This document shows positions 1 through 64,000 of a DNA stretch of 64,000 nt, in pieces. The notes beneath the pieces are model-generated. The model did not search any database. It was given only the letters and a program-made list of their open reading frames with translations, and had not been told where the DNA came from. This DNA comes from Hespellia sp. (GTDB lineage: Bacteria > Bacillota > Clostridia > Lachnospirales > Lachnospiraceae), in assembly GCA_028693555.1 (NCBI GenBank), contig JAQUVD010000001.1, forward strand, positions 1 to 64,000, in the 5' to 3' direction. The translations under genes and the position numbers were made by a program. The first letter of the stretch is position 1. The number at the start of each line of letters is the position of its first letter.

Positions 1-52
1 AGTGCACACTTTTTTAGGGCATGAATTAAAAATCACCCCAGATAATAGATGT

Positions 53-100
53 CAAAACAAAGAATCGCCAGAACCGACATTTTGTCGGAACTGGCGATTC
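53..100 (-). terminator. Rho-independent terminator after thiT
   Basis: A 10-bp outer stem (62-71 with 91-100) and a 6-bp inner stem (74-79 with 83-88) are separated by a small internal loop. On the minus strand they are followed by a T-rich tail. It lies 12 bases past the thiT stop codon, where a transcript end is expected. Confidence 0.8.
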
Positions 101-112
101 CTAATTAGGGAC

Positions 113-667
113 TTATTTTACAGCCCCCTGATTCACCATAACCTTTACACTGCCAAGTCCTTTTGCAACTGCAGGAACCGATAATAAAATCACTGTTAAA
201 ACAGCCTCAGCTCCCAGGTAAGAACCATTATACATCGCAGAATATACAACCGGATTCATGCCTTCCGGGGCATAGGATGCAAAGAAAATGACACCGGACA
301 ATACGGAAAAGAAGAATCTGCCAAGAACTCCTACCAGATATCCGATCTGCAGTCCATGCTTTTTCTGTGCAAAAAAGCCTGACAATCCAAGTGCTCCAAA
401 CGCAAGTGGATAATCACATAACACCTGCGGAATACTGACCATATATGGCTCAATCACAAACTGCAGCAGACCAAATGCAACTCCTGTCATAATTCCTACA
501 GCCGGTCCATACCAGTATCCGATCAGACAGATGAAGAACATGCTGAATAACGTGATGGAGCCTCCCATTGGCATAGAAAAAATCTTCAGATAAGAAGTAA
601 CCAGTGCCAGTGCAATTGCTACAGCAGAAAATACCAGTTTCTTTGTGTTCATGCTTAAATTGTTCAT
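113..667 (-). CDS. thiT: Energy-coupled thiamine transporter ThiT (ECF S component)
   Basis: A 184-residue, very hydrophobic protein with about six predicted membrane segments. It is the substrate-binding (S) subunit of an ECF transporter that brings thiamine into the cell with a shared EcfAA'T energising module, which is not encoded in this window. The segment around residues 32-50, with SMPMGGSITLFSM, fits the ThiT family, and the length is normal for an S component. The start chosen is the ATG at 665-667, which has a GAGAGGG ribosome binding site just upstream; an in-frame ATG further out lacks one. A TPP riboswitch with its own terminator precedes the gene, so expression should fall when thiamine pyrophosphate is plentiful. 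That context supports thiamine as substrate independently of the protein sequence. Confidence 0.93.
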   Translation of the reverse strand: MNNLSMNTKKLVFSAVAIALALVTSYLKIFSMPMGGSITLFSMFFICLIGYWYGPAVGIMTGVAFGLLQFVIEPYMVSIPQVLCDYPLAFGALGLSGFFAQKKHGLQIGYLVGVLGRFFFSVLSGVIFFASYAPEGMNPVVYSAMYNGSYLGAEAVLTVILLSVPAVAKGLGSVKVMVNQGAVK

Positions 668-733
668 GTAAAATCCCTCTCTTTTTTGAATTTTCTGATT
701 CATCAAATCCAATGCGATCACTTTCTTAACATC

Positions 734-772
734 AAAAAAGCCGCAGAAACACCTCGCGATATCTCCACAGCT
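734..772 (-). terminator. Riboswitch expression-platform terminator for thiT
   Basis: On the minus strand a 15-bp stem pairs 758-772 with 739-753 around a GCGA loop and is followed by six T residues. About six of the pairs are G-U wobbles. It lies between the TPP aptamer and thiT, so TPP binding probably promotes transcription termination here. Confidence 0.8.
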
Positions 773-786
773 CTACTTCTGTCTCA

Positions 787-873
787 TATATCCCTACGTT
801 GGCATTATCCAAATCAGGTTGAAGGTTAAAGCTAAGAAGCTTACTCTCAGCCCACTTAAGTGAGCACCCTTTT
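787..873 (-). promoter_or_regulatory. TPP riboswitch (THI element) aptamer
   Basis: Read on the minus strand, the segment contains the hallmark THI-box blocks in order: GGGTGC, then GGGCTGAGA, then ACCTGATTTGGATAATGCCA, then CGTAGGGA. These are the conserved thiamine pyrophosphate-binding strands of the aptamer. It is transcribed in the direction of thiT and followed by a strong terminator hairpin. Confidence 0.95.
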
Positions 874-888
874 TATATTTCCTTTACA

Positions 889-916
889 AGTATACCACGT
901 TAAATTATGAATGCAA
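889..916 (-). promoter_or_regulatory. Sigma-A-type promoter for the thiT riboswitch transcript
   Basis: On the minus strand TTGCAT (911-916) and TATACT (889-894) are separated by 16 bases. The predicted start falls just before the riboswitch. The -35 box overlaps the last codons and stop of queH, which suggests thiT is transcribed separately from queH. Confidence 0.6.
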
Positions 917-1588
917 CCCCAATTTTTCATTTTCTGCGTTTTCCATCTCCCGGCGTCTTGCTCGAAATGAGAATTCGCAGCCACAGTAATCCTGACGATA
1001 CAATCCATATTCTCTTGATAGTTCTGTCGACCGTTGATAACCATTTTTCTTCTTAAAATCAGACTGCAGATATTTCACCCCATATTCCTCTTCGAGTGCT
1101 CTGCCGATTGCATTCAATTTCTCCGCATTTTTTAACGGACTGATGCTGAGCGTCGTTGTAAAATAATCAAAATTATTCTCTCTTGCAATGCAGGCAGTCT
1201 CACGAAGTCGAAGATCGTAGCATGCAAAACAGCGAGCTCCTCCCTCTTTCATATCCTCAAGACCTTTTGCCATCTCATAGAAGCGTTCCTTGTCATAACT
1301 CCCTTTCAAAAACGAAATTGAATTTCCTGACGGTATCTCAGCAATCAATTTCTGCTGCTCTGCCACCCGCTTCTCATATTCTTCGTCCGGATAAATATTG
1401 GGATTATAATACAGCACTGTGATATTGAAATACTGCGAAAGATATTCCAGAACATAACTGCTGCACGGCGCGCAGCAGCTATGCAGCAGCAGGGTAGGAA
1501 TCCGCTTTTCTTTTGTAATCTTTTCGATCTCTGCGTCCAATATTCTCTGATAATTCACCTTTTGTACTACCTGATTTTCTCGATTCAT
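905..1588 (-). CDS. queH: Epoxyqueuosine reductase QueH
   Basis: A 227-residue QueH-family protein (formerly DUF208), which reduces epoxyqueuosine to queuosine in tRNA in the cytosol and substitutes for the cobalamin enzyme QueG. Visible signatures are HSCCAPCS near residue 36, CFACYDLRL near 122 and YCGCEFS near 200; together these supply the Cys clusters that bind iron-sulfur and metal in this family. The stop codon of the upstream editing gene directly abuts the queH start (no intergenic bases), so the two genes are probably cotranscribed. Both act on tRNA. No other queuosine genes are present in this window. Confidence 0.92.
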   Translation of the reverse strand: MNRENQVVQKVNYQRILDAEIEKITKEKRIPTLLLHSCCAPCSSYVLEYLSQYFNITVLYYNPNIYPDEEYEKRVAEQQKLIAEIPSGNSISFLKGSYDKERFYEMAKGLEDMKEGGARCFACYDLRLRETACIARENNFDYFTTTLSISPLKNAEKLNAIGRALEEEYGVKYLQSDFKKKNGYQRSTELSREYGLYRQDYCGCEFSFRARRREMENAENEKLGLHS

Positions 1589-2752
1589 TTATACAAATAA
1601 CCCCTTTATCTCTTCCTGCGCCGCGCAGACTGAGCCCTGAATCATCGTCGGTTTTCCGCCACCTTTTGCAGAGAACTTTTCTCTTAGCAGGCTGCCGATT
1701 TCCCGCGCGTCCCTCTCTTTACTGCCGATAATATAACGATATCCGCTCTCGTCATCCCCTGAAAATACTGCGCAAAAACCAGTATGCTTTTCTGTCAGCG
1801 CATTGACCGCCGCACGCATCACATCAGTGTCCAGCTCCGACTCAAACACACATACATTTTCAAGACTGCTCTCGATCTGTGAAACCTTTTGAATCATCAG
1901 GCTTTCCTTTGCTGCATTTAACTGCTGCTTGAGGATCGACACCTGATTCTTCAGCTTACCCACTGCATCCGCCACTTCCTCCTGTCTGACAGACAAACTG
2001 TTCGAAATATTTACAACGCTTTGCTGTTTCTTCTTATAATCATCCAGCGCACGAAATCCACATAAGAAACTAATACGGATTCCGCCCTTATAATTCTGGG
2101 TATTTACCACTTTAAAAATTCCAATTTCACCGCAATGCTTCACGTGTGTACCACAACAGGCACAGACATCAAATCCCGGGACAGTTACAATCCGGACCTG
2201 TCCATCAATTTCAATCTTACTGCGATATTCCAGTGTGTCCAGTGCCTGCTTGGATGGGTATGTGATTTGAATCGGAGTATTCGCAGCAATACACTGATTC
2301 ACTTCCAGTTCCAGTTCTTCGACCTGCTTCTCTGTCAAAGGTCCGGAAAAATCCATCGTCACAATCTGATCGCTTAAGTGAAACCCAACGTTGTTATATC
2401 CATATTTTGCATGAACAATACCTGAAAAAATGTGTTCACCGCTGTGCTGCTGCATATTGGAAAACCGATGGTTCCAATCGAGTACCCCCTCCACCTCAGT
2501 TCCAACCGGAATTGGTGCTTTCAGTGTATGCGTAATGATCTCTTCCTTGATCTGAACGTCGAAAACCTGTAGGCCATGGATCGTTCCCTGATCCGGACTC
2601 TGCCCTCCTCCCTCCGGAAAGAAAATGGTCTGATCTAAAATGACCTGATAATACTCCGCCCCGTCTTTTTCCAGTGCATCACACGCTAACACATTCGCTC
2701 GAAACGTTCTTTTATATGCATCATCATCAAAAATTCTAACTGTAGTTTCCAT
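1589..2752 (-). CDS. AlaX-like alanyl-tRNA editing hydrolase with DHHA1 domain
   Basis: A 387-residue trans-editing protein related to the editing half of alanyl-tRNA synthetase; this family removes serine or glycine wrongly attached to tRNA-Ala. The N-terminal second-additional-domain region carries HSGEH near residue 103 and CACCGTHVKHCGE near 197, giving the His/Cys/His zinc site. A coiled-coil stretch spans about 240-290. The C-terminal DHHA1 region ends with GGGKPTMIQGS. The length and presence of DHHA1 place it in the long AlaX class. It lies directly upstream of queH and has a good promoter of its own at 2790-2818. Confidence 0.88.
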   Translation of the reverse strand: METTVRIFDDDAYKRTFRANVLACDALEKDGAEYYQVILDQTIFFPEGGGQSPDQGTIHGLQVFDVQIKEEIITHTLKAPIPVGTEVEGVLDWNHRFSNMQQHSGEHIFSGIVHAKYGYNNVGFHLSDQIVTMDFSGPLTEKQVEELELEVNQCIAANTPIQITYPSKQALDTLEYRSKIEIDGQVRIVTVPGFDVCACCGTHVKHCGEIGIFKVVNTQNYKGGIRISFLCGFRALDDYKKKQQSVVNISNSLSVRQEEVADAVGKLKNQVSILKQQLNAAKESLMIQKVSQIESSLENVCVFESELDTDVMRAAVNALTEKHTGFCAVFSGDDESGYRYIIGSKERDAREIGSLLREKFSAKGGGKPTMIQGSVCAAQEEIKGLFV

Positions 2753-2789
2753 CTTTTACGTCCTCTTCTTTTTGCTTTTATTCGTTCTT

Positions 2790-2818
2790 AATATAGCACG
2801 TGAAATTCGAATTGACAA
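2790..2818 (-). promoter_or_regulatory. Promoter for the alaX-like/queH operon
   Basis: On the minus strand TTGTCA (2813-2818) and TATATT (2790-2795) are separated by exactly 17 bases. The predicted start lies about 30-40 bases before the editing gene. Confidence 0.65.
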
Positions 2819-2844
2819 CTCCTGCACCATCCTCTGTTTTACTC

Positions 2845-2858
2845 ATACATTAATGTAT
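2845..2858. promoter_or_regulatory. 14-base perfect palindrome upstream of the ABC operon
   Basis: ATACATTAATGTAT is a perfect inverted repeat 19 bases before the ATG of the ABC ATPase gene. Its position, between a TTGACA-like box at 2812 and the ribosome binding site GGAGG, would suit an operator. No regulator gene sits next to it. Confidence 0.4.
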
Positions 2859-2877
2859 AACGAAAAATGGAGGCAAT

Positions 2878-3654
2878 ATGGATTCAATTCTCGAGTTAAA
2901 ACATATTTCTTATTCTTATCATACGCCTGAGGGCGAAACACGCGCCCTCTCCGATATCTCATTTTCGCTAAACAACGGAGAATTTCTTGCAATCGTTGGA
3001 CCCTCAGGATGCGGAAAATCGACATTGCTTTCCATTATCTGTGGTCTTCTCGATCCCGAAAAAGGATTCATCAAGCTAAATGGACATTATCATCAGAGTG
3101 CCGACAACCTGATTGGTTATATGCTCCAGCATGATCACCTGTTTGAGTGGCGGACCATTTATGAAAATGTAATACTTGGACTTGAGATTCAGCATAAATT
3201 TCCGGGACTGACCGAGAAAGAAAAATGTCGTGCCAACGAGCTTCTAAAAGCTTACGGTCTGGATAAATTTCAAAAAGCCAGGCCATCCGAGCTCTCCGGT
3301 GGAATGCGCCAGCGCGCTGCACTGATTCGCACACTTCTGATGGAACCGAAGGTGCTGCTCCTCGACGAACCCTTTTCCGCACTGGATTATCAGACCCGCC
3401 TCAACGTTGCCGATGACATCGGTCAGATTCTCCGTCGTGAAAAAAGAACGGCAATTCTTGTCACACACGATCTTTCCGAAGCCATCAGCCTCGCAGACCG
3501 CATCATCATTCTGTCAAAGCGGCCGGCCTCGATTCAGGAAACCATCCGAATCAAATTTGATTTGGAAAACGATACGCCCATGCTGCGAAGAAATGCACCC
3601 GAATTCAAAAATTATTTTAATTTAATCTGGAAGGAGTTAAACGAGAATGAATGA
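2878..3654 (+). CDS. ABC transporter ATP-binding protein, SsuB/TauB/ThiZ type
   Basis: A 258-residue nucleotide-binding subunit that powers uptake through the adjacent permease. Walker A GPSGCGKST (about 41-49), the signature LSGGMRQR (about 140-147), Walker B VLLLDEPF (about 160-167) and the switch His in VTHD (about 196) are all intact. The family handles sulfonates, taurine, nitrate, bicarbonate or thiamine-precursor pyrimidines, and sequence alone does not say which. ATG follows a GGAGG site. The gene overlaps the permease gene by 8 bases, implying translational coupling. No solute-binding protein gene is nearby, which is unusual for this transporter class. Confidence 0.88.
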   Translation: MDSILELKHISYSYHTPEGETRALSDISFSLNNGEFLAIVGPSGCGKSTLLSIICGLLDPEKGFIKLNGHYHQSADNLIGYMLQHDHLFEWRTIYENVILGLEIQHKFPGLTEKEKCRANELLKAYGLDKFQKARPSELSGGMRQRAALIRTLLMEPKVLLLDEPFSALDYQTRLNVADDIGQILRREKRTAILVTHDLSEAISLADRIIILSKRPASIQETIRIKFDLENDTPMLRRNAPEFKNYFNLIWKELNENE

Positions 3655-4438
3655 GATGTCATCGGAACAGCTAAGATTTTTAAACCAGCGAAAAAAGCAC
3701 AAACGGATCGTCCGCGTTTCTAGAATCGCGATTCTTCTTAGTTTTCTCTTCATCTGGGAATTTACCGCAAACGTTGGAATCATTGATTCGTTCATTTTCA
3801 GCAGTCCTTCCAAAATAGCGCTGTGCTTCTGGAATATGGTTCTGAATCGAACCATTTTTCTTCATGTGGGGGTGACGCTCTACGAGACAATCGTCAGTTT
3901 CCTGCTTGTGACATTTTTCAGTCTTCTCATCGCAGTTCTGCTTTGGTTTTCTGACAAATGTTCAGAAATATTAGACCCTTATCTGGTGGTATTAAACAGT
4001 CTTCCCAAGTCTGCACTCGCACCACTTTTGATTGTGTGGCTCGGTGCAACAAAAACCACCATCATTGTTGCCGGTATGTCCGTTGCGATCTTTGGCAGCA
4101 TTCTAAGTCTCTATACGAGTTTTTCAACCGTTGATCCGGAAGAACTGCAACTAATTTACACGCTCCACGGAAACCGCGCTCACGCCTTAACGAAAGTAGT
4201 CCTGCCCAGCTCCGTCCCAAGTATTATCAGCACCATGAAAATCAATATCGGACTTTGTCTGGTCGGCGTAGTCATCGGTGAATTTCTCGCTGCAAAAAAT
4301 GGTCTGGGATATTTGATCATCTATAGTAGTCAGGTCTTCAAACTCGACTGGCTCCTTATGAGCATCTGCCTGTTATGCATAATGGCAATCGGGCTGTACG
4401 CAGTGATTGGATTATTTGAAAGGAAGTTTCAGAGATAG
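3647..4438 (+). CDS. ABC transporter permease, SsuC/TauC/ThiX type
   Basis: A 263-residue inner-membrane subunit with about six predicted helices, preceded by a basic cytoplasmic N-terminus. The EAA-type coupling loop appears around residues 180-200 (HGNRAHALTKVVLPSSVPSI), where it would contact the ATPase encoded just upstream. The start ATG lies inside the last codons of the ATPase gene. The segment after the coupling loop, with GVVIGEFLAAKNGLGYLI, matches the usual SsuC/TauC ending. The substrate is unknown; the two-gene operon stops here without a binding protein. Confidence 0.87.
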   Translation: MNEMSSEQLRFLNQRKKHKRIVRVSRIAILLSFLFIWEFTANVGIIDSFIFSSPSKIALCFWNMVLNRTIFLHVGVTLYETIVSFLLVTFFSLLIAVLLWFSDKCSEILDPYLVVLNSLPKSALAPLLIVWLGATKTTIIVAGMSVAIFGSILSLYTSFSTVDPEELQLIYTLHGNRAHALTKVVLPSSVPSIISTMKINIGLCLVGVVIGEFLAAKNGLGYLIIYSSQVFKLDWLLMSICLLCIMAIGLYAVIGLFERKFQR

Positions 4439-4464
4439 AAAATATTTATAATCTATTCCTCATA

Positions 4465-4494
4465 TAAAAAGACTGTCCGTGAGTGGACAGTCTT
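4465..4494. terminator. Terminator between convergent ABC and ATPase genes
   Basis: A 10-bp stem (4469-4478 with 4485-4494) surrounds a six-base loop. On the minus strand it is followed by TTTTTATA, so it clearly serves the ATPase gene that ends at 4539. On the plus strand the T tract is poor, but it may also slow transcription from the ABC operon. Confidence 0.7.
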
Positions 4495-4538
4495 CAAATT
4501 CAGTAAATCACGTATGCTATGCCGAATGATCGTTGGCT

Positions 4539-5927
4539 CTACTCGAACAGCGCATCTATCGTAAGCAATTTTACATTTTCTTTTTTAGCTCGTTCTTGTA
4601 CCGGCTGTGTATATCCTCCTTTACTTATAAAAATGTAATGTTTGTTTATTTTATCCGAAAAGGCCTCTGATGCAATCATTAAATCCTCATACTCTTCCAT
4701 TGGCATTGGTTTCGTAGTAAATTTACACTCACAAAACAATGCTTCTGTCTTATTCTTATTAAACGCTAATACATCTACATCATCCTGTGCTTTTATCTTT
4801 GGATTATTTCCCCACCATTTACCGATCATTGCAGGTACAAATGGCAGTTTTTTTTCTTTTGCCTGCCGTACCAGATACTGTTTACATATCTTCTCGAATG
4901 CCAGTCCCATAAAATCTGATAATGACTCTCGAATCTCAATTGCTGCATCCTCACAACCCAGCATTTCATAATAACTTCTATTTGTAAAGATATATTGGTA
5001 CCAAAAGCGATAAAAATTATCTGTCAATACATAAATCGTCTTTTTACTCTTTTCCGCTTCTCCACAAGGTACGATCTTTTCCACCAAACGAATTGTCTGT
5101 AAAGTCGCAAGATATTTGCTACACTTGCTTTTATCTTCATGAATACAATCAGCGATTTCTGTAACCTTATTATAACCTCTTGCAATCGCCTCAAGGATAC
5201 TATTATAGACACCGGGTTCACGCAGTTCCATTTTTAGTAACATTTGAGGTTCATCATTTAAAAACGCTCCATTTGCAATAATTCCGTTCTGTATATTCTC
5301 CTGAATGGATTGCGCATCCGAAAAAGCATTTAGATATCTGGGGATTCCCCCAAGAATACCATATGCCAATAACTTATCTTCATTTGAATACCGTGGATAG
5401 AACTCCGCTGCTTCTAGATAATCAAATGGTTTCACTTCCATCGTTCCTGTTGTTCTTCCGTATAATGGACTTTCGTATCCCATAATTTCATTAATCATAA
5501 AGCTTACACTTGAACCACACAAAATTAACATCATATTCATATCTTTCCACTTATGATCTATCTCATGTTGCAGCATGCTTTTAATGGATGGATTAGGACC
5601 AGCCATAAACGGAAATTCATCAATAATCAGAACCACTTTTTCTTTCTTCGCTTTATTCGTAATGTACGAAAAAGCATCTTCCCAATTCTGAAATGGGGCA
5701 ATCAATTGCATTTCAAAATAGAGCTGAATCGTTCTGGAAAAATCCTGCAAATTCAAACTATCATTCTTCTCCTGTGCAGAATAAAAAATAACATGATGTT
5801 TACTGGCAAACTGTTGCAGAATGGTTGTTTTCCCAACTCGTCTTCGTCCATACATCACTAAAAATTCAAATTTTAGGCTTTCATATCTTTGTTCTATCTG
5901 TTTTAATTCTTGTTTTCTTCCAATCAT
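4539..5927 (-). CDS. AAA/STAND-type ATPase with C-terminal DUF234-like nuclease domain
   Basis: A 462-residue protein of the archaeal-type ATPase family. Residues 1-230 form a P-loop domain: YGRRRVGKTT (about 25-34) is Walker A, VVLIIDEFPF near 108 is Walker B, and LCGSS near 140 is sensor-like. A winged-helix segment follows (about 250-320). The C-terminus holds DDVDVLAF and then CECKF, the D...ExK pattern of PD-(D/E)XK nuclease-like DUF234 domains. The function is not established; such proteins are often isolated accessory genes. The start chosen is ATG 5925-5927, just after AAGGAGGG; the longer open frame upstream runs through the promoter and the flavodoxin remnant and is not real. It has its own promoter and terminator. 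Confidence 0.82.
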   Translation of the reverse strand: MIGRKQELKQIEQRYESLKFEFLVMYGRRRVGKTTILQQFASKHHVIFYSAQEKNDSLNLQDFSRTIQLYFEMQLIAPFQNWEDAFSYITNKAKKEKVVLIIDEFPFMAGPNPSIKSMLQHEIDHKWKDMNMMLILCGSSVSFMINEIMGYESPLYGRTTGTMEVKPFDYLEAAEFYPRYSNEDKLLAYGILGGIPRYLNAFSDAQSIQENIQNGIIANGAFLNDEPQMLLKMELREPGVYNSILEAIARGYNKVTEIADCIHEDKSKCSKYLATLQTIRLVEKIVPCGEAEKSKKTIYVLTDNFYRFWYQYIFTNRSYYEMLGCEDAAIEIRESLSDFMGLAFEKICKQYLVRQAKEKKLPFVPAMIGKWWGNNPKIKAQDDVDVLAFNKNKTEALFCECKFTTKPMPMEEYEDLMIASEAFSDKINKHYIFISKGGYTQPVQERAKKENVKLLTIDALFE

Positions 5928-5960
5928 CTCAGCCCTCCTTATACTTGTTGACTTACGAGT

Positions 5961-5989
5961 AGTATACTCTAAAGTATACTTTTTATCAA
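5961..5989 (-). promoter_or_regulatory. Promoter of the ATPase gene with twin AGTATACT palindromes
   Basis: On the minus strand TTGATA (5984-5989) and TATACT (5961-5966) are separated by exactly 17 bases. Two copies of the 8-base palindrome AGTATACT (5961-5968 and 5973-5980) overlap the -10 box and the spacer. A repressor bound there would block the promoter. Confidence 0.65.
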
Positions 5990-6028
5990 CCCTTACGACA
6001 AGAACAATTACGAAAGGAGAAATAATGT

Positions 6029-6368
6029 ATGATTTTATATTTTTCAGGAACAGGTAACAGTGCGTATGTTGCAAAACGAATAGGAAAATCCAACTTATGC
6101 GTGGAGAATACCGCATATCATACAAAGGTGGATAGAGAATACAACATTTACCGGAAGTGAAGATATCTATTTCGTCATGACTTGTGGCGAAGGTATTGGA
6201 AATGCTGGAAAATATATTGCAATGTTTTCTGCGCCAACGGAAGAGAAATCTATGCAAATTATAGAGCAGGCAGAAAGTGTCATAGACAAGGTGGCTCATT
6301 ATATCAAAAAAGGCGATAAGTTCCCACAAGTGAGGCGATTGAATATGGGAAACATAGTCATGGAATGA
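6029..6368 (+). pseudogene. Decayed EFR1-type flavodoxin/ferredoxin gene
   Basis: A GAAAGGAG ribosome binding site precedes ATG at 6029 and MILYFSGTGNSAYVAKRI, the FMN-binding start of the EFR1 family (flavodoxin fused to a 2[4Fe-4S] ferredoxin). The frame stops near 6160. The matching family sequence resumes in another frame with YFVMTCGEGIGNAGKY (about 6171-6219) and runs directly into IAMFSAPTEEKS, where intact members normally have roughly 20 more residues. It ends at 6368 after KKGDKFPQ without the Cys-rich ferredoxin half. At least one frameshift or large deletion in the middle, one internal deletion and a C-terminal truncation are therefore visible. Intact members are about 250 residues long. 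Confidence 0.82.
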
Positions 6369-6411
6369 CGCGATACATTTGCCCCAAAAGTATTAACGCC
6401 TAATTGTATTG

Positions 6412-7014
6412 TTATACTAAACACTTTTTCGTAATTACATTCCAATTTTCAAGTACAAAACTCCCGATGATTGGATCGTACATTGCGCCAAGATTCTTTT
6501 CTATTTCCTTATAACAAAATTCCATATCATGAGCTTTTCTATAACATCGATTGGAAGACATCGCATCTATTGAATCACAAATTGCTATAATTCTTGCTCC
6601 AACAGGAATATCCACACCGGAGATCCCTGTTGGATAGCCATTTCCATCATATCTTTCATGATGATGTAGTACTATATCTGTAAGTTCACTGAGATGTTGT
6701 GACTTACTCAATATCCCCGCTCCAATTTGGGGATGTTGTTTAATGATGTTCCATTCTTCCTCTGTTAACTTATCTTCTTTTAACAATACAGAATCCGGGA
6801 TACCAATCTTTCCAACATCATGTAAATGTGCAGCAATATGGATTTTTTGCTTATCTCCCTCTTTCAATCCAATCAAATCACAAATTACGAGTGCCATATC
6901 GCTAACTCTTTGAGAATGTCCTGCTGTATAAGTGTCTCTGGCATCAAGTGCACTAACAATACATTCTATAATCTCGTGATAGTCGATATCTTTACATGTT
7001 TCACAGTTGTCCAA
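6412..7014 (-). CDS. Stand-alone HD-GYP domain phosphohydrolase
   Basis: A 200-residue protein made almost entirely of one HD-GYP domain; related proteins hydrolyse cyclic di-GMP or other cyclic dinucleotides. The metal motif HLHDVGKIG lies near residues 63-71 and HHHERYDGNGYP near 116-127; both are intact. There is no receiver, PAS or membrane sensor domain, unlike most HD-GYP proteins, so the input signal is not visible. Translation probably starts at TTG (7012-7014), which follows GGAGGGAG by about nine bases. The gene stands alone between the flavodoxin remnant and the M14/ATP-grasp operon. Confidence 0.85.
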   Translation of the reverse strand: MDNCETCKDIDYHEIIECIVSALDARDTYTAGHSQRVSDMALVICDLIGLKEGDKQKIHIAAHLHDVGKIGIPDSVLLKEDKLTEEEWNIIKQHPQIGAGILSKSQHLSELTDIVLHHHERYDGNGYPTGISGVDIPVGARIIAICDSIDAMSSNRCYRKAHDMEFCYKEIEKNLGAMYDPIIGSFVLENWNVITKKCLV

Positions 7015-7145
7015 TTTTAATTTCTCCCTCCAAATGTTTCTATCTGTTATTTTGTCTAATCGTACTATAAATCGCTTCGGTTAGTCTTTGCATACTCAAG
7101 TTATTATACACTATATTTGTGAGAATATCTATATTTCTCCCCAAA

Positions 7146-7183
7146 TAAAAACTCAGCTGTAGTTGATGATTCTCTACGACTGA
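7146..7183 (-). terminator. Terminator of the ATP-grasp/M14 operon
   Basis: On the minus strand a 10-bp stem with a two-base internal mismatch (7174-7183 with 7152-7162) is followed by GTTTTTA. It lies about 20 bases after the last gene of the operon. Confidence 0.55.
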
Positions 7184-7201
7184 CCTTTCATACTGTCACC
7201 T

Positions 7202-8137
7202 TTATTCATGTAACCGTTTTATTATTTTATATACAATTTCATTCTCTGTAACTAAGGGCTTCTCATGCGAGAAAAATATAATCCCATTGCACGGTGCCAG
7301 AATACCTGAGATTACATATCCCTCATATGGATGTATAATCTCGGCAAGAAGATCACCCATCTTCACTTCTTCCCCCGCCGATTTCAGTCTGCGGTAGATT
7401 CCACCTGCATTCGTCCTCACAACGGCGAGATTTGATTCTTCTATAATCGTCGCAATATATCCGCTATGGCTGTTATAGCGGATGATTCCCATACGCATCA
7501 AAAACCGAAGAACCGCTGCAACAGCCTGGCGCGCGGATTCTTCGTTGATGGTATCGGTCTTATTGCTATAGATAGAAAACGCATTACAGTTCCACATCTG
7601 CCAGTTATAATTTAGCGTTGTCGTATCAATTGGCTTTGTTTTCCGAAGGACAACATAGGGAAGACCAAACAAATTTGCAAGACTTGTACTCTGCCTTCCG
7701 GTTTCCATCATACGCACATGAGGAATGAAGTCTCCCGGCAGATAAAAACTGGCAAATTGAATTCCATAATGATAGTCCTTAATCTGTTCAAACACACCGT
7801 TTGCAATACGCTGCGTTGTCTCACCCTGATCATATCCGGGAAACATGCGGTTGATGTCCGTATTATCTACGGACCAGAAGCGTTTTCCGATATTCATTGA
7901 GTGATGTTCCACCGATGGGATTACAAGTATTTCATGGTCTGTAACAATTGATCCTTTCTCTTCCAATTCTGTGAGCTTCTGAATCAGTTGTGAACAGATA
8001 TAGAGCTGCTGCATCTCATTTCCACGGATTGCACCCACGATACAAGCTGATTTTTTTCCGCTTCCAAATCGGTATCCGGTTATTTTCAAATCTTCACGAT
8101 ACGGAGATGGAATCGCATATATAGTCTCTTTTTTCAT
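7202..8137 (-). CDS. M14-like AstE/AspA-family protein lacking zinc ligands (probable pseudoenzyme)
   Basis: A 311-residue protein with the overall layout of succinylglutamate desuccinylase/aspartoacylase carboxypeptidases and clear similarity to the next gene upstream (for example NRMFPG near residue 96 matches NRVFPG there). The zinc motif GxHG[ND]E reads GAIRGNE (35-41), so the His is Arg38. The third ligand, DIH in the paralogue, reads GIQ (Gln127). The catalytic Glu region reads SIYSN (188-192). The C-terminal half keeps the beta-rich biotinyl-lipoyl-like part. The frame is intact and complete, so it is probably kept as a non-catalytic partner. Only three bases separate it from the paralogue. 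Confidence 0.8.
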   Translation of the reverse strand: MKKETIYAIPSPYREDLKITGYRFGSGKKSACIVGAIRGNEMQQLYICSQLIQKLTELEEKGSIVTDHEILVIPSVEHHSMNIGKRFWSVDNTDINRMFPGYDQGETTQRIANGVFEQIKDYHYGIQFASFYLPGDFIPHVRMMETGRQSTSLANLFGLPYVVLRKTKPIDTTTLNYNWQMWNCNAFSIYSNKTDTINEESARQAVAAVLRFLMRMGIIRYNSHSGYIATIIEESNLAVVRTNAGGIYRRLKSAGEEVKMGDLLAEIIHPYEGYVISGILAPCNGIIFFSHEKPLVTENEIVYKIIKRLHE

Positions 8138-8140
8138 TGT

Positions 8141-9073
8141 CTACGCACCTCCTAAAACCCGGCCAAGCAGTGAACCTGTATATACGACCGGATACTCCCT
8201 TCTCGTAAATATCATTCCATCAATCGGTGATATTACTTCTTCTGCCACAACACCGGACAGCGGGTCTAAGACCTCTCCAAGAACATCTCCTTCTTTGACG
8301 ATATCTCCAATCTGACATTTTGGAACATAGATGCCGGAGGTTCCTGCATTTATATATCCAACGGCTCGGTCTGAGGATATAATTGGTTCCTTTACTGACG
8401 CAACCGGTCCATCCCATAGACCTTTTTGCTTCATCAGATTGAGAATACCATCCACCAACTGATAGCCAAACTCCTTCGTGATGCGCATACCAACTCCCAT
8501 CTCGACAACAAGCGTAGGCACCCCGATGCTGTTCAGGCTGTATGCCAGTGTTGATTCTAAGACCGTTGCCGATACATGTACCCACACCAAATCAATATTC
8601 GTTAGCTTTGCGAGCGGCACTAAAGTGTCTGCTGTAATCTCATTGATACGGATCTGCGGCATTTCATTCAGAAAAATATTACTTGCATGGATATCAAAAC
8701 AGAAATCCGAACCTCTTAAATCTTCCACAACCTCTTTTGCAATCGTCTCAACCATCGGGCCTTCTTCATCACCCGGAAATACGCGGTTCATGTCAAGATC
8801 AAACATCGGTATTCCCCGTGTAATTGAATCCACCCCGAGAGGATTCAGTGCCGGATACACATCGACAATTCCTTTTAAATACTCTTTCTTTTCATTGATT
8901 CTCCGGAGCAGTTCATAGCATACAAACTGTCCTTCTAACTCATCCCCATGCGTTCCTGTAACGATTGAAATCCGTTTTTCATTTCCAGTCATCACAAGTG
9001 GTTCTACCCTCTGTTTTCGAATCCGAAGACATTCGTCAACTGGTAGTTCCTTTGATACCACTGTCTCAATCAT
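8141..9073 (-). CDS. M14 family succinylglutamate desuccinylase/aspartoacylase-like zinc hydrolase
   Basis: A 310-residue zinc-dependent amidohydrolase or carboxypeptidase of the AstE/AspA branch, which cleaves an acyl or amino-acid group from a small molecule or peptide. All expected residues are visible: TGTHGDE (His42, Glu45), DMNRVFPGD near 94, FDIH (His129) and VVEMG (Glu191). The C-terminal region, about 215-310, looks like the beta-barrel found in this branch. It is not an arginine-catabolism gene here: the neighbours are a transglutaminase, an alpha-E protein and an ATP-grasp ligase, suggesting that it trims the product of that system. Gaps are three bases on each side. Confidence 0.85.
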   Translation of the reverse strand: MIETVVSKELPVDECLRIRKQRVEPLVMTGNEKRISIVTGTHGDELEGQFVCYELLRRINEKKEYLKGIVDVYPALNPLGVDSITRGIPMFDLDMNRVFPGDEEGPMVETIAKEVVEDLRGSDFCFDIHASNIFLNEMPQIRINEITADTLVPLAKLTNIDLVWVHVSATVLESTLAYSLNSIGVPTLVVEMGVGMRITKEFGYQLVDGILNLMKQKGLWDGPVASVKEPIISSDRAVGYINAGTSGIYVPKCQIGDIVKEGDVLGEVLDPLSGVVAEEVISPIDGMIFTRREYPVVYTGSLLGRVLGGA

Positions 9074-9076
9074 GTT

Positions 9077-9853
9077 TTATATCTCCTCTACATTTACCAA
9101 TATCTGCTGTTTCTGATTTGCAGGTGACCCCATAAATACGCCCTTATCAAGAACGCAGTCTGCATAATCCCTGCCGTGAGCCAGTTTGATATAATAATCA
9201 TCGATATGCAGATTGTTCGTAGGATCAAGTCCATACCAGCCTTCTCCTGTATAGATTTCCACCCATGCATGGGTAGATCCTTCCCCAATCATAAATCCAT
9301 TTACATATCTTGCAGCAATGCCGCTCATCCTGCATAGTGCGATTAATATATGCGCATAGTCCTGACACACGCCCCGCCCTGCTTTCATCGCCTCTTCTGC
9401 GGTTGTTGATATATCCGTACTCCCTTTTACGTAAGTAAAATGCTGATATAGATACATCATAAGCTGAACAGCACGTTCCAGAGGATTTCCACACACCTTG
9501 CTGCACGCTTCTGCCGCAGCTTTAAGCGCCTGACCGGGCTCTGTGAATCTGGAAGGATATTTATACATGCTGTGCAGAACTTCTCTATGAACTTTCATTC
9601 CCTCTACTGCTGCATTTCCAACAATCTGCACTTCAAACTGTTTGTGATTGTCAAAATAATGTCCGACATATTTATGATTTCCAAACCCGTCCACCACTTC
9701 ATTCAGACAATCTGTCGGGTTGATATACCGGCTTAAAATTTGAATTTTCTGGACATCATCTGACACCGGAACACACCGAAGTGCAAAATAATGGTCATAG
9801 ATCGGTTCATCGAATCTTAAGCTCATTTCATATGTAAAACGCAGATTCTTCAT
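9077..9853 (-). CDS. Transglutaminase-like protease domain protein with Bact_transglu_N region
   Basis: A 258-residue soluble protein. The N-terminal third is the beta-rich Bact_transglu_N type. The C-terminal catalytic core shows GRGVCQDYAH (about 167-176), STHAWVEIY (about 205) and GLDPTNN (about 220), giving an intact Cys-His-Asp triad. Bacterial members act as peptidases or amide transferases. It has no signal peptide, so it is probably cytosolic. Its ATG directly follows the stop of the alpha-E gene. This combination with COG2307 and COG2308 genes is a recurring bacterial neighbourhood linked by comparative genomics to peptide ligation or processing. Confidence 0.88.
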   Translation of the reverse strand: MKNLRFTYEMSLRFDEPIYDHYFALRCVPVSDDVQKIQILSRYINPTDCLNEVVDGFGNHKYVGHYFDNHKQFEVQIVGNAAVEGMKVHREVLHSMYKYPSRFTEPGQALKAAAEACSKVCGNPLERAVQLMMYLYQHFTYVKGSTDISTTAEEAMKAGRGVCQDYAHILIALCRMSGIAARYVNGFMIGEGSTHAWVEIYTGEGWYGLDPTNNLHIDDYYIKLAHGRDYADCVLDKGVFMGSPANQKQQILVNVEEI

Positions 9854-10534
9854 TTATTTCACCTCGATTATCCCATCTAAGCAGGAAAGTGCTTCGTAAT
9901 AGCCTGTCCCTTCCTCGCTTTTTTCATTAATGATATCTGTGAGCTGATCCAATTTCTCAATATCATAATACATGTGCGTTTTGTGTATGCGCGAGACCAG
10001 CTTGTTGAATTCTTTTTCAATGTCATTGATGTGGTAATCCAGACGGATATACAGATCCATCCGTTCTACATATTTTCCACACTTCATGATATTCCTGCAG
10101 TCCTCGTCCACTACATAATCGTCTACACAGCCCCAGAAAGCAAGAAGGTAATCCAGTACCGACTGCAGTTCCAAAAGTGGCGCACGCGAAGAGCAATTTG
10201 CTTCAAAGGTGTCAATTGCCAGTTGAATATAAGCGAGTACGGTACTGCTCAATTCTTCTCTAAGCACAATTCCGTTATCATATGCCCGATTCATGTTTGA
10301 ATAAAGTGAATCAGGATTTTGTTTATCAAAAATGTACCTGTAAATAAAGTCTTCATTGCTTGAATAGATATCCGGAATATTTAATTTTTTACAATATGTT
10401 TTGTAATCCCCCTCGGACGCCTCAATCAAATGATCATAAATTCTGTAAAATTTTCGAATGGAAGTATAGACACGTTCCGTGTACCTTCCCAGCCAATATA
10501 AGTTGTCTAATTTGTTTATCGAGATAATACCCAT
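9854..10534 (-). CDS. Alpha-E domain protein (COG2307)
   Basis: A 226-residue, predicted all-helical protein. The opening NKLDNLYWLGRYTERV is the typical start of alpha-E proteins, where the conserved Arg, Glu and Trp lie. The biochemical role is unproven; the domain almost always occurs next to or fused with a circularly permuted ATP-grasp ligase and is thought to act with it. Its start lies 19 bases inside the end of the ATP-grasp gene, with AAGGAGGAGG in that gene's last codons, so the two proteins are very likely made in a coupled way. Confidence 0.88.
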   Translation of the reverse strand: MGIISINKLDNLYWLGRYTERVYTSIRKFYRIYDHLIEASEGDYKTYCKKLNIPDIYSSNEDFIYRYIFDKQNPDSLYSNMNRAYDNGIVLREELSSTVLAYIQLAIDTFEANCSSRAPLLELQSVLDYLLAFWGCVDDYVVDEDCRNIMKCGKYVERMDLYIRLDYHINDIEKEFNKLVSRIHKTHMYYDIEKLDQLTDIINEKSEEGTGYYEALSCLDGIIEVK

Positions 10535-11829
10535 GTGTCTTTAAAACCTCCTCCTTGCGATGAATTCACAATAAATGAATCTGGATTTCTGGTGAACCGG
10601 GTTAAGCCGCTCGCCCATACTTTCGTCTCTTTTCCAGATAATACAAAGGCTCGTAAATCCGCTTTTCTCGGAACAATCTTGTCCCCGTCCACAATGTCGA
10701 TATCGCGAAAATCGATGACCTCCTGTGCAATGAATCTTCTGGATTCTTTTATGATAAGCTGCTTCATATTCTCCAGTTCCTCAGCTGACAATTTATCTCC
10801 AAATACAACACCATATCCGCCGGCTTCCGCCACATCTTTAATAACCAGCTTTTTCAGATTCTGCAATACATAACTGCGGTCTTTTTCATAAAACGGAAGA
10901 TAGGTCGGCGCATTTTTAAGAATCGGTGTTTCGTGCAGGTAGTATTCAATCATTTTGGGAACAAAGTAATAAATTCCTTTATCGTCCGCTACTCCATTTC
11001 CCGGTGCATTTATAATTGCAACATTTCCTGCCCGGTAGACATCCATCAAATTCGGAATACCAATCAGTGAATCTGCTTCAAATGTCATCGGATCCAGATA
11101 TTCGTCTGAGATTCTGCGGTAAATCACACCAACTTTCTTCTTGTTTCCCATATAGTCCTTGTGGTACAGAAAATTCTTTTCGACAAACAGATCCGTATTC
11201 ATAGCCAATTCACTCTCTGTTTTTTCTGCCAGATAAGAATGTTCAAAATATGCCGCATTATAACGTCCCGGCGTCATAATCACTTTAATCCCGCCAACAT
11301 TGACATTGTCCATGACCTCTTTTAAAAGCTGTCCGTAATTTCGATTGTCACAAATCGGCGTATTTCGAAATGTCTGCGGTGATGCTCTCCTGCATAATTT
11401 TCTTGCGATCAACGGGTAGGAAGCACCTGATGGAATTCTAAGGTTATCTTCCAGAATATACCATTCATCATCCTTCCCCTGGACCAGATCAATTCCGGAA
11501 ATATGGCTGTAGATGCCTTGTGGCGGTACAATCCCCTCGCACTGTGGAAGGTATCCGGATGACACGAACACAAATTCTTCGGGTACAATCCCGTCCTTGA
11601 TAATATTCTTATCGCTATAAATGTCTTTCAAAAACAGATTCAATGCATCAACTCTCTGAATCAGCCCTTTTTCCAAATAGACAAAGTCATCATGCGTAAT
11701 TACTCTTGGTATTGCATCAAACGAAAACAGTTGTTCATGAAATTCATTATTTTTATAAATTCCAAACTTTACTCCATATCTTGCTAATAATCGATTGATA
11801 CTATCTGCATGTTCTACTAATTCATTCAT
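10516..11829 (-). CDS. Circularly permuted ATP-grasp type 2 ligase (COG2308)
   Basis: A 437-residue ATP-dependent carboxylate-amine ligase; the family forms amide or peptide-like bonds by way of an acyl phosphate. Recognisable blocks are GIYSHISGIDLVQGKDDEWY followed by ILEDNLRIPSGASY (about 103-140), the nucleotide-binding glycine-rich segment AEAGGYGVVFG (about 330-340) and the carboxy-terminal RADLRAFVLSG with SQGGGFKDTW. It is the first gene of the five-gene operon that runs down to 7202. Substrate and product are unknown. Escherichia coli relatives are fused to glutathionylspermidine-synthase-like domains, but no such fusion is seen here. Confidence 0.88.
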   Translation of the reverse strand: MNELVEHADSINRLLARYGVKFGIYKNNEFHEQLFSFDAIPRVITHDDFVYLEKGLIQRVDALNLFLKDIYSDKNIIKDGIVPEEFVFVSSGYLPQCEGIVPPQGIYSHISGIDLVQGKDDEWYILEDNLRIPSGASYPLIARKLCRRASPQTFRNTPICDNRNYGQLLKEVMDNVNVGGIKVIMTPGRYNAAYFEHSYLAEKTESELAMNTDLFVEKNFLYHKDYMGNKKKVGVIYRRISDEYLDPMTFEADSLIGIPNLMDVYRAGNVAIINAPGNGVADDKGIYYFVPKMIEYYLHETPILKNAPTYLPFYEKDRSYVLQNLKKLVIKDVAEAGGYGVVFGDKLSAEELENMKQLIIKESRRFIAQEVIDFRDIDIVDGDKIVPRKADLRAFVLSGKETKVWASGLTRFTRNPDSFIVNSSQGGGFKDTWVLSR

Positions 11830-11873
11830 AAAATCGCCTCCCTTTCTTCTTTTGCGTCATACCGCCCACAACG

Positions 11874-11908
11874 CAAAAAAACAAGGACAACCAAAACTGG
11901 CGTCCTTG
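11874..11908 (-). terminator. Terminator after tRNA-Thr
   Basis: On the minus strand a 7-bp stem (11902-11908 with 11882-11888) is followed by seven T residues. It lies about 60 bases after the tRNA and before the ATP-grasp gene, so it separates the two transcription units. Confidence 0.75.
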
Positions 11909-11965
11909 CATAGGTGTATCTTACAATATACGAGACAAAATGTCAAATACAAAATATAAGTGAAA

Positions 11966-12038
11966 AGCTGAAAATCGGATTTGAACCGACGACCCCTTCA
12001 TTACGAGTGAAGTGCTCTACCAACTGAGCTATTTCAGC
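11966..12038 (-). tRNA. tRNA-Thr (anticodon CGT)
   Basis: A 73-base cloverleaf on the minus strand. The acceptor strands GCTGAAA and TTTCAGC pair fully, the D stem is GCTC/GAGC, the anticodon stem is CTTCA/TGAAG with loop CTCGTAA, and the T arm has loop TTCAAAT. The anticodon CGT lies at 12003-12005 and reads the ACG threonine codon. The discriminator is T and the 3' CCA is not encoded. It has its own promoter (12063-12091) and terminator (11874-11908). Confidence 0.95.
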
Positions 12039-12062
12039 CTGTTGCTCAACTGCAACTAGGTT

Positions 12063-12091
12063 ATTATACCAAGGAATGAACACAATTTCAA
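12063..12091 (-). promoter_or_regulatory. Promoter of tRNA-Thr
   Basis: On the minus strand TTGAAA (12086-12091) and a consensus TATAAT (12063-12068) are separated by exactly 17 bases, 25 bases before the tRNA. It sits in the short gap after mscS. Confidence 0.75.
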
Positions 12092-12111
12092 GTGTTAATC
12101 CAAGATTTTCG

Positions 12112-12942
12112 CTACTTTTCTCCTGCCATGTGAACAGTGATCTGATGGAATGGGATTTCAATTTCATTTTCATCCAGTGTAAGCTTGATCTTCTCTAAAA
12201 TTCTCCATCTCGTCTCCCAATACTCCTCCGTTTTGACCCACGCCCGAACTCCAATCAGCACCGCACTTTCCGCAAGTTCACTGACGAACACCTTGATTTC
12301 TTCCTCTTTCAGAGTAGACGCATCCTGCGTCATTACATCCTGAATCAAAGCTTTTGCTTTCTTTAAATCCGCACTGTAAGAAATACCAACCGTCAGATTC
12401 AACAGTCTTTCGTCTTTTGCTGTTACATTCGTCATACTGCTGTTCGCTAGAATACCATTCGGTATGACAATTGTTTTATTATCAAGTGTCGAGAGCTTCG
12501 TGTAAAAAATCTGAATTTCTTTTACGGTTCCTTCGTTCTTATGTGTATCTTCTATGATATAATCCCCGACTTGAAATGGCTTTAACATCAGAATCAGCAC
12601 ACCACCTGCAAAGTTTGAAAGACTTCCCTGCAGTGCCAGACCAATTGCAACACCGGCCGATGCCAGCAGAGCTGCAACCGACGCCGATTCCACACCGAGC
12701 CTTGTTGCAATTCCGAAAATCAGGAGTGCATAGAGTGCAAACTTAAGCAGCGAATCAATAAACTGTCGGACCCCAATATCAGCACCGGAGCGTTCCAGCC
12801 CTCTTCTGACAATTTTGCGAACCCAGCCAATGATATATTTTCCGATGATAAATACAACAATCGCAAGTACAACACGAATGCAGTAGTTAATCAAAAGCGG
12901 TATATTATTTTCCAACGTAGTAGTAAAATGTGTCATTGTCAT
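12112..12942 (-). CDS. MscS-type small-conductance mechanosensitive channel
   Basis: A 276-residue membrane protein that opens under membrane tension and releases ions during osmotic downshock. Three N-terminal membrane helices are visible. The third contains the glycine/alanine-rich pore-lining stretch around residues 90-110 (VAALLASAGVAIGLALQGS), followed by the conserved FQVGDYI near 130 that starts the cytoplasmic beta domain. The length is normal for the short MscS class. The start chosen is ATG 12940-12942, preceded by GGGAG at suitable spacing; an ATG five codons upstream lies within that site. Confidence 0.9.
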   Translation of the reverse strand: MTMTHFTTTLENNIPLLINYCIRVVLAIVVFIIGKYIIGWVRKIVRRGLERSGADIGVRQFIDSLLKFALYALLIFGIATRLGVESASVAALLASAGVAIGLALQGSLSNFAGGVLILMLKPFQVGDYIIEDTHKNEGTVKEIQIFYTKLSTLDNKTIVIPNGILANSSMTNVTAKDERLLNLTVGISYSADLKKAKALIQDVMTQDASTLKEEEIKVFVSELAESAVLIGVRAWVKTEEYWETRWRILEKIKLTLDENEIEIPFHQITVHMAGEK

Positions 12943-12958
12943 CTCTGTTTCTCCCATC

Positions 12959-13834
12959 TCAAGCTTTTAGTCCAAAGAATGCACATAAGCTGCCTCTTTC
13001 GTTTCCCATGGTACGGTGTGAGTAGAGCACATCACTATTGCAGTGCGTACAGACATTTGAAACTGCGATATGCTCCGGAAGAATTCCTGCCTGCAAAAAT
13101 ACGATTTCATTCGCCCTCCAGAGATTCAGTTGATAATGCCCGTTTTCCTTTTTGTAAAACAATTCATCCCAATATTGCTTTTCGTAGTGTTCCCGAAACC
13201 TCGCAATCACATCTTCACTCACTTCATAACAATCCTGACATACCGACGGTCCGACCGCAGCAAGAATATCCGATGGCTCCGAGCCATACTGCTCGCTCAT
13301 CTTTTCTATCGTTACTTTTCCGATCTTTCCTACAGTTCCACGCCATCCGGAATGCGATAAGCCAATCACTTTTTTTACCGGGTCTAAAAAATACAGCGGA
13401 ACACAATCTGCATAAAAGGTGACAAGACACAGCCCCGGTACATCTGTCACCATGCCATCTACATCATGAAATTCCTGTGGTTTTGTCATCCCGTTTCCAC
13501 GATCTTCTTCGGTAATCACTCTGACATTCGTTGTATGCGTCTGCTGCGACAATACCAGATCTTCTGTTGACACACCGATTGCTTTTGCGAATCGGCGATA
13601 ATTCTCCATTACATTTTCCTGCGAATCGCCCCGCCCAAATCCAAGATTCATCGTGGAAAAGCATCCCTCACTGACACCGCCTGCCTTCGTGGAAAATCCC
13701 TGATTGACCAGACCGGTGTCTTCAAAGAGCGGATAGCGCAGATACATTACCGCTTCTTTTCTCTGCGTGTCCAGTGGAAAATAAATCTCATCGAAAATAT
13801 GCTGTTTATTTTTGTACTGAATCTTCGTGCTCAT
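12959..13834 (-). CDS. pgeF: Purine nucleoside phosphorylase / polyphenol oxidase family protein PgeF (YfiH-like)
   Basis: A 291-residue protein of the YfiH family, once called laccase-like. Characterised members cleave adenosine, inosine or methylthioadenosine with phosphate, and the Escherichia coli member edits cell-wall precursors that have incorporated serine. Visible metal and catalytic segments are QTHTTNV near 103, FYADCVPLYF near 140, SHSGWRGTV near 160 and GPSVCQDCYEV near 197. Translation likely begins at ATG 13832-13834 after a GAGGA site. It is followed closely by mscS and preceded by yraN, all on one strand. Confidence 0.88.
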   Translation of the reverse strand: MSTKIQYKNKQHIFDEIYFPLDTQRKEAVMYLRYPLFEDTGLVNQGFSTKAGGVSEGCFSTMNLGFGRGDSQENVMENYRRFAKAIGVSTEDLVLSQQTHTTNVRVITEEDRGNGMTKPQEFHDVDGMVTDVPGLCLVTFYADCVPLYFLDPVKKVIGLSHSGWRGTVGKIGKVTIEKMSEQYGSEPSDILAAVGPSVCQDCYEVSEDVIARFREHYEKQYWDELFYKKENGHYQLNLWRANEIVFLQAGILPEHIAVSNVCTHCNSDVLYSHRTMGNERGSLCAFFGLKA

Positions 13835-13858
13835 ATAGCTTTTCCTCACTTCTATAAT

Positions 13859-14215
13859 CTATCGGACAAATGTGAACGCATCCTTTGCCAGTGTAATCTC
13901 TTTGCCCAGTATTCCAATCACATCGAATCGGCAGGGTATATCACACACCTGATGTCTCGCAAGATAATATTGCGCACATTTCGAGATGATACGCTGTTTT
14001 TTCAGGTCTACTGCCTCGAAAGGATGTCCTGTTTTCAGACTTTTTCGAAATTTTACTTCACAAAAGACCAGATAGGAGCCATCAACTGCAATCAAATCAA
14101 TTTCTCCTCTGGGACATCTGTAATTTGATTCTAGAATCCGATAGCCCTGTGCCTCCAAAAATCTGCCTGCAGCCTGTTCATAGACTGCTCCTGTTTGTCT
14201 GTTATTCTGCTTCAT
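13859..14215 (-). CDS. yraN: YraN family (UPF0102) endonuclease-like protein
   Basis: A 118-residue protein with the PD-(D/E)XK nuclease pattern: an N-terminal Glu in YEQAAGRFLE, GEIDLIA (about 38-44) and FCEVKFR (about 52-58). The family is widespread and is usually found beside rnhB, as here, but its cellular role is not settled. The ribosome binding site is weak, so translation may depend on the upstream rnhB transcript. Confidence 0.87.
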   Translation of the reverse strand: MKQNNRQTGAVYEQAAGRFLEAQGYRILESNYRCPRGEIDLIAVDGSYLVFCEVKFRKSLKTGHPFEAVDLKKQRIISKCAQYYLARHQVCDIPCRFDVIGILGKEITLAKDAFTFVR

Positions 14216-14253
14216 AGATTTTCATTCTGACTTTGACCCTGTTAAATTCAAAT

Positions 14254-15012
14254 CTATATGAAATTCTTAATAAATGTAGTTCTGTGAATCGGCGTTGGCC
14301 CCAGTTCTTTGAGTGCTTTGATATGCACTTCAGCCCCATACCCCTTATTACTTGCAAATCCATATCCCGGAAGAATCTGATCATACTCTTCCATCATATG
14401 ATCTCTGGTAACTTTTGCAATGATACTGGCAGCAGCAATCGACATACTCTTCGCATCCCCCTTGATGATTGGAACCTGCTGGATTGTCACCTGTGGGATC
14501 GTTACAGCATCATTTAACAGCAGATCCGGCGTCACCTCAAGTTTGCTCACAGCCATTCGCATTGCTTCATAGGTTGCCTGTAAAATATTGATTTCATCAA
14601 TTCTTGCAGGACCGATAACACCAATTCCGGTTGCAACTGCTTTCTCCATAATTTCAAGATACAGTTCTTCTCTTTTCTTTGCGGAAAGCTTTTTCGAATC
14701 ATTGATATACAATATGGTGCAGTCCTTCGGAAGGATCACAGCACCCGCAACTACGGGACCTGCCAGCGGTCCTCTTCCAACCTCATCGATTCCACAGATC
14801 TGTCCATAGCTTTGATACTTGTTCTCATATCTGCGCATGAGTTCCAGACGCTTTAATTCCTGCTCATATTTTTCTTCTTTTTTCTTATATCTGCCAATCA
14901 GGCTGACAACGCCAGCCCGTGAGTCATCTGCAAATTCCGCATACAATGACTTTAGCTTCTCATTATCAGCCTGTTCAAATCTTTCTTTTATCTCTGATAT
15001 ACTAATACTCAT
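14254..15012 (-). CDS. rnhB: Ribonuclease HII
   Basis: A 252-residue enzyme that cuts RNA in RNA-DNA hybrids and removes single ribonucleotides from DNA. The catalytic DEDD set is visible: GIDEVGRGPLAGP (about 74-86, giving Asp and Glu), NDSKKLS (about 105-111), and the later LLNDA and KVTRDHMM regions. About 70 N-terminal residues form the helical extension common in Firmicute RNase HII. The start overlaps the end of the signal peptidase gene by 11 bases. Confidence 0.95.
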   Translation of the reverse strand: MSISISEIKERFEQADNEKLKSLYAEFADDSRAGVVSLIGRYKKKEEKYEQELKRLELMRRYENKYQSYGQICGIDEVGRGPLAGPVVAGAVILPKDCTILYINDSKKLSAKKREELYLEIMEKAVATGIGVIGPARIDEINILQATYEAMRMAVSKLEVTPDLLLNDAVTIPQVTIQQVPIIKGDAKSMSIAAASIIAKVTRDHMMEEYDQILPGYGFASNKGYGAEVHIKALKELGPTPIHRTTFIKNFI

Positions 15013-15556
15013 GTTTAATCACTCCAAAATGATCAAATGGATAAATGCGTATCCATGCTCTTCCCATCAGCTCACTTCTCTTTAAGACACCAACGGATTC
15101 CTGTCTGCTGTCTGCACTGTGGTTTCGATTGTCCCCCAGCACAAAGTATTCATCTGCGCCCAAAGTGATTGGTTCCGCTGCGATTCCCGGATTTTCCATT
15201 ACTTCATTCCCATAATGTTCATCCAGCAGTTCCCCATTGATATAGACATATCCGTCGATAACCTGAACGGTTTCTCCCGGAAGGCCGATAATACGTTTGA
15301 TATAATATGTATCTTTTTCATACTTGTATGGAAATACAATAATTTCGTATCTCTTTGGATCACGGAAACGGAACGAGATCTTATCTACAATCAGATTGTC
15401 TCCATCCTGAAGTGTTGTTTCCATCGAATGTCCATCCACACGTGTTCTCTGTCCAACAAATGTAATAATCAAAAAACTAAGTCCTACAATCACCACAATA
15501 TAGAGTATCCAGCTAAACAACTCTCCGATGACTGATCCACATCCTTTATCTTTCAT
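15002..15556 (-). CDS. lepB: Signal peptidase I (catalytic dyad intact)
   Basis: A 184-residue type I signal peptidase that removes signal peptides from secreted proteins at the outer face of the membrane. One N-terminal membrane helix (about 12-34) is followed by GHSMETTL with the nucleophile Ser44, then YYIKRIIGLPGE with the general base Lys87, and EYFVLGDNRNHSADSR near 135. This matches the Gram-positive SipS type with a single anchor. A second, altered copy lies about 1 kb away on the other side of rbgA. Confidence 0.95.
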   Translation of the reverse strand: MKDKGCGSVIGELFSWILYIVVIVGLSFLIITFVGQRTRVDGHSMETTLQDGDNLIVDKISFRFRDPKRYEIIVFPYKYEKDTYYIKRIIGLPGETVQVIDGYVYINGELLDEHYGNEVMENPGIAAEPITLGADEYFVLGDNRNHSADSRQESVGVLKRSELMGRAWIRIYPFDHFGVIKHEY

Positions 15557-15588
15557 TTCTTACCCCTTTTTTCATGTCTACTACTATC

Positions 15589-16440
15589 TTAATTGTAATC
15601 CTGTGGGAATTCAAGCGTTATTTTTCCCAAACGTCCATTTCTGAAATCATCCACTAAAATCTTTGCAGCCTTTTCCAGATCCAGTTCATTGCCCCGAACC
15701 AGGCAATGCCTGCTTTCTGCGATTCTCTGAAGACAGATTACTGCGTCTTTATCTTCTTCCATCTCGTAATGCTTTGCCAAAAGTCCCTCATAATTCTGTA
15801 AAAGGAACTGAATGACTTCCAACGACAATTCTTCTGTCTGCAGCACTTCATCTTTGATTGAACCAATAAATGCCAGGCGTAGCCCTACCGTCTGATCTTC
15901 GAATTTCGGCCATAAGATTCCCGGAGTATCAAGAAGCTCCACATTTTTATTTAGCCGAATCCACTGTTTCCCTTTTGTGACGCCGGGTTTATTGCCTGTT
16001 TTCGCAGCGGCTTTTCCTGCTAATGCATTGATAAACGTTGACTTTCCGACATTGGGAATACCGACTACCATAGCACGGATTGGGCGATTTAATATTCCGC
16101 GTTTACGGTCCCGTTCAATCTTTTCTTTACAGGCTTCCTGAATCACACCCTGAATCGATTTGATTCCGCCACCTTTTTTTGAGTTCACCTTAACAACAGA
16201 AAAGCCTTTTGATTTAAAATATTCTGCCCAGGCATCGTTCCATTTATCTTCTGCAAGATCTGCTTTATTCAGTAAAATCAATCTTGCTTTATTCTTCCCT
16301 AATTCATCGATGTCCGGATTCCTGCTGCTCATCGGAATTCTGGCATCAACCAGTTCGATTACAAGATCAATTAATTTGATATTTTCCTGCATCATACGCT
16401 TCGCTTTGGTCATATGACCTGGATACCATTGAAAATGCAT
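15589..16440 (-). CDS. rbgA: Ribosome biogenesis GTPase YlqF/RbgA
   Basis: A 283-residue GTPase with circularly permuted motifs, needed for late assembly of the 50S subunit. The order seen is G4 NKADL (about 57-61), G1 GIPNVGKST (about 128-136) and then G3 DTPG (about 172-175), as expected for this family. The N-terminal FQWYPGHMTKA is the diagnostic start. It sits between the two signal peptidase genes and near rplS, trmD and rimM, the usual Firmicute context. Confidence 0.95.
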   Translation of the reverse strand: MHFQWYPGHMTKAKRMMQENIKLIDLVIELVDARIPMSSRNPDIDELGKNKARLILLNKADLAEDKWNDAWAEYFKSKGFSVVKVNSKKGGGIKSIQGVIQEACKEKIERDRKRGILNRPIRAMVVGIPNVGKSTFINALAGKAAAKTGNKPGVTKGKQWIRLNKNVELLDTPGILWPKFEDQTVGLRLAFIGSIKDEVLQTEELSLEVIQFLLQNYEGLLAKHYEMEEDKDAVICLQRIAESRHCLVRGNELDLEKAAKILVDDFRNGRLGKITLEFPQDYN

Positions 16441-16459
16441 AGTTCCTCCTTTATGCTGG

Positions 16460-17065
16460 CTATTTCACAAAACCAAAATTCTTATTCTTCGATTCTATCA
16501 CAAACCAGACTTTTCCATAGATTTCTTCACGTTTTACATTCCCGATATTCGCCTGCCGGCTGTCATCCATAGGACTGCGATTATCTCCTAACACAAAATA
16601 TTCATCTCCCGCAAGCTGTATCTCTTCCCCTGCAATTCCAACATCATCAATGGCAGTGGTGTCGTACTCTTCTAAAAGCTGTTCGCCGTTAATAAATACA
16701 ACGCCATCTTTCAGCTGTACCGTCTCCCCGGGCAGTCCAACGATACGTCTGATCCGATAGCTTGCGTTATCGTTCCCATTTGGCTGAAATGCAATCACAT
16801 CGCCTCTTTGAGGTCCGCTGATATCATAGATAAACCGGTTTGTAAGAACAACATCTCCATTTTTAACCACCGGGTTCATCGATTCTCCCTGATTGCTTAC
16901 TTTCTGTCCAAAATAGATTACAAGCACGGCGGCAATGATCATTACTATCAGAATTTGAACAATCCAGCTTGTAAGGTTCTTCTTATCAATAGCCTGTAAT
17001 CTTCTTTTCTTTCGTCTGCGAGACCTGTTAAAACCTATTTTTTTCTTCAAATCATTGTCCAACAC
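16460..17065 (-). CDS. Signal peptidase I paralogue with Lys-to-Arg at the general base
   Basis: A 201-residue protein of the signal peptidase I family with a basic cytoplasmic N-terminus, one membrane helix (about 34-53) and QGESMNPVVKNGD containing the nucleophile Ser62. The motif that normally supplies the catalytic Lys, seen as YIKRIIGLPGE in the other copy, here reads YRIRRIVGLPGE, putting Arg106 at that position. The codon is AGA on the minus strand. The downstream EYFVLGDNRSPMDDSR block is intact. Either the enzyme is inactive or weakened, or it uses another base; a non-catalytic homologue (SpsA of Staphylococcus aureus) is known. The gene is complete and lies between rplS and rbgA. 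Confidence 0.88.
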   Translation of the reverse strand: MLDNDLKKKIGFNRSRRRKKRRLQAIDKKNLTSWIVQILIVMIIAAVLVIYFGQKVSNQGESMNPVVKNGDVVLTNRFIYDISGPQRGDVIAFQPNGNDNASYRIRRIVGLPGETVQLKDGVVFINGEQLLEEYDTTAIDDVGIAGEEIQLAGDEYFVLGDNRSPMDDSRQANIGNVKREEIYGKVWFVIESKNKNFGFVK

Positions 17066-17083
17066 TTTCTATCCTGCTTTTGA

Positions 17084-17126
17084 AACAAAAGAGGGACATA
17101 TACAATTTGTACTTGTCCCTCTGCTT
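17084..17126 (-). terminator. Terminator after rplS
   Basis: On the minus strand a 9-bp GC-rich stem (17114-17122 with 17090-17098) is followed by TTTTGTTT. It lies just after rplS and before the second signal peptidase gene. Confidence 0.75.
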
Positions 17127-17146
17127 TGTTTACTTATTCACGCTGA

Positions 17147-17497
17147 TTATTTGACTAATTCTCTTACTTTTGCTTTCTTACCAACACGTCCTCTTAAGTA
17201 GTTGAGTTTTGCTCTTCTAGCTTTACCTCTACGAATTACTTCTACTTTTTCAACATGTGGTGAATGTAATGGCCAAGTCTTCTCAACACCGATTCCGTTT
17301 GAGTTCTTTCTTACAGTGAAAGTAGCTCTTGCTGTATCTCCGCCCTGTTTCTTAAGTACAGTACCTTCGAATACCTGGATTCTTTCACGGTTACCCTCTT
17401 TAATCTTAGCGTATACTTTTACAGTATCACCTGTGTTAAATTCTGGTGCGTTTTCATTTTTCTGTTCTGCTTCAATTTCTCTAATAATATCGTTCAT
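17147..17497 (-). CDS. rplS: 50S ribosomal protein L19
   Basis: A 116-residue protein of normal length for L19, which sits at the 30S-50S interface. Characteristic blocks are [20 protein letters not shown] (about 20-40), QVFEGTVL and [18 protein letters not shown]. It is preceded by an AAGGAGG site, by a structured leader and by a promoter inside the end of trmD, and it is followed by a terminator, so it can be transcribed alone. Confidence 0.98.
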
Positions 17498-17574
17498 CGT
17501 GTGTGACCTCCTTATAATTTGGACGTTCTTAACGCATATATGCGACAGAGGACCATCTCTTTCTTTTCACAACG
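17498..17574 (-). promoter_or_regulatory. Candidate L19 (rplS) leader RNA
   Basis: The 75-base leader between the rplS promoter and its start codon contains a perfect 12-base palindromic hairpin strand CGCATATATGCG (17533-17544) within GTCGCATATATGCGTT. This resembles the L19 leader structure described in Firmicutes, where L19 is thought to control its own mRNA. A covariance-model match was not run. Confidence 0.45.
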
Positions 17575-17580
17575 TTATTT

Positions 17581-17609
17581 ATTTTACCATAGAATCCTTA
17601 TTCTGACAA
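17581..17609 (-). promoter_or_regulatory. Promoter of rplS
   Basis: On the minus strand TTGTCA (17604-17609) and TAAAAT (17581-17586) are separated by exactly 17 bases. The -35 box overlaps the 3' end of trmD. Confidence 0.65.
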
Positions 17610-18341
17610 GGTTTTTTTAAGATTTTCCCATTCCTCTTCCGTTAATTCTGCTTTTTCTAATAAATCGGGTCTTCGAAGTGCAGTTCGAATGATGGATTGT
17701 TCTCTTCTCCACTTCTCAACATTCGCGTGATGGCCGGATAACAGAATCGGCGGAACCTTTTTTTCATGCCACTCTTCCGGTCTGGAATACTGTGGATATT
17801 CCAGTAAATGATCCTGAAAGCTCTCAAATTCCGCAGACACATCATTGTGCAGGACCCCAGGAACTAGTCTGGAAATAGCATCAACCATAACCATTGCCGG
17901 AAGCTCGCCGCCTGTCAGTACATAATCTCCGATCGAGACATAATCTGTAACGATTTCCTCCAAGACACGCTCATCCACGCCTTCATAGTGACCACACAAC
18001 AGCACCAGCTCCTCTTCCTTTGCGAAATCCTCCGCCATGGTCTGTGTGAAGGTATCTCCCTGTGGTGACAGATACACAACACGCGGTCGTTTTCCTTCCG
18101 GCAGCTTCATCTTTGTACACAGCGACTTATACGCCTGATAGATGGGCTCCGCCTGCATCAGCATGCCCGCGCCGCCTCCATACGGATAATCATCTACACT
18201 ATGGTGTTTATTAAAAGCATAATCTCTTATATTGATCGCTTCAATCGACAGAAGTTCTTTTTCCATTGCTCGTCCGGTAATACTTGTCCCCAGACCATTC
18301 ATGACCATTTCCGGAAATAATGTAAGTATATGAAAATTCAT
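17598..18341 (-). CDS. trmD: tRNA (guanine-N1)-methyltransferase TrmD
   Basis: A 247-residue SPOUT-fold enzyme that methylates G37 of tRNAs and so prevents +1 frameshifting. The trefoil-knot S-adenosylmethionine motifs [13 protein letters not shown] (about 110-122) and [14 protein letters not shown] (about 132-145) are intact, as is the N-terminal FPEM. It lies between rimM and rplS in the classical order. Confidence 0.97.
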
Positions 18342-18356
18342 AAATATCCTCTTATT

Positions 18357-18863
18357 CTAAATCAACCCATCCAATAAATGAATTGTCATTTTTCTCGCTT
18401 CAATATCTATATTCAAAATACACTGCTTGATTGCCGGGACTAAGACCTCTCCATGTTCGTTGCTCCGAATGACATAGACTTCATTTGCGCCCGTCTCCAG
18501 AACATCGGTCAGCGTTCCAAACTCTCTGCCATCCTCTGTAAACACCTGCATCTCGATCAAATCGGCAATAAAGTATTCATCCTTTTGAAGCTTCACTGCA
18601 TTCTGACGATCTACGTAAAGACCCATTCCTTTGTATTTTTCAATGTCATTTATATGATCAATTCCTTTGAATTTCACAATGACGAACTGTTTAAAAAACT
18701 TTACGCCCTGTATCTCCAAATCCAATTGTTCTTTTCCTGTATCAAGTGTAACTTTTTTTAACTTTTTAAAACGGTTTGCATCATCTGTCGTTGGAAATAC
18801 CTTGACTTCCCCACGAATCCCATGGGTGGATGAAATCACTCCCACCTGTAACCTGTCTTTCAT
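18357..18863 (-). CDS. rimM: 16S rRNA processing protein RimM
   Basis: A 168-residue two-domain beta-barrel protein that assists maturation of the 30S head and binds S19. The N-terminal [20 protein letters not shown] and the PRC-barrel linker [16 protein letters not shown] are recognisable. The gap to trmD is 15 bases, consistent with one transcript. Confidence 0.95.
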
Positions 18864-18896
18864 GTATCTCTCCTTTTCGAAAAGATAGACATCGTT

Positions 18897-19127
18897 CTAT
18901 TGAACGATGTCTACGATTACTTTTTTGTCTTCTTTTGCCGCTGCTGCTTTCACAACAGAACGAATCGCCTTTGCAATACGGCCTTGCTTACCAATTACTT
19001 TTCCCATGTCACTGTCAGCAACATGTACCTCTAATACAGTAGTCTTGCCTTCTGCTTTCTCGTTCACGACAACGCTGTCCGGGTCATCAACTAATGCTTT
19101 TGCAATAACTTCAACTAATTCTTTCAT
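18897..19127 (-). CDS. khpA: KH-domain RNA-binding protein KhpA (YlqC)
   Basis: A 76-residue single KH-domain protein. The GKQGR variant of the GxxG nucleic-acid loop is at about residues 46-50 (VIGKQGRIAKAIR). Homologues partner with KhpB/Jag and bind many RNAs, affecting cell division. It lies between rpsP and rimM, its standard place. Confidence 0.95.
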   Translation of the reverse strand: MKELVEVIAKALVDDPDSVVVNEKAEGKTTVLEVHVADSDMGKVIGKQGRIAKAIRSVVKAAAAKEDKKVIVDIVQ

Positions 19128-19150
19128 GTAAGCACACCTCCTGAAATTGA

Positions 19151-19396
19151 TTATTTTTCAATTCCTGCTGCTTTGAAAATCTTTCCTACTACTTCTGTAG
19201 GCTGCGCACCATCGTTTAACCATTTCTTAGCTGCTTCTTCGTCTACCTTGAATACGCTTGGTTCCTGGTTTGGATCGTATGTTCCAATCTCATCGATGAA
19301 CTTACCATCTCTAGGAGCTCTTGCATCCGCTACTACGATTCTATAGAAAGGAGCCTTCTTCTGTCCCATTCTCTTTAATCTGATTTTTACTGCCAT
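19151..19396 (-). CDS. rpsP: 30S ribosomal protein S16
   Basis: An 81-residue S16 of normal length, with the diagnostic start [18 protein letters not shown] and the segment [11 protein letters not shown]. The ATG at 19394-19396 is the likely start because GAGGTG lies at good spacing; a GTG three codons upstream overlaps that site. It lies between ffh and khpA. Confidence 0.97.
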
Positions 19397-19445
19397 GTTC
19401 TTCACCTCATATTCTTTCTTTTCATTATTGTTTGTTATCTATGTG

Positions 19446-20804
19446 TTAAAAAGGAAGTTTGAATCTTCCTTTCTTACCACCCATGCCACCCATCATTCCA
19501 GGAAGCTTCTTCATCATCTTCTTGGACTCGTTGAACTGTTTCACCATACGGTTCACTTCAGCGATATCAACACCTGCACCTTTTGCAATACGGTGTTTTC
19601 TTGATGGATTGAGTAAATCCGGATTGCGTCGTTCTTCCAATGTCATGGAATAAATCATTGCCTCCATGGACGCCATTTTCTTCTCACTCTCTTCCGAGTT
19701 GATATCCGGCATCTTGCCGCCACCCATACCTGACAGACCAGGCATCATACTCATAATGCTTGACAGACCGCCCATGTTCTTCATCTGCTTCATACTCTCT
19801 AAGTAATCTTCATAATCAAACTGTGCTTTTTTCATCTTTTCTGTCATCTTTGCGGCTTTTTCTTCATCCATCTCGGCCCCGGCTTTTTCAATCAGGGTCA
19901 AGACATCACCCATACCTAAAATACGGGAAGCCATACGGTCAGGATAGAACTGTTCTAAATCAGAAAGCTTTTCTCCCATACCGACATAAAGAATGGGTCT
20001 GCCTGTAACTGCTTTGATTGATAGTGCAGCACCGCCTCTGGTGTCACCGTCTAACTTCGTGACGATTACTCCGTCGATTCCAATCTTCTCATTGAAACTG
20101 CTGGCTACATTGACTGCATCCTGACCGGTCATTGCATCTACGACCAAAATGGTCTGGTGAACCGTCACAGTTTCCTTTATCTCTTGAAGCTCTGCCATCA
20201 TATCCTCATCGATGTGAAGACGTCCTGCAGTATCTAAGATAACTAAATTATTGCCATGCTTTTTGGCATGTTCCATCGCTGCTTTTGCGATATTGGCAGG
20301 CTTGTTGTGATCTCCCATGGAAAATACTTCCACGCCCTGCTTCTCTCCATTGATCTGTAACTGCTTAATCGCCGCCGGACGGTAAATATCGCAGGCAACC
20401 AGTAATGGTTTCTTCCCTTTTTGCTTGAACTTACCTGCAAGCTTTGCAGTCGTTGTCGTCTTACCTGCTCCCTGAAGACCCGCCATCATAATAACGGTAA
20501 TGGCACTTCCCGGCTGCAGCTCAATCTCTGTGGTATCCGAACCCATCAGTTTTACGAGTTCTTCATTCACAATCTTGATTACCATCTGTCCCGGATTCAG
20601 ACCGCTCATGACATCCTGCCCAATGGCACGTTCCTGAACGCCCTTTACGAATCCCTTTACGACCTTGAAATTTACATCGGCCTCTAACAGCGCCATCTTA
20701 ACTTCTTTTAATGCGGCTTTGACATCATCTTCTGTCAGACGACCCTTGCTGCGCAAGTTTTTAAACACATTTTGAAGCTTTTCGGATAAACTATCAAACG
20801 CCAT
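19446..20804 (-). CDS. ffh: Signal recognition particle protein Ffh
   Basis: A 452-residue GTPase that binds SRP RNA and signal sequences and targets ribosomes to the membrane. The NG domain shows GLQGAGKTTTTAKLA (about 108-122), DTAGRLHIDEDMM (about 190-202) and TKLDGDTRGGAALS (about 248-261). The Met-rich M domain spans about 300-452, with runs such as MMPGLSGMGGGKMP and the carboxy-terminal MMGGMGGKKGRFKLPF. It follows ylxM by 16 bases. Confidence 0.98.
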   Translation of the reverse strand: MAFDSLSEKLQNVFKNLRSKGRLTEDDVKAALKEVKMALLEADVNFKVVKGFVKGVQERAIGQDVMSGLNPGQMVIKIVNEELVKLMGSDTTEIELQPGSAITVIMMAGLQGAGKTTTTAKLAGKFKQKGKKPLLVACDIYRPAAIKQLQINGEKQGVEVFSMGDHNKPANIAKAAMEHAKKHGNNLVILDTAGRLHIDEDMMAELQEIKETVTVHQTILVVDAMTGQDAVNVASSFNEKIGIDGVIVTKLDGDTRGGAALSIKAVTGRPILYVGMGEKLSDLEQFYPDRMASRILGMGDVLTLIEKAGAEMDEEKAAKMTEKMKKAQFDYEDYLESMKQMKNMGGLSSIMSMMPGLSGMGGGKMPDINSEESEKKMASMEAMIYSMTLEERRNPDLLNPSRKHRIAKGAGVDIAEVNRMVKQFNESKKMMKKLPGMMGGMGGKKGRFKLPF

Positions 20805-20820
20805 ATTATACCCCTTTGGT

Positions 20821-21153
20821 TTATAACTCTTCTAATATTTTCTGTGTCATGCTGCGAATTTCATCAGCATTCCCACCCTGATATCCATCTAATGCCGCTT
20901 CAATCTGATGAACATTGTTCTTGATTGCAAGAAATTTTTCAACCAGATGAAGTTTTTCTTCATAACCGGCCAGAATCTTCTGACAACGTCTCACAAGATC
21001 GTGAACTCCCTGTCTGCTGATTCCCTCCTGCATCGCAATCTCACTCAGAGAATAATCCTCTAGTACGAATTGTTCGTAGATTGCTTTCTGATGATCTGTC
21101 AGCAGTTCACCATAAAAATCATACAAAAGCGCCTCTTCTAATATCTCATTCAT
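20821..21153 (-). CDS. ylxM: YlxM family DNA-binding/SRP-associated protein
   Basis: A 110-residue helix-turn-helix protein. The LLTDHQKAIYEQFVLEDYSL segment (about 18-37) and SLSEIAMQEGISRQGVHDLV resemble sigma-70 region 4. The family occurs almost always beside ffh, and the Streptococcus homologue modulates SRP GTPase activity. The start is ATG 21151-21153 with AGGTGAT before it. It is the first gene after the strong promoter at 21170-21198 and so heads the ffh-rpsP-khpA-rimM-trmD unit. Confidence 0.92.
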   Translation of the reverse strand: MNEILEEALLYDFYGELLTDHQKAIYEQFVLEDYSLSEIAMQEGISRQGVHDLVRRCQKILAGYEEKLHLVEKFLAIKNNVHQIEAALDGYQGGNADEIRSMTQKILEEL

Positions 21154-21169
21154 TTTTATCACCTGTGTT

Positions 21170-21198
21170 ATCATATACCAAACATTTTTGTATGTCAA
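21170..21198 (-). promoter_or_regulatory. Promoter of the ylxM-ffh-rpsP-khpA-rimM-trmD operon
   Basis: On the minus strand a perfect TTGACA (21193-21198) and TATGAT (21170-21175) are separated by exactly 17 bases, immediately before ylxM. This is among the best sigma-A promoters seen in the window, fitting a highly expressed translation operon. Confidence 0.85.
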
Positions 21199-21223
21199 GT
21201 GTTTTTTCTTGACAGGCATTTTC

Positions 21224-22072
21224 TTACAGAGAAGTATTGAGTAGCCTTTCAATATGAATTCTTCGATTCGAGTCCATCGTGTGTCTGAGAAGGAGCTTTA
21301 CCTCAACGTTTGTCATTTCAGGGTATTTGGATAAAAGCAGTGCAATCCCACCGGATACAATCGGTGTTGACATGGATGTGCCGCTTTTTTGTGCATACCA
21401 CTTTCCCTGACAGGACATGATCTTTTCTCCCGGTGCAAGGATATCCGGCTTTATCACGCACTCCTGCGTTGGTCCACGGCTCGACGATACAAGTTCCTCC
21501 TCTTTTCCAAGTGCTCCAACTGTAATGATCTTCTTACAGGTTCCCGGAATGGAAATGCTGTTCTCTTTCGGTCCATAATTTCCGGCTGAGGCAACCACCA
21601 CCATTCCCGCATCCCATAGCCGCTGCGTCATCTCAATCAGCTTCTCAGAATTTTTTTTCGGAACATCCGGTTTTGTTCCCACGGAAATATTCACAATCCG
21701 GATTTGATATTTCTTCTGATTGTCAAGCACCCACTGAATCCCTTTTACAACCTCGTCGATACTTCCATCCCCATTTTCATCCAGCACTTTCACAATAACA
21801 AGTTTTGACCTTGGCGCCATTCCGCCAAATGTGCCCCCCGACAGACTGCCGTTTCCGGCAAGAATTCCACATACATGCGTTCCATGTCCGGAATCATCAT
21901 ACGGTATTTTTCTATCTTTTATGATATCTTTGAAGGCAATAATCCGTTTTCCAAAGTCCGGATGTCTGGATATTCCAGTGTCCAGAACTGCAACGGTAAT
22001 ATTTTGGCCCAGAACGACACGATTTATTGTATCATTACACCAATAGTGAATCTGATCTTTGACCGTTTTCAT
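21224..22072 (-). CDS. Cytosolic subtilisin-like serine protease (S8 family)
   Basis: A 282-residue subtilase with an intact triad: VAVLDTGISRHPDF (Asp near 31), DSGHGTHVCGILAGN (His near 64) and SGTSMSTPIVSGGIALLL (Ser near 233). The oxyanion Asn is in VVASAGNYGP. There is no signal peptide and no recognisable propeptide, so it resembles the intracellular subtilisin/AprX type rather than secreted subtilisin. The substrate is unknown. It lies upstream of ylxM but is separated by that gene's promoter. Confidence 0.92.
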   Translation of the reverse strand: MKTVKDQIHYWCNDTINRVVLGQNITVAVLDTGISRHPDFGKRIIAFKDIIKDRKIPYDDSGHGTHVCGILAGNGSLSGGTFGGMAPRSKLVIVKVLDENGDGSIDEVVKGIQWVLDNQKKYQIRIVNISVGTKPDVPKKNSEKLIEMTQRLWDAGMVVVASAGNYGPKENSISIPGTCKKIITVGALGKEEELVSSSRGPTQECVIKPDILAPGEKIMSCQGKWYAQKSGTSMSTPIVSGGIALLLSKYPEMTNVEVKLLLRHTMDSNRRIHIERLLNTSL

Positions 22073-22126
22073 AGAACACCTTTTTGTATTAGCATATTCT
22101 ATAAAACAAAATCGGGCATTCTTTTC

Positions 22127-22564
22127 TTATTTACATAGCTCCGATACAACCTGATTGATTACTTTACCATCCGCTTTTCCTTTTAATTCTCCCATCACAG
22201 CCTTCATGATCTGACCTTTGTTTCCTGTCGCAATCACATCTGCAAACTTCTCTGTCAGACAGGTTCTCACCTCATCCTCTGACATCTGCTGCGGTGCATA
22301 CGAATTGATCACATCATAGCGGAACTGATACTCTTCCAACAGGTCCCCGCGTTCTGCCGGACATGTGTCAATCTGTTCTTTTACGGATTTCAATTCTTTT
22401 AAGATGACACGGTCTGCCATCTCCTCTGGAATGTCTTCTCTGCATCCTTCATCAATTGCAACCTTTTTAATTGCAGAAACCAAAGAAGAAATTGCCTCCT
22501 TACGTGGTTTATCCTTTGCCTTCATTGCTTCGACCATATCTTTTCTTAATGCTTCTACTGTCAT
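22127..22564 (-). CDS. GatB/YqeY domain protein
   Basis: A 145-residue YqeY-like protein sharing the tail domain of the GatB amidotransferase subunit, which is helical and binds tRNA in GatB. The N-terminal RKDMVEAMKAKDKPRKEAIS and the C-terminal NKGQIMKAVMGELKGKADGK are the recognised blocks. The stand-alone family's role is not established. The gene begins with ATG and lies about 55 bases upstream of the subtilase gene. Confidence 0.92.
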   Translation of the reverse strand: MTVEALRKDMVEAMKAKDKPRKEAISSLVSAIKKVAIDEGCREDIPEEMADRVILKELKSVKEQIDTCPAERGDLLEEYQFRYDVINSYAPQQMSEDEVRTCLTEKFADVIATGNKGQIMKAVMGELKGKADGKVINQVVSELCK

Positions 22565-22644
22565 TTTATATTCCTCACTTTTTAAATTATGATTTTATTT
22601 TGTCCAACAGGTATTATACACCCATTTTTATAGGAGAACAACGC

Positions 22645-22968
22645 CTAAAATGCAATCTTTCTCCACTGAAACCGGTCCATATCCACTCTGCCCTGAACAA
22701 ACATAACGCCTTCTGCTTCCAGTAATTCGATCTGCCTGTCTTTCCCGCCGAATGCAAAGGCTCTGGACGTTTCTCCCATCCGGTTTACAACACGGTAACA
22801 CGGGATGTGGTCCGGGTCCGGATTGGCATGCAGCGCATACCCCACCACTCTTGCCCATCTTTTATTACCTGCCAGTTCTGCAATCTGACCATAGGTTGCC
22901 ACCTTCCCATACGGAATTTCACAGACAACATCGTAGATTCTTTCAAATGTTCCTTTTTCCTTTTCCAT
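22645..22968 (-). CDS. MGMT/Ogt-like DNA alkyl repair family protein (PCYR variant)
   Basis: A 107-residue protein made of only the C-terminal Ogt/MGMT domain, which in full enzymes transfers the alkyl group from O6-alkylguanine to a Cys. The helix-turn-helix segment GKVATYGQIAELAG (about 17-30) and the Arg-finger region RVVGYALHANP are present. The active-site motif reads IPCYRVV (about 55-61): the Cys is kept, but the usual His of PCHRV is Tyr. It is therefore not a Trp-type ATL protein, and true transferase activity is uncertain. The start chosen is ATG 22966-22968 after AAGGAAG. Confidence 0.85.
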   Translation of the reverse strand: MEKEKGTFERIYDVVCEIPYGKVATYGQIAELAGNKRWARVVGYALHANPDPDHIPCYRVVNRMGETSRAFAFGGKDRQIELLEAEGVMFVQGRVDMDRFQWRKIAF

Positions 22969-23091
22969 CACATGCTTCCTTCCTGCTTTTTTATTATTAT
23001 AACAAAATTCAAAATCTTTTGAAACACAATTTACCCTGCCTGCATATTATGAAACTGTAAACAAACATATCAACTATATGGAGGATTTAAC

Positions 23092-23319
23092 ATGAGCGAT
23101 TTGAGTGCTACCAACTGCGGATGTGGCTGTGATTCAGGAAATGGATTATTCGGAGGCTCCAACTCTTGTCTCTGGATCATCATCTTATTATGCTGCTGTG
23201 GCGGATGCGGCGGCGGTGGATTTGGAAAAGGCGGCGACTGCGGTAACGACAGTTGTCTGTGGATCATTCTTCTGCTTTTGTTCTGCGGCGGCGGAAATGA
23301 TTGCGGATGTGGATGCTAA
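23092..23319 (+). CDS. Small Cys/Gly-rich membrane-type protein ('chorion class high-cysteine' type)
   Basis: A 75-residue protein with 14 Cys and many Gly. It contains two near-identical units, SCLWIIILLCCCGG (about 25-38) and SCLWIILLLLFCGG (about 54-67), each a short hydrophobic stretch, bracketed by CGCGC at both ends. The hydrophobic units could insert into or lie on a membrane, while the CGCGC ends could bind metal. Similar genes in Lachnospiraceae carry the name chorion class high-cysteine protein; no function is known. A TGGAGG site precedes ATG and a strong terminator follows, so it forms a one-gene unit. Confidence 0.8.
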   Translation: MSDLSATNCGCGCDSGNGLFGGSNSCLWIIILLCCCGGCGGGGFGKGGDCGNDSCLWIILLLLFCGGGNDCGCGC

Positions 23320-23335
23320 GATCCATCTGAACAAG

Positions 23336-23373
23336 GGATGCAGCACAACATATCATTGTGCTGCATCCTTTTT
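23336..23373 (+). terminator. Terminator after the Cys/Gly-rich gene
   Basis: A perfect 13-bp stem (23336-23348 with 23356-23368) with a seven-base loop is followed by TTTTT. It overlaps the end of the small convergent gene at 23372. Confidence 0.9.
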
Positions 23374-23512
23374 ACTCTGCTTTTTCCTGAGACTGTTTCT
23401 TCTTTCCCTGATTTTTCTGATTCACACTGCTTTCCTTTCGATTCCTTTTTCTTCGCATACATGACTCATCTATTTCATAAACTGCATTACCATCAATAAT
23501 AAGGCGTTTCAT
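23372..23512 (-). CDS. Small basic protein, 46 residues, unknown function
   Basis: Not recognised. A short frame begins MKRLIIDGNAVYEIDESC and continues into a strongly basic, Lys/Arg/Gln-rich tail. Support for it being real is a good AGGAG ribosome binding site at proper spacing and its convergent arrangement with the preceding gene, ending at that gene's terminator. The N-terminal half looks like a beta-hairpin; the tail could bind nucleic acid. The frame continues upstream to another start, but without a ribosome binding site. Confidence 0.5.
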   Translation of the reverse strand: MKRLIIDGNAVYEIDESCMRRKRNRKESSVNQKNQGKKKQSQEKAE

Positions 23513-23615
23513 ATCTGACACTCCTACTTTGTTACTTACTATATTATATGCATTTGCCGTTCTATTTTCATGGATTTCCACATATATATTTACAACGTGT
23601 CAGGAAGGAGGATAT

Positions 23616-24020
23616 ATGGACGAGAAACCACTGACCCCCTTTGATGAATTAATTACACCGCCCACTCTGCAGATGTTAAAACTATTTATCCCGTATATTC
23701 CCTCCAATCAGCAAAAGACGCTTGCGGTCTATGAGAAATACTTAGAATTAAAATTCACATTTGATTTTTATCAAAAAAACCAGAATACGATACATATGCA
23801 GTCTATGGATACAAAACCGCTTTCCTTTACTGCGCTCATCGAAAAAATCAGCCCCTATTTGGGTGAGAATGAGCAGGGAATGTTAGAATCCATATCCAAT
23901 GCTATGAATATGATGGAAATGTTTCAGGAATTTCAGGAAATGGAGAGTGAAGCTGATGAACGAATGGATGAACAATCCCCTTCTGAAGAATATGAATCCG
24001 AAGAAACTACAATTAATTAA
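23616..24020 (+). CDS. Hypothetical acidic helical protein, 134 residues
   Basis: Not recognised. It starts at ATG after AAGGAGG. The N-terminus has PLTPFDELITPPTLQMLKLF; the middle is predicted helical; the C-terminal third has a Met-rich stretch (NAMNMMEMFQEFQEMES) followed by an acidic Glu/Ser/Asp tail. There is no signal peptide or membrane segment. It overlaps the next gene by 65 bases in another frame, which argues for coupled expression and a joint role with that protein. The pair precedes the TruA-like gene. Confidence 0.75.
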   Translation: MDEKPLTPFDELITPPTLQMLKLFIPYIPSNQQKTLAVYEKYLELKFTFDFYQKNQNTIHMQSMDTKPLSFTALIEKISPYLGENEQGMLESISNAMNMMEMFQEFQEMESEADERMDEQSPSEEYESEETTIN

Positions 24021-24240
24021 GACAGCCGCTGAGAAATCCAATGGGAAAAGAGGAAAGGAACTCGGCAATATTATGATGTCCCTGATTGCAAACGCAAGAA
24101 AACAAGGACTTTCGTTCACTTCTGATGAGATATCCTGCATCTTAGGCCTGATGAAAGAGGGAAAGACGCAAAAAGAACAGGACCAGATTGATCAGATGAT
24201 TACATTTGCCCGTTCAGTTATGAAAAAAAATATGTTATAA
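23956..24240 (+). CDS. Hypothetical helical protein, 94 residues
   Basis: Not recognised. It begins MNEWMNNPLLKNMNPKKLQL, with a weak GGAG site inside the previous gene; a GTG three codons earlier is possible. It is basic in the first half, predicted all-helical, and has the central block LGNIMMSLIANARKQGLSFT. The preceding protein is acidic and this one is basic, and their genes overlap, which would suit a complex. The gap to the TruA-like gene is 29 bases. Confidence 0.75.
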   Translation: MNEWMNNPLLKNMNPKKLQLIKTAAEKSNGKRGKELGNIMMSLIANARKQGLSFTSDEISCILGLMKEGKTQKEQDQIDQMITFARSVMKKNML

Positions 24241-24269
24241 TCAGACACACAGAAGAAAAGGAGTACAAA

Positions 24270-25016
24270 ATGAAAAATTACAAATTAGAAATAGAATACG
24301 ATGGCAGCCGCTATCAGGGCTGGCAGAGACTCGGCAAAGGCGAGTCCGGCAATACCATCTCCAACAAATTATTGGAGGTCATTGAAAAGCTGACAAATGA
24401 AAAAGTGGAACTTTTTTGTGGTGCAAGAACCGAGGTCGGTGTTCACGCTCATCTGCAGACCGCCAATTTTAAGACTGGCGCCAATCTCACACCATTAGAA
24501 GTAAAGCGTTATCTCAATCGCTATCTTCCAATGGACATTGCCGTCTTGAATGTCGAGATTGTACCGGAACGCTTTCACGCTGCATTGAATGCAGTTTCTA
24601 AGACTTACCTGTATCGCATCGTCACTGCAGATGTTCCAAACGTATTTGAACGCAAATACACGTATTATAACTTTCGCAAGTTAGATGTGGATGCAATGAA
24701 ACAGGCAGCCCTGCTCTTAGCCGGCAAGCATGACTTCAAGAACTTTTCAACTGCAAAGCGCGCGAAATCAAGCACTCGTGAAATCACAGGCATTGACATC
24801 TATGATGATGGTGATGAGATTCAGATTACCATCACAGCCAATGATTTCCTTCACAATATGGCACGCCTGATCATCGGCACCCTCATTGACATTGGAAATG
24901 GAAACCGCAAAGCTGATACGATCGATTCCATCTTCTTCGGAAGCGAGTCACCTGCAGAAGCCTGCGATGCAAAAGGATTATATCTGGAATCCGTGACATA
25001 TCCCAAAGAAGCCTAG
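24270..25016 (+). CDS. TruA-like tRNA pseudouridine synthase with Glu at the catalytic Asp position
   Basis: A 248-residue protein with the TruA fold; classical TruA converts U38-U40 of tRNAs to pseudouridine. The N-terminal EYDGSRYQGWQR and the C-terminal ANDFLHNMARLIIGTLIDIGNG are typical. The catalytic block that normally reads GRTDAGVHA here reads ARTEVGVHA, so the nucleophile position is Glu55 (codon GAG). FHAALNAVSKTYLYRI, where TruA usually has an Arg in RFSA, is also altered. It may therefore be a paralogue with changed or no activity rather than the housekeeping enzyme. A GAAAAGGAG site precedes the ATG. Confidence 0.85.
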   Translation: MKNYKLEIEYDGSRYQGWQRLGKGESGNTISNKLLEVIEKLTNEKVELFCGARTEVGVHAHLQTANFKTGANLTPLEVKRYLNRYLPMDIAVLNVEIVPERFHAALNAVSKTYLYRIVTADVPNVFERKYTYYNFRKLDVDAMKQAALLLAGKHDFKNFSTAKRAKSSTREITGIDIYDDGDEIQITITANDFLHNMARLIIGTLIDIGNGNRKADTIDSIFFGSESPAEACDAKGLYLESVTYPKEA

Positions 25017-25036
25017 ACATGCCACGCTCCACCCCT

Positions 25037-25897
25037 CTATCTCTTCAAATATTTCATCATGCTGTCATATTCTTTTTCCATGAGCTGATATCCGTGATGA
25101 TAGAAATTCATTAATGTGTCCGTATTGCGTTCCAGTCTTGAAACCACTGGAACCTGCGGACGAATCACATAAATCTTCCCTTCCTGTTCCAGCTGCTGGA
25201 TTTTCCTGATTGTCTCATTGTATACATAGCTTCTTCTCAGAATTGTATGCACAAGCTCCGGTCTGTTCTTGTATGCATGACGAAACAGCCGTACCATGGA
25301 GTTTGACGGACGGGATTTTCGATATCCCGGATTCTGCGTAAGGATTACAACAATCTTCTCATTTCCATACTCCATTGCCCTCTGAATCGGAATCGAATCT
25401 GCCAGTCCGCCATCCAGATAGGGGATTCCATCAATCTCAACCATCGGACAGATCAGCGGCATACTCGAAGACGCTCTTACCATCTTCAATAACTTAGCAC
25501 CATCTCCTGCAGTTTCAGACATATACTCCGCTTTTCCATTATTACAGTTCGTCGTAACAATCTCGCAGCAGCTATCAGATGCATAATACGTATCATAATC
25601 AAATGGGATCAGTTCATTTGGATATTTATCAAACATCATATCCATATTCATCAGACTCTTCTCTTTCAGACCTTCCCGAATTCCATAATAATAATTTAAT
25701 TCCTTTTCGGAGTGTATCATGCAGTCTCTTGTTCTTCCAATCTGTTTTGACACATAATCGACCGCATTGCACGCCCCTGCCGAGACACCAATCACATTGC
25801 TGAAAGCCACCTCTTGTTCCATTAAATAATCTAACAGTCCTGCGGTAAATACGCCTCTTGTTGCGCCACCTTCCAGTACAATCGTTGCTTTTTCCAA
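25037..25897 (-). CDS. Patatin-like phospholipase family protein
   Basis: A 286-residue lipid acyl hydrolase of the RssA/YlbK type. The glycine-rich oxyanion segment LEGGATRGVFTAGLLD (about 8-23), the nucleophile motif GVSAGA (about 38-43) and the catalytic Asp in YLDGGLADSIP (about 164-174) are all present. There is no signal peptide, so it probably acts on membrane lipids from inside the cell. It is transcribed from a good promoter divergent from the ABC-F gene. Confidence 0.92.
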   Translation of the reverse strand: MEKATIVLEGGATRGVFTAGLLDYLMEQEVAFSNVIGVSAGACNAVDYVSKQIGRTRDCMIHSEKELNYYYGIREGLKEKSLMNMDMMFDKYPNELIPFDYDTYYASDSCCEIVTTNCNNGKAEYMSETAGDGAKLLKMVRASSSMPLICPMVEIDGIPYLDGGLADSIPIQRAMEYGNEKIVVILTQNPGYRKSRPSNSMVRLFRHAYKNRPELVHTILRRSYVYNETIRKIQQLEQEGKIYVIRPQVPVVSRLERNTDTLMNFYHHGYQLMEKEYDSMMKYLKR

Positions 25898-25933
25898 ACT
25901 TACACTTCCTTTCCTTCTTATCCAATGGTTAGT

Positions 25934-25962
25934 ATTATAAATCAGTTTCCGCCATTTGTAAA
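25934..25962 (-). promoter_or_regulatory. Promoter of the patatin gene
   Basis: On the minus strand TTTACA (25957-25962) and a consensus TATAAT (25934-25939) are separated by exactly 17 bases. It lies close to the divergent ABC-F/luxS promoter. Confidence 0.75.
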
Positions 25963-25970
25963 ATAGTTCC

Positions 25971-25999
25971 TTGATATTGTCTTGTTCTCATGTTAATAT
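25971..25999 (+). promoter_or_regulatory. Promoter of the ABC-F/luxS operon
   Basis: TTGATA (25971-25976) and TAATAT (25994-25999) are separated by exactly 17 bases. An untranslated leader of roughly 70 bases then precedes the ABC-F start. Confidence 0.6.
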
Positions 26000-26078
26000 A
26001 AAAAAGTATGCAAACATGCGGGATATCTATCTATTTTCGCAGACAAAACCAGTATTTTACAAAAACAAGGAGAACGCT

Positions 26079-27710
26079 ATGATTAGTGCAAATAATATTA
26101 CCCTCCGCGTAGGCAAGAAAGCCCTATTCGAAGATGTCAACATTAAATTTACCGAAGGCAACTGTTACGGTATGATCGGTGCAAACGGTGCAGGTAAATC
26201 TACCTTTTTAAAAATCTTATCAGGAAATTTAGAGCCGACGAACGGTGACATTGTCATCACACCGGGGGAACGTCTTTCATTCTTACAGCAGGATCATTAT
26301 AAATATGATGAGTACCTCGTTTTGGATACTGTTATCATGGGAAATGCAAGACTCTTCGAGATTATGAAAGAGAAAGAAGCTATTTACGCCAAAGAAGATT
26401 TTACCGATGAAGACGGGATGAAAGCCAGTGAATTAGAAGGCGAATTTGCAACCATGAACGGATGGGAAGCTGAGTCTGACGCTGCGACTCTTTTGAACGG
26501 TCTTGGAATCGATACGGATCTCCATTACAAATATCTAAAAGACCTGACTGGTGCTGAGAAAGTGAAAGTACTTCTTGCCCAGGCACTGTTTGGCAATCCT
26601 GACATTCTGCTTCTCGATGAGCCTACCAACCATTTGGATCTCGATGCAATTGCCTGGTTAGAGGAATTTCTGATTAACTTTGAGAATACGGTCATCGTTG
26701 TATCCCATGACCGATATTTCTTAAATAAGGTCTGTACACAGATTGCGGATATCGACTATGGAAAAATCCAGTTATATGCCGGCAACTATGATTTCTGGTA
26801 TGAATCAAGCCAGCTGATGCTCCGTCAGATGAAGGAGGCCAATAAGAAGAAAGAAGAAAAGATTAAGGAATTGCAGGACTTCATCTCTCGATTCAGCGCG
26901 AATGCATCGAAATCTAAACAGGCAACTTCCCGTAAGAAGGCTCTTGAAAAAATTGAACTGGATGATATTCGTCCATCCAGTCGTAAATATCCTTACATTG
27001 ACTTCCGCCCAGAACGTGAAATCGGAAATGAAGTTCTCACGGTAGAAGGTCTTTCTAAGACAATCGATGGTGTGAAGATTCTCGACAATTTGGAATTTAC
27101 AATTAACCGTGAAGATAAAGTTGCATTTGTCGGCGGAAATGAATTGGCCAAGACTGTACTGTTCAAGATTTTAATTGGAGAGATGGAACCGGATGCAGGA
27201 ACCTACAAATGGGGTGTCACGACATCACAGGGCTATTTTCCAAAAGACTTCGGAAAAGAATTCGACAACGATTACACCATCACAGAATGGCTGACACAGT
27301 TTTCTGAGAATAAGGACGCAACTTATGTACGTGGTTTTCTGGGAAGAATGCTTTTTGCAGGAGATGACGGTGTCAAGAAATTAAAAGTATTATCCGGTGG
27401 TGAAAAGGTGCGTTGTCTTCTTTCGAAGATGATGATTTCTGCTTCAAATGTACTGATCTTAGATGAGCCGACCAATCATCTGGACATGGAATCCATCACA
27501 GCACTCAACAACGGTATGATTAAATTTCCAGGTGTTCTTCTCTTCTCTTCTCGAGATCATCAGATTGTAGAGACGACTGCAAACCGAATCATGGAGATTG
27601 TTCCTGGTGGTAAACTGATTGACAAGATCAGCACTTACGATGAATATCTTGAAAATGATGAGATGGCAAGAAAGCGTCAGACCTATACAATGGACGAAGA
27701 GGACAACTAA
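26079..27710 (+). CDS. ABC-F family ATPase (YbiT/YkpA-like)
   Basis: A 543-residue protein with two ATPase domains and no membrane part; ABC-F proteins act on the ribosome. The first Walker A is GANGAGKST (about 36-44), and Walker B LLLDEPTNHLD is followed by the linker of charged helices (about 245-310). The second half has GGNELAKT in place of a normal Walker A, an intact LSGGEKVRCLL signature and LILDEPTNHLD. A degenerate second Walker A is known in one ABC-F branch and need not mean loss of function. The start chosen is ATG 26079 after AAGGAG; the longer upstream frame lacks a site. luxS follows with one base between. Confidence 0.93.
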   Translation: MISANNITLRVGKKALFEDVNIKFTEGNCYGMIGANGAGKSTFLKILSGNLEPTNGDIVITPGERLSFLQQDHYKYDEYLVLDTVIMGNARLFEIMKEKEAIYAKEDFTDEDGMKASELEGEFATMNGWEAESDAATLLNGLGIDTDLHYKYLKDLTGAEKVKVLLAQALFGNPDILLLDEPTNHLDLDAIAWLEEFLINFENTVIVVSHDRYFLNKVCTQIADIDYGKIQLYAGNYDFWYESSQLMLRQMKEANKKKEEKIKELQDFISRFSANASKSKQATSRKKALEKIELDDIRPSSRKYPYIDFRPEREIGNEVLTVEGLSKTIDGVKILDNLEFTINREDKVAFVGGNELAKTVLFKILIGEMEPDAGTYKWGVTTSQGYFPKDFGKEFDNDYTITEWLTQFSENKDATYVRGFLGRMLFAGDDGVKKLKVLSGGEKVRCLLSKMMISASNVLILDEPTNHLDMESITALNNGMIKFPGVLLFSSRDHQIVETTANRIMEIVPGGKLIDKISTYDEYLENDEMARKRQTYTMDEEDN

Positions 27711-27711
27711 G

Positions 27712-28191
27712 ATGGAAAAGATTACAAGTTTTACAATCAATCACCTGTCTTTGCAGCCCGGAATCTATGTTTCAAGAAAAGATCCGATCGGCGATCAGGT
27801 CATCACCACCTTTGACCTGCGCATGACAAGTCCGAATGAAGAACCGGTTATGAATACGGCTGAGATGCATACGATTGAGCATCTCGCCGCCACATTTCTA
27901 CGTAACCACCACAGCTTTGGTTCCAAAATTATTTACTTTGGACCAATGGGCTGTCGTACCGGTTTTTATTTACTCCTTTCCGGAGATTACGAATCCCGCG
28001 ATATCGTACCATTGATGCGGGAGATGTTCCGGTTCATTGCTGATTTTAAGGGAGATGTTCCGGGAGCTTCTGCAAGAGACTGCGGAAACTATCTTGATAT
28101 GAATCTTCCGATGGCTAACTATCTCGCGGACAGATTTTTAAATGAAGTATTAATGGATATTGACAATTCCAGACTGATTTATCCAGAATAA
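27712..28191 (+). CDS. luxS: S-ribosylhomocysteine lyase LuxS
   Basis: A 159-residue enzyme that splits S-ribosylhomocysteine into homocysteine and DPD, the precursor of autoinducer-2, and completes the activated methyl cycle. The metal motif HTIEH (about 54-58), the Cys in ARDCGNYLDMNL and the N-terminal SFTINHLSLQPG are intact. The start is the ATG one base after the ABC-F stop, with GAGGA in the last ABC-F codons, so translation is coupled. The stop codon is the first element of the terminator hairpin. Confidence 0.97.
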   Translation: MEKITSFTINHLSLQPGIYVSRKDPIGDQVITTFDLRMTSPNEEPVMNTAEMHTIEHLAATFLRNHHSFGSKIIYFGPMGCRTGFYLLLSGDYESRDIVPLMREMFRFIADFKGDVPGASARDCGNYLDMNLPMANYLADRFLNEVLMDIDNSRLIYPE

Positions 28192-28233
28192 AAAAGTTGT
28201 ATTGGTGATTTTCCTCGCCAATACAACTTTTTT
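28191..28233. terminator. Bidirectional terminator between luxS and DUF5662
   Basis: A 15-bp stem (28191-28205 with 28218-28232) begins with five A residues and ends with six T residues, so it works for both converging genes. The luxS stop codon and the stop codon of the opposing gene both touch it. Confidence 0.88.
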
Positions 28234-28765
28234 ATTTGTTTTTTAATATTCTTTTTCTGATATAGGAAAATGTTCTCTTCTCGCCTTTATCCGCAAGCAT
28301 GCGAAGCATTCCTTCCAGTAACCTTTCCGTCTCCGGATGAATCACATAATAACCTCTTCCACGTTCAAAATATGCCAGAGGTGCCTGATTCGTATAGGTT
28401 TCACCCATATAGATTTTACTTGCCGCAATCCGATCCATGAACATTTCAACAACGTATTTTTCCGGCATCTTCATCCCTGCCAGAATTTTATCATCTTCCA
28501 TACTGTAGTCGATCCAATATTCGTAGTGATGCTTATTGCGGCCTTTATGATGCAGCCATGCCGAAGAATAACCGATATCCTCTCGCTGTGCATTGTTTGG
28601 GCTTCTGGTTCCCTGATAATATTTACATCCAACACAGAATTCCGTTAAGGTATACTTTGAGAGATCATGCATCAATCCCTGTTTATATAATCCCACTTGA
28701 AAGCATCCCTTCATCACCAGGAACTTATGACTTGTAATTGTGCAAAAATGCTGCCATATTTTCAT
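28232..28765 (-). CDS. DUF5662 family protein
   Basis: A 177-residue protein of unknown function that I recognise as the DUF5662 type. It is rich in His, Tyr and aromatic residues: GLMHDLSKYTLTEF (about 30-43), AWLHHKGRNKHHYEYW (about 69-84) and the later MFMDRIAASKIYMG. The spaced HD/HH pairs resemble a metal-binding helical hydrolase (HD-like), but this is inference. It converges with luxS and lies 19 bases downstream of the debranching-like gene, so it may belong to that operon. Confidence 0.72.
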   Translation of the reverse strand: MKIWQHFCTITSHKFLVMKGCFQVGLYKQGLMHDLSKYTLTEFCVGCKYYQGTRSPNNAQREDIGYSSAWLHHKGRNKHHYEYWIDYSMEDDKILAGMKMPEKYVVEMFMDRIAASKIYMGETYTNQAPLAYFERGRGYYVIHPETERLLEGMLRMLADKGEKRTFSYIRKRILKNK

Positions 28766-28784
28766 AAATACTACTCACTTTCTA

Positions 28785-30485
28785 CTATTTCCCAACTAAA
28801 AATACCGCTGTCCTCTCTTCAACTTCCAATAGTTTCTGATTCTTTAACAGTTTGCATTTTGGAAGCAGTCCGTCCTTGGTATCCAGCACCTGATACCATT
28901 TTTTACGGTCAGGAAGAGAAGGCAGTGCATAAGTGTGGCTCAGCCAATGCATATTGTATGCAACAAAACATTCATCGTCTTTCATTGCTGCACCACTATA
29001 CATCACGCCAAGCTGTCTGCTCGATATGATTGCCGGTACACGCCATGCACTTTCTCCATGATAGGATACGTCCGGTATCCCGCAGGAAGTCTGATCCGTT
29101 CCCAGAAGCTGATTTTCTTTGTGGAGTATTGGATGATCCCTGCGAAGCTGAATCAGATCTTTCACATATTGTAACAGTTCCGAATCTTCTCTGCATTTTG
29201 ACCAATTCTGCCATGCAGTCTCATTATCCTGACAGTAGACATTATTGTTGCCATTTTGTGTATTGCCAAATTCGTCTCCCGCGAGAATACAAGGCATTCC
29301 CTGCGCCGTCAGCAGCAGGAAAAATGCATTCCGGACCTGATTTTTTCTGAGCTGAACCACCGCTTTTTTACGACTTGGTCCTTCTGCTCCACAATTCCAG
29401 CTATAATTATAGTCCGGGCCATCCTGGTTCTGCTCCCCGTTTTTCTCATTATGCTTTCCATCATATGACACAACATCCTGAAGTGTAAATCCCGTATGAT
29501 CTGTAATATAATTGTAAACGCCATCTTCTCCGGTATTACGCCTCAGCGCCCACATAACATCTGAAACCATCCCCTCATCGCCCTTTAAGAACTGCCTCAT
29601 CACATTCTGAAAGCGTTCTTCTTTCTTCATGATCTTCGTATTTGCAAGCAATGGGTTCTGCTTGATACTCTGCATTGGAGCGTTGTAAGGATTCAGGATA
29701 AATCCATCCACATGATACTCCAGCACATAGTATTCCAGACACTTTTCAACAAGCTGTGTGCGAATTCCCTCTTCAAATGGAAAATACAGTACGACTTCAA
29801 TCCCGGCCTGATGCATCTGCCGGATCATGTCCTTGAGTTCATTCACCGCTGAATCTCCGGCAGCATAAGATTCTTTCGGCGCAAAATAAAAGCCGCTTCC
29901 ATATCCCCAGTAATTCGTATAATTCTTCTTCCTGTCTTCAAATTCATAGATTGGCATACATTGAATCTGATTGATCCCAAGCTCTTTTAGATACGGAATC
30001 TTCTCGGCAACACCGGCAAAGGTTCCTTTGTGCTTCACCTTCGAAGAGCGGTGCTTCGTAAAGCCTCTCACATGCAGACTGTATGCCACCACCTCGTGAT
30101 AGGGAATATTGAGCGGATGGTCACCATTCCATTCGTATGGACCGGCAGAAATTCGTGCATGAATTGGATTCGTGTGATTCTCCATCTCTTCGCCAAACGT
30201 TTTTCTTCCGGTTAATTCTCTGGCATATGGTTCCACATACGGCACTTCATCTATATAGAAATTATATTCATAATCTTCAAAATCAAAATCAGAAACCTCT
30301 AAAAATCTTACCGTACCAATTGCATCCTTTTCTGGCATTTTATATATCTGATCAGGCACTTCATCGCCTTTTTTATATAAGCGTAATTCACATTTCTTCT
30401 CCTTCGGTACATGAATCGCAAAATTTACACGATTCCCGTTCACTGATATCCCCAATGGAGCTGCATAGCCCTGTCCTCGTCTCAT
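28785..30485 (-). CDS. GH13 glycogen-debranching/isoamylase-like protein without catalytic residues (probable pseudoenzyme)
   Basis: A 566-residue protein with an N-terminal CBM48-like beta domain (about 5-90) and a GH13 barrel close to GlgX/isoamylase. Landmarks such as EYHVDGF, TNYWGY and DNETAWQNW are clear. Every catalytic position has changed: region II GFRFD reads GFILN (Asn265 for the nucleophile), region III AEAWD reads KKEE (Lys288 for the acid/base), and region IV HDGFTL reads HTGFTL (Thr331). The region I loop with DxxxNH is missing. The frame is intact. It may bind glucans without cutting them. It follows a sugar-binding lipoprotein gene by 12 bases. Confidence 0.85.
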   Translation of the reverse strand: MRRGQGYAAPLGISVNGNRVNFAIHVPKEKKCELRLYKKGDEVPDQIYKMPEKDAIGTVRFLEVSDFDFEDYEYNFYIDEVPYVEPYARELTGRKTFGEEMENHTNPIHARISAGPYEWNGDHPLNIPYHEVVAYSLHVRGFTKHRSSKVKHKGTFAGVAEKIPYLKELGINQIQCMPIYEFEDRKKNYTNYWGYGSGFYFAPKESYAAGDSAVNELKDMIRQMHQAGIEVVLYFPFEEGIRTQLVEKCLEYYVLEYHVDGFILNPYNAPMQSIKQNPLLANTKIMKKEERFQNVMRQFLKGDEGMVSDVMWALRRNTGEDGVYNYITDHTGFTLQDVVSYDGKHNEKNGEQNQDGPDYNYSWNCGAEGPSRKKAVVQLRKNQVRNAFFLLLTAQGMPCILAGDEFGNTQNGNNNVYCQDNETAWQNWSKCREDSELLQYVKDLIQLRRDHPILHKENQLLGTDQTSCGIPDVSYHGESAWRVPAIISSRQLGVMYSGAAMKDDECFVAYNMHWLSHTYALPSLPDRKKWYQVLDTKDGLLPKCKLLKNQKLLEVEERTAVFLVGK

Positions 30486-30497
30486 ATACTTTCCTTC

Positions 30498-31496
30498 CTA
30501 CTGCCAGCCATCTGTTCCATATAACCCTACATTTGTTCGGTCAATTAAAAATGTGTCTTCGTAGACCATCTTCTCATAATCGTCTCCATTCAATACCGCA
30601 AACGCAGTATTTGCTGCTGTCTTTCCAATGTTAATCGGGGATTGCGCTCCCGTGCCGACGATTGGGCTTGTTCCTTTTGCGATCTCAGCCTTCACATCTG
30701 GTGAACCATCCACTCCATAAATCAGGATTTCATTTCGATTCGCCTGCGTGACAGCTTCCAACGCACCAAGTGCCATCTGATCATTTCCACACATAATCGC
30801 TTCCAATTTGTCATTTACAGCTAAAATCCTTGCGACCTCCGTCTTGGCTCTGTCTTTCTCCCCGGCGGCTTCGACACGTTCTAACACCTCAAACCCGCAT
30901 CCTGCAATCGCCTCTTCAAATCCTGTAATCCTGTCGATCTGTGAATTCATGACCTGACTTTCCAGCACCACAACGCTGCCGCCATTTGGTTTGCGATTCA
31001 CTAAATCTTCCCCGCACACATAACCTGCATTCTTATTATCTGACCCGATAAATGCAGTAACATGATCAATATCCTTCACCTCTGTATCAATATTGATAAT
31101 TGGAATATCGGCTTCATTCAATGCATCAATGCCGGGCTGAATTGCTTCCCAGTCGACCGGGCATAAGAAAACACCGTCCACCCCATCTGTAATCATCTGA
31201 TTAATCTGCTCCAGTTGAGTAGTACAGTCACCTGCTGCATCATAAGTAACCAGCATTGAGCCCTGTTCCTTTACAACTGTTTCAATTGATAATTTTAATG
31301 ATTCAAAATATGGATTGTTCATATCAATACCGGCATATCCGAATGTATATGCTGTGGTTTCCTGTGAATCTTCTGTTTCCGTTTTATCTTCATCTTCCAC
31401 AACGCTGTCCGGCATTCCGGAAGTTTTTTTGCATGCACATAACATGACTGTTCCTAATACAATTACAAGAATTGTGCTTAATATTCGTTTTTTCAT
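30498..31496 (-). CDS. RbsB-like sugar-binding lipoprotein
   Basis: A 332-residue periplasmic-binding-protein family 4 member. The signal peptide MKKRILSTILVIVLGTVML ends in a lipobox-like LCAC, giving lipid-modified Cys22. The mature part has the sugar-binder pattern FGYAGIDMNNPYFESLKLS (about 52-70), IPIINIDTEV, NIGKTAANTAF and a C-terminal hinge. No ABC permease or ATPase genes follow; instead the next gene is the catalytically altered debranching-like protein. It could therefore be a sensor or an orphan component. A promoter is visible at 31516-31543. Confidence 0.88.
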   Translation of the reverse strand: MKKRILSTILVIVLGTVMLCACKKTSGMPDSVVEDEDKTETEDSQETTAYTFGYAGIDMNNPYFESLKLSIETVVKEQGSMLVTYDAAGDCTTQLEQINQMITDGVDGVFLCPVDWEAIQPGIDALNEADIPIINIDTEVKDIDHVTAFIGSDNKNAGYVCGEDLVNRKPNGGSVVVLESQVMNSQIDRITGFEEAIAGCGFEVLERVEAAGEKDRAKTEVARILAVNDKLEAIMCGNDQMALGALEAVTQANRNEILIYGVDGSPDVKAEIAKGTSPIVGTGAQSPINIGKTAANTAFAVLNGDDYEKMVYEDTFLIDRTNVGLYGTDGWQ

Positions 31497-31515
31497 TTCT
31501 AATCCTCCACACTAT

Positions 31516-31543
31516 ATTCTATCGTGTTTTGAATGATTGTCAA
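31516..31543 (-). promoter_or_regulatory. Promoter of the sugar-binding lipoprotein operon
   Basis: On the minus strand a perfect TTGACA (31538-31543) and TAGAAT (31516-31521) are separated by 16 bases, just before the ribosome binding site of the lipoprotein gene. Confidence 0.65.
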
Positions 31544-31549
31544 TAGATT

Positions 31550-31584
31550 AAAAAAATCAACCGCCTGTTTTGACGATTGATTTT
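31550..31584 (-). terminator. Terminator after pduO-like gene
   Basis: On the minus strand an 8-bp stem (31577-31584 with 31553-31560) is followed by a run of T residues. It lies about 10 bases past the stop codon of the adenosyltransferase gene. Confidence 0.7.
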
Positions 31585-31594
31585 AGCAAACACC

Positions 31595-32629
31595 TTATAA
31601 AATACTCTCAAGCATTTTCAGACCATACTCTGCTGTTTCATGATCTTCTTCTCCGGTACCTCCGCTCACACCAAGTCCGCCAATAATCTTCCCCTGATAA
31701 ACCAAAGGAATACCTCCGCCAAAAATGATAAGCTTCCCGTTATCTGTATTGTCCACTCCATAAAATGTCTGTCCCGGCTGTGCTAATTTGGACAGCTCCA
31801 TCGTTGACATCTTGACCGCAACTGACGTATATGCTTTCTTCATAGAAATGTCAAAGCTGGCAATAAATGCGTCATCCATCGCATGAACTGCAATCATATT
31901 GCCATCCGGTCCGCAGACACTCATCACAGACTTTCTTCCGTGTTCCCGTGAATATGTCTCGAGCAGTTCAATCAGCTTCTTTGCCGAATCCAGCGAAATA
32001 CGATTCACAACATCGATCTCTCTTAAGACTCTTTGTACTACCTGCTCTTCCGAAAGACCTGTGCTTCTTCCGGCATCCGTATGCTTTTGCATCTTCGGTA
32101 CAGCTCCGGATTTATGCAGATAATCCACATATCTTGCATTCACATAGAGATAATCGGACAATCGGTTTAAATACTGCTTTGTCATCAGATCAATCGAGTG
32201 TCTCTTTGCGACATCGACCATGCACCGTTCTGCCCGTCTTGTCACGGTCCGTGCGACATCAAGCTCCGCCGATGCCTTGCAGCCACCCGGAAGTACAAAC
32301 ACCTTCTCACGTGGAAATAATGCCTCAAGGCGATCGATCTCATGCTCCAATTCTGCAACATCATTTTGTGAGAGTCTGTATTTCTGATTATAAGAATCTG
32401 CAATTCCTGCCATAACCGTTATCAGCTTCTCCTGAATCTGTTCCAGCATCGGAATCATATCAACGCAGTCTTCCTGACTTTTCACAACACCCAGATGACT
32501 GGTTAATTCATCTATAGACCCGAGTAATTGGATACGATCATCTGCTTTTGATACGCTCTGAGCACCTTTTAAAGAAGTCATGCCCCTGTCGCCACTTTTG
32601 GTGTAAATACTCATCTTCTTCTCTTCCAT
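31595..32629 (-). CDS. pduO: PduO-type cob(I)alamin adenosyltransferase fused to a GlcG/HbpS-like domain
   Basis: A 344-residue two-domain protein. Residues 1-190 are a PduO-type adenosyltransferase that makes adenosylcobalamin from cob(I)alamin and ATP: TKSGDRGMTSL (about 10-20), then RRAERCMV and LNRLSDYLYVNARYV. Residues 200-344 are a GlcG/HbpS-like domain, with FYGVDNTDNGKLIIFGGGIP and GKIIGGLGVSGGTGEEDHE, which binds haem or cobalamin in relatives. This is the full-length PduO layout, but no diol-dehydratase or microcompartment genes are nearby. It has a very good promoter and its own terminator. Confidence 0.9.
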   Translation of the reverse strand: MEEKKMSIYTKSGDRGMTSLKGAQSVSKADDRIQLLGSIDELTSHLGVVKSQEDCVDMIPMLEQIQEKLITVMAGIADSYNQKYRLSQNDVAELEHEIDRLEALFPREKVFVLPGGCKASAELDVARTVTRRAERCMVDVAKRHSIDLMTKQYLNRLSDYLYVNARYVDYLHKSGAVPKMQKHTDAGRSTGLSEEQVVQRVLREIDVVNRISLDSAKKLIELLETYSREHGRKSVMSVCGPDGNMIAVHAMDDAFIASFDISMKKAYTSVAVKMSTMELSKLAQPGQTFYGVDNTDNGKLIIFGGGIPLVYQGKIIGGLGVSGGTGEEDHETAEYGLKMLESIL

Positions 32630-32668
32630 TACCAGGTTCCTTTCATTTCTATTCTTGCAACTATATTC

Positions 32669-32697
32669 AGTATACTAAATCCAAACAAAAACATCAA
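32669..32697 (-). promoter_or_regulatory. Promoter of pduO-like gene
   Basis: On the minus strand TTGATG (32692-32697) and TATACT (32669-32674) are separated by exactly 17 bases, about 40 bases upstream of the start codon. Confidence 0.7.
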
Positions 32698-32795
32698 GTA
32701 TTTATTCTCAAATTCACATAAATCCACACTTTTATTTCTTGCATTTATAGGTATGATTTGTTAGAGTAGATTTATGAGAAAAGGAGGTAATGGCT

Positions 32796-33062
32796 ATGAG
32801 CAAACAGGAAATGGATACCGTAGTTCTGACATTAGACGATGATGAAGAATTAGAATGCGCAATTTTAGGCATTTTTAATTATAATGACCGCGAGTATATT
32901 GCGCTGTTTCCACAGGGCGATAACGAATATGCTGAGAATGGACAGGTATTTATTTATCGCTACCTTGTTCCTGATGACGGTGGAGAGCCAGAACTTGGCA
33001 ACATCACAGATGATGATGAATACGAGGCTGTTGCGACAGAATATGACCGGATCGTCAATTAG
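32796..33062 (+). CDS. DUF1292 family protein (YrzB-like)
   Basis: An 88-residue acidic protein of the DUF1292 family, found throughout Firmicutes and of unknown function. The beta-rich block VVLTLDDDEELECAILGIF (about 8-26) and REYIALFPQ are typical. AAGGAGG gives best spacing to the ATG at 32796; an ATG two codons earlier is too close. Its last bases overlap the end of the convergent helicase gene. Confidence 0.9.
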   Translation: MSKQEMDTVVLTLDDDEELECAILGIFNYNDREYIALFPQGDNEYAENGQVFIYRYLVPDDGGEPELGNITDDDEYEAVATEYDRIVN

Positions 33063-34893
33063 CAAGTAATTCATCTACAAAACGGGAGGGATCTAAATCC
33101 TTTCCGTTTTTTGATTTCACATAAGATATCACCAGTTCCTCTTTTGCTCTGGTCATCGCAACGTAGAATAGTCTTCTCTCTTCTTCAATCTCTTCCTCAA
33201 GCTTTGCTTTTTTGTATGGAATACTTCCTTCATTTGCACCAATCACAAACACTCGTCTAAATTCAAGACCTTTGGAGCCATGCATTGTCATCAGATGAAG
33301 TCCGCTCTGTTTTTCCTGCGCCCTTTGCGACTGTATTTTCAATTCTTTTGCATATTCTGCTACATGACTTAGCCATTCTTCCAGCGACTGATAGCTCTTC
33401 GAACGCTCTTCTATTTCCGTTAACACATCAAACAGCTCGTCCTTTTTGATTCCTCGAAACGCCGCATGGCCTTTTAGGAATTCGTCATAGCCGATCCGCT
33501 TGCGAAGATACTGTATGGCTGCATACGGTGTCATTTTACTCATCATACGAAGATCCAGTTCCAGTTGTTCCACCCTGTCAATCATCCATTTCTTATCACA
33601 ATAAAAACTCTTAATCTTTTCAAATGAAATCATAGCATCCTCCGCAGAATCTCTGCTCAGATAACGATTGGGACGGTTCATGATTGCAAGATAATCTCTT
33701 CTGTTTCGCTCTCCTAGTGCCAGCCGAAAATAAGAAGCAATGTTCTCACCGATAAAATGTTCATAGATATTCTTCACGCGTTCCCGCATCTGGAAAGAGA
33801 TGTTGTGATCCAGCAGCGTTTCCACCATCGTACCGGCGCCGACTGCCGTGCGAAACAGTATCGCGATCTCTTCTGCCAGAACGCCTTCGTCCATCGCTTC
33901 CTGTACCTTACCGAGCACATATTCACTCTCTTCGACACAGTCGTAAACCTCCTGAACATGGACTGATTTTCCCTGTTCCTTTTGAGCAGATATCTTTTTT
34001 ATAAATCTGGTTTCATTATTCGCAATGACTCTCAATGCATTTCTCGTGATATTTTCCGTCGATCGGTAATTCACATTCAGAACAAGCTCTTTGGTATCTT
34101 GAAAATCCTTTTTAAATTGAAACATAATTTCCGGCTTTGCACCGCGAAAGGCATAGACCGACTGATCATCATCCCCAACAACAAACAGATTGTCCTGCGG
34201 TTTTGCAAGCATCTTAATCACATTATACTGCACCTGATTGATATCCTGAAATTCATCAATCAGAATATAACCAAATCTTTTCTGCCACTTTTCCAGAATA
34301 TCCGGGCGGCTCAAAAATAGCTGATGACACTGAACCAGCATATCATCAAAATCAATCTTCTTCTGCTGCTTGCGGCGCAGTTCATACTCCGTATAAATCT
34401 CTCTGAATTCATTTGGTCTGCAGCATTTCGCCTCATATTGTTCAATCTCCAGCAGATTGTTTTTTACAATACCGATTTCCGTTGCAATATTTTGAATCAG
34501 GTCTTTTTCATCTTCGATATCATCGACCGTTATTTCCATCTTCGCAATAACATTGCTGATCAGCTGATATTTATTTTCCTCTGACATCAGATTCTGCGGA
34601 CCGAATCCATACGCCCATTTCAGGATTCCATAATAGATGCCGTGAAATGTTCCAAATGTAACAGGCAGACTCTGTCCCTTCATCAATCTTGTAAACCGCT
34701 GTTTCATCTCTTTTGCCGCATACTTCGTAAATGTAATCACCAGAATTTCTTCTGGTTTTACATTCTGCTTCTGAATCAGATATTCAATTCTTTTTACAAT
34801 GGTGAGTGTTTTTCCCGATCCGGGACCAGCAAGAACGAGGCAAGGCCCACACTTATGAGCAATTGCCTCGTATTGAGCTTGATTTAAACTCAT
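33055..34893 (-). CDS. UvrD/PcrA-like ATP-dependent DNA helicase
   Basis: A 612-residue superfamily 1A helicase. Motif I LAGPGSGKTLT (about 21-31), motif Ia TFTKYAAKEM, motif II DEFQDINQVQ (about 215), motif III VVGDDDQSVYAFRGA, motif IV NYRST, motif V LMTMHGSKGLEF and motif VI YVAMTRAKEEL are present in order. It is shorter than PcrA and lacks the C-terminal RNA polymerase-binding tail, so it is a UvrD-like accessory helicase rather than PcrA itself. The ATG at 34891-34893 has AAGGAGG at good spacing; an ATG two codons earlier abuts that site. Confidence 0.93.
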   Translation of the reverse strand: MSLNQAQYEAIAHKCGPCLVLAGPGSGKTLTIVKRIEYLIQKQNVKPEEILVITFTKYAAKEMKQRFTRLMKGQSLPVTFGTFHGIYYGILKWAYGFGPQNLMSEENKYQLISNVIAKMEITVDDIEDEKDLIQNIATEIGIVKNNLLEIEQYEAKCCRPNEFREIYTEYELRRKQQKKIDFDDMLVQCHQLFLSRPDILEKWQKRFGYILIDEFQDINQVQYNVIKMLAKPQDNLFVVGDDDQSVYAFRGAKPEIMFQFKKDFQDTKELVLNVNYRSTENITRNALRVIANNETRFIKKISAQKEQGKSVHVQEVYDCVEESEYVLGKVQEAMDEGVLAEEIAILFRTAVGAGTMVETLLDHNISFQMRERVKNIYEHFIGENIASYFRLALGERNRRDYLAIMNRPNRYLSRDSAEDAMISFEKIKSFYCDKKWMIDRVEQLELDLRMMSKMTPYAAIQYLRKRIGYDEFLKGHAAFRGIKKDELFDVLTEIEERSKSYQSLEEWLSHVAEYAKELKIQSQRAQEKQSGLHLMTMHGSKGLEFRRVFVIGANEGSIPYKKAKLEEEIEEERRLFYVAMTRAKEELVISYVKSKNGKDLDPSRFVDELLAN

Positions 34894-34918
34894 GAACATC
34901 CTCCTTGGTGTATCACAA

Positions 34919-36373
34919 CTAGCTTAACTTTTCAATTCCCTTGCGGATACGAGCCACAGATTCTTCTTTTCCAATAATTTCCATAATCTCAGTTGCACCG
35001 CCCGGTGTATTCTGTTTACCGGAAACAGCTGTACGTACCGGCCACATTGCATATCCATTCTTGCATTCTTTCTTCGCAACATATTCCTTCAATGTAGCAA
35101 ATAATGCATCATTACTGTAATCTTCCTGCGCTTCAAATATCGGGAGCAGTTCCTTTAGTACTTCTAAAGAAGTCTCTGCGTTTGTTTTCATTTTTTTATG
35201 TGTATACATTTCGATATCATAATCAGGAAGTGCTTCGAAGAAATCGATGTGCTCTTTGATATCAGGGAAGATTTCAATTCGTGACTGAACCAGCTTCGCA
35301 ATCTTCTTCAAATCATAATCCTTTGTAATGATTTCTTTGATATATGGCTCTGCTTTCTCATAAAATGTGTCGAAGTCCATTGCCTTGATATACTCGCCAT
35401 TCATCCATTTTAATTTCACCTGATCAAATACAGCAGGTGATTTACTCATGTGATGATAATCAAATGTCTCTACCAATTCTTCCAGCGAGAAGATTTCGCG
35501 GTTGTCCGAAGGACTCCAGCCGAGAAGTGCAACATAATTGACAACAGCTTCTGTCAAAAATCCCTGATCGATTAAATCCTCATAAGAAGAATGACCGCAG
35601 CGCTTGCTTAATTTTTTGTGATTCTCATCTGTGATCAGCGGGCAATGCACATACACTGGAACTTCCCATCCAAATGCCTCGTAGAGACGATTGTATTTTG
35701 GTGCAGATGACAGGTACTCGTTACCACGTACAACATGAGTAATTCCCATCAAATGATCATCGATTACATTTGCAAAGTTATAGGTCGGATATCCGTCTGA
35801 CTTAATCAGAATCATGTCATCCAATTCTGCATTCGGCACTGTTATATCTCCATAGATATCATCGTGGAATGTTGTTGTTCCCTCTGTCGGCATGTTAATT
35901 CGAATCACCCATGGCTTGCCCTCTGCAAGGTTTGCCGCAACCTCCTCTTTGCTCAGATTCAGGCAATGCTTATCGTATACTACGATTTCTGTGCCACTCT
36001 CTGATACCGAGGATTTCAGAGAGTCGAGTCTCTCTTTGTCACAAAAACAATAATATGCGTCCCCCTGCTCTACTAATTGTTTTGCATACTTCAGATACAG
36101 ACCGGATGCCTGTCTCTCGCTCTGCACATATGGACCAACACCGCCGTCTTTGTCCGGTCCTTCGTCATGAACAAGTCCTGTCTTTTCAAGTGTCCGATAG
36201 ATAATCTCTAAAGCACCATTCACAAAACGTTCCTGATCAGTATCCTCAATACGAAGCATAAATGTTCCATTCTCATGCTTGGCAATTAAGTACGCGTAGA
36301 GTGCTGTTCTCAAATTACCTACGTGCATTCTTCCTGTTGGACTTGGTGCAAATCTTGTTCTTACTGTACTCAT
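34919..36373 (-). CDS. gltX: Glutamyl-tRNA synthetase
   Basis: A 484-residue class I synthetase that charges tRNA-Glu. The HIGH-type motif is in [17 protein letters not shown] (about 11-27), the KMSKS-type motif is in HKKLSKRCG (about 250), and the anticodon-binding helices occupy the last third. Whether it also charges tRNA-Gln cannot be seen. The gap from the upstream sirtuin gene is 54 bases, so the two may be cotranscribed. Confidence 0.96.
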
Positions 36374-36427
36374 CTTTTATTTCTCCAATTCTTTTCTTAA
36401 TTTTTGAACATTTATTTCACTGTTCTT

Positions 36428-37159
36428 CTATAAAAACTGCTTTAATCCATCGGCAATGGAACTGTGAATGACCATATTGGCATCGTATTCCGAAAAATGT
36501 TCATCCGGCGTAATCACAATCAGTTTATTACCTTTATAATACGGTGTCATCATTGACACCAGCGTGGAATTCATTCTGGCTCCAAGAACCAGTAATACAT
36601 CTGCCTTTTCTACCTCTTCTGCCGCTTTTGTCATCAGCGCATTATCTACCATCTCGCCGAGAAGCACAATATCCGGTCGGATTGCGACATTACAGTCCGG
36701 ACATACCGGTATATTTTTCTTCGAATGCATAATATCATCCATCGAATACTTTCTGCCACAGTGTGGGCACTTATAATCAAAAATAGAACCATGCAGATTA
36801 ATGACATTCGTGCAGCCTGCGCGTTCCGACAATTCAAAGATTCTTCTCGTAATAATCGTGTCCACCATGCCGCTTTGCTGCATCTCTGCAAGATATTGAA
36901 AGGCCGGTCCGGGTTCAATGGTCATCACCTGTTCTAAAAGCACTTCCCGAAAGAAATGATAGAACAAGTCCGTTCTGGTATTAAAGATTGCACTGCTGTA
37001 TAATTCTTCCACGGAATATCCATACTTTTCCTCTATCTCATAGGATTCTTCATCATCGCGCAGTGCCGGATATCCGCTTTCACAGACCATACCCTGACCA
37101 GATAATACAACGGTGTATTCACTCTCTCTGATTGTTTCGATTAATCCCTTTTCTAACAT
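36428..37159 (-). CDS. Divergent Sir2-family (sirtuin-like) protein
   Basis: A 243-residue protein with the sirtuin layout. The NAD-pocket segment, usually GAGIS...SGIPDFRG, reads SGQGMVCESGYPALR (about 20-34). The TQNID motif, which supplies catalytic Asn and Asp, reads TRRIF (104-108). The general-base His in NLHG (His123), the four zinc Cys (131, 134, 153, 156) and RPDIVLLGE (161-169) are kept. NAD-dependent deacylation is therefore doubtful; ADP-ribosylation or binding only are possible. The start is ATG 37157-37159 with GGAGG before it. It is the last gene of an otherwise extracytoplasmic operon, 13 bases after a lipoprotein gene. Confidence 0.82.
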   Translation of the reverse strand: MLEKGLIETIRESEYTVVLSGQGMVCESGYPALRDDEESYEIEEKYGYSVEELYSSAIFNTRTDLFYHFFREVLLEQVMTIEPGPAFQYLAEMQQSGMVDTIITRRIFELSERAGCTNVINLHGSIFDYKCPHCGRKYSMDDIMHSKKNIPVCPDCNVAIRPDIVLLGEMVDNALMTKAAEEVEKADVLLVLGARMNSTLVSMMTPYYKGNKLIVITPDEHFSEYDANMVIHSSIADGLKQFL

Positions 37160-37172
37160 AGCATGACCTCCT

Positions 37173-37742
37173 TTACTGATTCCTGAAAACGAGCTGATAA
37201 TCGATTTTCTGTTCCTTATCATTCACTCCAATGCTTCCAATAATATCCTCAAAGCCCGCATCTTTTGTATTGCTTAGAAATACAATCCTGCTTCTTCTAC
37301 AGTTTTTATTCTTCCTTCCGGATAAGTCATATAAGTAATCATATGTATAATCATATTGCTGTGGATCTGTGGAAATGACAAGTCTGTACTTACTTCCATC
37401 AAAAATCAGATCTCTGTAATAGGGATCTTTGCCCACGATCTTTTGCTTGATCCGAATGGTGCAGGGTGTTCCCTCATTTACTTTATCCATAAAGGACTTA
37501 AAATTTCCTTCACCGTTTGAAACTTTTGCCATATCACAGACAATTCCGCCTGCGGCAAGAATCTGATCGTCACTTCCCTCTTTGTCCATGTTGTCAAAAC
37601 CGCTGTAAACATCTTTGCCGATTGTCTTTGTAGGATCAATCTCTTCCTGTTCCATCAATGCTTCACATCCACTCATCGAAAGTACAATGATGAATGAACA
37701 AATAACAAGAAGTGCTCTTGTGAATCTCGCTCCCGCTTTCAT
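37173..37742 (-). CDS. Putative lipoprotein, DUF4362-like
   Basis: A 189-residue protein with an N-terminal signal (residues 8-25) ending in SMSGC, a likely lipobox. The mature domain contains EGNFKSFMDKVNEG, then PCTIRIKQKIVGKDPYYRDL with FDGSKYRLVIST. This resembles DUF4362-type proteins of Firmicutes, which carry a similar IRI...GDP...DL..DG pattern. The function is unknown. It is encoded between the transglutaminase-like membrane protein and the sirtuin, 24 and 13 bases from them. Confidence 0.7.
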   Translation of the reverse strand: MKAGARFTRALLVICSFIIVLSMSGCEALMEQEEIDPTKTIGKDVYSGFDNMDKEGSDDQILAAGGIVCDMAKVSNGEGNFKSFMDKVNEGTPCTIRIKQKIVGKDPYYRDLIFDGSKYRLVISTDPQQYDYTYDYLYDLSGRKNKNCRRSRIVFLSNTKDAGFEDIIGSIGVNDKEQKIDYQLVFRNQ

Positions 37743-37766
37743 AAATACTCCTTTTATCTCTTCCTT

Positions 37767-39317
37767 TTATCTTCCCATCCATATGCGTCTGATTGGATGT
37801 ACTTTTTCTGATATATACATCTCGAAATCACGGACAATCTTTCTCATTTCCATCCGATCGTTCTTCGATAATTCTCCATCGTTGAATTGAATTTCATCCG
37901 TATAACGAATAAAGCGCATATAAGAGCTGTATAAGTCTGACCCGTATTGTTCTAATATCATCTCCTGATACTGATAGGGTCTTGTGATATCTAATATAAC
38001 ATTATCATATTTTAACACTTTTTCCAAGCGAATGCATAGGAATGAGGCAAATTCGATGATGTTTTTCGAATTCTGCCGTCTTTTCTTTTTCATTTTCCGC
38101 CAAAATACCAAAACAGTTAGAACCAGTGCCAGACCAATCAAAACAGGGACTCCAGGCGAAATCTGTTCTGATTGCTGCGCCTCTTGTTTCTGCGGCTCTC
38201 TCCCAGCATCATTCTGTATGACTTTACTGCTGTCCGTGTCCGCAGCTAACTCAGCATCCCTGAACTTTTTGGGATCTGTTTCGAAGGTTGCAAAACCGAC
38301 CCCGTCTATGTATACCTCAATCCATTGATGCTGATCCGAACGAGAAAGTATCTTTCTGCTGTTCGGCTGATCATAATCTGCATAAAATCCATTCACATAG
38401 CGTGTCGGAATCCCACAGTATCGCAGCAGCAACGCTGCCTTTGTGGCATATTCCTCTGCGGACTGCTGCTTCATTTGTTCCAGATAGGAATGTACCGATT
38501 CCAGCACTTCGTATTGTGTTGTACCTCCGACTGACTCCAGATTCTCCCGCTCAAGCTTTTCTCTTTCTGCTTTCGGTATCGCAAGGTAATGGTCATATAC
38601 ATACGCGCGATAAATCATTTCACATTCCTGCATATCACCGGAAAGATCATCAATGGGTGTTATCTCATATTCTTGCTGACATTCTGTCATAAGTACCTCT
38701 ACCGTATATTCCTGATCGCCCCAAAAGTGCTCCGGCAGGATTCGGTCACAGTTTGTCTGATTTCCTCGTGTGATTCCATCAAAGCTGGATGTCAGTGGAA
38801 CATACACATATTTTCGCGAAGCTCCGGTATTTTGAATCGTAACTGTATTGGTCAAATCACGGTTCGTATCCATGCACATGGTAATCTGTATCTGCGGATA
38901 GAACTTTCTCTCTGCAAGATACTGCAGCATACCGGCATATTGATCATCCGATTTGTCCGATGTATTCTGCCACTTTCCATCCTCGAAAGAATTGTACACC
39001 TCTCCACGCAGATAGAATCGCCCCGCTTTTTCTGCATATAAGACCAATTTTTCTGTTTCATTCTGATTGCTCTCATATCGCAGCTTTTCTATTCCTGCAA
39101 TAATCTGTTCTTTCAACCCTGCCACTGTGCGATTCGACTTATAATTTGCAGAAGCTGACAACGAGACAAGCACGATTATTCCAAGAAATACAAGGATCTT
39201 TGCAGCCTTTGCCTTTGCGTATTCCACTCTCTTCACACGCATGATCCAGGTCCTCAGAAGCGAGACTGCAATGCCGATGGCAAGCATGATTTTCAGGATC
39301 ATCATCAGATTTCTCAT
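37767..39317 (-). CDS. Membrane transglutaminase-like protein with catalytic Cys replaced
   Basis: A 516-residue membrane protein with two N-terminal helices (about 5-22 and 40-55), a long extracytoplasmic region, a helix at about 375-395 and a cytoplasmic tail. The transglutaminase core is at 285-350: SAEEYATKAALLLRYCGIPT, then SRSDQHQWIEVYIDG and FATFETDP. His330 and Asp348 are in place, but the position that should hold the nucleophile Cys (as in GYCxxFA) is Ala287. It resembles TgpA/YebA-type proteins but probably cannot catalyse. Its ATG overlaps the stop of the LRR gene by four bases (ATGA). Confidence 0.82.
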   Translation of the reverse strand: MRNLMMILKIMLAIGIAVSLLRTWIMRVKRVEYAKAKAAKILVFLGIIVLVSLSASANYKSNRTVAGLKEQIIAGIEKLRYESNQNETEKLVLYAEKAGRFYLRGEVYNSFEDGKWQNTSDKSDDQYAGMLQYLAERKFYPQIQITMCMDTNRDLTNTVTIQNTGASRKYVYVPLTSSFDGITRGNQTNCDRILPEHFWGDQEYTVEVLMTECQQEYEITPIDDLSGDMQECEMIYRAYVYDHYLAIPKAEREKLERENLESVGGTTQYEVLESVHSYLEQMKQQSAEEYATKAALLLRYCGIPTRYVNGFYADYDQPNSRKILSRSDQHQWIEVYIDGVGFATFETDPKKFRDAELAADTDSSKVIQNDAGREPQKQEAQQSEQISPGVPVLIGLALVLTVLVFWRKMKKKRRQNSKNIIEFASFLCIRLEKVLKYDNVILDITRPYQYQEMILEQYGSDLYSSYMRFIRYTDEIQFNDGELSKNDRMEMRKIVRDFEMYISEKVHPIRRIWMGR

Positions 39318-40231
39318 GGTCCCACGCTTTCTATCTGCACTGCATATTCCAAAAGTGCTGCGCGATAGTCGGCCTCATACTGAGCCGGAACTCGAACCGT
39401 CAGTCCTGCTCCGCGGTTCGGACCAAATGCGTCGTTTTCAAATCGAACATAGCCGCAGTCCAGTAAATCAATTTTGGTAAGCGCCGTATTATAAAACGCC
39501 TGCGTCCAAACGGTCGTAACTGTCGAAGGCATACTGTAACATCCCGTCCTTGCAGTTGGGTATGCAATCATTTGCTGCATGCCGGAATCATACAAAATTC
39601 CATCCATGCTCTGCACCTGCGTATTTTGAGAATCAACATCCAGCCATTCCAGACCATCCATGCCAACAAATGCGCTGCGTTCAATCTGCGTAATATTTGA
39701 TGGGATAAACAGCTCCGTAATCACGCCCGAATACGTTGTGAAGGCACCACCTCGAATTCCTACGCATCCTTCCGCCGGAAGAATCAGGTATCCATCCTGA
39801 ACATTTTCATTTCCATCATAGAAATTACAAATCATCTGATTCTCATCGATCTGAAACCCTGCCTTCGGCTCTGTCGGAGCTTCCGCTTCAAAATCCGCTG
39901 GTGGTAATGCTGTCGAAGCATCATCTGATGGCGTCTGTACGGAATCCGCACTCACAACAGTTGTATTCTCCTCTGGTTGTTTTGGATTTTCCGGAAATGC
40001 ATTTACATTCGAATTCATTTCCGGATCAATCTTCTGATTGCTCTCACTTGATGAGCCTGCCGATACAGACTCTTCCTGAACCATATCTTCTTTTTCCTTT
40101 AGCGATGGTTTCACAAGCGATACTGCTGCTGGATCAAAAGCCGTCCAACTTCCCGTGTGTTCTCCATAAAGAATTCCGACAAACAAAAGGAGCATTATGA
40201 TCCATAAATATTCTAAGCATTTTGCTTTCAT
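39314..40231 (-). CDS. BspA-type leucine-rich repeat surface protein
   Basis: A 305-residue protein anchored by an N-terminal helix (about 8-24). A Ser/Glu/Pro-rich, presumably disordered linker runs from about 40 to 125, followed by LRR_5-type repeats (about 150-290): FIPSNITQIERSAFVGMDGL, then MPSTVTTVWTQAFYNTALT and a final VPAQYEADYRAAL typical of BspA ends. Such repeats mediate adhesion or protein contacts outside the cell. It is the first gene of the operon with the Cys-less transglutaminase-like protein, the lipoprotein and the sirtuin. Confidence 0.85.
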   Translation of the reverse strand: MKAKCLEYLWIIMLLLFVGILYGEHTGSWTAFDPAAVSLVKPSLKEKEDMVQEESVSAGSSSESNQKIDPEMNSNVNAFPENPKQPEENTTVVSADSVQTPSDDASTALPPADFEAEAPTEPKAGFQIDENQMICNFYDGNENVQDGYLILPAEGCVGIRGGAFTTYSGVITELFIPSNITQIERSAFVGMDGLEWLDVDSQNTQVQSMDGILYDSGMQQMIAYPTARTGCYSMPSTVTTVWTQAFYNTALTKIDLLDCGYVRFENDAFGPNRGAGLTVRVPAQYEADYRAALLEYAVQIESVGP

Positions 40232-40257
40232 TCCATAGTTCCTATCTGATTTATCAT

Positions 40258-40291
40258 AAAAAACGAAGTGCTACGTAAGAAACGCAGCACC
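40258..40291 (-). terminator. Terminator after purB
   Basis: On the minus strand a stem pairing 40283-40290 with 40268-40275 (one mismatch) is followed by TTCGTTTTTT. It separates purB from the LRR operon. Confidence 0.65.
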
Positions 40292-40360
40292 TCAAAAAAT
40301 TCTATTACTCACTTTCTCCGCCAAAACTGCCGTTTCCATGGGAGATGATTCCCTTTGAAT

Positions 40361-41797
40361 TTATACGTTAATTTCAGCTTTCATTCCAAGCAGTTCTTTG
40401 TTCTCATCCAACATCGGACCTACTACATTTTTCAGGAACGCTTCTACCTGTACTTCTGCTCTTCCTGTATATTTTGCAGGATCCATTGTCTTCTGTAATT
40501 CTTCCAATGTCATATTAAATGCCGGATCAGCAGCAATCAGTTCCAGAAGATTATTATCAAGACCCTTTTCCTTTACATTTCTGCCAGCTTCCATCGACAG
40601 CTCGCGGATGCGCTCATGAAGCTCCTGTCTGTCGCCTCCCGCTTTTACAGCATCCATCATGATGTTCTCTGTTGCCATAAATGGGAGTTCGCTGCGAAGT
40701 CGTTTCTCTATAACTTTCGGATACACGACTAGCCCGTCTACAACGTTCAAACACAAATCCAGAATTCCGTCTATTGCAAGGAATCCTTCTGGAACAGAAA
40801 GACGTTTGTTCGCAGAATCATCCAGCGTTCTCTCAAACCACTGTGTTGCTGACGTAATCGCGGGATTTAATGCATCTACCATAACATAGCGGGATAATGA
40901 TGCGATTCGCTCACTTCTCATTGGGTTTCTCTTATATGCCATTGCCGAAGAACCGATCTGCGACTTTTCAAATGGCTCCTCCACTTCTTTCAGATGCTGA
41001 AGAAGACGGATATCATTCGAGAACTTATGTGCACTGGCAGCGATACCTGCAAGTACATTCACAACTCTTGTATCAACCTTGCGGGAATAGGTCTGACCGG
41101 ATACCGGATAGCATTCTTTGAATCCCATCTTCTTTGCAATCATTGGATCAATCTTATCAATGGTCTCCTGATCGCCATCAAATAGCTCCAAAAAGCTTGC
41201 CTGCGTTCCTGTCGTACCTTTCGAGCCCAACAGCTTCAGACTTCCAAGCACATAGTTCACATCCTCCAGATCCAGCATGAATTCCTGCATCCAGAGTGTT
41301 GCTCTTTTCCCTACCGTAGTCGGCTGTGCCGGTTGAAAATGTGTAAATGCAAGCGTTGGAAGTGCTTTGTTAACATCTGCAAATTTAGCTAACTCATCAA
41401 TGACGTTCACTAATTTCTTCTTAACCAGTGTAAGTGCTTCCGACATTACAATCATATCTGTATTATCACCAACATAGCAGGAAGTTGCTCCGAGGTGGAT
41501 GATTCCTTTTGCCTTTGGACACTGCACGCCATAAGCATATACATGCGACATAACATCATGACGCACCTGTTTCTCACGTTCTTTTGCTACTTCATAATTG
41601 ATATCATCTGCATGTTCTTTCAGTTCATCAATCTGTTCCTGTGTGATATTCAATCCTAATTCTTTTTCTGTTTCCGCAAGTGCAATCCAGAGTTTTCTCC
41701 ATGTACGGAATTTCATATCCGGTGAGAAAATATACTGCATCTCTTTGCTTGCATATCGCTCAGAAAGCGGACTTACATATTTATCTGTATTTGACAT
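40361..41797 (-). CDS. purB: Adenylosuccinate lyase
   Basis: A 478-residue fumarase-superfamily enzyme that acts twice in purine synthesis, cleaving SAICAR and adenylosuccinate to release fumarate. The signature GSSAMAYKRNPMRSE (about 282-296), the His in TSCYVGDNTD and LAFTHFQPAQPTT are intact. It follows purF by 76 bases with no terminator in between, so purC-purF-purB is probably one transcript. Confidence 0.96.
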   Translation of the reverse strand: MSNTDKYVSPLSERYASKEMQYIFSPDMKFRTWRKLWIALAETEKELGLNITQEQIDELKEHADDINYEVAKEREKQVRHDVMSHVYAYGVQCPKAKGIIHLGATSCYVGDNTDMIVMSEALTLVKKKLVNVIDELAKFADVNKALPTLAFTHFQPAQPTTVGKRATLWMQEFMLDLEDVNYVLGSLKLLGSKGTTGTQASFLELFDGDQETIDKIDPMIAKKMGFKECYPVSGQTYSRKVDTRVVNVLAGIAASAHKFSNDIRLLQHLKEVEEPFEKSQIGSSAMAYKRNPMRSERIASLSRYVMVDALNPAITSATQWFERTLDDSANKRLSVPEGFLAIDGILDLCLNVVDGLVVYPKVIEKRLRSELPFMATENIMMDAVKAGGDRQELHERIRELSMEAGRNVKEKGLDNNLLELIAADPAFNMTLEELQKTMDPAKYTGRAEVQVEAFLKNVVGPMLDENKELLGMKAEINV

Positions 41798-41873
41798 CCT
41801 TGTTCTCCTTCATAATTTAATAAAATAAGGTAGCAGCCGATTCACGAAGTTCGAAAAAACCTCATCAAGTGTT

Positions 41874-43301
41874 CTACTCAAACGCGTGGCTGATATCCTC
41901 ATTTGGTACTTCCATCGGATAATTTCCCGTGAAACAAGAATCACAGAATTTTAAATCCCCAACCATGTTTTTCAGTTTATCAATCTCCATATAACCAAGT
42001 GAATCTGCTCCAATCATCTCCTGAATCTGCTTCGTTGTATGAGAATGTGCAATCAGTTGTTCATTTGATGGAACATCGGTTCCAAAATAGCATGGATACA
42101 AAAACGGTGGTGAACTGATTCTTACATGAACCTCTGTGGCTCCCGCCTTTTTCAGCATCTTAATAATATTCGCACAGGTCGTTCCGCGCACGATAGAATC
42201 ATCTACCATAACAATACGTTTTCCTTTTACAACTTCTTCTATGACATTCAGTTTGATCTTGACACTGGATTCTCTCGCGCTCTGTGTCGGCTTGATAAAG
42301 GTTCTTCCAACATAGCTGTTCTTGTGAAATGCCATGCCATAAGGGATTCCCGACTGTTCCGAATATCCTTTTGCAGCAACCAGTCCTGAATCCGGAACAC
42401 CAACAACAAGATCTGCTTCGACCGGATACGATTCCGCGAGTGCCTTTCCTGCAAGGATACGTGAATGATAGACATTTACCTTATCAAGAACACTGTCCGT
42501 ACGTGCAAAATAAATGTATTCAAAAATGCATCTTGCCTGTTTCTGGGCCGGAATTGCCATACTCATGTCCGATGAGATGCCGTGCTTTGTAAAGCTTACA
42601 ATCTCGCCCGGTTCAACATCGCGCACAAACTCTCCTCCAACGGCTGCGATTGCACAGCTTTCGGAAGCGAGGAAGTACGTGTCATCACGTTTACCGATAC
42701 AGAGCGGTTTTAATCCCAATGGATCTCTCGCTCCAATCATCTTACGCGGGCTGCTTACAACAAGTGCATAAGCCCCCCTGATCTTCATCATCGCATTCTT
42801 CACTGCATTTTCTGCGTTACTTACATTCAGACGTTCTCTTGCAATATGGTATGCAATGACCTCTGAATCAATGGTTGTCTGGAAGATAGCGCCTGTGTAT
42901 TCTAATTCTTTACGGAGTTCGATCGCGTTTACCAGATTCCCGTTATGTGCGATTACAAGTGTTCCCTTCACATAATTGATAACAAGCGGCTGTGCATTCT
43001 CTGCACGCGATCCACCTGCAGTTGAATATCTGACATGACCAACGCCCAGATTTCCTTTGAGTTTTGACAAAGTCTCCTCATCGAATACTTCATTGACAAG
43101 TCCAAGTCCCTTGTGTGACAAGACCTTTCTTTGTCCATATGTATCCGACACTGCGATACCGCAGCTCTCCTGTCCTCTGTGCTGTAAGGCAAATAATCCA
43201 TAATACACCGAGGCGGCAACATCTCCGCCTGTCATATCATAAGCACCAAATACACCACATTCTTCTCCTAAGCCAGTTACTACTTTTTCAAAATCACTCA
43301 T
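41874..43301 (-). CDS. purF: Amidophosphoribosyltransferase
   Basis: A 475-residue enzyme for the first step of purine synthesis, moving the glutamine amide to PRPP. A 14-residue leader ends before CGVFG, whose Cys becomes the N-terminal nucleophile after cleavage. The PRPP loop is VMVDDSIVRGTT (about 363-374). The C-terminal CDSCFTGNYP and the earlier YPCYFGTD provide Cys of the iron-sulfur cluster seen in the Bacillus-type enzyme. Thus both leader processing and Fe-S binding are expected. It lies 12 bases after purC. Confidence 0.97.
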   Translation of the reverse strand: MSDFEKVVTGLGEECGVFGAYDMTGGDVAASVYYGLFALQHRGQESCGIAVSDTYGQRKVLSHKGLGLVNEVFDEETLSKLKGNLGVGHVRYSTAGGSRAENAQPLVINYVKGTLVIAHNGNLVNAIELRKELEYTGAIFQTTIDSEVIAYHIARERLNVSNAENAVKNAMMKIRGAYALVVSSPRKMIGARDPLGLKPLCIGKRDDTYFLASESCAIAAVGGEFVRDVEPGEIVSFTKHGISSDMSMAIPAQKQARCIFEYIYFARTDSVLDKVNVYHSRILAGKALAESYPVEADLVVGVPDSGLVAAKGYSEQSGIPYGMAFHKNSYVGRTFIKPTQSARESSVKIKLNVIEEVVKGKRIVMVDDSIVRGTTCANIIKMLKKAGATEVHVRISSPPFLYPCYFGTDVPSNEQLIAHSHTTKQIQEMIGADSLGYMEIDKLKNMVGDLKFCDSCFTGNYPMEVPNEDISHAFE

Positions 43302-43313
43302 TGATGATACTCC

Positions 43314-44024
43314 TTATGCAAGACCCAGTCTCTTAAACACTTCGTTATATGCGTCTTCTACATTACCCAGATCTCTGCGGAAACGGTCCTTATCTAATTT
43401 TTCATTCGTGTGAACATCCCATAATCTGCATGTATCCGGAGATACTTCATCCGCAAGAATGATTTTACCGGATGAATCTTTACCAAACTCAATCTTAAAG
43501 TCAATTAATTTCATGTCAGCCTGTAAGAAATATGCTTTCATAATCTCATTCACTTTTTTTGTATAATTTTTGATGGTATCGATTTCTTCCTGCGTAGCAT
43601 ATCCGAGTGCAAGTGCATAATCATCATTGATGAATGGATCGCCAAGAGCATCATCTTTGTAGCTGAATTCAAGAATTGGGCAGAGCAGTTCTCTTCCTTC
43701 TTCCACGCCCATTCTCTTTGAAAAACTTCCTGCTGCAACATTACGTACAATGACTTCCAAAGGAACAATGCTTACCTTTTTCACGGCTGTTTCTCTATCA
43801 CTTAATTCTTCGATGAAATGAGTTGGAATTCCCTCTTTTTCAAATAATTTGAAAACATGGTTCGTCATGCGATTATTAATGACGCCTTTCCCAACAATTG
43901 TGCCCTTCTTTTCTCCGTTAAATGCAGTCGCATCATCTTTGTAATCAACGATTACTACATCTGGATCCTCTGTAGAATATACTTTTTTTGCTTTTCCTTC
44001 ATAAAGTTGTTCTAATTTTTTCAT
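43314..44024 (-). CDS. purC: SAICAR synthetase
   Basis: A 236-residue ATP-dependent ligase that joins aspartate to CAIR. Recognised blocks are [12 protein letters not shown] (about 7-18), [14 protein letters not shown] (about 82-95) and [13 protein letters not shown] (about 190-202). It is the first gene of the purC-purF-purB unit. The promoter lies within a large hairpin upstream; no purine riboswitch was seen. Confidence 0.97.
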
Positions 44025-44086
44025 TCACTTGCACCTGTCCTTTTCATCTTGATTTGTATGTGTTGTTCTCAAAACTTACTTTGATT

Positions 44087-44115
44087 AGTATAATACAAGG
44101 CCACTTGAAATGCAA
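44087..44115 (-). promoter_or_regulatory. Promoter of purC-purF-purB, embedded in a hairpin
   Basis: On the minus strand TTGCAT (44110-44115) and TATACT (44087-44092) are separated by exactly 17 bases. The spacer and the -35 box lie in the loop and downstream arm of the inverted repeat at 44092-44136. Confidence 0.6.
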
Positions 44116-44136
44116 GATTTCAGGTGGCCTTGTATT
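44092..44136. terminator. Large inverted repeat after the amino-acid transporter operon
   Basis: A stem of about 20 bp pairs 44092-44111 with 44117-44136 around a five-base loop, with one mismatch. It lies after glnQ-like and before purC, where a terminator is expected, but the T tail is poor (TTGTATTATAC). The same bases form part of the purC promoter. Confidence 0.6.
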
Positions 44137-44173
44137 ATATTTTATGCAATATGACTGATTCCCCGGTTTCTCT

Positions 44174-44863
44174 CTAGTTATCTTGCGATAATTTGCCAAG
44201 AAATTCTTTCATTCTAATATGTTCTGAGCCGAACACTTCATCCGGTGTTCCCTCTACCGCAATCACGCCTTTGTCCATAAAGATAATGTGATCCGCAACA
44301 TTTTTTGCAAAATTCATCTCATGGGTTACAATGACCATGGTCATATGCTCTGCTGCTAAATCTTTGATGACTTTTAAGATTTCTCCTGTCAGTTCCGGAT
44401 CGAGTGCCGACGTAGGCTCATCAAAGAACAGAATCTGAGGATTCACCGCAAGCGCTCTTGCGATCGAAACTCTCTGCTGTTGTCCTCCCGACAGCTGATA
44501 GGGATACGCATCCTCCTTGTCTTCGAGTCCCATCTTCTTAAGGAGTTCACGCGCCTGCTTATACACTTCTTCTTTCTTTCGCTTCTGAACCCTGATTGGT
44601 GCATCTGTGATATTCTTCATGACAGAATAATGCGGAAATAGATTAAAGTTCTGAAACACCAGTCCAAACCGGCCTTCATAAGCGATCTCACCCGCATCCT
44701 GTGTCTCCAGATTCGTTGCACAGCGAAGCAGTGTTGACTTTCCACTTCCCGAAGGTCCGATAATTGCAAGCACCTCTCCTTTGTCTACCGTAAGAGAAAT
44801 ATCTTTCAGCACTTCTATGCCATCAAAACTTTTTTTTATGTTTTTCATTTCTAACAAGCTCAT
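44174..44863 (-). CDS. Polar amino-acid ABC transporter ATPase (GlnQ/HisP type)
   Basis: A 229-residue nucleotide-binding subunit. Walker A GPSGSGKST (about 35-43), signature LSGGQQQRVSIARALA (about 124-139), Walker B ILFFDEPTSALDPEL (about 144-158) and the switch VTHEM are intact. Together with the permease and binding protein just upstream on the same strand it forms a complete importer for a polar amino acid such as glutamine or cystine; the exact substrate is not evident. Confidence 0.95.
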   Translation of the reverse strand: MSLLEMKNIKKSFDGIEVLKDISLTVDKGEVLAIIGPSGSGKSTLLRCATNLETQDAGEIAYEGRFGLVFQNFNLFPHYSVMKNITDAPIRVQKRKKEEVYKQARELLKKMGLEDKEDAYPYQLSGGQQQRVSIARALAVNPQILFFDEPTSALDPELTGEILKVIKDLAAEHMTMVIVTHEMNFAKNVADHIIFMDKGVIAVEGTPDEVFGSEHIRMKEFLGKLSQDN

Positions 44864-44879
44864 GATTCTTCCTCCTGGT

Positions 44880-45530
44880 CTACTTGTAATAATTCATCTT
44901 CTCTTCAATCTTCTCCATTGCCATTGCAACGATAAAGTTAAAGATATAATAGATCACAAATGCTGCGATATATGGCACCATGGATGTCTGCGCTGCCGCA
45001 ATCTGTTTTGCAATGGTAAACATCTCTGCAACTGCCAGAACAAAGGCAAGAGACGTATCCTTGACCAGTGTAATGACTTCATTTGTAACAGATGGGAGAA
45101 TCCGCTTCATAACCTGTGGGAAAATAATGTGGAAAAAGGTCTGTGTTTTGTTGTATCCCAATAGCTTTGCAGCCTCATACTGCCCTACCCCGATTGACTC
45201 AATTCCACCGCGATAGATCTCCGCAAAGTACGCCGCATAGTTGATGGCGAAGCCAATCATAACTGCAATCATTCGATACGTCGTGGAAATGCGGACACCG
45301 AACAGATAATACGGTCCAAAATAAACCATCATGAGCTGCAGCATCAGCGGCGTTCCTCTCATAATCGAAATATAAAATTTTGCAATCCATCTGAGAGGTG
45401 CAATTTTTGACATACGGGCAAAAGCCACGACTAAACCGAGTGGCATTGAAAACACAAGTGTCAGCACAAATATTTCCAGCGAAATCAGCATTCCGCCGCC
45501 TAATTGTTGTAGCATTGTTGACAGATTCAT
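44880..45530 (-). CDS. Polar amino-acid ABC transporter permease (HisM/GlnP type)
   Basis: A 216-residue inner-membrane subunit with about five helices. The family motif GTPLMLQLMMVYFG (about 61-74) and the coupling loop YEAAKLLGYNKTQTFFHIIFP (about 117-137) are clear. The start chosen is ATG 45528-45530, preceded by GGAGG; an earlier in-frame ATG lacks a site. A single permease suggests a homodimer. It lies between the binding-protein and ATPase genes. Confidence 0.93.
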   Translation of the reverse strand: MNLSTMLQQLGGGMLISLEIFVLTLVFSMPLGLVVAFARMSKIAPLRWIAKFYISIMRGTPLMLQLMMVYFGPYYLFGVRISTTYRMIAVMIGFAINYAAYFAEIYRGGIESIGVGQYEAAKLLGYNKTQTFFHIIFPQVMKRILPSVTNEVITLVKDTSLAFVLAVAEMFTIAKQIAAAQTSMVPYIAAFVIYYIFNFIVAMAMEKIEEKMNYYK

Positions 45531-45605
45531 TTCTTTTCCTCCAAGTTTCAAAAGGTCAGGCATGTTTCAGCCTGACCGGTCATTCGTTTTATTGTTGATA
45601 CTGTA

Positions 45606-46439
45606 CTACTTTCCTGTACACAATGATTCCGGAATATGATCTTCCTCATAGTTCGCAGCAATCTTGTCTACCGTTCCATCTTTAATCATCTCATCCATGG
45701 TTTTCTGTACCTGATCACGAAGTTCTGTGTTGCCAAGTTTGAATCCGATTGCATACTGTTCCTTTGAAATCTCAGCCTGAAGAGCTTTGACTTTACCGTC
45801 TTTGATATATCCATAAGAAATCGCTCTGTCAATTGCAACTGCATCAACCGCTCCTGACTCTAATTCCATAACGGCTGTGTTATAGTCCGGAACTTCTGTC
45901 AGATTTGCGAAAAGCTTAACCAGCCCCTCTTGATCTTTCAATGCCGCAAGAGCAGCCGAGCCTGCCTGGACGTCTACATTCTTACCACTCAAATCTTCCT
46001 GTGTCGTGATATCTGAATCAGCACTTACAAGAAAAATCTGTGCGTTATCAAGGTATGGCTCTGACCAGGTGTAATCATCCTCACGGCCTGTCATTGTAAA
46101 TCCGTTCCAGATACAGTCAATCGAGCCTGACTCTAATTCCATATCCTTGGAATCCCAGTCGATTGGTTTTTTCACAAGTTCCCAGCCATTTCTGTCACAG
46201 ACTTCCTGTGCAAGATCAAGATCGAATCCAACATATTCTCCGTTGTCATCCATATAGCCATATGGTGGGTATTCCGCATCAAAGCCTACTGTAAAAGTAT
46301 CTCCTTTTGCTTTTTCCTCATTTGCAGCGGTTTTTGGTGTAGAACCATTATCAGATGTTGTGGCTTTATTTCCACATCCAGTGATCACGGTCATAACTGC
46401 AACTGCAGCCGCTAACAAAACTACTAATTTCTTTTTCAT
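45606..46439 (-). CDS. Polar amino-acid ABC transporter binding lipoprotein
   Basis: A 277-residue family 3 solute-binding protein. The signal peptide ends in the lipobox VITGC (Cys22). The mature domain shows FTVGFDAEYPPYGYMDDNGE (about 49-68), GFDLDLAQEVCDRNGW and WNGFTMTGRED, the Arg of which binds the ligand alpha-carboxylate, then VQAGSAALAAL. It is the first gene of the three-gene importer operon. Confidence 0.94.
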   Translation of the reverse strand: MKKKLVVLLAAAVAVMTVITGCGNKATTSDNGSTPKTAANEEKAKGDTFTVGFDAEYPPYGYMDDNGEYVGFDLDLAQEVCDRNGWELVKKPIDWDSKDMELESGSIDCIWNGFTMTGREDDYTWSEPYLDNAQIFLVSADSDITTQEDLSGKNVDVQAGSAALAALKDQEGLVKLFANLTEVPDYNTAVMELESGAVDAVAIDRAISYGYIKDGKVKALQAEISKEQYAIGFKLGNTELRDQVQKTMDEMIKDGTVDKIAANYEEDHIPESLCTGK

Positions 46440-46510
46440 AACATCCTCCTCGTAATAGCGCTTTATTAATTGATTACTCTACCACGCTAAATCGCTTTTT
46501 ATCGTATCAT

Positions 46511-46548
46511 AAAAAAAGAACAATGTCAATTGATTGACACTGTTCTTT
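46511..46548 (-). terminator. Terminator after the DUF5717/DUF5716/TPR genes
   Basis: On the minus strand a 15-bp stem (46534-46548 with 46515-46529, one mismatch) with a four-base loop is followed by a T run. It marks the end of the long unit that may begin at carA. Confidence 0.8.
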
Positions 46549-46557
46549 CCGATCGAT

Positions 46558-47325
46558 TTACGTATGACTTCTGCGGTACTGGTGCTTCCACTTTTCGATC
46601 ACCTTCATGGTGTGTTCTACACGCGTATTTTTCTCGATTTCTTTACACTCCTGATGCATCTCCATGTTCAGATTTGCAAGCTCTTCATCCTTTGTCAGAA
46701 GGATATGATACTCCTCAAGTGACATGTAGCGGTTAGATGCATACAGATAAGATTTCTTTAATTTCGGGTCCTGCAGGATATCATATGCGCGGTCATACAT
46801 CTTGGCAGCCTCCTGATATAAGAACAGCTTTCCATAGGCAGCACCTAAATTGGCATAGATTCTCCCATAGAATCCCTTGTCCACGGATTCATCTGTCTCC
46901 GCCACCAAGATTGACTGATAGACCAAAATTGCTTCTTCTATCTCACCGCTCTCAAGCAGGTTATCCCCTTTGAACTTCTGTCTTTCGATATCCTTCTGAT
47001 TCTTCAGGCGTTCCAGAACATTCTGGATTCGAATCATTTCATTCTCGCCATACATATTGGAATTCGTCAGTATCGTCAGAACAAATTTCTCAATGGAGCC
47101 TCTCATCTGAATCACATCGATTAATTGCTGCGCCAGATTATGAAGTGCCAGCTCCTCGTCAAGCCAGATGCAGAGCTGTTCATTCATAATTGTATAATCA
47201 ATCAGATAAAGATTGTTACACAGATAAAAGCATAATTCTTCTATGGAATATATTTTACAATGGATTCTTGTAATCTCATATGGATGTTTTGCCTGTTTAT
47301 TGTGACAAAGAATTAAACTTCCCAT
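46558..47325 (-). CDS. TPR-like helical protein, third gene of the DUF5717/DUF5716 module
   Basis: A 255-residue protein of unknown function. The N-terminal half, from GSLILCHNKQAKHPYEI to about 95, looks like a compact helical domain. Residues about 118-195 hold at least two TPR-like helix pairs: GDNLLESGEIEEAILVYQSI and YANLGAAYGKLFLYQEAAKM. The C-terminus is helical and charged. There is no signal peptide. A strong AGGAGG site supports the GTTTAATT-proximal ATG at 47323-47325, which lies inside the end of the DUF5716 gene (29-base overlap), so the two are translationally coupled. Confidence 0.8.
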   Translation of the reverse strand: MGSLILCHNKQAKHPYEITRIHCKIYSIEELCFYLCNNLYLIDYTIMNEQLCIWLDEELALHNLAQQLIDVIQMRGSIEKFVLTILTNSNMYGENEMIRIQNVLERLKNQKDIERQKFKGDNLLESGEIEEAILVYQSILVAETDESVDKGFYGRIYANLGAAYGKLFLYQEAAKMYDRAYDILQDPKLKKSYLYASNRYMSLEEYHILLTKDEELANLNMEMHQECKEIEKNTRVEHTMKVIEKWKHQYRRSHT

Positions 47326-48583
47326 CGTTTCCTCCTAAATGAATCGTTCGTGTAACCTCAAAATCAGTCGCCTGGAAAAACTCTCCAAAGCCGATATCCT
47401 TGATTGTAATATCGCATGTTTTCTCATCAATGAACTTTGTTTCAATTTGCAGACGCACAGAATATTCCACTCTGCTTGGAAGCTTGTCAAGCTGGATCTT
47501 TTCTGTCTGAACGGTACCCTGTGTCAGGGATTCCACATGTATTTCGAGTTCATCTGTATCCTGCAGCAGTACCTGCCACTTGTGATTCGACTCATACCAG
47601 TGCGCCCCCCATGCAACGATCGGCACCCATTTATCCTGTCCGTTCACCCGCATTGCAACCGTAATCTGATCCGTCAGCTTACTTTCATCAAGATATACCG
47701 GCGTCTCTGTATTGACCAGCATATTACGGTAAGCTGTGTAGCAGGCGCCTTTACTGTAGAGGTTATTCCCAATAAACGCTCTTCTTCCGTTACAGAGCAC
47801 GCGCAATGACATCGGATACCAGTTATTCTCGAATCCCTCTCCGGTCAGAAATACCGAAGAAACAATTCGCTTATCAAATACGCTTTCCACAAATTTTTTA
47901 AACTGAATATCCGCCTCCTGTGCCTTGTCCTCGTTTAACACCGGATAGACCGCCGCCAGTTCTTTCATATGCGCTCTGGCAACTTCATCAACCGTTACGA
48001 AGGTGGTCTTATTCATTCCAAATTCAGGCTTTAATCTGCGCAGCATATACGCGCACACTTCGTTTCTGTCACAGTAGAATAATGCAGCGTCATACTGCCA
48101 TAGCTCTTTGGGCTGATAAAATAAATAATTGCAAAAACTCTCTTTGTAATCCTGAATGTAAATCTGATCTGAATCAATATTCAATTGAATCGCAATTCTT
48201 CTGAGCAGATCGGCGGTCTTCTTATCAACCGTCGGTACACTGAAAACAATTCCCTCAATATGCTGAAAATCCTGTAGTGACATTTTCACAAAACGATACA
48301 GAAGGTCTTCTGCCTCATAGATTTCGTCGCCAAACCGCACCTGCTCCCCATCAAGACTTCGCGAGAGAAGCTGAGAGGCTGTATACCCCTCCTTGATTGT
48401 CACAAGACGTTTTGCTTCTTTACCGTAAGCCCAGGTTCCCCTGAGATTACTAATAATGAGCGGAATCTGATAGTTATCACTATCGACCTCCAGCGTTACC
48501 GGCTCCACCTGTTGATCATTATAATAACTGATCTGGCAGCTTTTATCACTCAAATCATAACCAATTATCGTTCCCTGTGGCAC
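47297..48583 (-). CDS. DUF5716 family protein, Hsp70/actin-like fold predicted
   Basis: A 428-residue protein of the DUF5716 type, known to me mainly from Lachnospiraceae and without a known function. Its layout suggests the actin/Hsp70 ATPase fold: GYDLSDKSCQISYYN (about 8-22) resembles phosphate-1, DAALFYCDRNEVCAYM (about 166-181) resembles phosphate-2, and SSVFLTGEGFENNWYP (about 242-257) resembles the adenosine motif. The last 120 residues look like an Hsp70-type beta domain. The usual catalytic Asp/Thr residues are only partly matched. Translation starts at GTG after AGGAGGTG. It lies 18 bases after the DUF5717 gene. Confidence 0.78.
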   Translation of the reverse strand: MPQGTIIGYDLSDKSCQISYYNDQQVEPVTLEVDSDNYQIPLIISNLRGTWAYGKEAKRLVTIKEGYTASQLLSRSLDGEQVRFGDEIYEAEDLLYRFVKMSLQDFQHIEGIVFSVPTVDKKTADLLRRIAIQLNIDSDQIYIQDYKESFCNYLFYQPKELWQYDAALFYCDRNEVCAYMLRRLKPEFGMNKTTFVTVDEVARAHMKELAAVYPVLNEDKAQEADIQFKKFVESVFDKRIVSSVFLTGEGFENNWYPMSLRVLCNGRRAFIGNNLYSKGACYTAYRNMLVNTETPVYLDESKLTDQITVAMRVNGQDKWVPIVAWGAHWYESNHKWQVLLQDTDELEIHVESLTQGTVQTEKIQLDKLPSRVEYSVRLQIETKFIDEKTCDITIKDIGFGEFFQATDFEVTRTIHLGGNDGKFNSLSQ

Positions 48584-48601
48584 GTCCGCTCACCTCCTGT
48601 T

Positions 48602-51600
48602 TTATTCGTATAACTTAAACATCTCTGCCGCAATCGCATCTTCTTTTGCATAAATATCCATTCTGCGATCCCGTGCTTCCTCTTTGGAAAGGATCATTCT
48701 GTTTAATTTTCCATAACGTCCTTTTTCCCCTTTTACATGCTTTTTCACACATGTATGAACTTCGCTTGTATATACATTTCCATCGATTGTTTCCTGAAAA
48801 TAATACTTGAGCTTTTCTCTTGCATATAAAATGAATTTCTTCACATAAATTGTATCATACATCGGAAGCAGACTGACTGACTGATATTCTCCGTCTTCCT
48901 CACCGTTTGTAATCTGGTAATACAGCACGACACGGCTGTCTTTCTGTCCCTTATATTCAATTAATGTTTTGTCCCACAATTGGAATTCAAGCAGCCATTC
49001 CTCGTTATACTTCAGATAGAATGGGAAATAAATCTGTCTTGTGCAGAGATCCTGAAGAAATTCCTTAAGCACAGTCTTAAGATTCCCACTGTATTCGCGT
49101 TCTGAATAGTATTTGAGAACTGCAATCTGGCAAATATCCTGAATGAACTCACCCTTTTTATATTCGTTACAGACAATATCAATAATTCCTTTGTGAATCT
49201 TACGGTTTCTTACCACATATTCTCTTGCCACAAAATTCAGATATGCCTGCTGCAGTCGGAAATAAGCTCCCTCCGAATAATAATCTTCAAAGATTCCTTC
49301 CTCTCCGACCAGTTCTTCTGAGAAAAGCATCTGCGTCAGAATTCTTTCTGAGAGCTGATGCGTGTGAATCTCGTATTCCTTTGCTTCCCTCCAGAGCCGC
49401 TTCATCTGCGTTGTTGTCCCGGAAAAGAAATTTGTCAGATATGTCAGCGTAATCTTATCATATTGATCCGCCTTAAATAATTCATAACACAGATAAGTCA
49501 GAAAATCATTGCTGTTATAATTAATCTCACGGATGGTCTTACTGCAGAGCGTAAGCAAATCTTCCTCTTTAAAATTTTCATAGTTTTCTTCCTGAACCAG
49601 TTCCAGCGTAAATTCCTTTTTTTCATTCGCATTCGCCCCGGACTGAAGCGAATTCAAAAAGCGCTTGCACATATCCATATAGCGAAGTTCATAGAACAGA
49701 CGCTTACTCTCATATGGAATTGAGTCCATGAAATGTCTTCCGTCCTTATTCTCCCACACAAGACGATCTGTCTTTGCGTACAAGAATACCTGTGCCCCCT
49801 GTTCTGTGTAGGGCACCTTCTGTGTAATGGTTCCATCTTCCCCAATCACCTGAAGGAACTTCATGTTTGGAACTTTTGTCTTGATTTCATAAGCATGACA
49901 GATATCGTAAAGTGCCTCAATGCGTTTTGGATTCATGACATCTTCCGTTATGAATCGCTTATAAATCACACGGAGCTGTGCATTGATTCTTCGCTTTTCA
50001 AGCTGGTTCCACGCGAAATTCTCCATATCTTCTCGATAATGTGCGTAAATCTCACTTGTCTCATCTTCATTATCAATCAGATTCGAATAAAGAAGCGCAC
50101 ATTTTTGGTAATCCAGAGAATTTCCATGCATAAAATAAAGATAGACCGATCTTGGCAGTGGCTTTTGAAAACGCTCTTCATTAATTGTGAGCATATAGTA
50201 CTCATAGAGCTGTGCAATCTTCAATTCTGAATCGACTGCTTTTTCATACCATTTAAAATATTCCTGTTCCGAACAATTCCCCTTGATCAGCAATGTACAG
50301 ATTGCAGTCAGTATCATAGGCTCTTCAAACATTTTGTAAGCTCCGGCCAGCACGTCATACAAATGTTTGTCAAATTGTTTCTGCTGGCTTGCCAGGTTCG
50401 CGGTATACAGTGCCAGCTCCTTCGTCAGCATTTTGTATTTGAGTGCAAATGCAAGAACATGGACTTCAAATTCTCCAAGGCGTTTCAGTGTATTGCTCTT
50501 CTCCCTGTAGCATTTGTATGCCTCCATGTATAGGGCAACATTGTGCGTTCCCCTGTAATACTGTTGTTCCAGCATGCGTAGTCTCTCGTGAAACAATTTA
50601 AATTCCTGATCGACATTCACTAGCATGCACAAAATCAGGCCATTATCCGGATTTTTCAGATAAGTGCGCGACAATTCCTCCGCAACCTTCCTCTGTCCCA
50701 CAGAATCATTGCTTAACATCGTGGTAAGATAAAGATAATAAGAGCTGAGTTCTACATTCTTTCCGATTGCAAAACGGTTGTAATTATAGGACTCTAAAAT
50801 CCATTTTGCTTCTTCCTGCCGTTGTCCCAGCAGGTTGATATGTGCCTGAATCAAAAGAAACCTTTCGTTTCCTTTGTCTTTTTCGCGAATTGCTTCAATC
50901 TGACGAAGTGCGCTGTCTACCCAGCTATTGAGATCATATTTGCCTGCTTCATAAGCAAGATAACTCTTCAAAAGAGAGGCAAGCTGAATATCAATCAAAC
51001 GGTAATCCTCATCCGCCACTGAACTTGTAGATACCACAACTTCATATGTCAGAGTCTCATATGGCGATTCCAGTATGATCTGTCCGTAATTGTTACCTGC
51101 ATGCAGTTTTTCATGTTTGATGATGTATTCTACACGATAAGAGCTTCCAATAAATTCATCCGTTGTAATTCTACTGTGTTCTACTGTAAGGAAATCCCCG
51201 ACTGTATGGACATCAATTGCCATAAAGCCCCATGTATTTTTTGAAATCGTAAGAATTTCTTTGCGATCTTCGTCTTTTGATGTAAATGCACGACTCTCTT
51301 CCTGCATCATGAGGAATATCTTCTCTTTGTGCTTACAGCCAACCAGGAACTCCTCCAGTGCCTGCTGGTCCAGTTCCCATTTACGCATGTTTTCATAAAG
51401 TGCACGGATACGTTTCTCTTCGTATTTTAAAATCTCATAAAATTCGCGGGAACGAAACAGCTTCTCAGCCTCAGCAAAATCTTTGAATGCCAGCTTCTTG
51501 AAGTCCTCCAGACTCTGTACTTTTCCATAAGCCGTCATCACAAACGGCTTTTCAATAATCGCAGTAAATGCGACCTGATACTCTCCGCCATTACATACAA

Positions 51601-51889
51601 TGGTAAAGGTTCCATGTTCCACATGTCCGGGAAGCAGTCCGTGACCATCATAGGTAAAATAAACATTTACAGGATTACCTTCAAATCCCTGTTCCTCACA
51701 TTGCACACGAAAAGAAGATGGATAGACCAGTCCCCTGATTTTTCCATCTGCCTGATTCTGCAGCGAGAAGCTTCCTTTATATAATTCCCCTTCACCGACC
51801 CGAAGTATGAGTCGGGTTTCCGGAAAAATAATGTCTGGCTTTGAAACCTGAAAATCCCCTTTAGCAAAACGATTAATTTTTGTCTTCAA
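48602..51889 (-). CDS. DUF5717 family protein, very large (1095 residues)
   Basis: A 1095-residue protein of the DUF5717 type with no known function. Residues about 15-115 look like an Ig-like beta domain (IFPETRLILRVGEGELYKGS); a second beta segment is at about 205-285. About 300-900 is predicted to be a long array of helical repeats (SEL1/TPR-like), and the C-terminal 150 residues return to beta structure. There is no signal peptide and no membrane helix. Translation starts at TTG (51887-51889) after AGGTG. Its constant neighbour is the DUF5716 protein, so the two probably form one large complex. Confidence 0.78.
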   Translation of the reverse strand: MKTKINRFAKGDFQVSKPDIIFPETRLILRVGEGELYKGSFSLQNQADGKIRGLVYPSSFRVQCEEQGFEGNPVNVYFTYDGHGLLPGHVEHGTFTIVCNGGEYQVAFTAIIEKPFVMTAYGKVQSLEDFKKLAFKDFAEAEKLFRSREFYEILKYEEKRIRALYENMRKWELDQQALEEFLVGCKHKEKIFLMMQEESRAFTSKDEDRKEILTISKNTWGFMAIDVHTVGDFLTVEHSRITTDEFIGSSYRVEYIIKHEKLHAGNNYGQIILESPYETLTYEVVVSTSSVADEDYRLIDIQLASLLKSYLAYEAGKYDLNSWVDSALRQIEAIREKDKGNERFLLIQAHINLLGQRQEEAKWILESYNYNRFAIGKNVELSSYYLYLTTMLSNDSVGQRKVAEELSRTYLKNPDNGLILCMLVNVDQEFKLFHERLRMLEQQYYRGTHNVALYMEAYKCYREKSNTLKRLGEFEVHVLAFALKYKMLTKELALYTANLASQQKQFDKHLYDVLAGAYKMFEEPMILTAICTLLIKGNCSEQEYFKWYEKAVDSELKIAQLYEYYMLTINEERFQKPLPRSVYLYFMHGNSLDYQKCALLYSNLIDNEDETSEIYAHYREDMENFAWNQLEKRRINAQLRVIYKRFITEDVMNPKRIEALYDICHAYEIKTKVPNMKFLQVIGEDGTITQKVPYTEQGAQVFLYAKTDRLVWENKDGRHFMDSIPYESKRLFYELRYMDMCKRFLNSLQSGANANEKKEFTLELVQEENYENFKEEDLLTLCSKTIREINYNSNDFLTYLCYELFKADQYDKITLTYLTNFFSGTTTQMKRLWREAKEYEIHTHQLSERILTQMLFSEELVGEEGIFEDYYSEGAYFRLQQAYLNFVAREYVVRNRKIHKGIIDIVCNEYKKGEFIQDICQIAVLKYYSEREYSGNLKTVLKEFLQDLCTRQIYFPFYLKYNEEWLLEFQLWDKTLIEYKGQKDSRVVLYYQITNGEEDGEYQSVSLLPMYDTIYVKKFILYAREKLKYYFQETIDGNVYTSEVHTCVKKHVKGEKGRYGKLNRMILSKEEARDRRMDIYAKEDAIAAEMFKLYE

Positions 51890-51918
51890 ACTATTTCACC
51901 TACTTATTTCTTATGTTC

Positions 51919-52263
51919 CTATTTTTTCAGAATCAGAGCTATAAACTCTAAGTCCGCATAGCCGGTATTTTTCATACCGTGACCATCTCCGTCCTTACAG
52001 AATAACACATCTCCTGCCTCTACTGCAACTGCTTTCCCATTATCATCATACATTCCCTTACCGCTTAAAATGTAATAAGTCTCTGTTTCACCATGATGCT
52101 CATGGTATCCGAGTTCACAGTCCGCTTTGATCGTAACACGTGAAAAAAGACCACAGTGTTCACCTTTCTGTTCATCATTGATGAGGGATTCCAAAATAAC
52201 GAATCCCGCACCACCGTTTAAATGATCCAGTTTTTTTGTTTCTCTTTCAAAAGGCTTTGTCAT
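51919..52263 (-). CDS. Cupin-domain protein
   Basis: A 114-residue single cupin. Motif 1 is in GYHEHHGETETYYILSGKG (about 52-70), with two His and a Glu for a metal, and motif 2 is in GDVLFCKDGDGHGMKN (about 83-98). Many such proteins are sugar-phosphate isomerases or small-molecule enzymes; the substrate here is unknown. It lies 14 bases after carB and 29 bases before DUF5717, apparently within one transcript. Confidence 0.88.
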   Translation of the reverse strand: MTKPFERETKKLDHLNGGAGFVILESLINDEQKGEHCGLFSRVTIKADCELGYHEHHGETETYYILSGKGMYDDNGKAVAVEAGDVLFCKDGDGHGMKNTGYADLEFIALILKK

Positions 52264-52277
52264 CCTATGCTCCTGTT

Positions 52278-55200
52278 CTATTGCACTGTTGCAATATCAA
52301 TCAACGTTAACTTTTTAATATCCGTATCTTCCAAACTTGAAACAAGTGCTTTCGCTGTATCCATCGCCGTAAGTACATTCACACCTGTTTCGATTGCGCT
52401 GCGTCGGATTACAAATCCATCTTTTGCACGTTCTGCTCCCTGCTGAGGAATATCGATTACCAGATCAATCTCATGACCCAGAATCAAATCCATCAGATTC
52501 GGAGATTCCTGTTCAATCTTATGGACCGGAATGGCTTTCACGCCTGCTTCTCTCATTGCGTCTGCAGTTCCCTGCGTTGCAAAGATACGATATCCAAGTG
52601 CTTCAAATCTTCTTCCGACATCGATTGCATCTTCCTTGTCTTCATCTCGAACGGTCATAATCATATTCTTGTATTTTGGAAGTCTGATTCCCGCTCCTAA
52701 GAACGCTTTATATAATGCTTCGTTAAATGTCTTTGCGATACCAAGACACTCACCTGTCGATTTCATCTCAGGTCCGAGACTGATATCTGCGTCGCGGATC
52801 TTCTCAAATGAGAATACAGGCATCTTAACCGCCACATAATCCGCCTCCTTCTGCAGTCCCGGAGTGTATCCGAGTTCTCTGATCGTCGATCCGATAATCA
52901 CCTTAGATGCCAAAGGAACAATCGGGATTCCGGTCACCTTGCTGATATATGGAACAGTACGGCTTGAACGAGGATTTACTTCGATAACATACACATCTTC
53001 TCCACATACGATGAACTGAATATTAATCAGACCGATAACATGAAGTGACTGTGCGAGCCGCTTTGTATATTCTTCGATTTTTAACTTTGTAGCCTCTGAA
53101 AGACTCTGTGCCGGATATACGGAAATACTGTCTCCTGAGTGGATTCCGGCTCTCTCGATATGCTCCATAATACCCGGTATCAGAATATCCGTACCATCAC
53201 ATACTGCATCGACCTCGATCTCTTTTCCGACCAGATACTTATCTACAAGGATCGGATGATCCTGTGCAATCCGGTTAATGATTCCGATGAACTCCTCTAC
53301 ATCATGATCATTGATTGCAATCTGCATACCCTGGCCACCAAGTACATAAGAAGGTCTTACAAGCACCGGATATCCCAATCTGTTCGCTACTTCTTTTGCC
53401 TCTTCTGCTGTGTATACTGTTCCGCCATTCGGTCTTGGAATCTCACATTTTTCAAGAATCGCATCAAATAATTCTCGATCCTCTGCCGCGTCTACATTTT
53501 CTGCAGAAGTTCCAAGAATCGGCACACCCATCTTCATCAGGCTTTCTGTCAGCTTAATTGCGGTCTGTCCGCCAAACTGTACCACGGCGCCATCCGGTTT
53601 TTCAATATCTACGATACTTTCAACATCTTCCGGTGTTAATGGCTCAAAATAAAGCTTGTCAGCAATATCAAAGTCAGTACTTACCGTCTCCGGATTGTTA
53701 TTGACAATAATTGTCTCAAATCCTTCTTTTGCAAATGCCCATGTACAATGTACCGAACAGAAATCAAATTCGATACCCTGACCAATTCGGATTGGACCGG
53801 AACCAAGTACCAGAACTTTCTTCTTCGGATTCGTGACAGACGCTTCATTCTCGCTGCCAAATACCGAGTAGTAATATGGCGTCTCTGCTGCAAACTCTGC
53901 CGCACAGGTATCAACCATCTTGTACGCTGCTACGATGCCATTTGCATGACGCAGATCATGGATTTCTCTTTCCCCGCGACCTGTTAAATCTGCAATGACA
54001 TTGTCTGGAAATTCCATACGTTTTGCTTCTTTTAAGAGCTCCGGTGTCAGTTCTTCCGTCTTTAATTTCGTTTCCATCTCAACAAGAATTGCAATCTTAT
54101 CAATGAACCAGTTATCAATCTTGGTGATTTCATGAATCTGCTCGTAACTGATTCCTTTTCTGATTGCTTCCGAAATCAGCCAGATTCTTCTGTCGTCAAC
54201 AACCTGAAGCTGTTTTAAGATCTCATCCACTGAAAGAGCGGTGTAATCATAAGACATCAGACTATCTACGTGCTGTTCCAGCGAACGGATTGCTTTCATC
54301 AATCCACCCTCGAAGTTATCACAGATACTCATGACCTCTCCGGTCGCTTTCATCTGCGTTGTCAGTGTTCTCTTCGCACTGATAAATTTATCAAATGGAA
54401 GTCTTGGAATTTTGACAACACAATAATCAAGCATCGGTTCGAAGCTTGCATAGGTTTTATGTGTGATTGCATTCTTGATCTCATCCAACGTATATCCAAG
54501 TGCAATTTTTGCAGCAACCTTGGCAATTGGATATCCGGTTGCTTTCGATGCCAGTGCAGATGAACGGCTGACTCTCGGATTTACTTCAATGACACAATAT
54601 TCAAATGTGGTCGGATGAAGCGCATACTGCACATTACATCCACCTGTGATTTTCAGTTCGCTGATGATATTTAACGCAGAGCTTCGAAGCATCTGATACT
54701 CTTTATCTCCAAGTGTCTGCGATGGTGCCACAACAATACTGTCACCTGTATGAACGCCGACAGGGTCCAAATTCTCCATATTACATACGGTAATACAGTT
54801 TCCGTTACCGTCACGCATTACCTCATACTCGATTTCTTTCCAGCCTGCGATACAGCGTTCCACCAGAACCTGTCCCACACGAGACAGTCTCAATCCATTT
54901 TCAAGGATTTCAACCATCTGTTCCGGAGTCTCGGCAATACCGCCACCGCTTCCACCTAATGTGTAAGCCGGACGAAGTACGACCGGATATCCGATCTCTT
55001 TTGCAAAGGCAACACCTGCCTCAACATCTTCTACTACCTTAGAAGGTGCGCACGGTTCACCGATTTTTTCCATTGTTGTCTTGAATTCAAGACGGTCCTC
55101 CGCCTTCTTGATGGTCTGGGACGTCGTACCAATCAGACGCACCTGATTCTCTTTCAGGAAACCATTCTCCTCTAATTCCATTGCGAGATTTAATGCTGCC

Positions 55201-55478
55201 TGCCCGCCAAGTGTTGGAAGCACGCTGTCTGGATTTTCTTTCTTAATGAGCTGCTCTACCACTTCTACCGTAAGCGGTTCAATGTAGACTTTGTCAGCGA
55301 TATCCTTGTCTGTCATAATGGTTGCCGGGTTCGAATTCAGCAGAACAACTTCAATCCCTTCTTCCTTCAAAGAACGACATGCCTGAGTTCCTGCATAATC
55401 AAATTCCGCCGCCTGTCCAATTATAATCGGTCCAGATCCAATCACCAATACTTTTTTTATACTATTATCTCTAGGCAT
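52278..55478 (-). CDS. carB: Carbamoyl-phosphate synthase large subunit
   Basis: A 1066-residue enzyme with two homologous ATP-grasp halves that makes carbamoyl phosphate for arginine and pyrimidine synthesis. The first half opens with KVLVIGSGPIIIGQAAEFDY and the second with KVLVLGSGPIRIGQGIEFDF (about residue 560). The C-terminal MGS-like allosteric domain ends at 1066. The start ATG shares one base with the carA stop (TAATG). Confidence 0.98.
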   Translation of the reverse strand: MPRDNSIKKVLVIGSGPIIIGQAAEFDYAGTQACRSLKEEGIEVVLLNSNPATIMTDKDIADKVYIEPLTVEVVEQLIKKENPDSVLPTLGGQAALNLAMELEENGFLKENQVRLIGTTSQTIKKAEDRLEFKTTMEKIGEPCAPSKVVEDVEAGVAFAKEIGYPVVLRPAYTLGGSGGGIAETPEQMVEILENGLRLSRVGQVLVERCIAGWKEIEYEVMRDGNGNCITVCNMENLDPVGVHTGDSIVVAPSQTLGDKEYQMLRSSALNIISELKITGGCNVQYALHPTTFEYCVIEVNPRVSRSSALASKATGYPIAKVAAKIALGYTLDEIKNAITHKTYASFEPMLDYCVVKIPRLPFDKFISAKRTLTTQMKATGEVMSICDNFEGGLMKAIRSLEQHVDSLMSYDYTALSVDEILKQLQVVDDRRIWLISEAIRKGISYEQIHEITKIDNWFIDKIAILVEMETKLKTEELTPELLKEAKRMEFPDNVIADLTGRGEREIHDLRHANGIVAAYKMVDTCAAEFAAETPYYYSVFGSENEASVTNPKKKVLVLGSGPIRIGQGIEFDFCSVHCTWAFAKEGFETIIVNNNPETVSTDFDIADKLYFEPLTPEDVESIVDIEKPDGAVVQFGGQTAIKLTESLMKMGVPILGTSAENVDAAEDRELFDAILEKCEIPRPNGGTVYTAEEAKEVANRLGYPVLVRPSYVLGGQGMQIAINDHDVEEFIGIINRIAQDHPILVDKYLVGKEIEVDAVCDGTDILIPGIMEHIERAGIHSGDSISVYPAQSLSEATKLKIEEYTKRLAQSLHVIGLINIQFIVCGEDVYVIEVNPRSSRTVPYISKVTGIPIVPLASKVIIGSTIRELGYTPGLQKEADYVAVKMPVFSFEKIRDADISLGPEMKSTGECLGIAKTFNEALYKAFLGAGIRLPKYKNMIMTVRDEDKEDAIDVGRRFEALGYRIFATQGTADAMREAGVKAIPVHKIEQESPNLMDLILGHEIDLVIDIPQQGAERAKDGFVIRRSAIETGVNVLTAMDTAKALVSSLEDTDIKKLTLIDIATVQ

Positions 55479-56548
55479 TATTTCGCTCCTCCCATCATCT
55501 CAGCAAATCTATCAAACAAATATCCCGAATCCTGTGGTCCCGGACAAGCTTCCGGATGAAACTGCACGGTAAAAATGTTCTTTCCGACATATTTGAGACC
55601 TTCATTCGTTCCGTCATTGACATTCGTAAATGCCGGCACCGCAATCTGATCATCAATGCTGTCTGTATCAACTACATATCCATGATTCTGTGAAGAAATA
55701 TACACGCGGTTCGTGCTCAGATCCTTAACCGGATGATTGCCGCCACGATGTCCGTATTTTAATTTGTGTGTGTGCGCACCTGTCGCCAGTGCCATCAATT
55801 GATGTCCCAGACAGATTGCGAAGATCGGAATGTCAGATTCATACAGCTTCTTGACTTCCGCGATAATCTCTGTACAGTCGACCGGATCACCAGGTCCGTT
55901 GGATAACATAATTCCATCCGGTTTTGCTGCAATGATTTCATCCGCTGAAGTATTTGCCGGATAAATCGTCACTTCCATTCCTCTTTCATTGAGTGAGTTA
56001 GCAATGTTATTCTTTGCTCCAAGATCGAGGAGTGCAACCTTCTTGCCTGTCCCCGGAAGAATATACTTTTCAGAACAAGTTACCTTAGATACGACATCTC
56101 CCACGGTGTATGCCTTTAACTGCGTCATCACTTCATCGAGATTGTACTTCTCGTTGGTGGTGATCATTCCATTCATCGTTCCTTTTTCACGGAGAATCTT
56201 CGTTAAAGCTCTCGTATCGATTCCGGCGATTCCCGGAATATCCTGTTCCTTTAAGAATTCCTGAATTGTCCCTTCACATCGGAAGTTGCTTGGCATTCTC
56301 GCTAATTCTCTTACGATATAGCCATCCGGCCACGCCTTTTTCGACTCCATATCTGGAGTAATTCCATAATTTCCTATTAATGGGTAAGTCATCACGACTG
56401 CCTGCCCCGCATAAGAAGGATCTGTTAGAACCTCTAAATATCCCGTCATTGATGTATTAAACACAATTTCGCTAATCATGTCTCTCGTGGAACCAATACT
56501 GGTCCCCGTAAAAATTGTTCCATCTTCTAATATTAGAAAAGCTTTCAT
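55478..56548 (-). CDS. carA: Carbamoyl-phosphate synthase small subunit
   Basis: A 356-residue glutamine amidotransferase subunit that feeds ammonia to CarB. The class I triad is visible: FAICLGHQLMALATGA with the Cys near 242, and VQFHPEACPGP with His and Glu near 327-329. The start chosen is ATG 56546-56548, giving MKAFLILEDGTIF; the longer upstream frame runs through the leader hairpin. The order carA-carB is standard. Confidence 0.97.
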   Translation of the reverse strand: MKAFLILEDGTIFTGTSIGSTRDMISEIVFNTSMTGYLEVLTDPSYAGQAVVMTYPLIGNYGITPDMESKKAWPDGYIVRELARMPSNFRCEGTIQEFLKEQDIPGIAGIDTRALTKILREKGTMNGMITTNEKYNLDEVMTQLKAYTVGDVVSKVTCSEKYILPGTGKKVALLDLGAKNNIANSLNERGMEVTIYPANTSADEIIAAKPDGIMLSNGPGDPVDCTEIIAEVKKLYESDIPIFAICLGHQLMALATGAHTHKLKYGHRGGNHPVKDLSTNRVYISSQNHGYVVDTDSIDDQIAVPAFTNVNDGTNEGLKYVGKNIFTVQFHPEACPGPQDSGYLFDRFAEMMGGAK

Positions 56549-56587
56549 AGTCCTCGTCCCTTCTTTCTTGGTTTTATCCATAGTAAA

Positions 56588-56620
56588 GGCACTCTTGGAG
56601 TCTTTCATTCCCAGAGCGCC
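56588..56620 (-). promoter_or_regulatory. Hairpin in the carA leader
   Basis: On the minus strand 56613-56620 pairs with 56588-56595 (one mismatch) and is followed by only TTT, about 40 bases before carA. It could affect the mRNA or act as a weak attenuator. The PyrR-binding consensus was not found. Confidence 0.3.
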
Positions 56621-56700
56621 CTCTTTCTCAAACTTTCATATGATTATACATCATATGTTTTCTTTTTTCAACAAATTTTGCGGATACTTCCTGTATATTT

Positions 56701-57906
56701 TTATGTACCATAATTCCAGTAGATAATAATTTTATTTGCACCATCATCTACCATTTGCCCACAACTCACGCTATCAAGCCCATATACTGACATCAGATTC
56801 TGCATTGCACGGGAGGCTAGGTCGCCAAGGATACTATCCTTTGCCTGATAATATACCTCATCATTTGCGAATTTAAAGATGGTCTGCCCGCCGCCGGAAT
56901 AAATCGTATCATTCATTGCCTTTAACACTTCTTCTGAATCAAAGTTCTCATAATAACAGTGATTGAGTATATAATAATTATACGCCTTCGAGGTACATGC
57001 CGGCAATCCGATTCCCTGATCCCACACATGCGTCTTTGCTGCCTCTTCGTCACTGCAGCATAAATAGTCATAGCTGATATTTAACGCATTCTCTATGTTC
57101 TCCTCCTGCATGACAAAAACAGGATCTCCCCACGTTGTGTCCACATGATAATAATTCTCATCGATCTTCACTAGATTCCATGCATGTGACTGACCGGTAT
57201 CCACCGTACTTCCTGTCACATAAATACATTCAATGCCTGATTTTTGGAGCAGCAATTGCGTTGCTTTGGCATAGCCTGCACAGACAGACACTTTATTTAC
57301 GAACACACTGTAAATATTCTGGCTGTCCGCACAGTCCAATTGATAATCGGTCTGATTGACCAGATATTCATAGATATATTGAATTTTGTGATAAGTACTC
57401 TCATCCGCTGGTATTTTGGAGAGACATTCTTCTACCGATGCATCAATCTGTGCCTGTCTGACGGTCTTTTCTTCCTGTGAGCAGGTATAATTTGGAACAA
57501 ATATCGTGTAGTCCGAATATGTGGTTGACGTTGCACTTCCATCGCACCAGAAAATGTCCGGATTATCATATAAGATCTTCCGGAAAACGTTTCCTGCCGC
57601 CTCCGCATCTATGCTGTGAACCTGAATCTCACTGGAAAACTGCCATAAGCCCTGCAGAATTTCTTTATAAACCGTCTTCTCTTCTTCCGATAACTGATTA
57701 TAATAGAAATCCCCTGCCAGTTTCTCCGGTGGAATCGTGTTTTTTTCCATATCAGACTGCGTCCCGATTTTGCTCTGATATTTTGCAATCAGCTCATCCA
57801 GTTGATCCGGACGTAGATAATAAAACAGCGCTGCGCCAAGTACAATCAGAACAAAAATCCAGAAAATGAGTTTTCCAAGACAGCCTGTGCTCTTTCGTCT
57901 TTTCAT
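56701..57906 (-). CDS. Membrane-anchored transglutaminase-like protein
   Basis: A 401-residue protein with a basic N-terminus and one membrane helix (about 12-30), so the bulk is outside the cell. The transglutaminase core is intact: VSVCAGYAKATQLLL (Cys near 209), GQSHAWNLVKID (His near 243) and YHVDTTWGDP (Asp near 258). Such proteins act as cysteine peptidases or cross-linkers at the cell surface. It lies 23 bases after the SpoIID-like gene on the same strand and may work with it on the cell wall or spore. Confidence 0.85.
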   Translation of the reverse strand: MKRRKSTGCLGKLIFWIFVLIVLGAALFYYLRPDQLDELIAKYQSKIGTQSDMEKNTIPPEKLAGDFYYNQLSEEEKTVYKEILQGLWQFSSEIQVHSIDAEAAGNVFRKILYDNPDIFWCDGSATSTTYSDYTIFVPNYTCSQEEKTVRQAQIDASVEECLSKIPADESTYHKIQYIYEYLVNQTDYQLDCADSQNIYSVFVNKVSVCAGYAKATQLLLQKSGIECIYVTGSTVDTGQSHAWNLVKIDENYYHVDTTWGDPVFVMQEENIENALNISYDYLCCSDEEAAKTHVWDQGIGLPACTSKAYNYYILNHCYYENFDSEEVLKAMNDTIYSGGGQTIFKFANDEVYYQAKDSILGDLASRAMQNLMSVYGLDSVSCGQMVDDGANKIIIYWNYGT

Positions 57907-57929
57907 GTAATTTTAGTCTCCACACATTC

Positions 57930-59198
57930 TTAGTTTAATTCTGCAATTCGAGATACCGCAACATATATTTCCGATATTTTATACCATGTTTTATAGTCGA
58001 CCACACCTGTTTCAGGTAATCCGAATACCGATTGAAATACACGCACACTCTCCGCTGTTGCAGGTCCGTAGACACCGTCTGCATCCACTTTCGGAATCAG
58101 CGGATATGCATCTGATATAACATTTAACTGCATCTGTATCTGCCGGACTTTCTCTCCACTGCTTCCGATCGTCAGATCATACCCCGGCCAGGAGGACGGA
58201 ACTCCCGAAATCTCCTCTGCTGCATTGATGTACATGTCATCCCCGTAGTAATAACGAAGAATCTCAATCGGTTCATACCCCTGATCCCCCAGAGATTTAC
58301 TTCCCCACTGTGTCATCCAGTTCGGACAGCTCACGCGTTTTCCGTCACAATACTGTGTTAAGATCGGCTGTCTGACATTCGGTCTGGATAAATAGTTCGC
58401 AAACAGCTCATCTGTAATCACGGAAATGGTATCAAAGACATTCCGCTCCGGAATCCACTTATGGTCAAATGCTGTGGAGGATGTGATTGTAAAATCAAAC
58501 CCCTGATTTCGGTACCATTCGGTATAGACGCGGTTTAACGTAAAGGACATGATTGCAAGTATATTTGCCCGAATTGTATCCGCAGGCCATGTTGCGTAGA
58601 TTTCGCTGGATGCAACGTTCTTGATATAGTCTTTGTATCTCACATAGTAGTTCGTTGCCGACGAATCCCGCGGTGAGCCGTCATGCACCACGATGTATTC
58701 TGGGACAACCACTCTGCTCAGTACGATCTCCCCCGACTCATTTGTCGGTTTGATTTCCTCTTCCGCGATCTTTGGAGGGTAATTTCCATACAAAGTATGA
58801 GCAGGAATGACGAAGATATCCTCCCCTTCTCCCTGCTCATCATTTGGCCTTAATCTGATATTCTGTATTGCTTTTACATCTGCAAGAATCTCTGCTCCCG
58901 CAATGGTAATCGGCTCGTATCCTTCGGCATTTACCTGCATCGTATATTCCGAATATGGCTGCACTTCTGAATTCTCATCCAGACTGTATTCAACCGGAGG
59001 TGCTCCGAGTTCTAACTCTTCCGTCTGTCCGGATGCGTCTGTCTGCACCTCTTCAATTACATTCTGCGGGACTCCCGTATAAGAAATTGAAATAGAAGCA
59101 TTCTGAACCGGAAAATTATTGATCTCCGAAGTGATACTAATCTGCAGCCTTCCTGTATCTGTCTGATTGTTTTCTACCTGCTGATTCCTGATGACCAT
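57930..59198 (-). CDS. SpoIID/LytB-domain protein with C-terminal peptidoglycan-binding domain
   Basis: A 422-residue protein in three parts. Residues about 14-120 form a beta-rich carboxypeptidase-regulatory/PEGA-like domain. About 165-330 is a SpoIID/LytB-like region with NVASSEIYATWPADTIRANI, whose Glu corresponds to the catalytic Glu of SpoIID transglycosylases. About 340-415 is a PG_binding_1 domain (VRQIQMQLN, DGVYGPATAESVRVFQ). No signal peptide or membrane helix is visible, which is odd for a wall enzyme and suggests mother-cell or spore use. The ATG follows AGGTG. Confidence 0.82.
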   Translation of the reverse strand: MVIRNQQVENNQTDTGRLQISITSEINNFPVQNASISISYTGVPQNVIEEVQTDASGQTEELELGAPPVEYSLDENSEVQPYSEYTMQVNAEGYEPITIAGAEILADVKAIQNIRLRPNDEQGEGEDIFVIPAHTLYGNYPPKIAEEEIKPTNESGEIVLSRVVVPEYIVVHDGSPRDSSATNYYVRYKDYIKNVASSEIYATWPADTIRANILAIMSFTLNRVYTEWYRNQGFDFTITSSTAFDHKWIPERNVFDTISVITDELFANYLSRPNVRQPILTQYCDGKRVSCPNWMTQWGSKSLGDQGYEPIEILRYYYGDDMYINAAEEISGVPSSWPGYDLTIGSSGEKVRQIQMQLNVISDAYPLIPKVDADGVYGPATAESVRVFQSVFGLPETGVVDYKTWYKISEIYVAVSRIAELN

Positions 59199-59244
59199 AC
59201 CGCAACACCTAAATTACTCTTTTCATTTAGATATATGTAACAGA

Positions 59245-60408
59245 CTAAGCAATGATTCTTACTTTTAATACACCTTCGATTGCTGCGATCTTTTCGCGCA
59301 CACTGTCTGATACTTCATTTTCAACATCGATCATCGTATATGCGTATTCTTTTTTGCTCTTGTTAGACATCAATGCAATGTTCATATTCTCTTCTGCAAG
59401 AAGGCTTGTGAACTGACCGAGCATATTCGGAATATTGCGATGAAGAATCGTAATACGAACACAGCCGTCTCTGGAGCCCATATCGCAGTTCGGGAAATTC
59501 ACTGAATTATGAATATTACCATTCTGCATAAAGTCCATCACTTCATCCACAGCCATCTTTGCACAGTTATCTTCTGACTCTTCTGTCGATGCTCCAAGAT
59601 GTGGAATTACAATTGCGTGACTCACGCCTGTAATCTCCGGAACAGGGAAATCCGTCACATAACGTTTTACAGATCCGGCAACCAGTGCGTCCACCATCTC
59701 TTCCGTGTTCACAAGGACATCTCTGGCAAAATTCAAAATAACAACATCTTTTTTCATCAGACTGATTGCATCTTTGCAGATCATTCCTTTCGTGTCATCA
59801 TTTGCGGGAACATGAATGGTAATGAAATCAGATTCTTTGTATAACTCATCTACCGTCTTTGCGTGATGGATATTTCTAGATAACTGCCATGCCGTATCTA
59901 CTGATACAAATGGATCATAGCCATAGACTTCCATGCCAAGATGAAGCGCAAGGTTCGCAACACGCACCCCGATTGCGCCAAGACCGATAACTCCCAGCGT
60001 CTTTCCCTGAAGCTCTGTTCCGGCAAACACTTTTTTCTTCTTTTCCGTTGCTTTTGCGATATCTCCGTCTTCCTCATTTTCCTGTACCCAGTTGATTCCT
60101 TCGATAATATCTCTAGAAGCGAGAAGCATACCGGCTACCACAAGTTCTTTTACACCATTCGCATTGGCTCCCGGTGTATTAAACACAACAATTCCCTTCT
60201 CTGCGCACTTTTCCAGCGGAATGTTATTGACACCGGCACCTGCTCTTGCAATCGCATTTAAGTTGTCACCAAATTCCATATCATGCATAGATGCACTTCT
60301 GACAAGAATTGCATCTGCATCCTGCGCATTATCAGTTGCAGAAAAATCCTCTGTGAATTTATCAAGACCAACTCCTGCAATTGGATTTAAACAATTATAT
60401 TTAAACAT
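59245..60408 (-). CDS. serA: D-3-phosphoglycerate dehydrogenase
   Basis: A 387-residue NAD-dependent enzyme for the first step of serine synthesis. The Rossmann motif GVIGLGAIGVRVANLA (about 142-157), catalytic Arg in NFARD, Glu region PVPE and His in HLGAS are present. The C-terminal 80 residues are an ACT domain, which allows serine feedback. Its ATG lies immediately after the serC stop. The start chosen uses GAGGAG; an ATG-like start seven codons earlier overlaps serC. Confidence 0.96.
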   Translation of the reverse strand: MFKYNCLNPIAGVGLDKFTEDFSATDNAQDADAILVRSASMHDMEFGDNLNAIARAGAGVNNIPLEKCAEKGIVVFNTPGANANGVKELVVAGMLLASRDIIEGINWVQENEEDGDIAKATEKKKKVFAGTELQGKTLGVIGLGAIGVRVANLALHLGMEVYGYDPFVSVDTAWQLSRNIHHAKTVDELYKESDFITIHVPANDDTKGMICKDAISLMKKDVVILNFARDVLVNTEEMVDALVAGSVKRYVTDFPVPEITGVSHAIVIPHLGASTEESEDNCAKMAVDEVMDFMQNGNIHNSVNFPNCDMGSRDGCVRITILHRNIPNMLGQFTSLLAEENMNIALMSNKSKKEYAYTMIDVENEVSDSVREKIAAIEGVLKVRIIA

Positions 60409-60409
60409 T

Positions 60410-61492
60410 TTACATATTCTCCTCTTCAAACTTCTTCATGAATTCTACAAGCGCTTTCACACCCTCAGTTGGCATTGCATTGTAGATACTTGCGCGCATA
60501 CCGCCAACGCTGCGGTGTCCTTTGAGATTCTCAAATCCTGCCGCTTTTGCCTCTGCGACAAATTTAGCGTCCAGATCTTTGTCTCCTGTCACAAACGGAA
60601 CATTCATCAGTGAACGGTCTTTTTTTACAACCGTACCTTTAAATAACTTGCTTTCATCTAAATAGTCATATAAGATTTTTGCTTTTGCTTCGTTGATTTC
60701 TTTCATCTTCTCAAGTCCGCCAAGCTTCTTTAACCACTGAAATACTTTTCCACAAATGTAAATGCCATATGCCGGCGGTGTATTGTAAAGTGATTTTGCA
60801 TCCGCATGTGTCTTATAGGTAAGCATGGTAGGTGTTCCCGGAAGGACATCCTCCGTGATTAAATCCTCTCTGATAATCACGATGACCATACCTGCAGGTC
60901 CGATGTTCTTCTGGACTCCACCATATACAATGCCATATTTGCTGACATCAATAGGCTCTGATAAGAAGCAAGAAGATACATCCGCCACCAAGGTCTTGCC
61001 CTTTGTATTTGGAAGTTCTTTGTATTTTGTACCGTAAATCGTATTATTTTCGCAAATGTATACATAATCTGCATCCTCTGAAATCGGGAGATCGGAACAG
61101 TCCGGAATATAAGAAAATGTCTGATCCTCCGAAGAAGCAATCTTGTTCACTTTTCCATATTTGGAAGCTTCCTGATATGCCTTCTTTGCCCACTGTCCGG
61201 TCACGATGTAATCTGCCACCTTGTTCTTCATCAGGTTCATCGGAATCATAGCAAACTGCTGTGAAGCTCCTCCCTGTAAGAATAATACTTTATAATTGTC
61301 AGGAATATTCATCAGTTCTCGAAGATCCGCTTCGGCTGTTTCAATGATCTCTTCGAACGCTTTCGAGCGATGACTCATTTCCATTACCGACATCCCTGTT
61401 CCTTTGTAATCTAACATCTCATCCGCTGCCGACTGCAGAACTTCCTCCGGTAATACTGCTGGTCCTGCTGAAAAATTGTACACTCTACTCAT
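60410..61492 (-). CDS. serC: Phosphoserine aminotransferase
   Basis: A 360-residue pyridoxal-phosphate enzyme making phosphoserine from 3-phosphohydroxypyruvate and glutamate. The N-terminal YNFSAGPAVLPEEV and the cofactor Lys in YGGVQKNIGPAG (about 189-200) are intact. The start chosen is ATG 61490-61492 with GGAGG at good spacing; this lies inside the end of ilvB (8-base overlap). No serB phosphatase gene is present in the window. Confidence 0.96.
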   Translation of the reverse strand: MSRVYNFSAGPAVLPEEVLQSAADEMLDYKGTGMSVMEMSHRSKAFEEIIETAEADLRELMNIPDNYKVLFLQGGASQQFAMIPMNLMKNKVADYIVTGQWAKKAYQEASKYGKVNKIASSEDQTFSYIPDCSDLPISEDADYVYICENNTIYGTKYKELPNTKGKTLVADVSSCFLSEPIDVSKYGIVYGGVQKNIGPAGMVIVIIREDLITEDVLPGTPTMLTYKTHADAKSLYNTPPAYGIYICGKVFQWLKKLGGLEKMKEINEAKAKILYDYLDESKLFKGTVVKKDRSLMNVPFVTGDKDLDAKFVAEAKAAGFENLKGHRSVGGMRASIYNAMPTEGVKALVEFMKKFEEENM

Positions 61493-63188
61493 TTCTAATT
61501 CCTCCATTTTCTTTACTTTTCAAATCTTTTTCGTCAAATGCTTCGCTGATGGCTGCCCCCGGTGCTACCATAGGCCATACTTTTTCATCGCTGTCGATCT
61601 GACAATCTATAACAACCGGTCTCCCGAGTGTTAACGCTTTTGCAAAACAATCTGTAAATTCTGCGGGTGTTGTGGCACGAAGCCCAACTGCCCCCATCGA
61701 CTCTGCAAACTTCACAAAATCAACTGCATCATTTAATACCGTTGCGGAATAACGCTGCTCATAGAACAGTGTCTGCCACTGTCTAACCATGCCAAGTACA
61801 TGATTATTCACTACAACCTCAATCACCGGAATATTATGCCGAACCGCAGTTGCGATTTCATTCATATTCATACGGAAACATCCGTCTCCGGCAATGTTGA
61901 CTACAACCTTCTCCGGACACCCGCATTTTGCGCCAAGTGAAGCGCCAAGACCATATCCCATGGTTCCAAGTCCACCTGATGTCAAAAACGTCCTCGGCTG
62001 TGTATACTTGTAGAACTGTGCTGCCCACATCTGATGCTGTCCTACTTCTGTCGCGATGATTGCCTCACCCTTCGTCTGTCTGTATACTTCTTCAATGACA
62101 AATGGTCCCGACAATACATCTTTATGATATACGAGCGGATATTTCTTCTTCGCTTCGTTTATCTGATCAATCCACTCTCTATGATTCTGCTGTGCCAGCT
62201 TTTCATTTACTTTCGCAAGTGTCTCCTTTACATTTCCGGTCACCCCTGCTGTAATTACAATGTTCTTATTCATCTCAGCGGGATCTACATCGAATTGTAA
62301 AATCTTCGCATGGCTTGCAAACTTTTTCGCGTTTCCTGTCACACGGTCACTAAAGCGGGCTCCGATGACGATTAGGAGATCGCATTCACTTACACCGTAA
62401 TTTGATGTCTTCGTTCCGTGCATTCCAAGCATTCCGGTATACAGTTCATCTGTTCCCGGAAATGCGCCTTTTCCCATCAGAGAATCCGCAACCGGTGCAT
62501 CTGCTCTTTTGGCAAATGTGCGTACCTGCTCACTGGCATCCGCGAGAATTGCGCCGCCGCCAACAAAGATATACGGTTTTTTCGCATGTTCAATCATGTG
62601 AATCGCACATTCAATCTCTTCTTCCGAGATTTCTCCCACATAGGCAGGATGCAAATCGATTACTTCTTTTTTGTATTCCATCTTCGCTGCCGTGATATCC
62701 TTTGGAATATCTATAAGCACCGGTCCCGGTCTTCCATTTCGCGCGATTGCAAATGCTCTGCGAATCGTAGCTGCAAGATCTCTGATATCCTTTACAATAA
62801 AATTGTGTTTTGTAATCGGCATCGTCACACCGGTGATATCAACCTCCTGAAAACTGTCTTTTCCTAAAAGAGGTAAATTCACATTGCAGGTAATTGCAAC
62901 CATTGGAATCGAATCCATATATGCAGTTGCGATACCAGTGACAAGATTCGTTGCCCCCGGTCCGCTTGTTGCAAGACAGACCCCAACCTTTCCGGTTGCT
63001 CTCGCGTACCCGTCCGCAGCATGTGCTGCTCCCTGTTCATGGGATGTCAGAATATGCGTAATCTCATTCTGATGTTTATATAATGCGTCATAGACATTCA
63101 AAATCGAACCGCCCGGATACCCGAATACCATATCAACGCCCTGTTCCTTCAAACATTCTACAACGATTTCTGATCCATTTATCTGCAT
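61485..63188 (-). CDS. ilvB: Acetolactate synthase large subunit
   Basis: A 567-residue thiamine-diphosphate enzyme that condenses pyruvate units for valine, leucine and isoleucine synthesis. VFGYPGGSILNVYDAL with the catalytic Glu in TSHEQGAAHAADGYAR (about 46-61), and the TPP-binding AGDGCFRMNMNEIATA (about 437-452), are intact. The start chosen is ATG 63186-63188, preceded by GGGGGG about 12 bases away. No small regulatory subunit (ilvN) is visible between ilvB and serC. Confidence 0.96.
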   Translation of the reverse strand: MQINGSEIVVECLKEQGVDMVFGYPGGSILNVYDALYKHQNEITHILTSHEQGAAHAADGYARATGKVGVCLATSGPGATNLVTGIATAYMDSIPMVAITCNVNLPLLGKDSFQEVDITGVTMPITKHNFIVKDIRDLAATIRRAFAIARNGRPGPVLIDIPKDITAAKMEYKKEVIDLHPAYVGEISEEEIECAIHMIEHAKKPYIFVGGGAILADASEQVRTFAKRADAPVADSLMGKGAFPGTDELYTGMLGMHGTKTSNYGVSECDLLIVIGARFSDRVTGNAKKFASHAKILQFDVDPAEMNKNIVITAGVTGNVKETLAKVNEKLAQQNHREWIDQINEAKKKYPLVYHKDVLSGPFVIEEVYRQTKGEAIIATEVGQHQMWAAQFYKYTQPRTFLTSGGLGTMGYGLGASLGAKCGCPEKVVVNIAGDGCFRMNMNEIATAVRHNIPVIEVVVNNHVLGMVRQWQTLFYEQRYSATVLNDAVDFVKFAESMGAVGLRATTPAEFTDCFAKALTLGRPVVIDCQIDSDEKVWPMVAPGAAISEAFDEKDLKSKENGGIRNE

Positions 63189-63208
63189 CTTAAAATCAGT
63201 CCCCCCAA

Positions 63209-64000
63209 TTAATTTTTTGGCACCTCTAATATAGCGCCTCTGTTTCCCGATGTAACCATAGCAGCATATCTTGTCAGATATCCGGATGTCACTTTCGGTT
63301 CTCTTGGCTGCCATTTTGCTTTTCTTTCCGCCATCTCCTCATCCGATACATCCACACAGATGGAAAGTTCCGGAATGTTAATCCGAATCAGGTCGCCTTC
63401 TTCTACAAGTGCAATCGGTCCGCCTACGGCTGCTTCCGGTGAAACATGACCAATGGATGCCCCTCTGGATGCTCCGCTGAAACGTCCGTCCGTAATCAGT
63501 GCAACGCTGGAACCAAGTCCCATTCCCGTAATCGCAGACGTCGGATTTAACATCTCTCTCATACCCGGTCCGCCCTTAGGTCCTTCATAACGGATGACAA
63601 CAACATCTCCCGCAACAATCTTACCACCCTTGATTGCTTCAATCGCATCTTCTTCACAGTCAAAGACTCTTGCCGGTCCCTCATGTACAAGCATCTCAGG
63701 AACAACTGCCGAACGTTTTACAACACTTCCATCCGGTGCAACATTTCCTTTTAATACCGCAAGTCCCCCGGTCGGGGTATATGGATTATCGATTGGACGA
63801 ATGACCTCAGGATTCCGGTTCACACATCCTTCTATATTCTCACCGACGGTCTTTCCTGTAACAGTCATACAATCTGTATGCAGAAGTCCGATCTTATTCA
63901 ATTCATTCATAACGGCATAGACACCGCCCGCCTCGTTCAGATCTTCCATATAAGTCGGACCTGCCGGTGCAAGGTGACAGAGATTTGGAGTCTTCGCGCT
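63209..64000 (-). CDS. ilvD: Dihydroxy-acid dehydratase, partial (cut by window edge)
   Basis: The C-terminal 263 residues of IlvD, which dehydrates dihydroxy acids in branched-chain amino-acid synthesis and uses an iron-sulfur cluster. The open frame continues to the last base of the window: [18 protein letters not shown] is readable from about 63990 down. The family blocks [30 protein letters not shown] and [16 protein letters not shown] are present. The N-terminal half lies beyond the window. Its stop is 20 bases before ilvB. Confidence 0.95.

Follow-up and report, generated by a model that had tools for sequence, protein, structure and literature searches.

A catalytically dead GlgX homologue of Lachnospiraceae and its possible role as an alpha-glucan binder

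Genes and features at the locus

In the window, i.e. the whole stretch of 64,000 nucleotides that was analysed, a GlgX/isoamylase-type GH13 pseudoenzyme of 566 amino acids is encoded on the minus strand at 28785..30485, beginning with an ATG start. In the direction of transcription, it is preceded by a gene for an RbsB-like lipoprotein (PF13407; 332 aa; 30498..31496, minus strand), identified by its Pfam match and a lipobox-type signal (LCAC) with the lipid Cys22. After a further 19 bases comes a gene for a DUF5662 protein (PF18907; 177 aa; 28232..28765, minus strand), identified by Pfam and by conservation. An earlier note on this DNA had placed the GlgX homologue 12 bases after the lipoprotein gene, and the coordinates agree with this.

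A promoter-like site (TTGACA-16-TAGAAT, 11/12 consensus bases) is located 5' of the lipoprotein gene at 31516..31543 of the minus strand, and a terminator-like hairpin (31553..31584, minus strand) lies between the upstream PduO/HbpS gene and the three genes; both are consensus matches only. At the other end, a 20-pair terminator-like hairpin (28188..28235, reported on the plus strand) lies in the gap between DUF5662 and luxS, two convergent genes, where it is flanked by A and T runs and may serve both. Together, the promoter-like site and the two hairpins, as consensus matches, give the outline of a three-gene operon. Judged in this way, the lipoprotein, the dead GlgX homologue and DUF5662 probably form one operon as its first, second and third gene, and the first two are in all likelihood co-transcribed. 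The region singled out in the earlier note ends at 31543, the position at which the promoter-like site starts.

The lipoprotein has the PF13407 domain with a conserved ligand cleft, as found in the CUT2/RbsB family. Cleft residues N61, D137, R189, N238, D263 and Q285 are kept in 27-28 of 28 homologues, an alignment from which L070 was left out owing to a broken gene that spans two frames, and a motif following the lipid cysteine (C22, K23, G27, D30) is present in 28/28. The invariance of the cleft and this motif suggest a conserved ligand and perhaps also a conserved contact at the membrane. With RbsB-type proteins (2ioy, E. coli RbsB) the protein shares the fold family and several of these cleft residues; unlike them, it is a lipoprotein, and its own permease is not nearby. 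Of the RbsB ribose site, the protein does not retain Arg90 and two Phe; plain ribose is therefore probably not its ligand, and with the site only partly kept, ribose was rejected as a candidate. Beside the lipoprotein gene there is neither a permease nor an ATPase gene of the kind that a CUT2 locus contains, just as the earlier note had observed. A search for partners elsewhere in the genome, which it had proposed, gave 21 RbsC-type permease matches.

In the case of DUF5662, 41 homologues share H6, H13, H33, D34, H72, H73, H79, H80, D86 and D111, among other residues. Its structural model (pLDDT 87.0, pTM 0.84) gave no Foldseek match at E<=0.001, and the best VIA rows were HD-GYP and other HD-superfamily domains with a weak resemblance (Z 5.9 and below). 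A metal-dependent HD-like hydrolase, as this model could be interpreted, is a lead and not a result. No mention of DUF5662 was found in the literature searched.

An isoamylase-type fold with a lost active site

An AlphaFold2 model of the dead GlgX homologue was calculated with 74 family members (mean pLDDT 93.4, pTM 0.93). The best VIA-align row was rice ISA1 (9lfn_B; Z 49.3, rmsd 1.9, 551 residues aligned), and further rows were Chlamydomonas ISA1 (Z 48.6), S. venezuelae GlgX (46.1) and E. coli GlgX (44.0), rows at most 1 Z apart being regarded as tied. Model and structural matches thus indicate a complete isoamylase-type body, i.e. the full-length GlgX/isoamylase fold within the 566 residues. 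Profile searches recovered less of it: the Pfam alpha-amylase match is restricted to residues 147-233, and NCBIfam TIGR02100 (GlgX) scores 324.9 bits against a cut-off of 640.9, i.e. half of it. With bacterial GlgX and archaeal TreX the protein shares the N-terminal beta domain, the barrel and the C-domain, at 28-33% identity in the structural alignment, as well as the outer sugar contacts. Unlike these enzymes, it is devoid of the three catalytic acids as well as of the His and the loop of region I.

None of the three catalytic acids (Asp nucleophile, Glu acid/base, Asp stabiliser) is present in the window protein. By alignment, N265 (codon 29691..29693, minus strand) occupies the position of the nucleophile and T331 (29493..29495, minus strand) that of the transition-state stabiliser Asp; they correspond to TreX 363 and 471 and fall in the same columns as the nucleophile and stabiliser of the intact GlgX paralogues. 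K288 (29622..29624, minus strand) comes to lie at the acid/base by gapless extension only. In the multiple alignment it adjoins a deletion of region III, so that the acid/base Glu is absent both ways. The claim that all three acids are replaced, at Asn265, Lys288 and Thr331, therefore holds for the first and last of these; at Lys288 a deletion took the place of the proposed replacement. The region I loop had been described as missing, and this was borne out, with 3 residues remaining against about 42 in intact GlgX, and the Asp and His of region I gone.

We then compared 176 GlgX-type proteins, of which 123 were classified as dead-type (at most 3 loop residues remaining) and 53 as intact (42 loop residues), with no intermediate forms in the sample. 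The 53 intact proteins all have the residues of region I (D, H), region II (R, D) and region III (E), and 52 of them also have those of region IV (H, D), the remaining one showing a gap there. Among the dead-type proteins, 1 has the nucleophile Asp, 14 have the acid/base Glu and 16 have the stabiliser Asp; all three acids together occur in 0/123. The same dead state in 123 homologues is more than chance. The loss is thus conserved in orthologues, a point on which the earlier note had wanted a check. Recent decay was rejected, as the full triad is missing from all 123; intact relatives with decay only at this locus were looked for among them, and this is not the case. The gene itself is intact, as had been stated, with an open frame and signs of long-term constraint.

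At the former catalytic positions the dead-type proteins vary freely: the nucleophile column contains 14 different letters, and conservation in the N265, H330 and T331 columns is 0.42-0.45. Conservation restricted to the dead type was found at ten positions only, which include no obvious new acid pair. Speaking against glucan binding, the sugar grip of the -1 site is partly gone, the equivalents of His271 and Trp380 being lost and H330 (= His449) being kept in 52/123. Likewise, Arg212 of S. venezuelae GlgX corresponds to K187 in the window protein and is variable across the other dead-type proteins. On the evidence of these alignments, the dead GlgX homologue lacks the catalytic machinery for debranching.

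A different picture emerged for the sugar contacts identified by the complex of S. venezuelae GlgX with acarbose (PMC9530166). These contacts were mapped by alignment, the chain numbers being those of the paper +3, as deduced from a motif match. In this mapping Trp222, Tyr224, Glu470, Asn534 and Tyr536 correspond to W193, Y195, E351, N415 and Y417. W193 (codon 29907..29909, minus strand) is found in 123/123 dead-type proteins and Y195 in 109/123, the other 14 having Phe. The outer contacts are E351 (29433..29435, minus strand), kept in 122/123, and N415 and Y417 (codons within 29235..29243, minus strand), kept in 123/123 and 121/123, respectively. Conservation of E351 is particularly telling because the intact GlgX proteins of the same sample mostly have Trp there (40/53). 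In total, 46 of the 566 positions are at least 98% conserved in the dead type, and these include four of the five contacts (hypergeometric 1.8e-4, for the contacts of this one paper and with ancestry ignored). The contacts in GNNN-YCQDN are invariant in the intact enzymes too, and may have been retained for folding.

Altogether, catalysis is lost and the outer sugar grip is kept, a pattern that fits a lectin without being proof of one. As W193, E351, N415 and Y417 are near-invariant and lie outside the triad, the protein is best interpreted as a lectin-like binder of alpha-glucan, and the glucan binding proposed in the earlier note is, by alignment, probably correct. According to the same source, S. 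venezuelae GlgX is an active enzyme that can also act as a signal receiver, with c-di-GMP contacts including Arg438 and Gly436 (PMC9530166). The fold is the same, and by offset these two residues correspond to E319 and N317 in the dead homologue, which gives no sign of a c-di-GMP site. Binding of c-di-GMP as in Streptomyces was thus rejected, the two contact residues not being kept.

Distribution of the dead form and of its neighbours

In a quick maximum-likelihood tree of 101 rows, the 74 dead-type rows fell on one side of a branch with an SH-aLRT of 100. These rows stem from the first set of 75 dead-type loci, of which L126 (874-aa frame) was excluded from alignment and tree; 48 loci of a later listing were also excluded, and 27 of the 53 intact proteins were used. 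The tree was rooted on the intact rows and thus describes one split and no direction.

A dead-type profile gave full-length matches (E<=1e-140) in 230/299 Lachnospiraceae genomes, representing 229/298 genera; 69 of the 299 genomes are without a match, 20 of them being listed. In an order-wide sample of 245 genomes, full-length dead-type matches of 593-863 bits were obtained in 69/72 Lachnospiraceae, with three lacking one, and in 0/173 genomes from other families. Outside Lachnospiraceae, the best match in this sample was a split one of 360 bits, a score like that of an intact GlgX. In a class-wide sample, 16/392 genomes have the dead type, and all 16 are Lachnospiraceae. Among the matches listed, which comprise at least 80 loci, the 48 dead-type loci are from Lachnospiraceae (36), Eubacteriaceae (2), Clostridiaceae (1) or sources without a family label (9), and the 30 intact GlgX loci come from several phyla; L190 and L231 could be classified as neither. 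A related-locus search with a single protein had yielded 25 pattern matches, of which 0 were confirmed.

The dead form is thus old and conserved in Lachnospiraceae and absent from the other families sampled. The phenomenon is much larger than the one locus of the earlier note and extends through most of the family. In the literature searched, we found no earlier description of a family of catalytically inactive debranching enzymes in Lachnospiraceae. The CAZy label GH13_38, which we take to be a possible one for this group, was dropped because no literature on the dead-type group of Lachnospiraceae was found under it.

The reading frame is open in all 75 dead-type loci examined. Over 66 pairs of genomes that have both genes, the dead protein shows a mean pairwise identity of 0.565, compared with 0.634 for intact GlgX; the values are 0.544 for PcrA, 0.521 for the lipoprotein and, over 36 pairs, 0.672 for DUF5662. 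The dead protein evolves somewhat faster than intact GlgX and at a rate that is normal for a functional gene.

Regarding the neighbours, the RbsB-like lipoprotein gene lies 5' of the dead gene in 29/31 loci of a subclade with shorter proteins (SH-aLRT 100), one of these genes being broken. L067 and L083 of the same subclade show no lipoprotein in the stretch examined. In 45 'long' loci, L083 included, no such lipoprotein was found upstream within three genes, which indicates that the lipoprotein is a later addition. Furthermore, the lipoprotein carries an export signal, and no signal peptide is seen in the dead homologue when its sequence is read by eye. The two proteins would therefore be on opposite sides of the membrane and are not expected to touch each other. 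Cooperation with a sugar sensor, as proposed in the earlier note, is consequently not the core function. Overall, that note, which is partly supported, was right on the dead state, likely right on glucan binding and too narrow on the sensor. The most widespread neighbour of the dead type is one that it overlooked, namely DUF5662, which follows on the same strand at the 3' side in 41/75 dead-type loci; TraX does so in 21/75.

Possible roles and co-occurrence with glycogen genes

From these data we infer glucan binding, a cytosolic site, a scaffold or shielding role and a coupling to the lipoprotein. We consider it moderately probable that the protein is a non-catalytic GlgX paralogue of single origin that has been kept as a soluble cytosolic alpha-glucan binder, most likely a glycogen lectin. 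It would have originated once, at or near the base of Lachnospiraceae, via loss of the GH13 triad and the region I loop. Since then, it would have been retained as a soluble cytosolic binder of alpha-1,4/1,6-glucan (glycogen or limit dextrins), gripping it with the outer half of what was once the substrate cleft. Such a lectin could shield branch regions or recruit other glycogen enzymes to the polymer, similar to proposals for plant ISA1/ISA2. In the subclade of the window genome, the protein would have been truncated further and its gene placed behind the exported RbsB-like lipoprotein and ahead of DUF5662. The amount of the protein would then probably be controlled together with the amount of a receptor that binds a small sugar-like ligand.

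A more far-reaching version appears rather unlikely to us. Here, the protein would be a glycogen lectin that defines Lachnospiraceae, the outcome of an independent ISA2-like evolution, and would organise glycogen without active GlgX. In one subclade a shared operon would connect it with an HD-like hydrolase and an exported sugar receptor, as one unit reading sugar outside and glycogen inside.

Alternatively, the protein could be a scaffold or anchor outside carbohydrate chemistry, with its GH13 body serving as a protein-protein module and DUF5662 or TraX as partners. GH13-like bodies of this kind occur in the heavy chains of amino-acid transporters, and the two neighbours recur 3' of the dead gene in the loci counted above, also in otherwise different contexts. 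To weigh this and other readings, we used 68 genomes of at least 97% completeness, 46 with the dead protein and 22 without, which we chose from the search results and which do not represent rates in the family. DUF5662 is present in 41/46 genomes with the dead protein, missing in the other 5, and present in 20/22 genomes without it. As an obligate partner DUF5662 was thus rejected, and with the near-invariant sugar contacts also speaking against it, we regard the scaffold as unlikely.

The same genomes bear on the idea of a regulatory subunit like plant ISA2, which would assemble into a heteromer with GlgX or pullulanase as the active debranching enzyme of the same cell. In plants, ISA2 acts in this way, being itself a catalytically dead paralogue of isoamylase (PMC12510319). 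The isoamylase fold family is the best structural match here too, and a single intact GlgX (684 aa) is encoded on a different contig of the window genome. Taking 600 bits as our own line for an intact GlgX, it was found in 22/46 genomes with the dead protein and in 1/22 without; the curated cut-off counts 17/68 instead of 23. Thus 24 of the 46 genomes with the dead protein (97-100% complete) are without intact GlgX. Among these 24, a type I pullulanase was over the cut-off in 3 and weakly matched in 1, and a strong GDE_C match was found in none, three being weak (20-26 bits). The dead protein is therefore not dependent on GlgX. An obligate ISA2-like subunit of GlgX was rejected, since in roughly half of the genomes that carry the dead protein these results exclude GlgX as an obligate partner, though not as a facultative one. 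We consider such a heteromer quite unlikely.

As an analogy, plant ISA2 is nevertheless the closest parallel (PMC12510319). In both cases an ancient dead isoamylase paralogue is restricted to one lineage, the dead site is kept throughout that lineage and the glucan-binding residues appear to be kept, judged by alignment at the acarbose contacts of GlgX. ISA2 has an extra N-terminal beta-sandwich according to this source, for which there would be no room in the 566-aa protein, because its model is already aligned with ISA1 and GlgX at residue 1. Also unlike ISA2, which pairs with ISA1, the dead homologue is without an intact partner in about half of the genomes checked, and it belongs to another domain of life.

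It appears very unlikely that the protein has remained an enzyme whose catalytic residues have moved or whose reaction has changed. The barrel is intact in the model, and 20 of the 24 GlgX-less genomes have neither a type I pullulanase at E<=1e-60 nor a strong GDE_C match. However, the active-site positions vary freely, the ten positions conserved in the dead type alone contain no obvious new acid pair, and most genomes without the dead protein likewise lack GlgX, type I pullulanase and strong GDE_C. Finally, loss of the triad would suit a degenerating pseudogene product, which is refuted by open frames in 75/75 loci, full-length matches in 229/298 genera and an identity at about the level of PcrA.

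One observation speaks against the lectin-like reading: GlgC has matches in 68/68 genomes, 67 of them over the cut-off, both with and without the dead protein, so that these data show no link between presence of the dead protein and glycogen synthesis. How glycogen is debranched becomes a question for the 20 GlgX-less genomes with GlgC and without the other enzymes searched, and equally for genomes without the dead protein. In the literature found, the role of non-catalytic isoamylases has been addressed in plants. A dead paralogue that occurs across most of a bacterial family, often without an active copy, offers a simple bacterial system for the function of non-catalytic isoamylases. Automatic annotation tends to call the dead protein a debranching enzyme, so counts of the glycogen pathway in this dominant gut family are probably inflated. 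Two glgX homologues have been listed for Blautia obeum in a review (PMC10395257).

Debranching enzymes in genomes with the dead GlgX homologue

Among 46 sampled genomes encoding the catalytically dead GlgX homologue, 24 lack an intact GlgX (at least 600 bits). In 20 of these 24, GlgC was found, while type I pullulanase gave no match at E<=1e-60 and GDE_C no strong match. These 20 genomes comprise G040, G125, G147 and G157, to which the dead-type loci L055, L065, L068 and L071 belong, together with 16 more.

Gene neighbourhood of the operon

In the window, luxS (27619-28191, plus strand) is convergent to the end of the operon, and it lies at most three genes away in 21 of the 75 dead-type loci compared. 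Because luxS is nearby and the operon encodes an RbsB-like receptor, AI-2 is a candidate ligand of this receptor that is worth testing. However, luxS is also present at dead-type loci without the lipoprotein.

At locus L070, the lipoprotein gene is broken into two frames (3077-4332), with extra bases separating the halves, and the dead GlgX downstream of it is intact. A gene fusing a PduO-type cobalamin adenosyltransferase and an HbpS-like domain in a single protein, as identified by domain matches (window 31595-32629, minus strand), adjoins the operon in only 2/75 loci.

Other gene groups in the window

Two AstE/AspA-like genes in tandem, followed on the same strand by one transglutaminase-like and one circularly permuted ATP-grasp gene (7202-11829, minus strand), look like a candidate peptide- or amide-forming cluster. 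Elsewhere, genes of two families whose function Pfam gives as unknown, DUF5716 and DUF5717, lie side by side (47297-51889, minus strand), the DUF5717 protein being 1095 aa long.

Follow-up and report, generated by a model that had tools for sequence, protein, structure and literature searches.

The DUF5716 protein encoded in a 64,000-nucleotide stretch of Hespellia sp. DNA (contig JAQUVD010000001.1, positions 1 to 64,000; referred to here as the window) belongs to the Hsp70 superfamily, and we consider it probable that it is a nucleotide-independent, lidless pseudo-Hsp70, which serves as a peptide clamp or scaffold subunit within a reduced operon module. A search of the open literature turned up no mention of a relation of the DUF5716 and DUF5717 families to Hsp70 or to the eight-gene operon described below. 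Two Pfam families of unassigned function, present in nearly all sampled genera of Lachnospiraceae, a family abundant in the gut, obtain a testable identity.

RESULTS

The DUF5717, DUF5716 and TPR genes form a co-inherited module

The three open reading frames of the module lie adjacent to each other on the minus strand of the window, at the place reported in the initial annotation, with the following features:

51897-51901, minus strand, SD-like AGGTG ahead of the DUF5717 TTG
48602..51889, minus strand, DUF5717 putative scaffold protein, 1095 aa, TTG start (PF18984 1.9e-213, PF18983 2.3e-96)
48593-48598, minus strand, SD-like AGGAGG ahead of the DUF5716 GTG
47297..48583, minus strand, DUF5716 predicted pseudo-Hsp70, 428 aa, GTG start (PF18980 5.9e-101)
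47331-47336, minus strand, SD-like AGGAGG ahead of the TPR gene
47297..47325, minus strand, 29 bp overlap of the DUF5716 and TPR genes, overlapping in 78/78 close relatives
46558..47325, minus strand, TPR protein, 255 aa, ATG start (TPR_12 1.2e-4)
46511..46550, minus strand, stem-loop and T-run at the 3' boundary of the module (fold -19.6 kcal/mol, z -6.5)

The DUF proteins were ordinary members of Pfam families whose entries give no function, with scores of 337.8 bits for PF18980 (curated cut-off 34.7) and 711.3 and 323.0 bits for PF18984 and PF18983 (cut-off 25). The TPR_12 match of the TPR protein was under its curated cut-off, and an NCBIfam search returned nothing useful. No transmembrane segments were found in any of the three proteins. 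The TTG and GTG starts, which had been taken as a sign of low-level expression, are real in the window, where each is preceded by an SD-like sequence and the TTG of DUF5717 has an in-frame TAG immediately upstream; the implication for expression is not supported, since 64 of 79 close relatives have an ATG start for DUF5716 and non-ATG starts therefore say little about it. The stem-loop with its T-run is probably an intrinsic terminator closing the module. None of 200 shuffled sequences was equally stable, and a consensus scan for terminators did not pick this stem-loop up.

Of 150 Lachnospiraceae-type genomes, chosen at essentially one per genus, 144 carried both the DUF5716 and the DUF5717 family, and DUF5716 was detected in none of the 281 other genomes of the class sample. 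The TPR gene adjoined the other two in all 49 further loci read, five of which carried DUF5716-TPR fusions. The co-occurrence of the three genes was far above chance and upheld the proposal that they are inherited together. The module is near-universal in the family and single-copy, and the dN/dS of about 0.03 obtained for DUF5717 against its nearest relative was counted as constraint on the module. Its single copy number, its restriction to the family and the strong purifying selection acting on it make it a good candidate for a lineage-specific core process. The valS gene was found downstream in several family loci and in three sister operons, an arrangement that argues for a vertically inherited locus. 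The flanking carAB, ABC transporter and purC genes were not conserved across the family, and a link to nitrogen or purine metabolism was therefore dropped. The IMG/VR search gave no confirmed relative, the plasmid search with DUF5717 gave no match, and the class-level search outside the order gave only weak partial matches to DUF5717.

DUF5716 has the fold of an Hsp70

The PF00012 profile did not match the window DUF5716 at E values up to 1, and a PDB search with the single sequence returned only noise, so that a profile was needed. The profile of 28 DUF5716 sequences matched DnaK in PDB at 7.7e-6; an alignment of 28 was too divergent for a pattern search, which was run on six more closely related sequences instead. 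The DUF5716-like orthologue from a sister family matched PF00012 at 1.8e-14, and hhalign aligned DUF5716 both with DUF5716-like (E 7.9e-55) and with Hsp70B of the sister operons (99.8%, E 1.5e-27, 409 columns). The structure-prediction alignments were shallow, with sequences about 50-92% identical to the window proteins, and the AF2 model of DUF5716 (pLDDT 72, pTM 0.71) was a moderate one, with a pLDDT of about 50-60 in lobe II. The best Foldseek matches of this model in PDB were all Hsp70, Hsp110 or Ssz1 (5obv, E 3e-17), and its TM-score against DnaK was about 0.45-0.5, with flexible domains.

Profile comparison, AF2 and Foldseek agreed that DUF5716 shares with Hsp70/DnaK (PF00012) a two-lobed NBD of the ASKHA type followed by an SBD-beta, within which eight strands were predicted (residues 307-415). 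The initial annotation's view of an Hsp70-related fold with an Hsp70-like beta tail was thus borne out. Of the two findings that it had named as fatal to its proposal, a DUF5716 fold unrelated to actin/Hsp70 and a lack of co-occurrence of the three genes, neither was made. A polymerising ASKHA protein of the actin/MreB type, which has no SBD, was rejected because the SBD-beta is present and the best structural matches are Hsp70s, not actins.

The nucleotide site of DUF5716 is degenerate

The segments of DUF5716 that correspond to functional parts of Hsp70 are located as follows:

48536..48565, minus strand, degenerate phosphate-1 loop IGYDLSDKSC (canonical IGIDLGTTNS; alignment of 99 sequences)
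48050..48082, minus strand, degenerate phosphate-2 loop LFYCDRNEVCA (canonical VYDLGGGTFDV; sequence alignment)
47909..47986, minus strand, approximate position of the missing Hsp70 subdomain IIB
47822..47848, minus strand, degenerate adenosine loop LTGEGFENN (canonical LVGGSTRVP)
47336..47698, minus strand, SBD-beta-like sandwich, residues 296-416 (AF2 strands, C-terminal coverage in hhalign)
47384..47398, minus strand, C-terminal signature D-x-G-[FLY]-G (DIGFG)

The phosphate-1-, phosphate-2- and adenosine-like segments noticed earlier are present in position only, their catalytic residues being lost. The equivalents of K70 and K270, the TT pair (T11/T12) and GGGT (G196-T199) were each kept in 0/50 DUF5716s, and D201 in 2/50; the loss of E171 was alignment-dependent, a conserved ESF lying two columns off. 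The catalytic and Mg/phosphate residues were intact in both DnaKs of the own genome and in 35/35 Hsp70s of the operons, which also keep K270 and subdomain IIB. Subdomain IIB of Hsp70 forms the adenosine clamp and the dock for GrpE. Its helix was gapped in 50/50 DUF5716s, where the segment between the phosphate-2 and adenosine loops measured 60-79 aa (79 aa in the window protein versus 144-182 aa in true Hsp70s). The equivalents of D8 (43/50) and G341 (49/50) were kept, so that weak nucleotide binding is possible, and G248, F251 and W255 in the adenosine-loop region were conserved in the family. Taken together, these losses suggest that DUF5716 would not act as an ATP-driven machine.

The alpha-helical lid (SBD-alpha) is missing as well, since the protein stops 13 aa past the last predicted strand of the SBD-beta; a full lid likewise has no room in the short Hsp70A and Hsp70B proteins from the sister operons. 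DUF5716 thus differs from Hsp70/DnaK in the catalytic lysine, the phosphate loops, IIB and the lid, and in length (428 versus about 600 aa). Its C-terminus ends in ...GKFNSLSQ and has no EEVD tail, which speaks against the classical TPR-Hsp70 partnership proposed earlier. The C-terminal signature was found in 49/50 DUF5716, 9/12 DUF5716-like and 6/11 Hsp70B proteins and in 0/26 of DnaK, Hsp70A and Hsp70C together.

The module is probably reduced from an eight-gene Hsp70/GrpE operon

In sister families the homologous operon codes for DUF5717-N, DUF5717-C, Hsp70, a GrpE-like protein, a DUF5716-like pseudo-Hsp70, Hsp70, Hsp70-VWA and a TPR protein, and thus contains genuine Hsp70s together with a GrpE-domain protein. 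The GrpE-like gene was present in 67 of 72 DUF5717-positive genomes outside Lachnospiraceae and in none of 22 Lachnospiraceae genomes, and a full-length GrpE-like match was absent from all 150. The ATP-dependent Hsp70s of the operon were not found in Lachnospiraceae, where the inferred absence of Hsp70A/B/C rests on the locus reads, on an Hsp70 search of seven genomes (the own one and six others) and on the missing GrpE-like gene. The own genome encodes two canonical Hsp70s of the DnaK type. An intermediate (G441) keeps IIB (140 aa) alongside Hsp70s and GrpE, and its protein is sister to DUF5716 in the tree with a support of 100/100. The TPR protein of the window, which consists of an N-terminal domain, about two TPRs and a C-terminal KWxHxYRR, matched the TPR protein encoded in the sister operons (387 aa) at about 1e-10 and, by this match, is its shortened orthologue.

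As judged from sequence and gene content, the Lachnospiraceae trio is a reduced descendant of the eight-gene operon that has retained its scaffold, its TPR protein and its pseudo-Hsp70, and DUF5716 derives from a true Hsp70 paralogue within that operon. We lean towards a history in which the Hsp70s and the GrpE-like protein were lost at the base of Lachnospiraceae and the catalytically dead paralogue that survived shed IIB, the very lobe on which GrpE docks, and became fixed across the family as part of a core machine, leaving a nucleotide-independent clamp on an Ig/solenoid scaffold of about 1,100 residues, a counterpart of the Ssz1 type. The order keeps the ancestral operon, the intermediate and the reduced state, a series that may tell how an Hsp70 becomes a non-enzymatic scaffold and which parts leave together, here the exchange factor and its docking lobe.

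DUF5717 combines Ig-like domains with alpha-solenoids

The AF2 model of DUF5717 (mean pLDDT 82.5, pTM 0.42) agreed with the Ig-like ends and long helical array described in the initial annotation, and consisted of the following domains:

51518..51814, minus strand, Ig-like beta-sandwich 1, residues 26-124
51026..51313, minus strand, Ig-like beta-sandwich 2, residues 193-288
49898..51013, minus strand, alpha-solenoid 1, residues 293-664 (helical hairpins, pLDDT mostly 85-94)
49700..49894, minus strand, inserted beta domain, residues 666-730
48986..49687, minus strand, alpha-solenoid 2, residues 735-968
48746..48970, minus strand, C-terminal beta domain, residues 974-1048

After the two N-terminal beta-sandwiches come two alpha-solenoids, which the inserted beta domain separates. 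The best Foldseek matches of the first sandwich were SPD-2 domains and protein chains from the central apparatus of cilia, and lower-placed matches of the protein were large helical-repeat scaffolds. DUF5717 corresponds to an Ig-like and an alpha-solenoid protein joined together, which are encoded by separate genes in most sister families.

DISCUSSION

In the mechanism we propose, DUF5716 would no longer run an ATPase or exchange cycle and would serve constitutively as a clamp for peptides or beta-strands and as a structural subunit, its SBD-beta gripping a segment of a partner (putative substrate binding). Gene order and fusion suggest that the TPR protein is a direct partner of DUF5716, and gene order points to DUF5717 as the large cytoplasmic scaffold of a complex that would be constitutive and housekeeping.

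A close known counterpart may be Ssz1 of the yeast ribosome-associated complex, a non-canonical Hsp70 with an SBD-beta, an obligate partner protein and no hydrolysis cycle. Ssz1 is lidless, binds ATP without hydrolysing it and can do without a classical exchange factor (PMC7083937). It pairs at the ribosome with a J-protein (Zuotin), whereas the DUF5716 module has none and its site is far more degraded; the likeness would be a functional analogy, and orthology is not claimed. If true, this would be a bacterial counterpart of the Ssz1-type non-canonical Hsp70s, so far undescribed. A closer correspondence, in which DUF5716 and its partners act as a co-chaperone of the Ssz1/RAC type that binds clients transiently and passes them to the housekeeping DnaK, with the TPR or DUF5717 protein localising DUF5716, seems doubtful to us. 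The place of Ssz1 among the top Foldseek matches, its own missing lid and independence of a classical exchange factor, and the two DnaK-type Hsp70s of the genome are consistent with it, but Pfam scans of the module and of sister operons turned up no J-domain protein, and Ssz1 binds ATP whereas the phosphate loops of DUF5716 are gone.

That DUF5716 is a nucleotide- or ligand-sensing pseudo-enzyme, in which another ligand, or a nucleotide left un-hydrolysed, would sit in the degenerate cleft as a switch, is quite improbable. The D8- and G341-equivalents are mostly kept, and G248, F251 and W255 are among the best-conserved residues together with a GxxLYxKGA segment; however, the loss of IIB leaves the adenosine side of the cleft open. 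The ATP-driven chaperone or actin-like machine first proposed is decidedly improbable, because in spite of the Hsp70-type fold and of catalytically intact Hsp70s in the ancestral operon, K70, TT, GGGT and IIB are lost in 50/50 DUF5716s and no GrpE-like partner remains in Lachnospiraceae. What stands of that proposal is the lineage, as the homologous sister operons with Hsp70s and GrpE place the module among chaperone machines; the ATP-driven action is not supported.

In the GAP1-N2 GTPase systems, HSP70, GrpE, a second Hsp70-type and TPR/DnaJ-FNIII proteins are encoded in one neighbourhood (eLife 2020, PMC7159879). A conflict or defence system akin to this theme is highly improbable: the sister operon has analogous parts (Hsp70, GrpE, a second Hsp70-type and a TPR/Ig-type repeat protein) and its Hsp70B/C weakly match PADLOC PDC-M61B, but no GTPase or GAP1 was recognised in the operons or flanks scanned with Pfam at the loci read, the window proteins had no PADLOC match and DUF5717 no plasmid match, and the module is near-universal and single-copy across the family, at a core locus that one order inherits vertically.

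For the preferred reading of a clamp on a cytoplasmic scaffold, a coiled-coil protein with two TM segments, whose gene adjoins the module in about 40% of lineages, that of the Hespellia sp. window not among them, may anchor the complex to the membrane.

Conservation and layout of the module

The three genes had been proposed in the initial annotation to belong together, and the co-occurrence check supported this. In a sample of 150 Lachnospiraceae genomes, essentially one per genus, DUF5716 and DUF5717 were each found in 145 and both in 144, and the gene order DUF5717-DUF5716-TPR was kept in all 49 further loci that we read (48 of the family, and one in a bin that is classified in a different family of the order). 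The two genomes with only one of the DUF genes were bins 67-68% complete; neither DUF gene was found in three genomes of good completeness and in a bin 69% complete. In the class sample DUF5716 was present in 10/10 family genomes and in 0/281 non-family genomes. The genes of the window are arranged as follows:

48602-51889, minus strand: DUF5717, TTG start
47297-48583, minus strand: DUF5716, GTG start
46558-47325, minus strand: TPR protein, ATG start, 29 bp overlap with DUF5716

Pfam scores were far above the cut-off for DUF5717 and DUF5716, and the TPR gene gave a weak match only. A Shine-Dalgarno-like sequence precedes all three genes, and TTG is the earliest possible start of DUF5717 because a stop codon lies immediately upstream of it. 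A strong stem-loop and T-run (-19.6 kcal/mol, z -6.5) closes the module. The overlap of DUF5716 and TPR was kept in 78/78 close relatives, and in five of the 49 further loci the two were fused into a single ORF of 684-723 aa. The nearest named relatives by DUF5716 identity were Hespellia sp. (90%) and H. stercorisuis (75%). Comparison with Hespellia STD2_134, at a dS close to saturation, gave dN/dS values of 0.026 (DUF5717) and 0.035 (DUF5716). In [Ruminococcus] faecis JCM 15917 (L148:2708-7831, plus strand) DUF5716 was intact and the ORFs of DUF5717 (630 aa) and TPR (190 aa) were truncated, through either sequencing error or real decay.

DUF5716 is related to Hsp70 and lacks the ATP site

The kinship of DUF5716 with Hsp70 was not visible in single-sequence searches. 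A profile of 28 DUF5716 homologues aligned with a true Hsp70 over 409 columns (99.8%, E 1.5e-27), matched the DUF5716-like proteins of sister families (E 7.9e-55) and found DnaK in the PDB (E 7.7e-6). The AF2 model (pLDDT 72, pTM 0.71, lobe II weaker) consists of two lobes and a C-terminal sandwich of eight strands, and its 50 best PDB matches listed were Hsp70, Hsp110, Ssz1 or complexes containing one (best E 3e-17). These profile alignments and structure matches identify DUF5716, at the level of sequence and predicted fold, as a homologue of Hsp70, in keeping with its first description as Hsp70/actin-like.

The phosphate-1- and phosphate-2-like segments of that description are present by position only, with their catalytic residues lost. 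We aligned 99 sequences (2 DnaKs of the window's genome, 35 sister-operon Hsp70s, 12 DUF5716-like proteins and 50 DUF5716s), with positions numbered as in E. coli DnaK. T11, T12, K70, E171, D194, G196-T199 and D201 were kept in every DnaK and operon Hsp70; K70, the TT pair and GGGT were each found in 0/50 DUF5716s, and the helix of subdomain IIB carrying E267/K270 was missing from 50/50. The segment from phosphate-2 to the adenosine loop measured 60-79 aa in DUF5716s versus 144-182 aa in true Hsp70s. E171 was found in 0/50, in a column that is uncertain, with a conserved ESF two columns off. D8 (43/50) and G341 (49/50) were retained. The DUF5716 of the window reads IGYDLSDKSC where the canonical phosphate-1 is IGIDLGTTNS, and LFYCDRNEVCA where phosphate-2 is VYDLGGGTFDV. 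Conserved instead are a G-x-G-F-...-W loop, a GxxLYxKGA segment and a C-terminal DxGFG signature; the last was present in 49/50 DUF5716s, is common to DUF5716-like proteins and about half of Hsp70B, and was absent from DnaK, Hsp70A and Hsp70C. DUF5716 has neither the alpha lid nor the EEVD tail. Judged from these residues, the ATPase of DUF5716 is lost.

Descent from a larger operon

Other families of the order carry a larger version of this locus. Its clearest whole example is L122:1612-15596 (minus strand), and it also occurs at L110/L050, L120 and L124.

Genes of the eight-gene operon at L122, in order
1, DUF5717-N Ig protein, 388 aa
2, DUF5717-C solenoid, 900 aa
3, Hsp70A, 559 aa
4, GrpE-domain protein, 630 aa (PF01025 7e-11)
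5, DUF5716-like pseudo-Hsp70, 523 aa (PF18980 2e-33 and PF00012 1.8e-14)
6, Hsp70B, 546 aa
7, Hsp70C with VWA domain, 691 aa
8, TPR protein, 387 aa

The three Hsp70s, one of them with the VWA domain, are lid-poor and appear from their residues to be catalytically intact, and the GrpE-domain protein has a long helical N-terminal part. In the open literature searched, we found no paper on this operon and none discussing DUF5716 or DUF5717; the single match named DUF5716 once, in an unrelated study. The operon looks undescribed and seems to merit study of its own.

In the maximum-likelihood tree, which has long branches and a midpoint root, all DUF5716s grouped in a single clade (100/99), whose closest sister was the DUF5716-like protein of G441 (100/100), followed by those of genomes G525 and G533. 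G441 retains the Hsp70s, the GrpE-like gene and a IIB of intact length (140 aa). The motifs had therefore decayed earlier, and IIB disappeared at the point where the Hsp70s and the GrpE-like gene did. That these losses coincide is meaningful, since the IIB side of the DnaK nucleotide-binding domain is where GrpE docks. A GrpE-like protein was found in 67/72 DUF5717-positive non-family genomes and in 0/22 DUF5717-positive family genomes, and a search of the 150 family genomes yielded no more than short, partial matches, which lay in ORFs of ordinary GrpE size (206-276 aa). The Hsp70s of module-less family genomes are of DnaK type only. Two Hsp70s are present in the window's genome, both of DnaK type, and nothing there resembles Hsp70A, B or C. 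Sequence comparison thus places the origin of the module in an Hsp70/GrpE operon.

The second DnaK-type Hsp70 of the window's genome (contig C84:32346-34031, minus strand, L033) has 599 aa and is 62% identical to the main DnaK. G451, from another family of the order, has DUF5717-N, DUF5717-C and a DUF5716-like gene (L126:2817-7916, plus strand); the genes that come next (WecG/TagA-like, membrane protein, SecA) are unrelated, and a GrpE-like gene was not found; this locus is a parallel reduction of the operon.

Partners and possible role

In DUF5717 two proteins are fused that most sister families encode in separate genes, and the TPR protein is a shortened orthologue of that of the sister operons. 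The AF2 model of DUF5717 (pLDDT 82.5, pTM 0.42) contains two Ig-like domains, two alpha-solenoids with a beta domain between them and a C-terminal beta domain. Its Foldseek matches were first Ig-domain proteins from the ciliary central apparatus and SPD-2 domains, and after these large helical-repeat scaffolds; the matches indicate a predicted scaffold shape, and no family assignment.

The sequences show that DUF5716 is an Hsp70 homologue without the ATP site and IIB, and that the module is co-inherited, fused in some loci, under purifying selection and derived from the Hsp70/GrpE operon. We propose that DUF5716 would serve as a clamp or structural subunit with no nucleotide cycle. Its C-terminal beta sandwich (SBD-beta) may hold a segment of a partner, the direct partner would be the TPR protein, and DUF5717 would provide the scaffold. 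The nearest functional analogue is Ssz1 of the yeast ribosome-associated complex, a lidless Hsp70 that binds ATP without hydrolysing it, whose SBD-beta is completed by its partner and which needs no classical exchange factor (PMC7083937). Since Ssz1 retains ATP binding and pairs with a J-protein, the likeness is one of analogy and not of membership. The main rival to the clamp is an arrangement like that complex, in which the module would hand clients over to DnaK. A role in a conflict system would follow the Hsp70/GrpE theme of GAP1-N2 (PMC7159879), but no GTPase turned up among the operon and flanking genes scanned, and such a role fits poorly with a near-universal core locus. That the module is an ATP-driven machine is unlikely.

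Further genes and occurrences

A two-TM coiled-coil protein is encoded directly 3' of the TPR gene in 64/150 family genomes and four sister operons, and is absent from the window's genome; it is a possible membrane tether of the module. An example is:

L104:7315-8496, plus strand: two-TM coiled-coil protein, ~390 aa, no Pfam match (homologues in alignment A9, e.g. L070, L078, L089)

Relatives of DUF5716 (27-32% identity) were present on unannotated human-stool contigs deposited in GenBank as 'Bacteriophage sp.' (MT835719.1, MT835486.1, MT835988.1, MT837190.1 and MT837634.1), in all likelihood bacterial sequence filed as phage. Several family loci and three sister operons have the valS gene on the downstream side of the module (L103:7597-10422, plus strand; L111:6372-9011, L114:5894-8650 and L115:2003-4645, minus strand), which suggests that the valS-adjacent position is the ancestral site of the locus.
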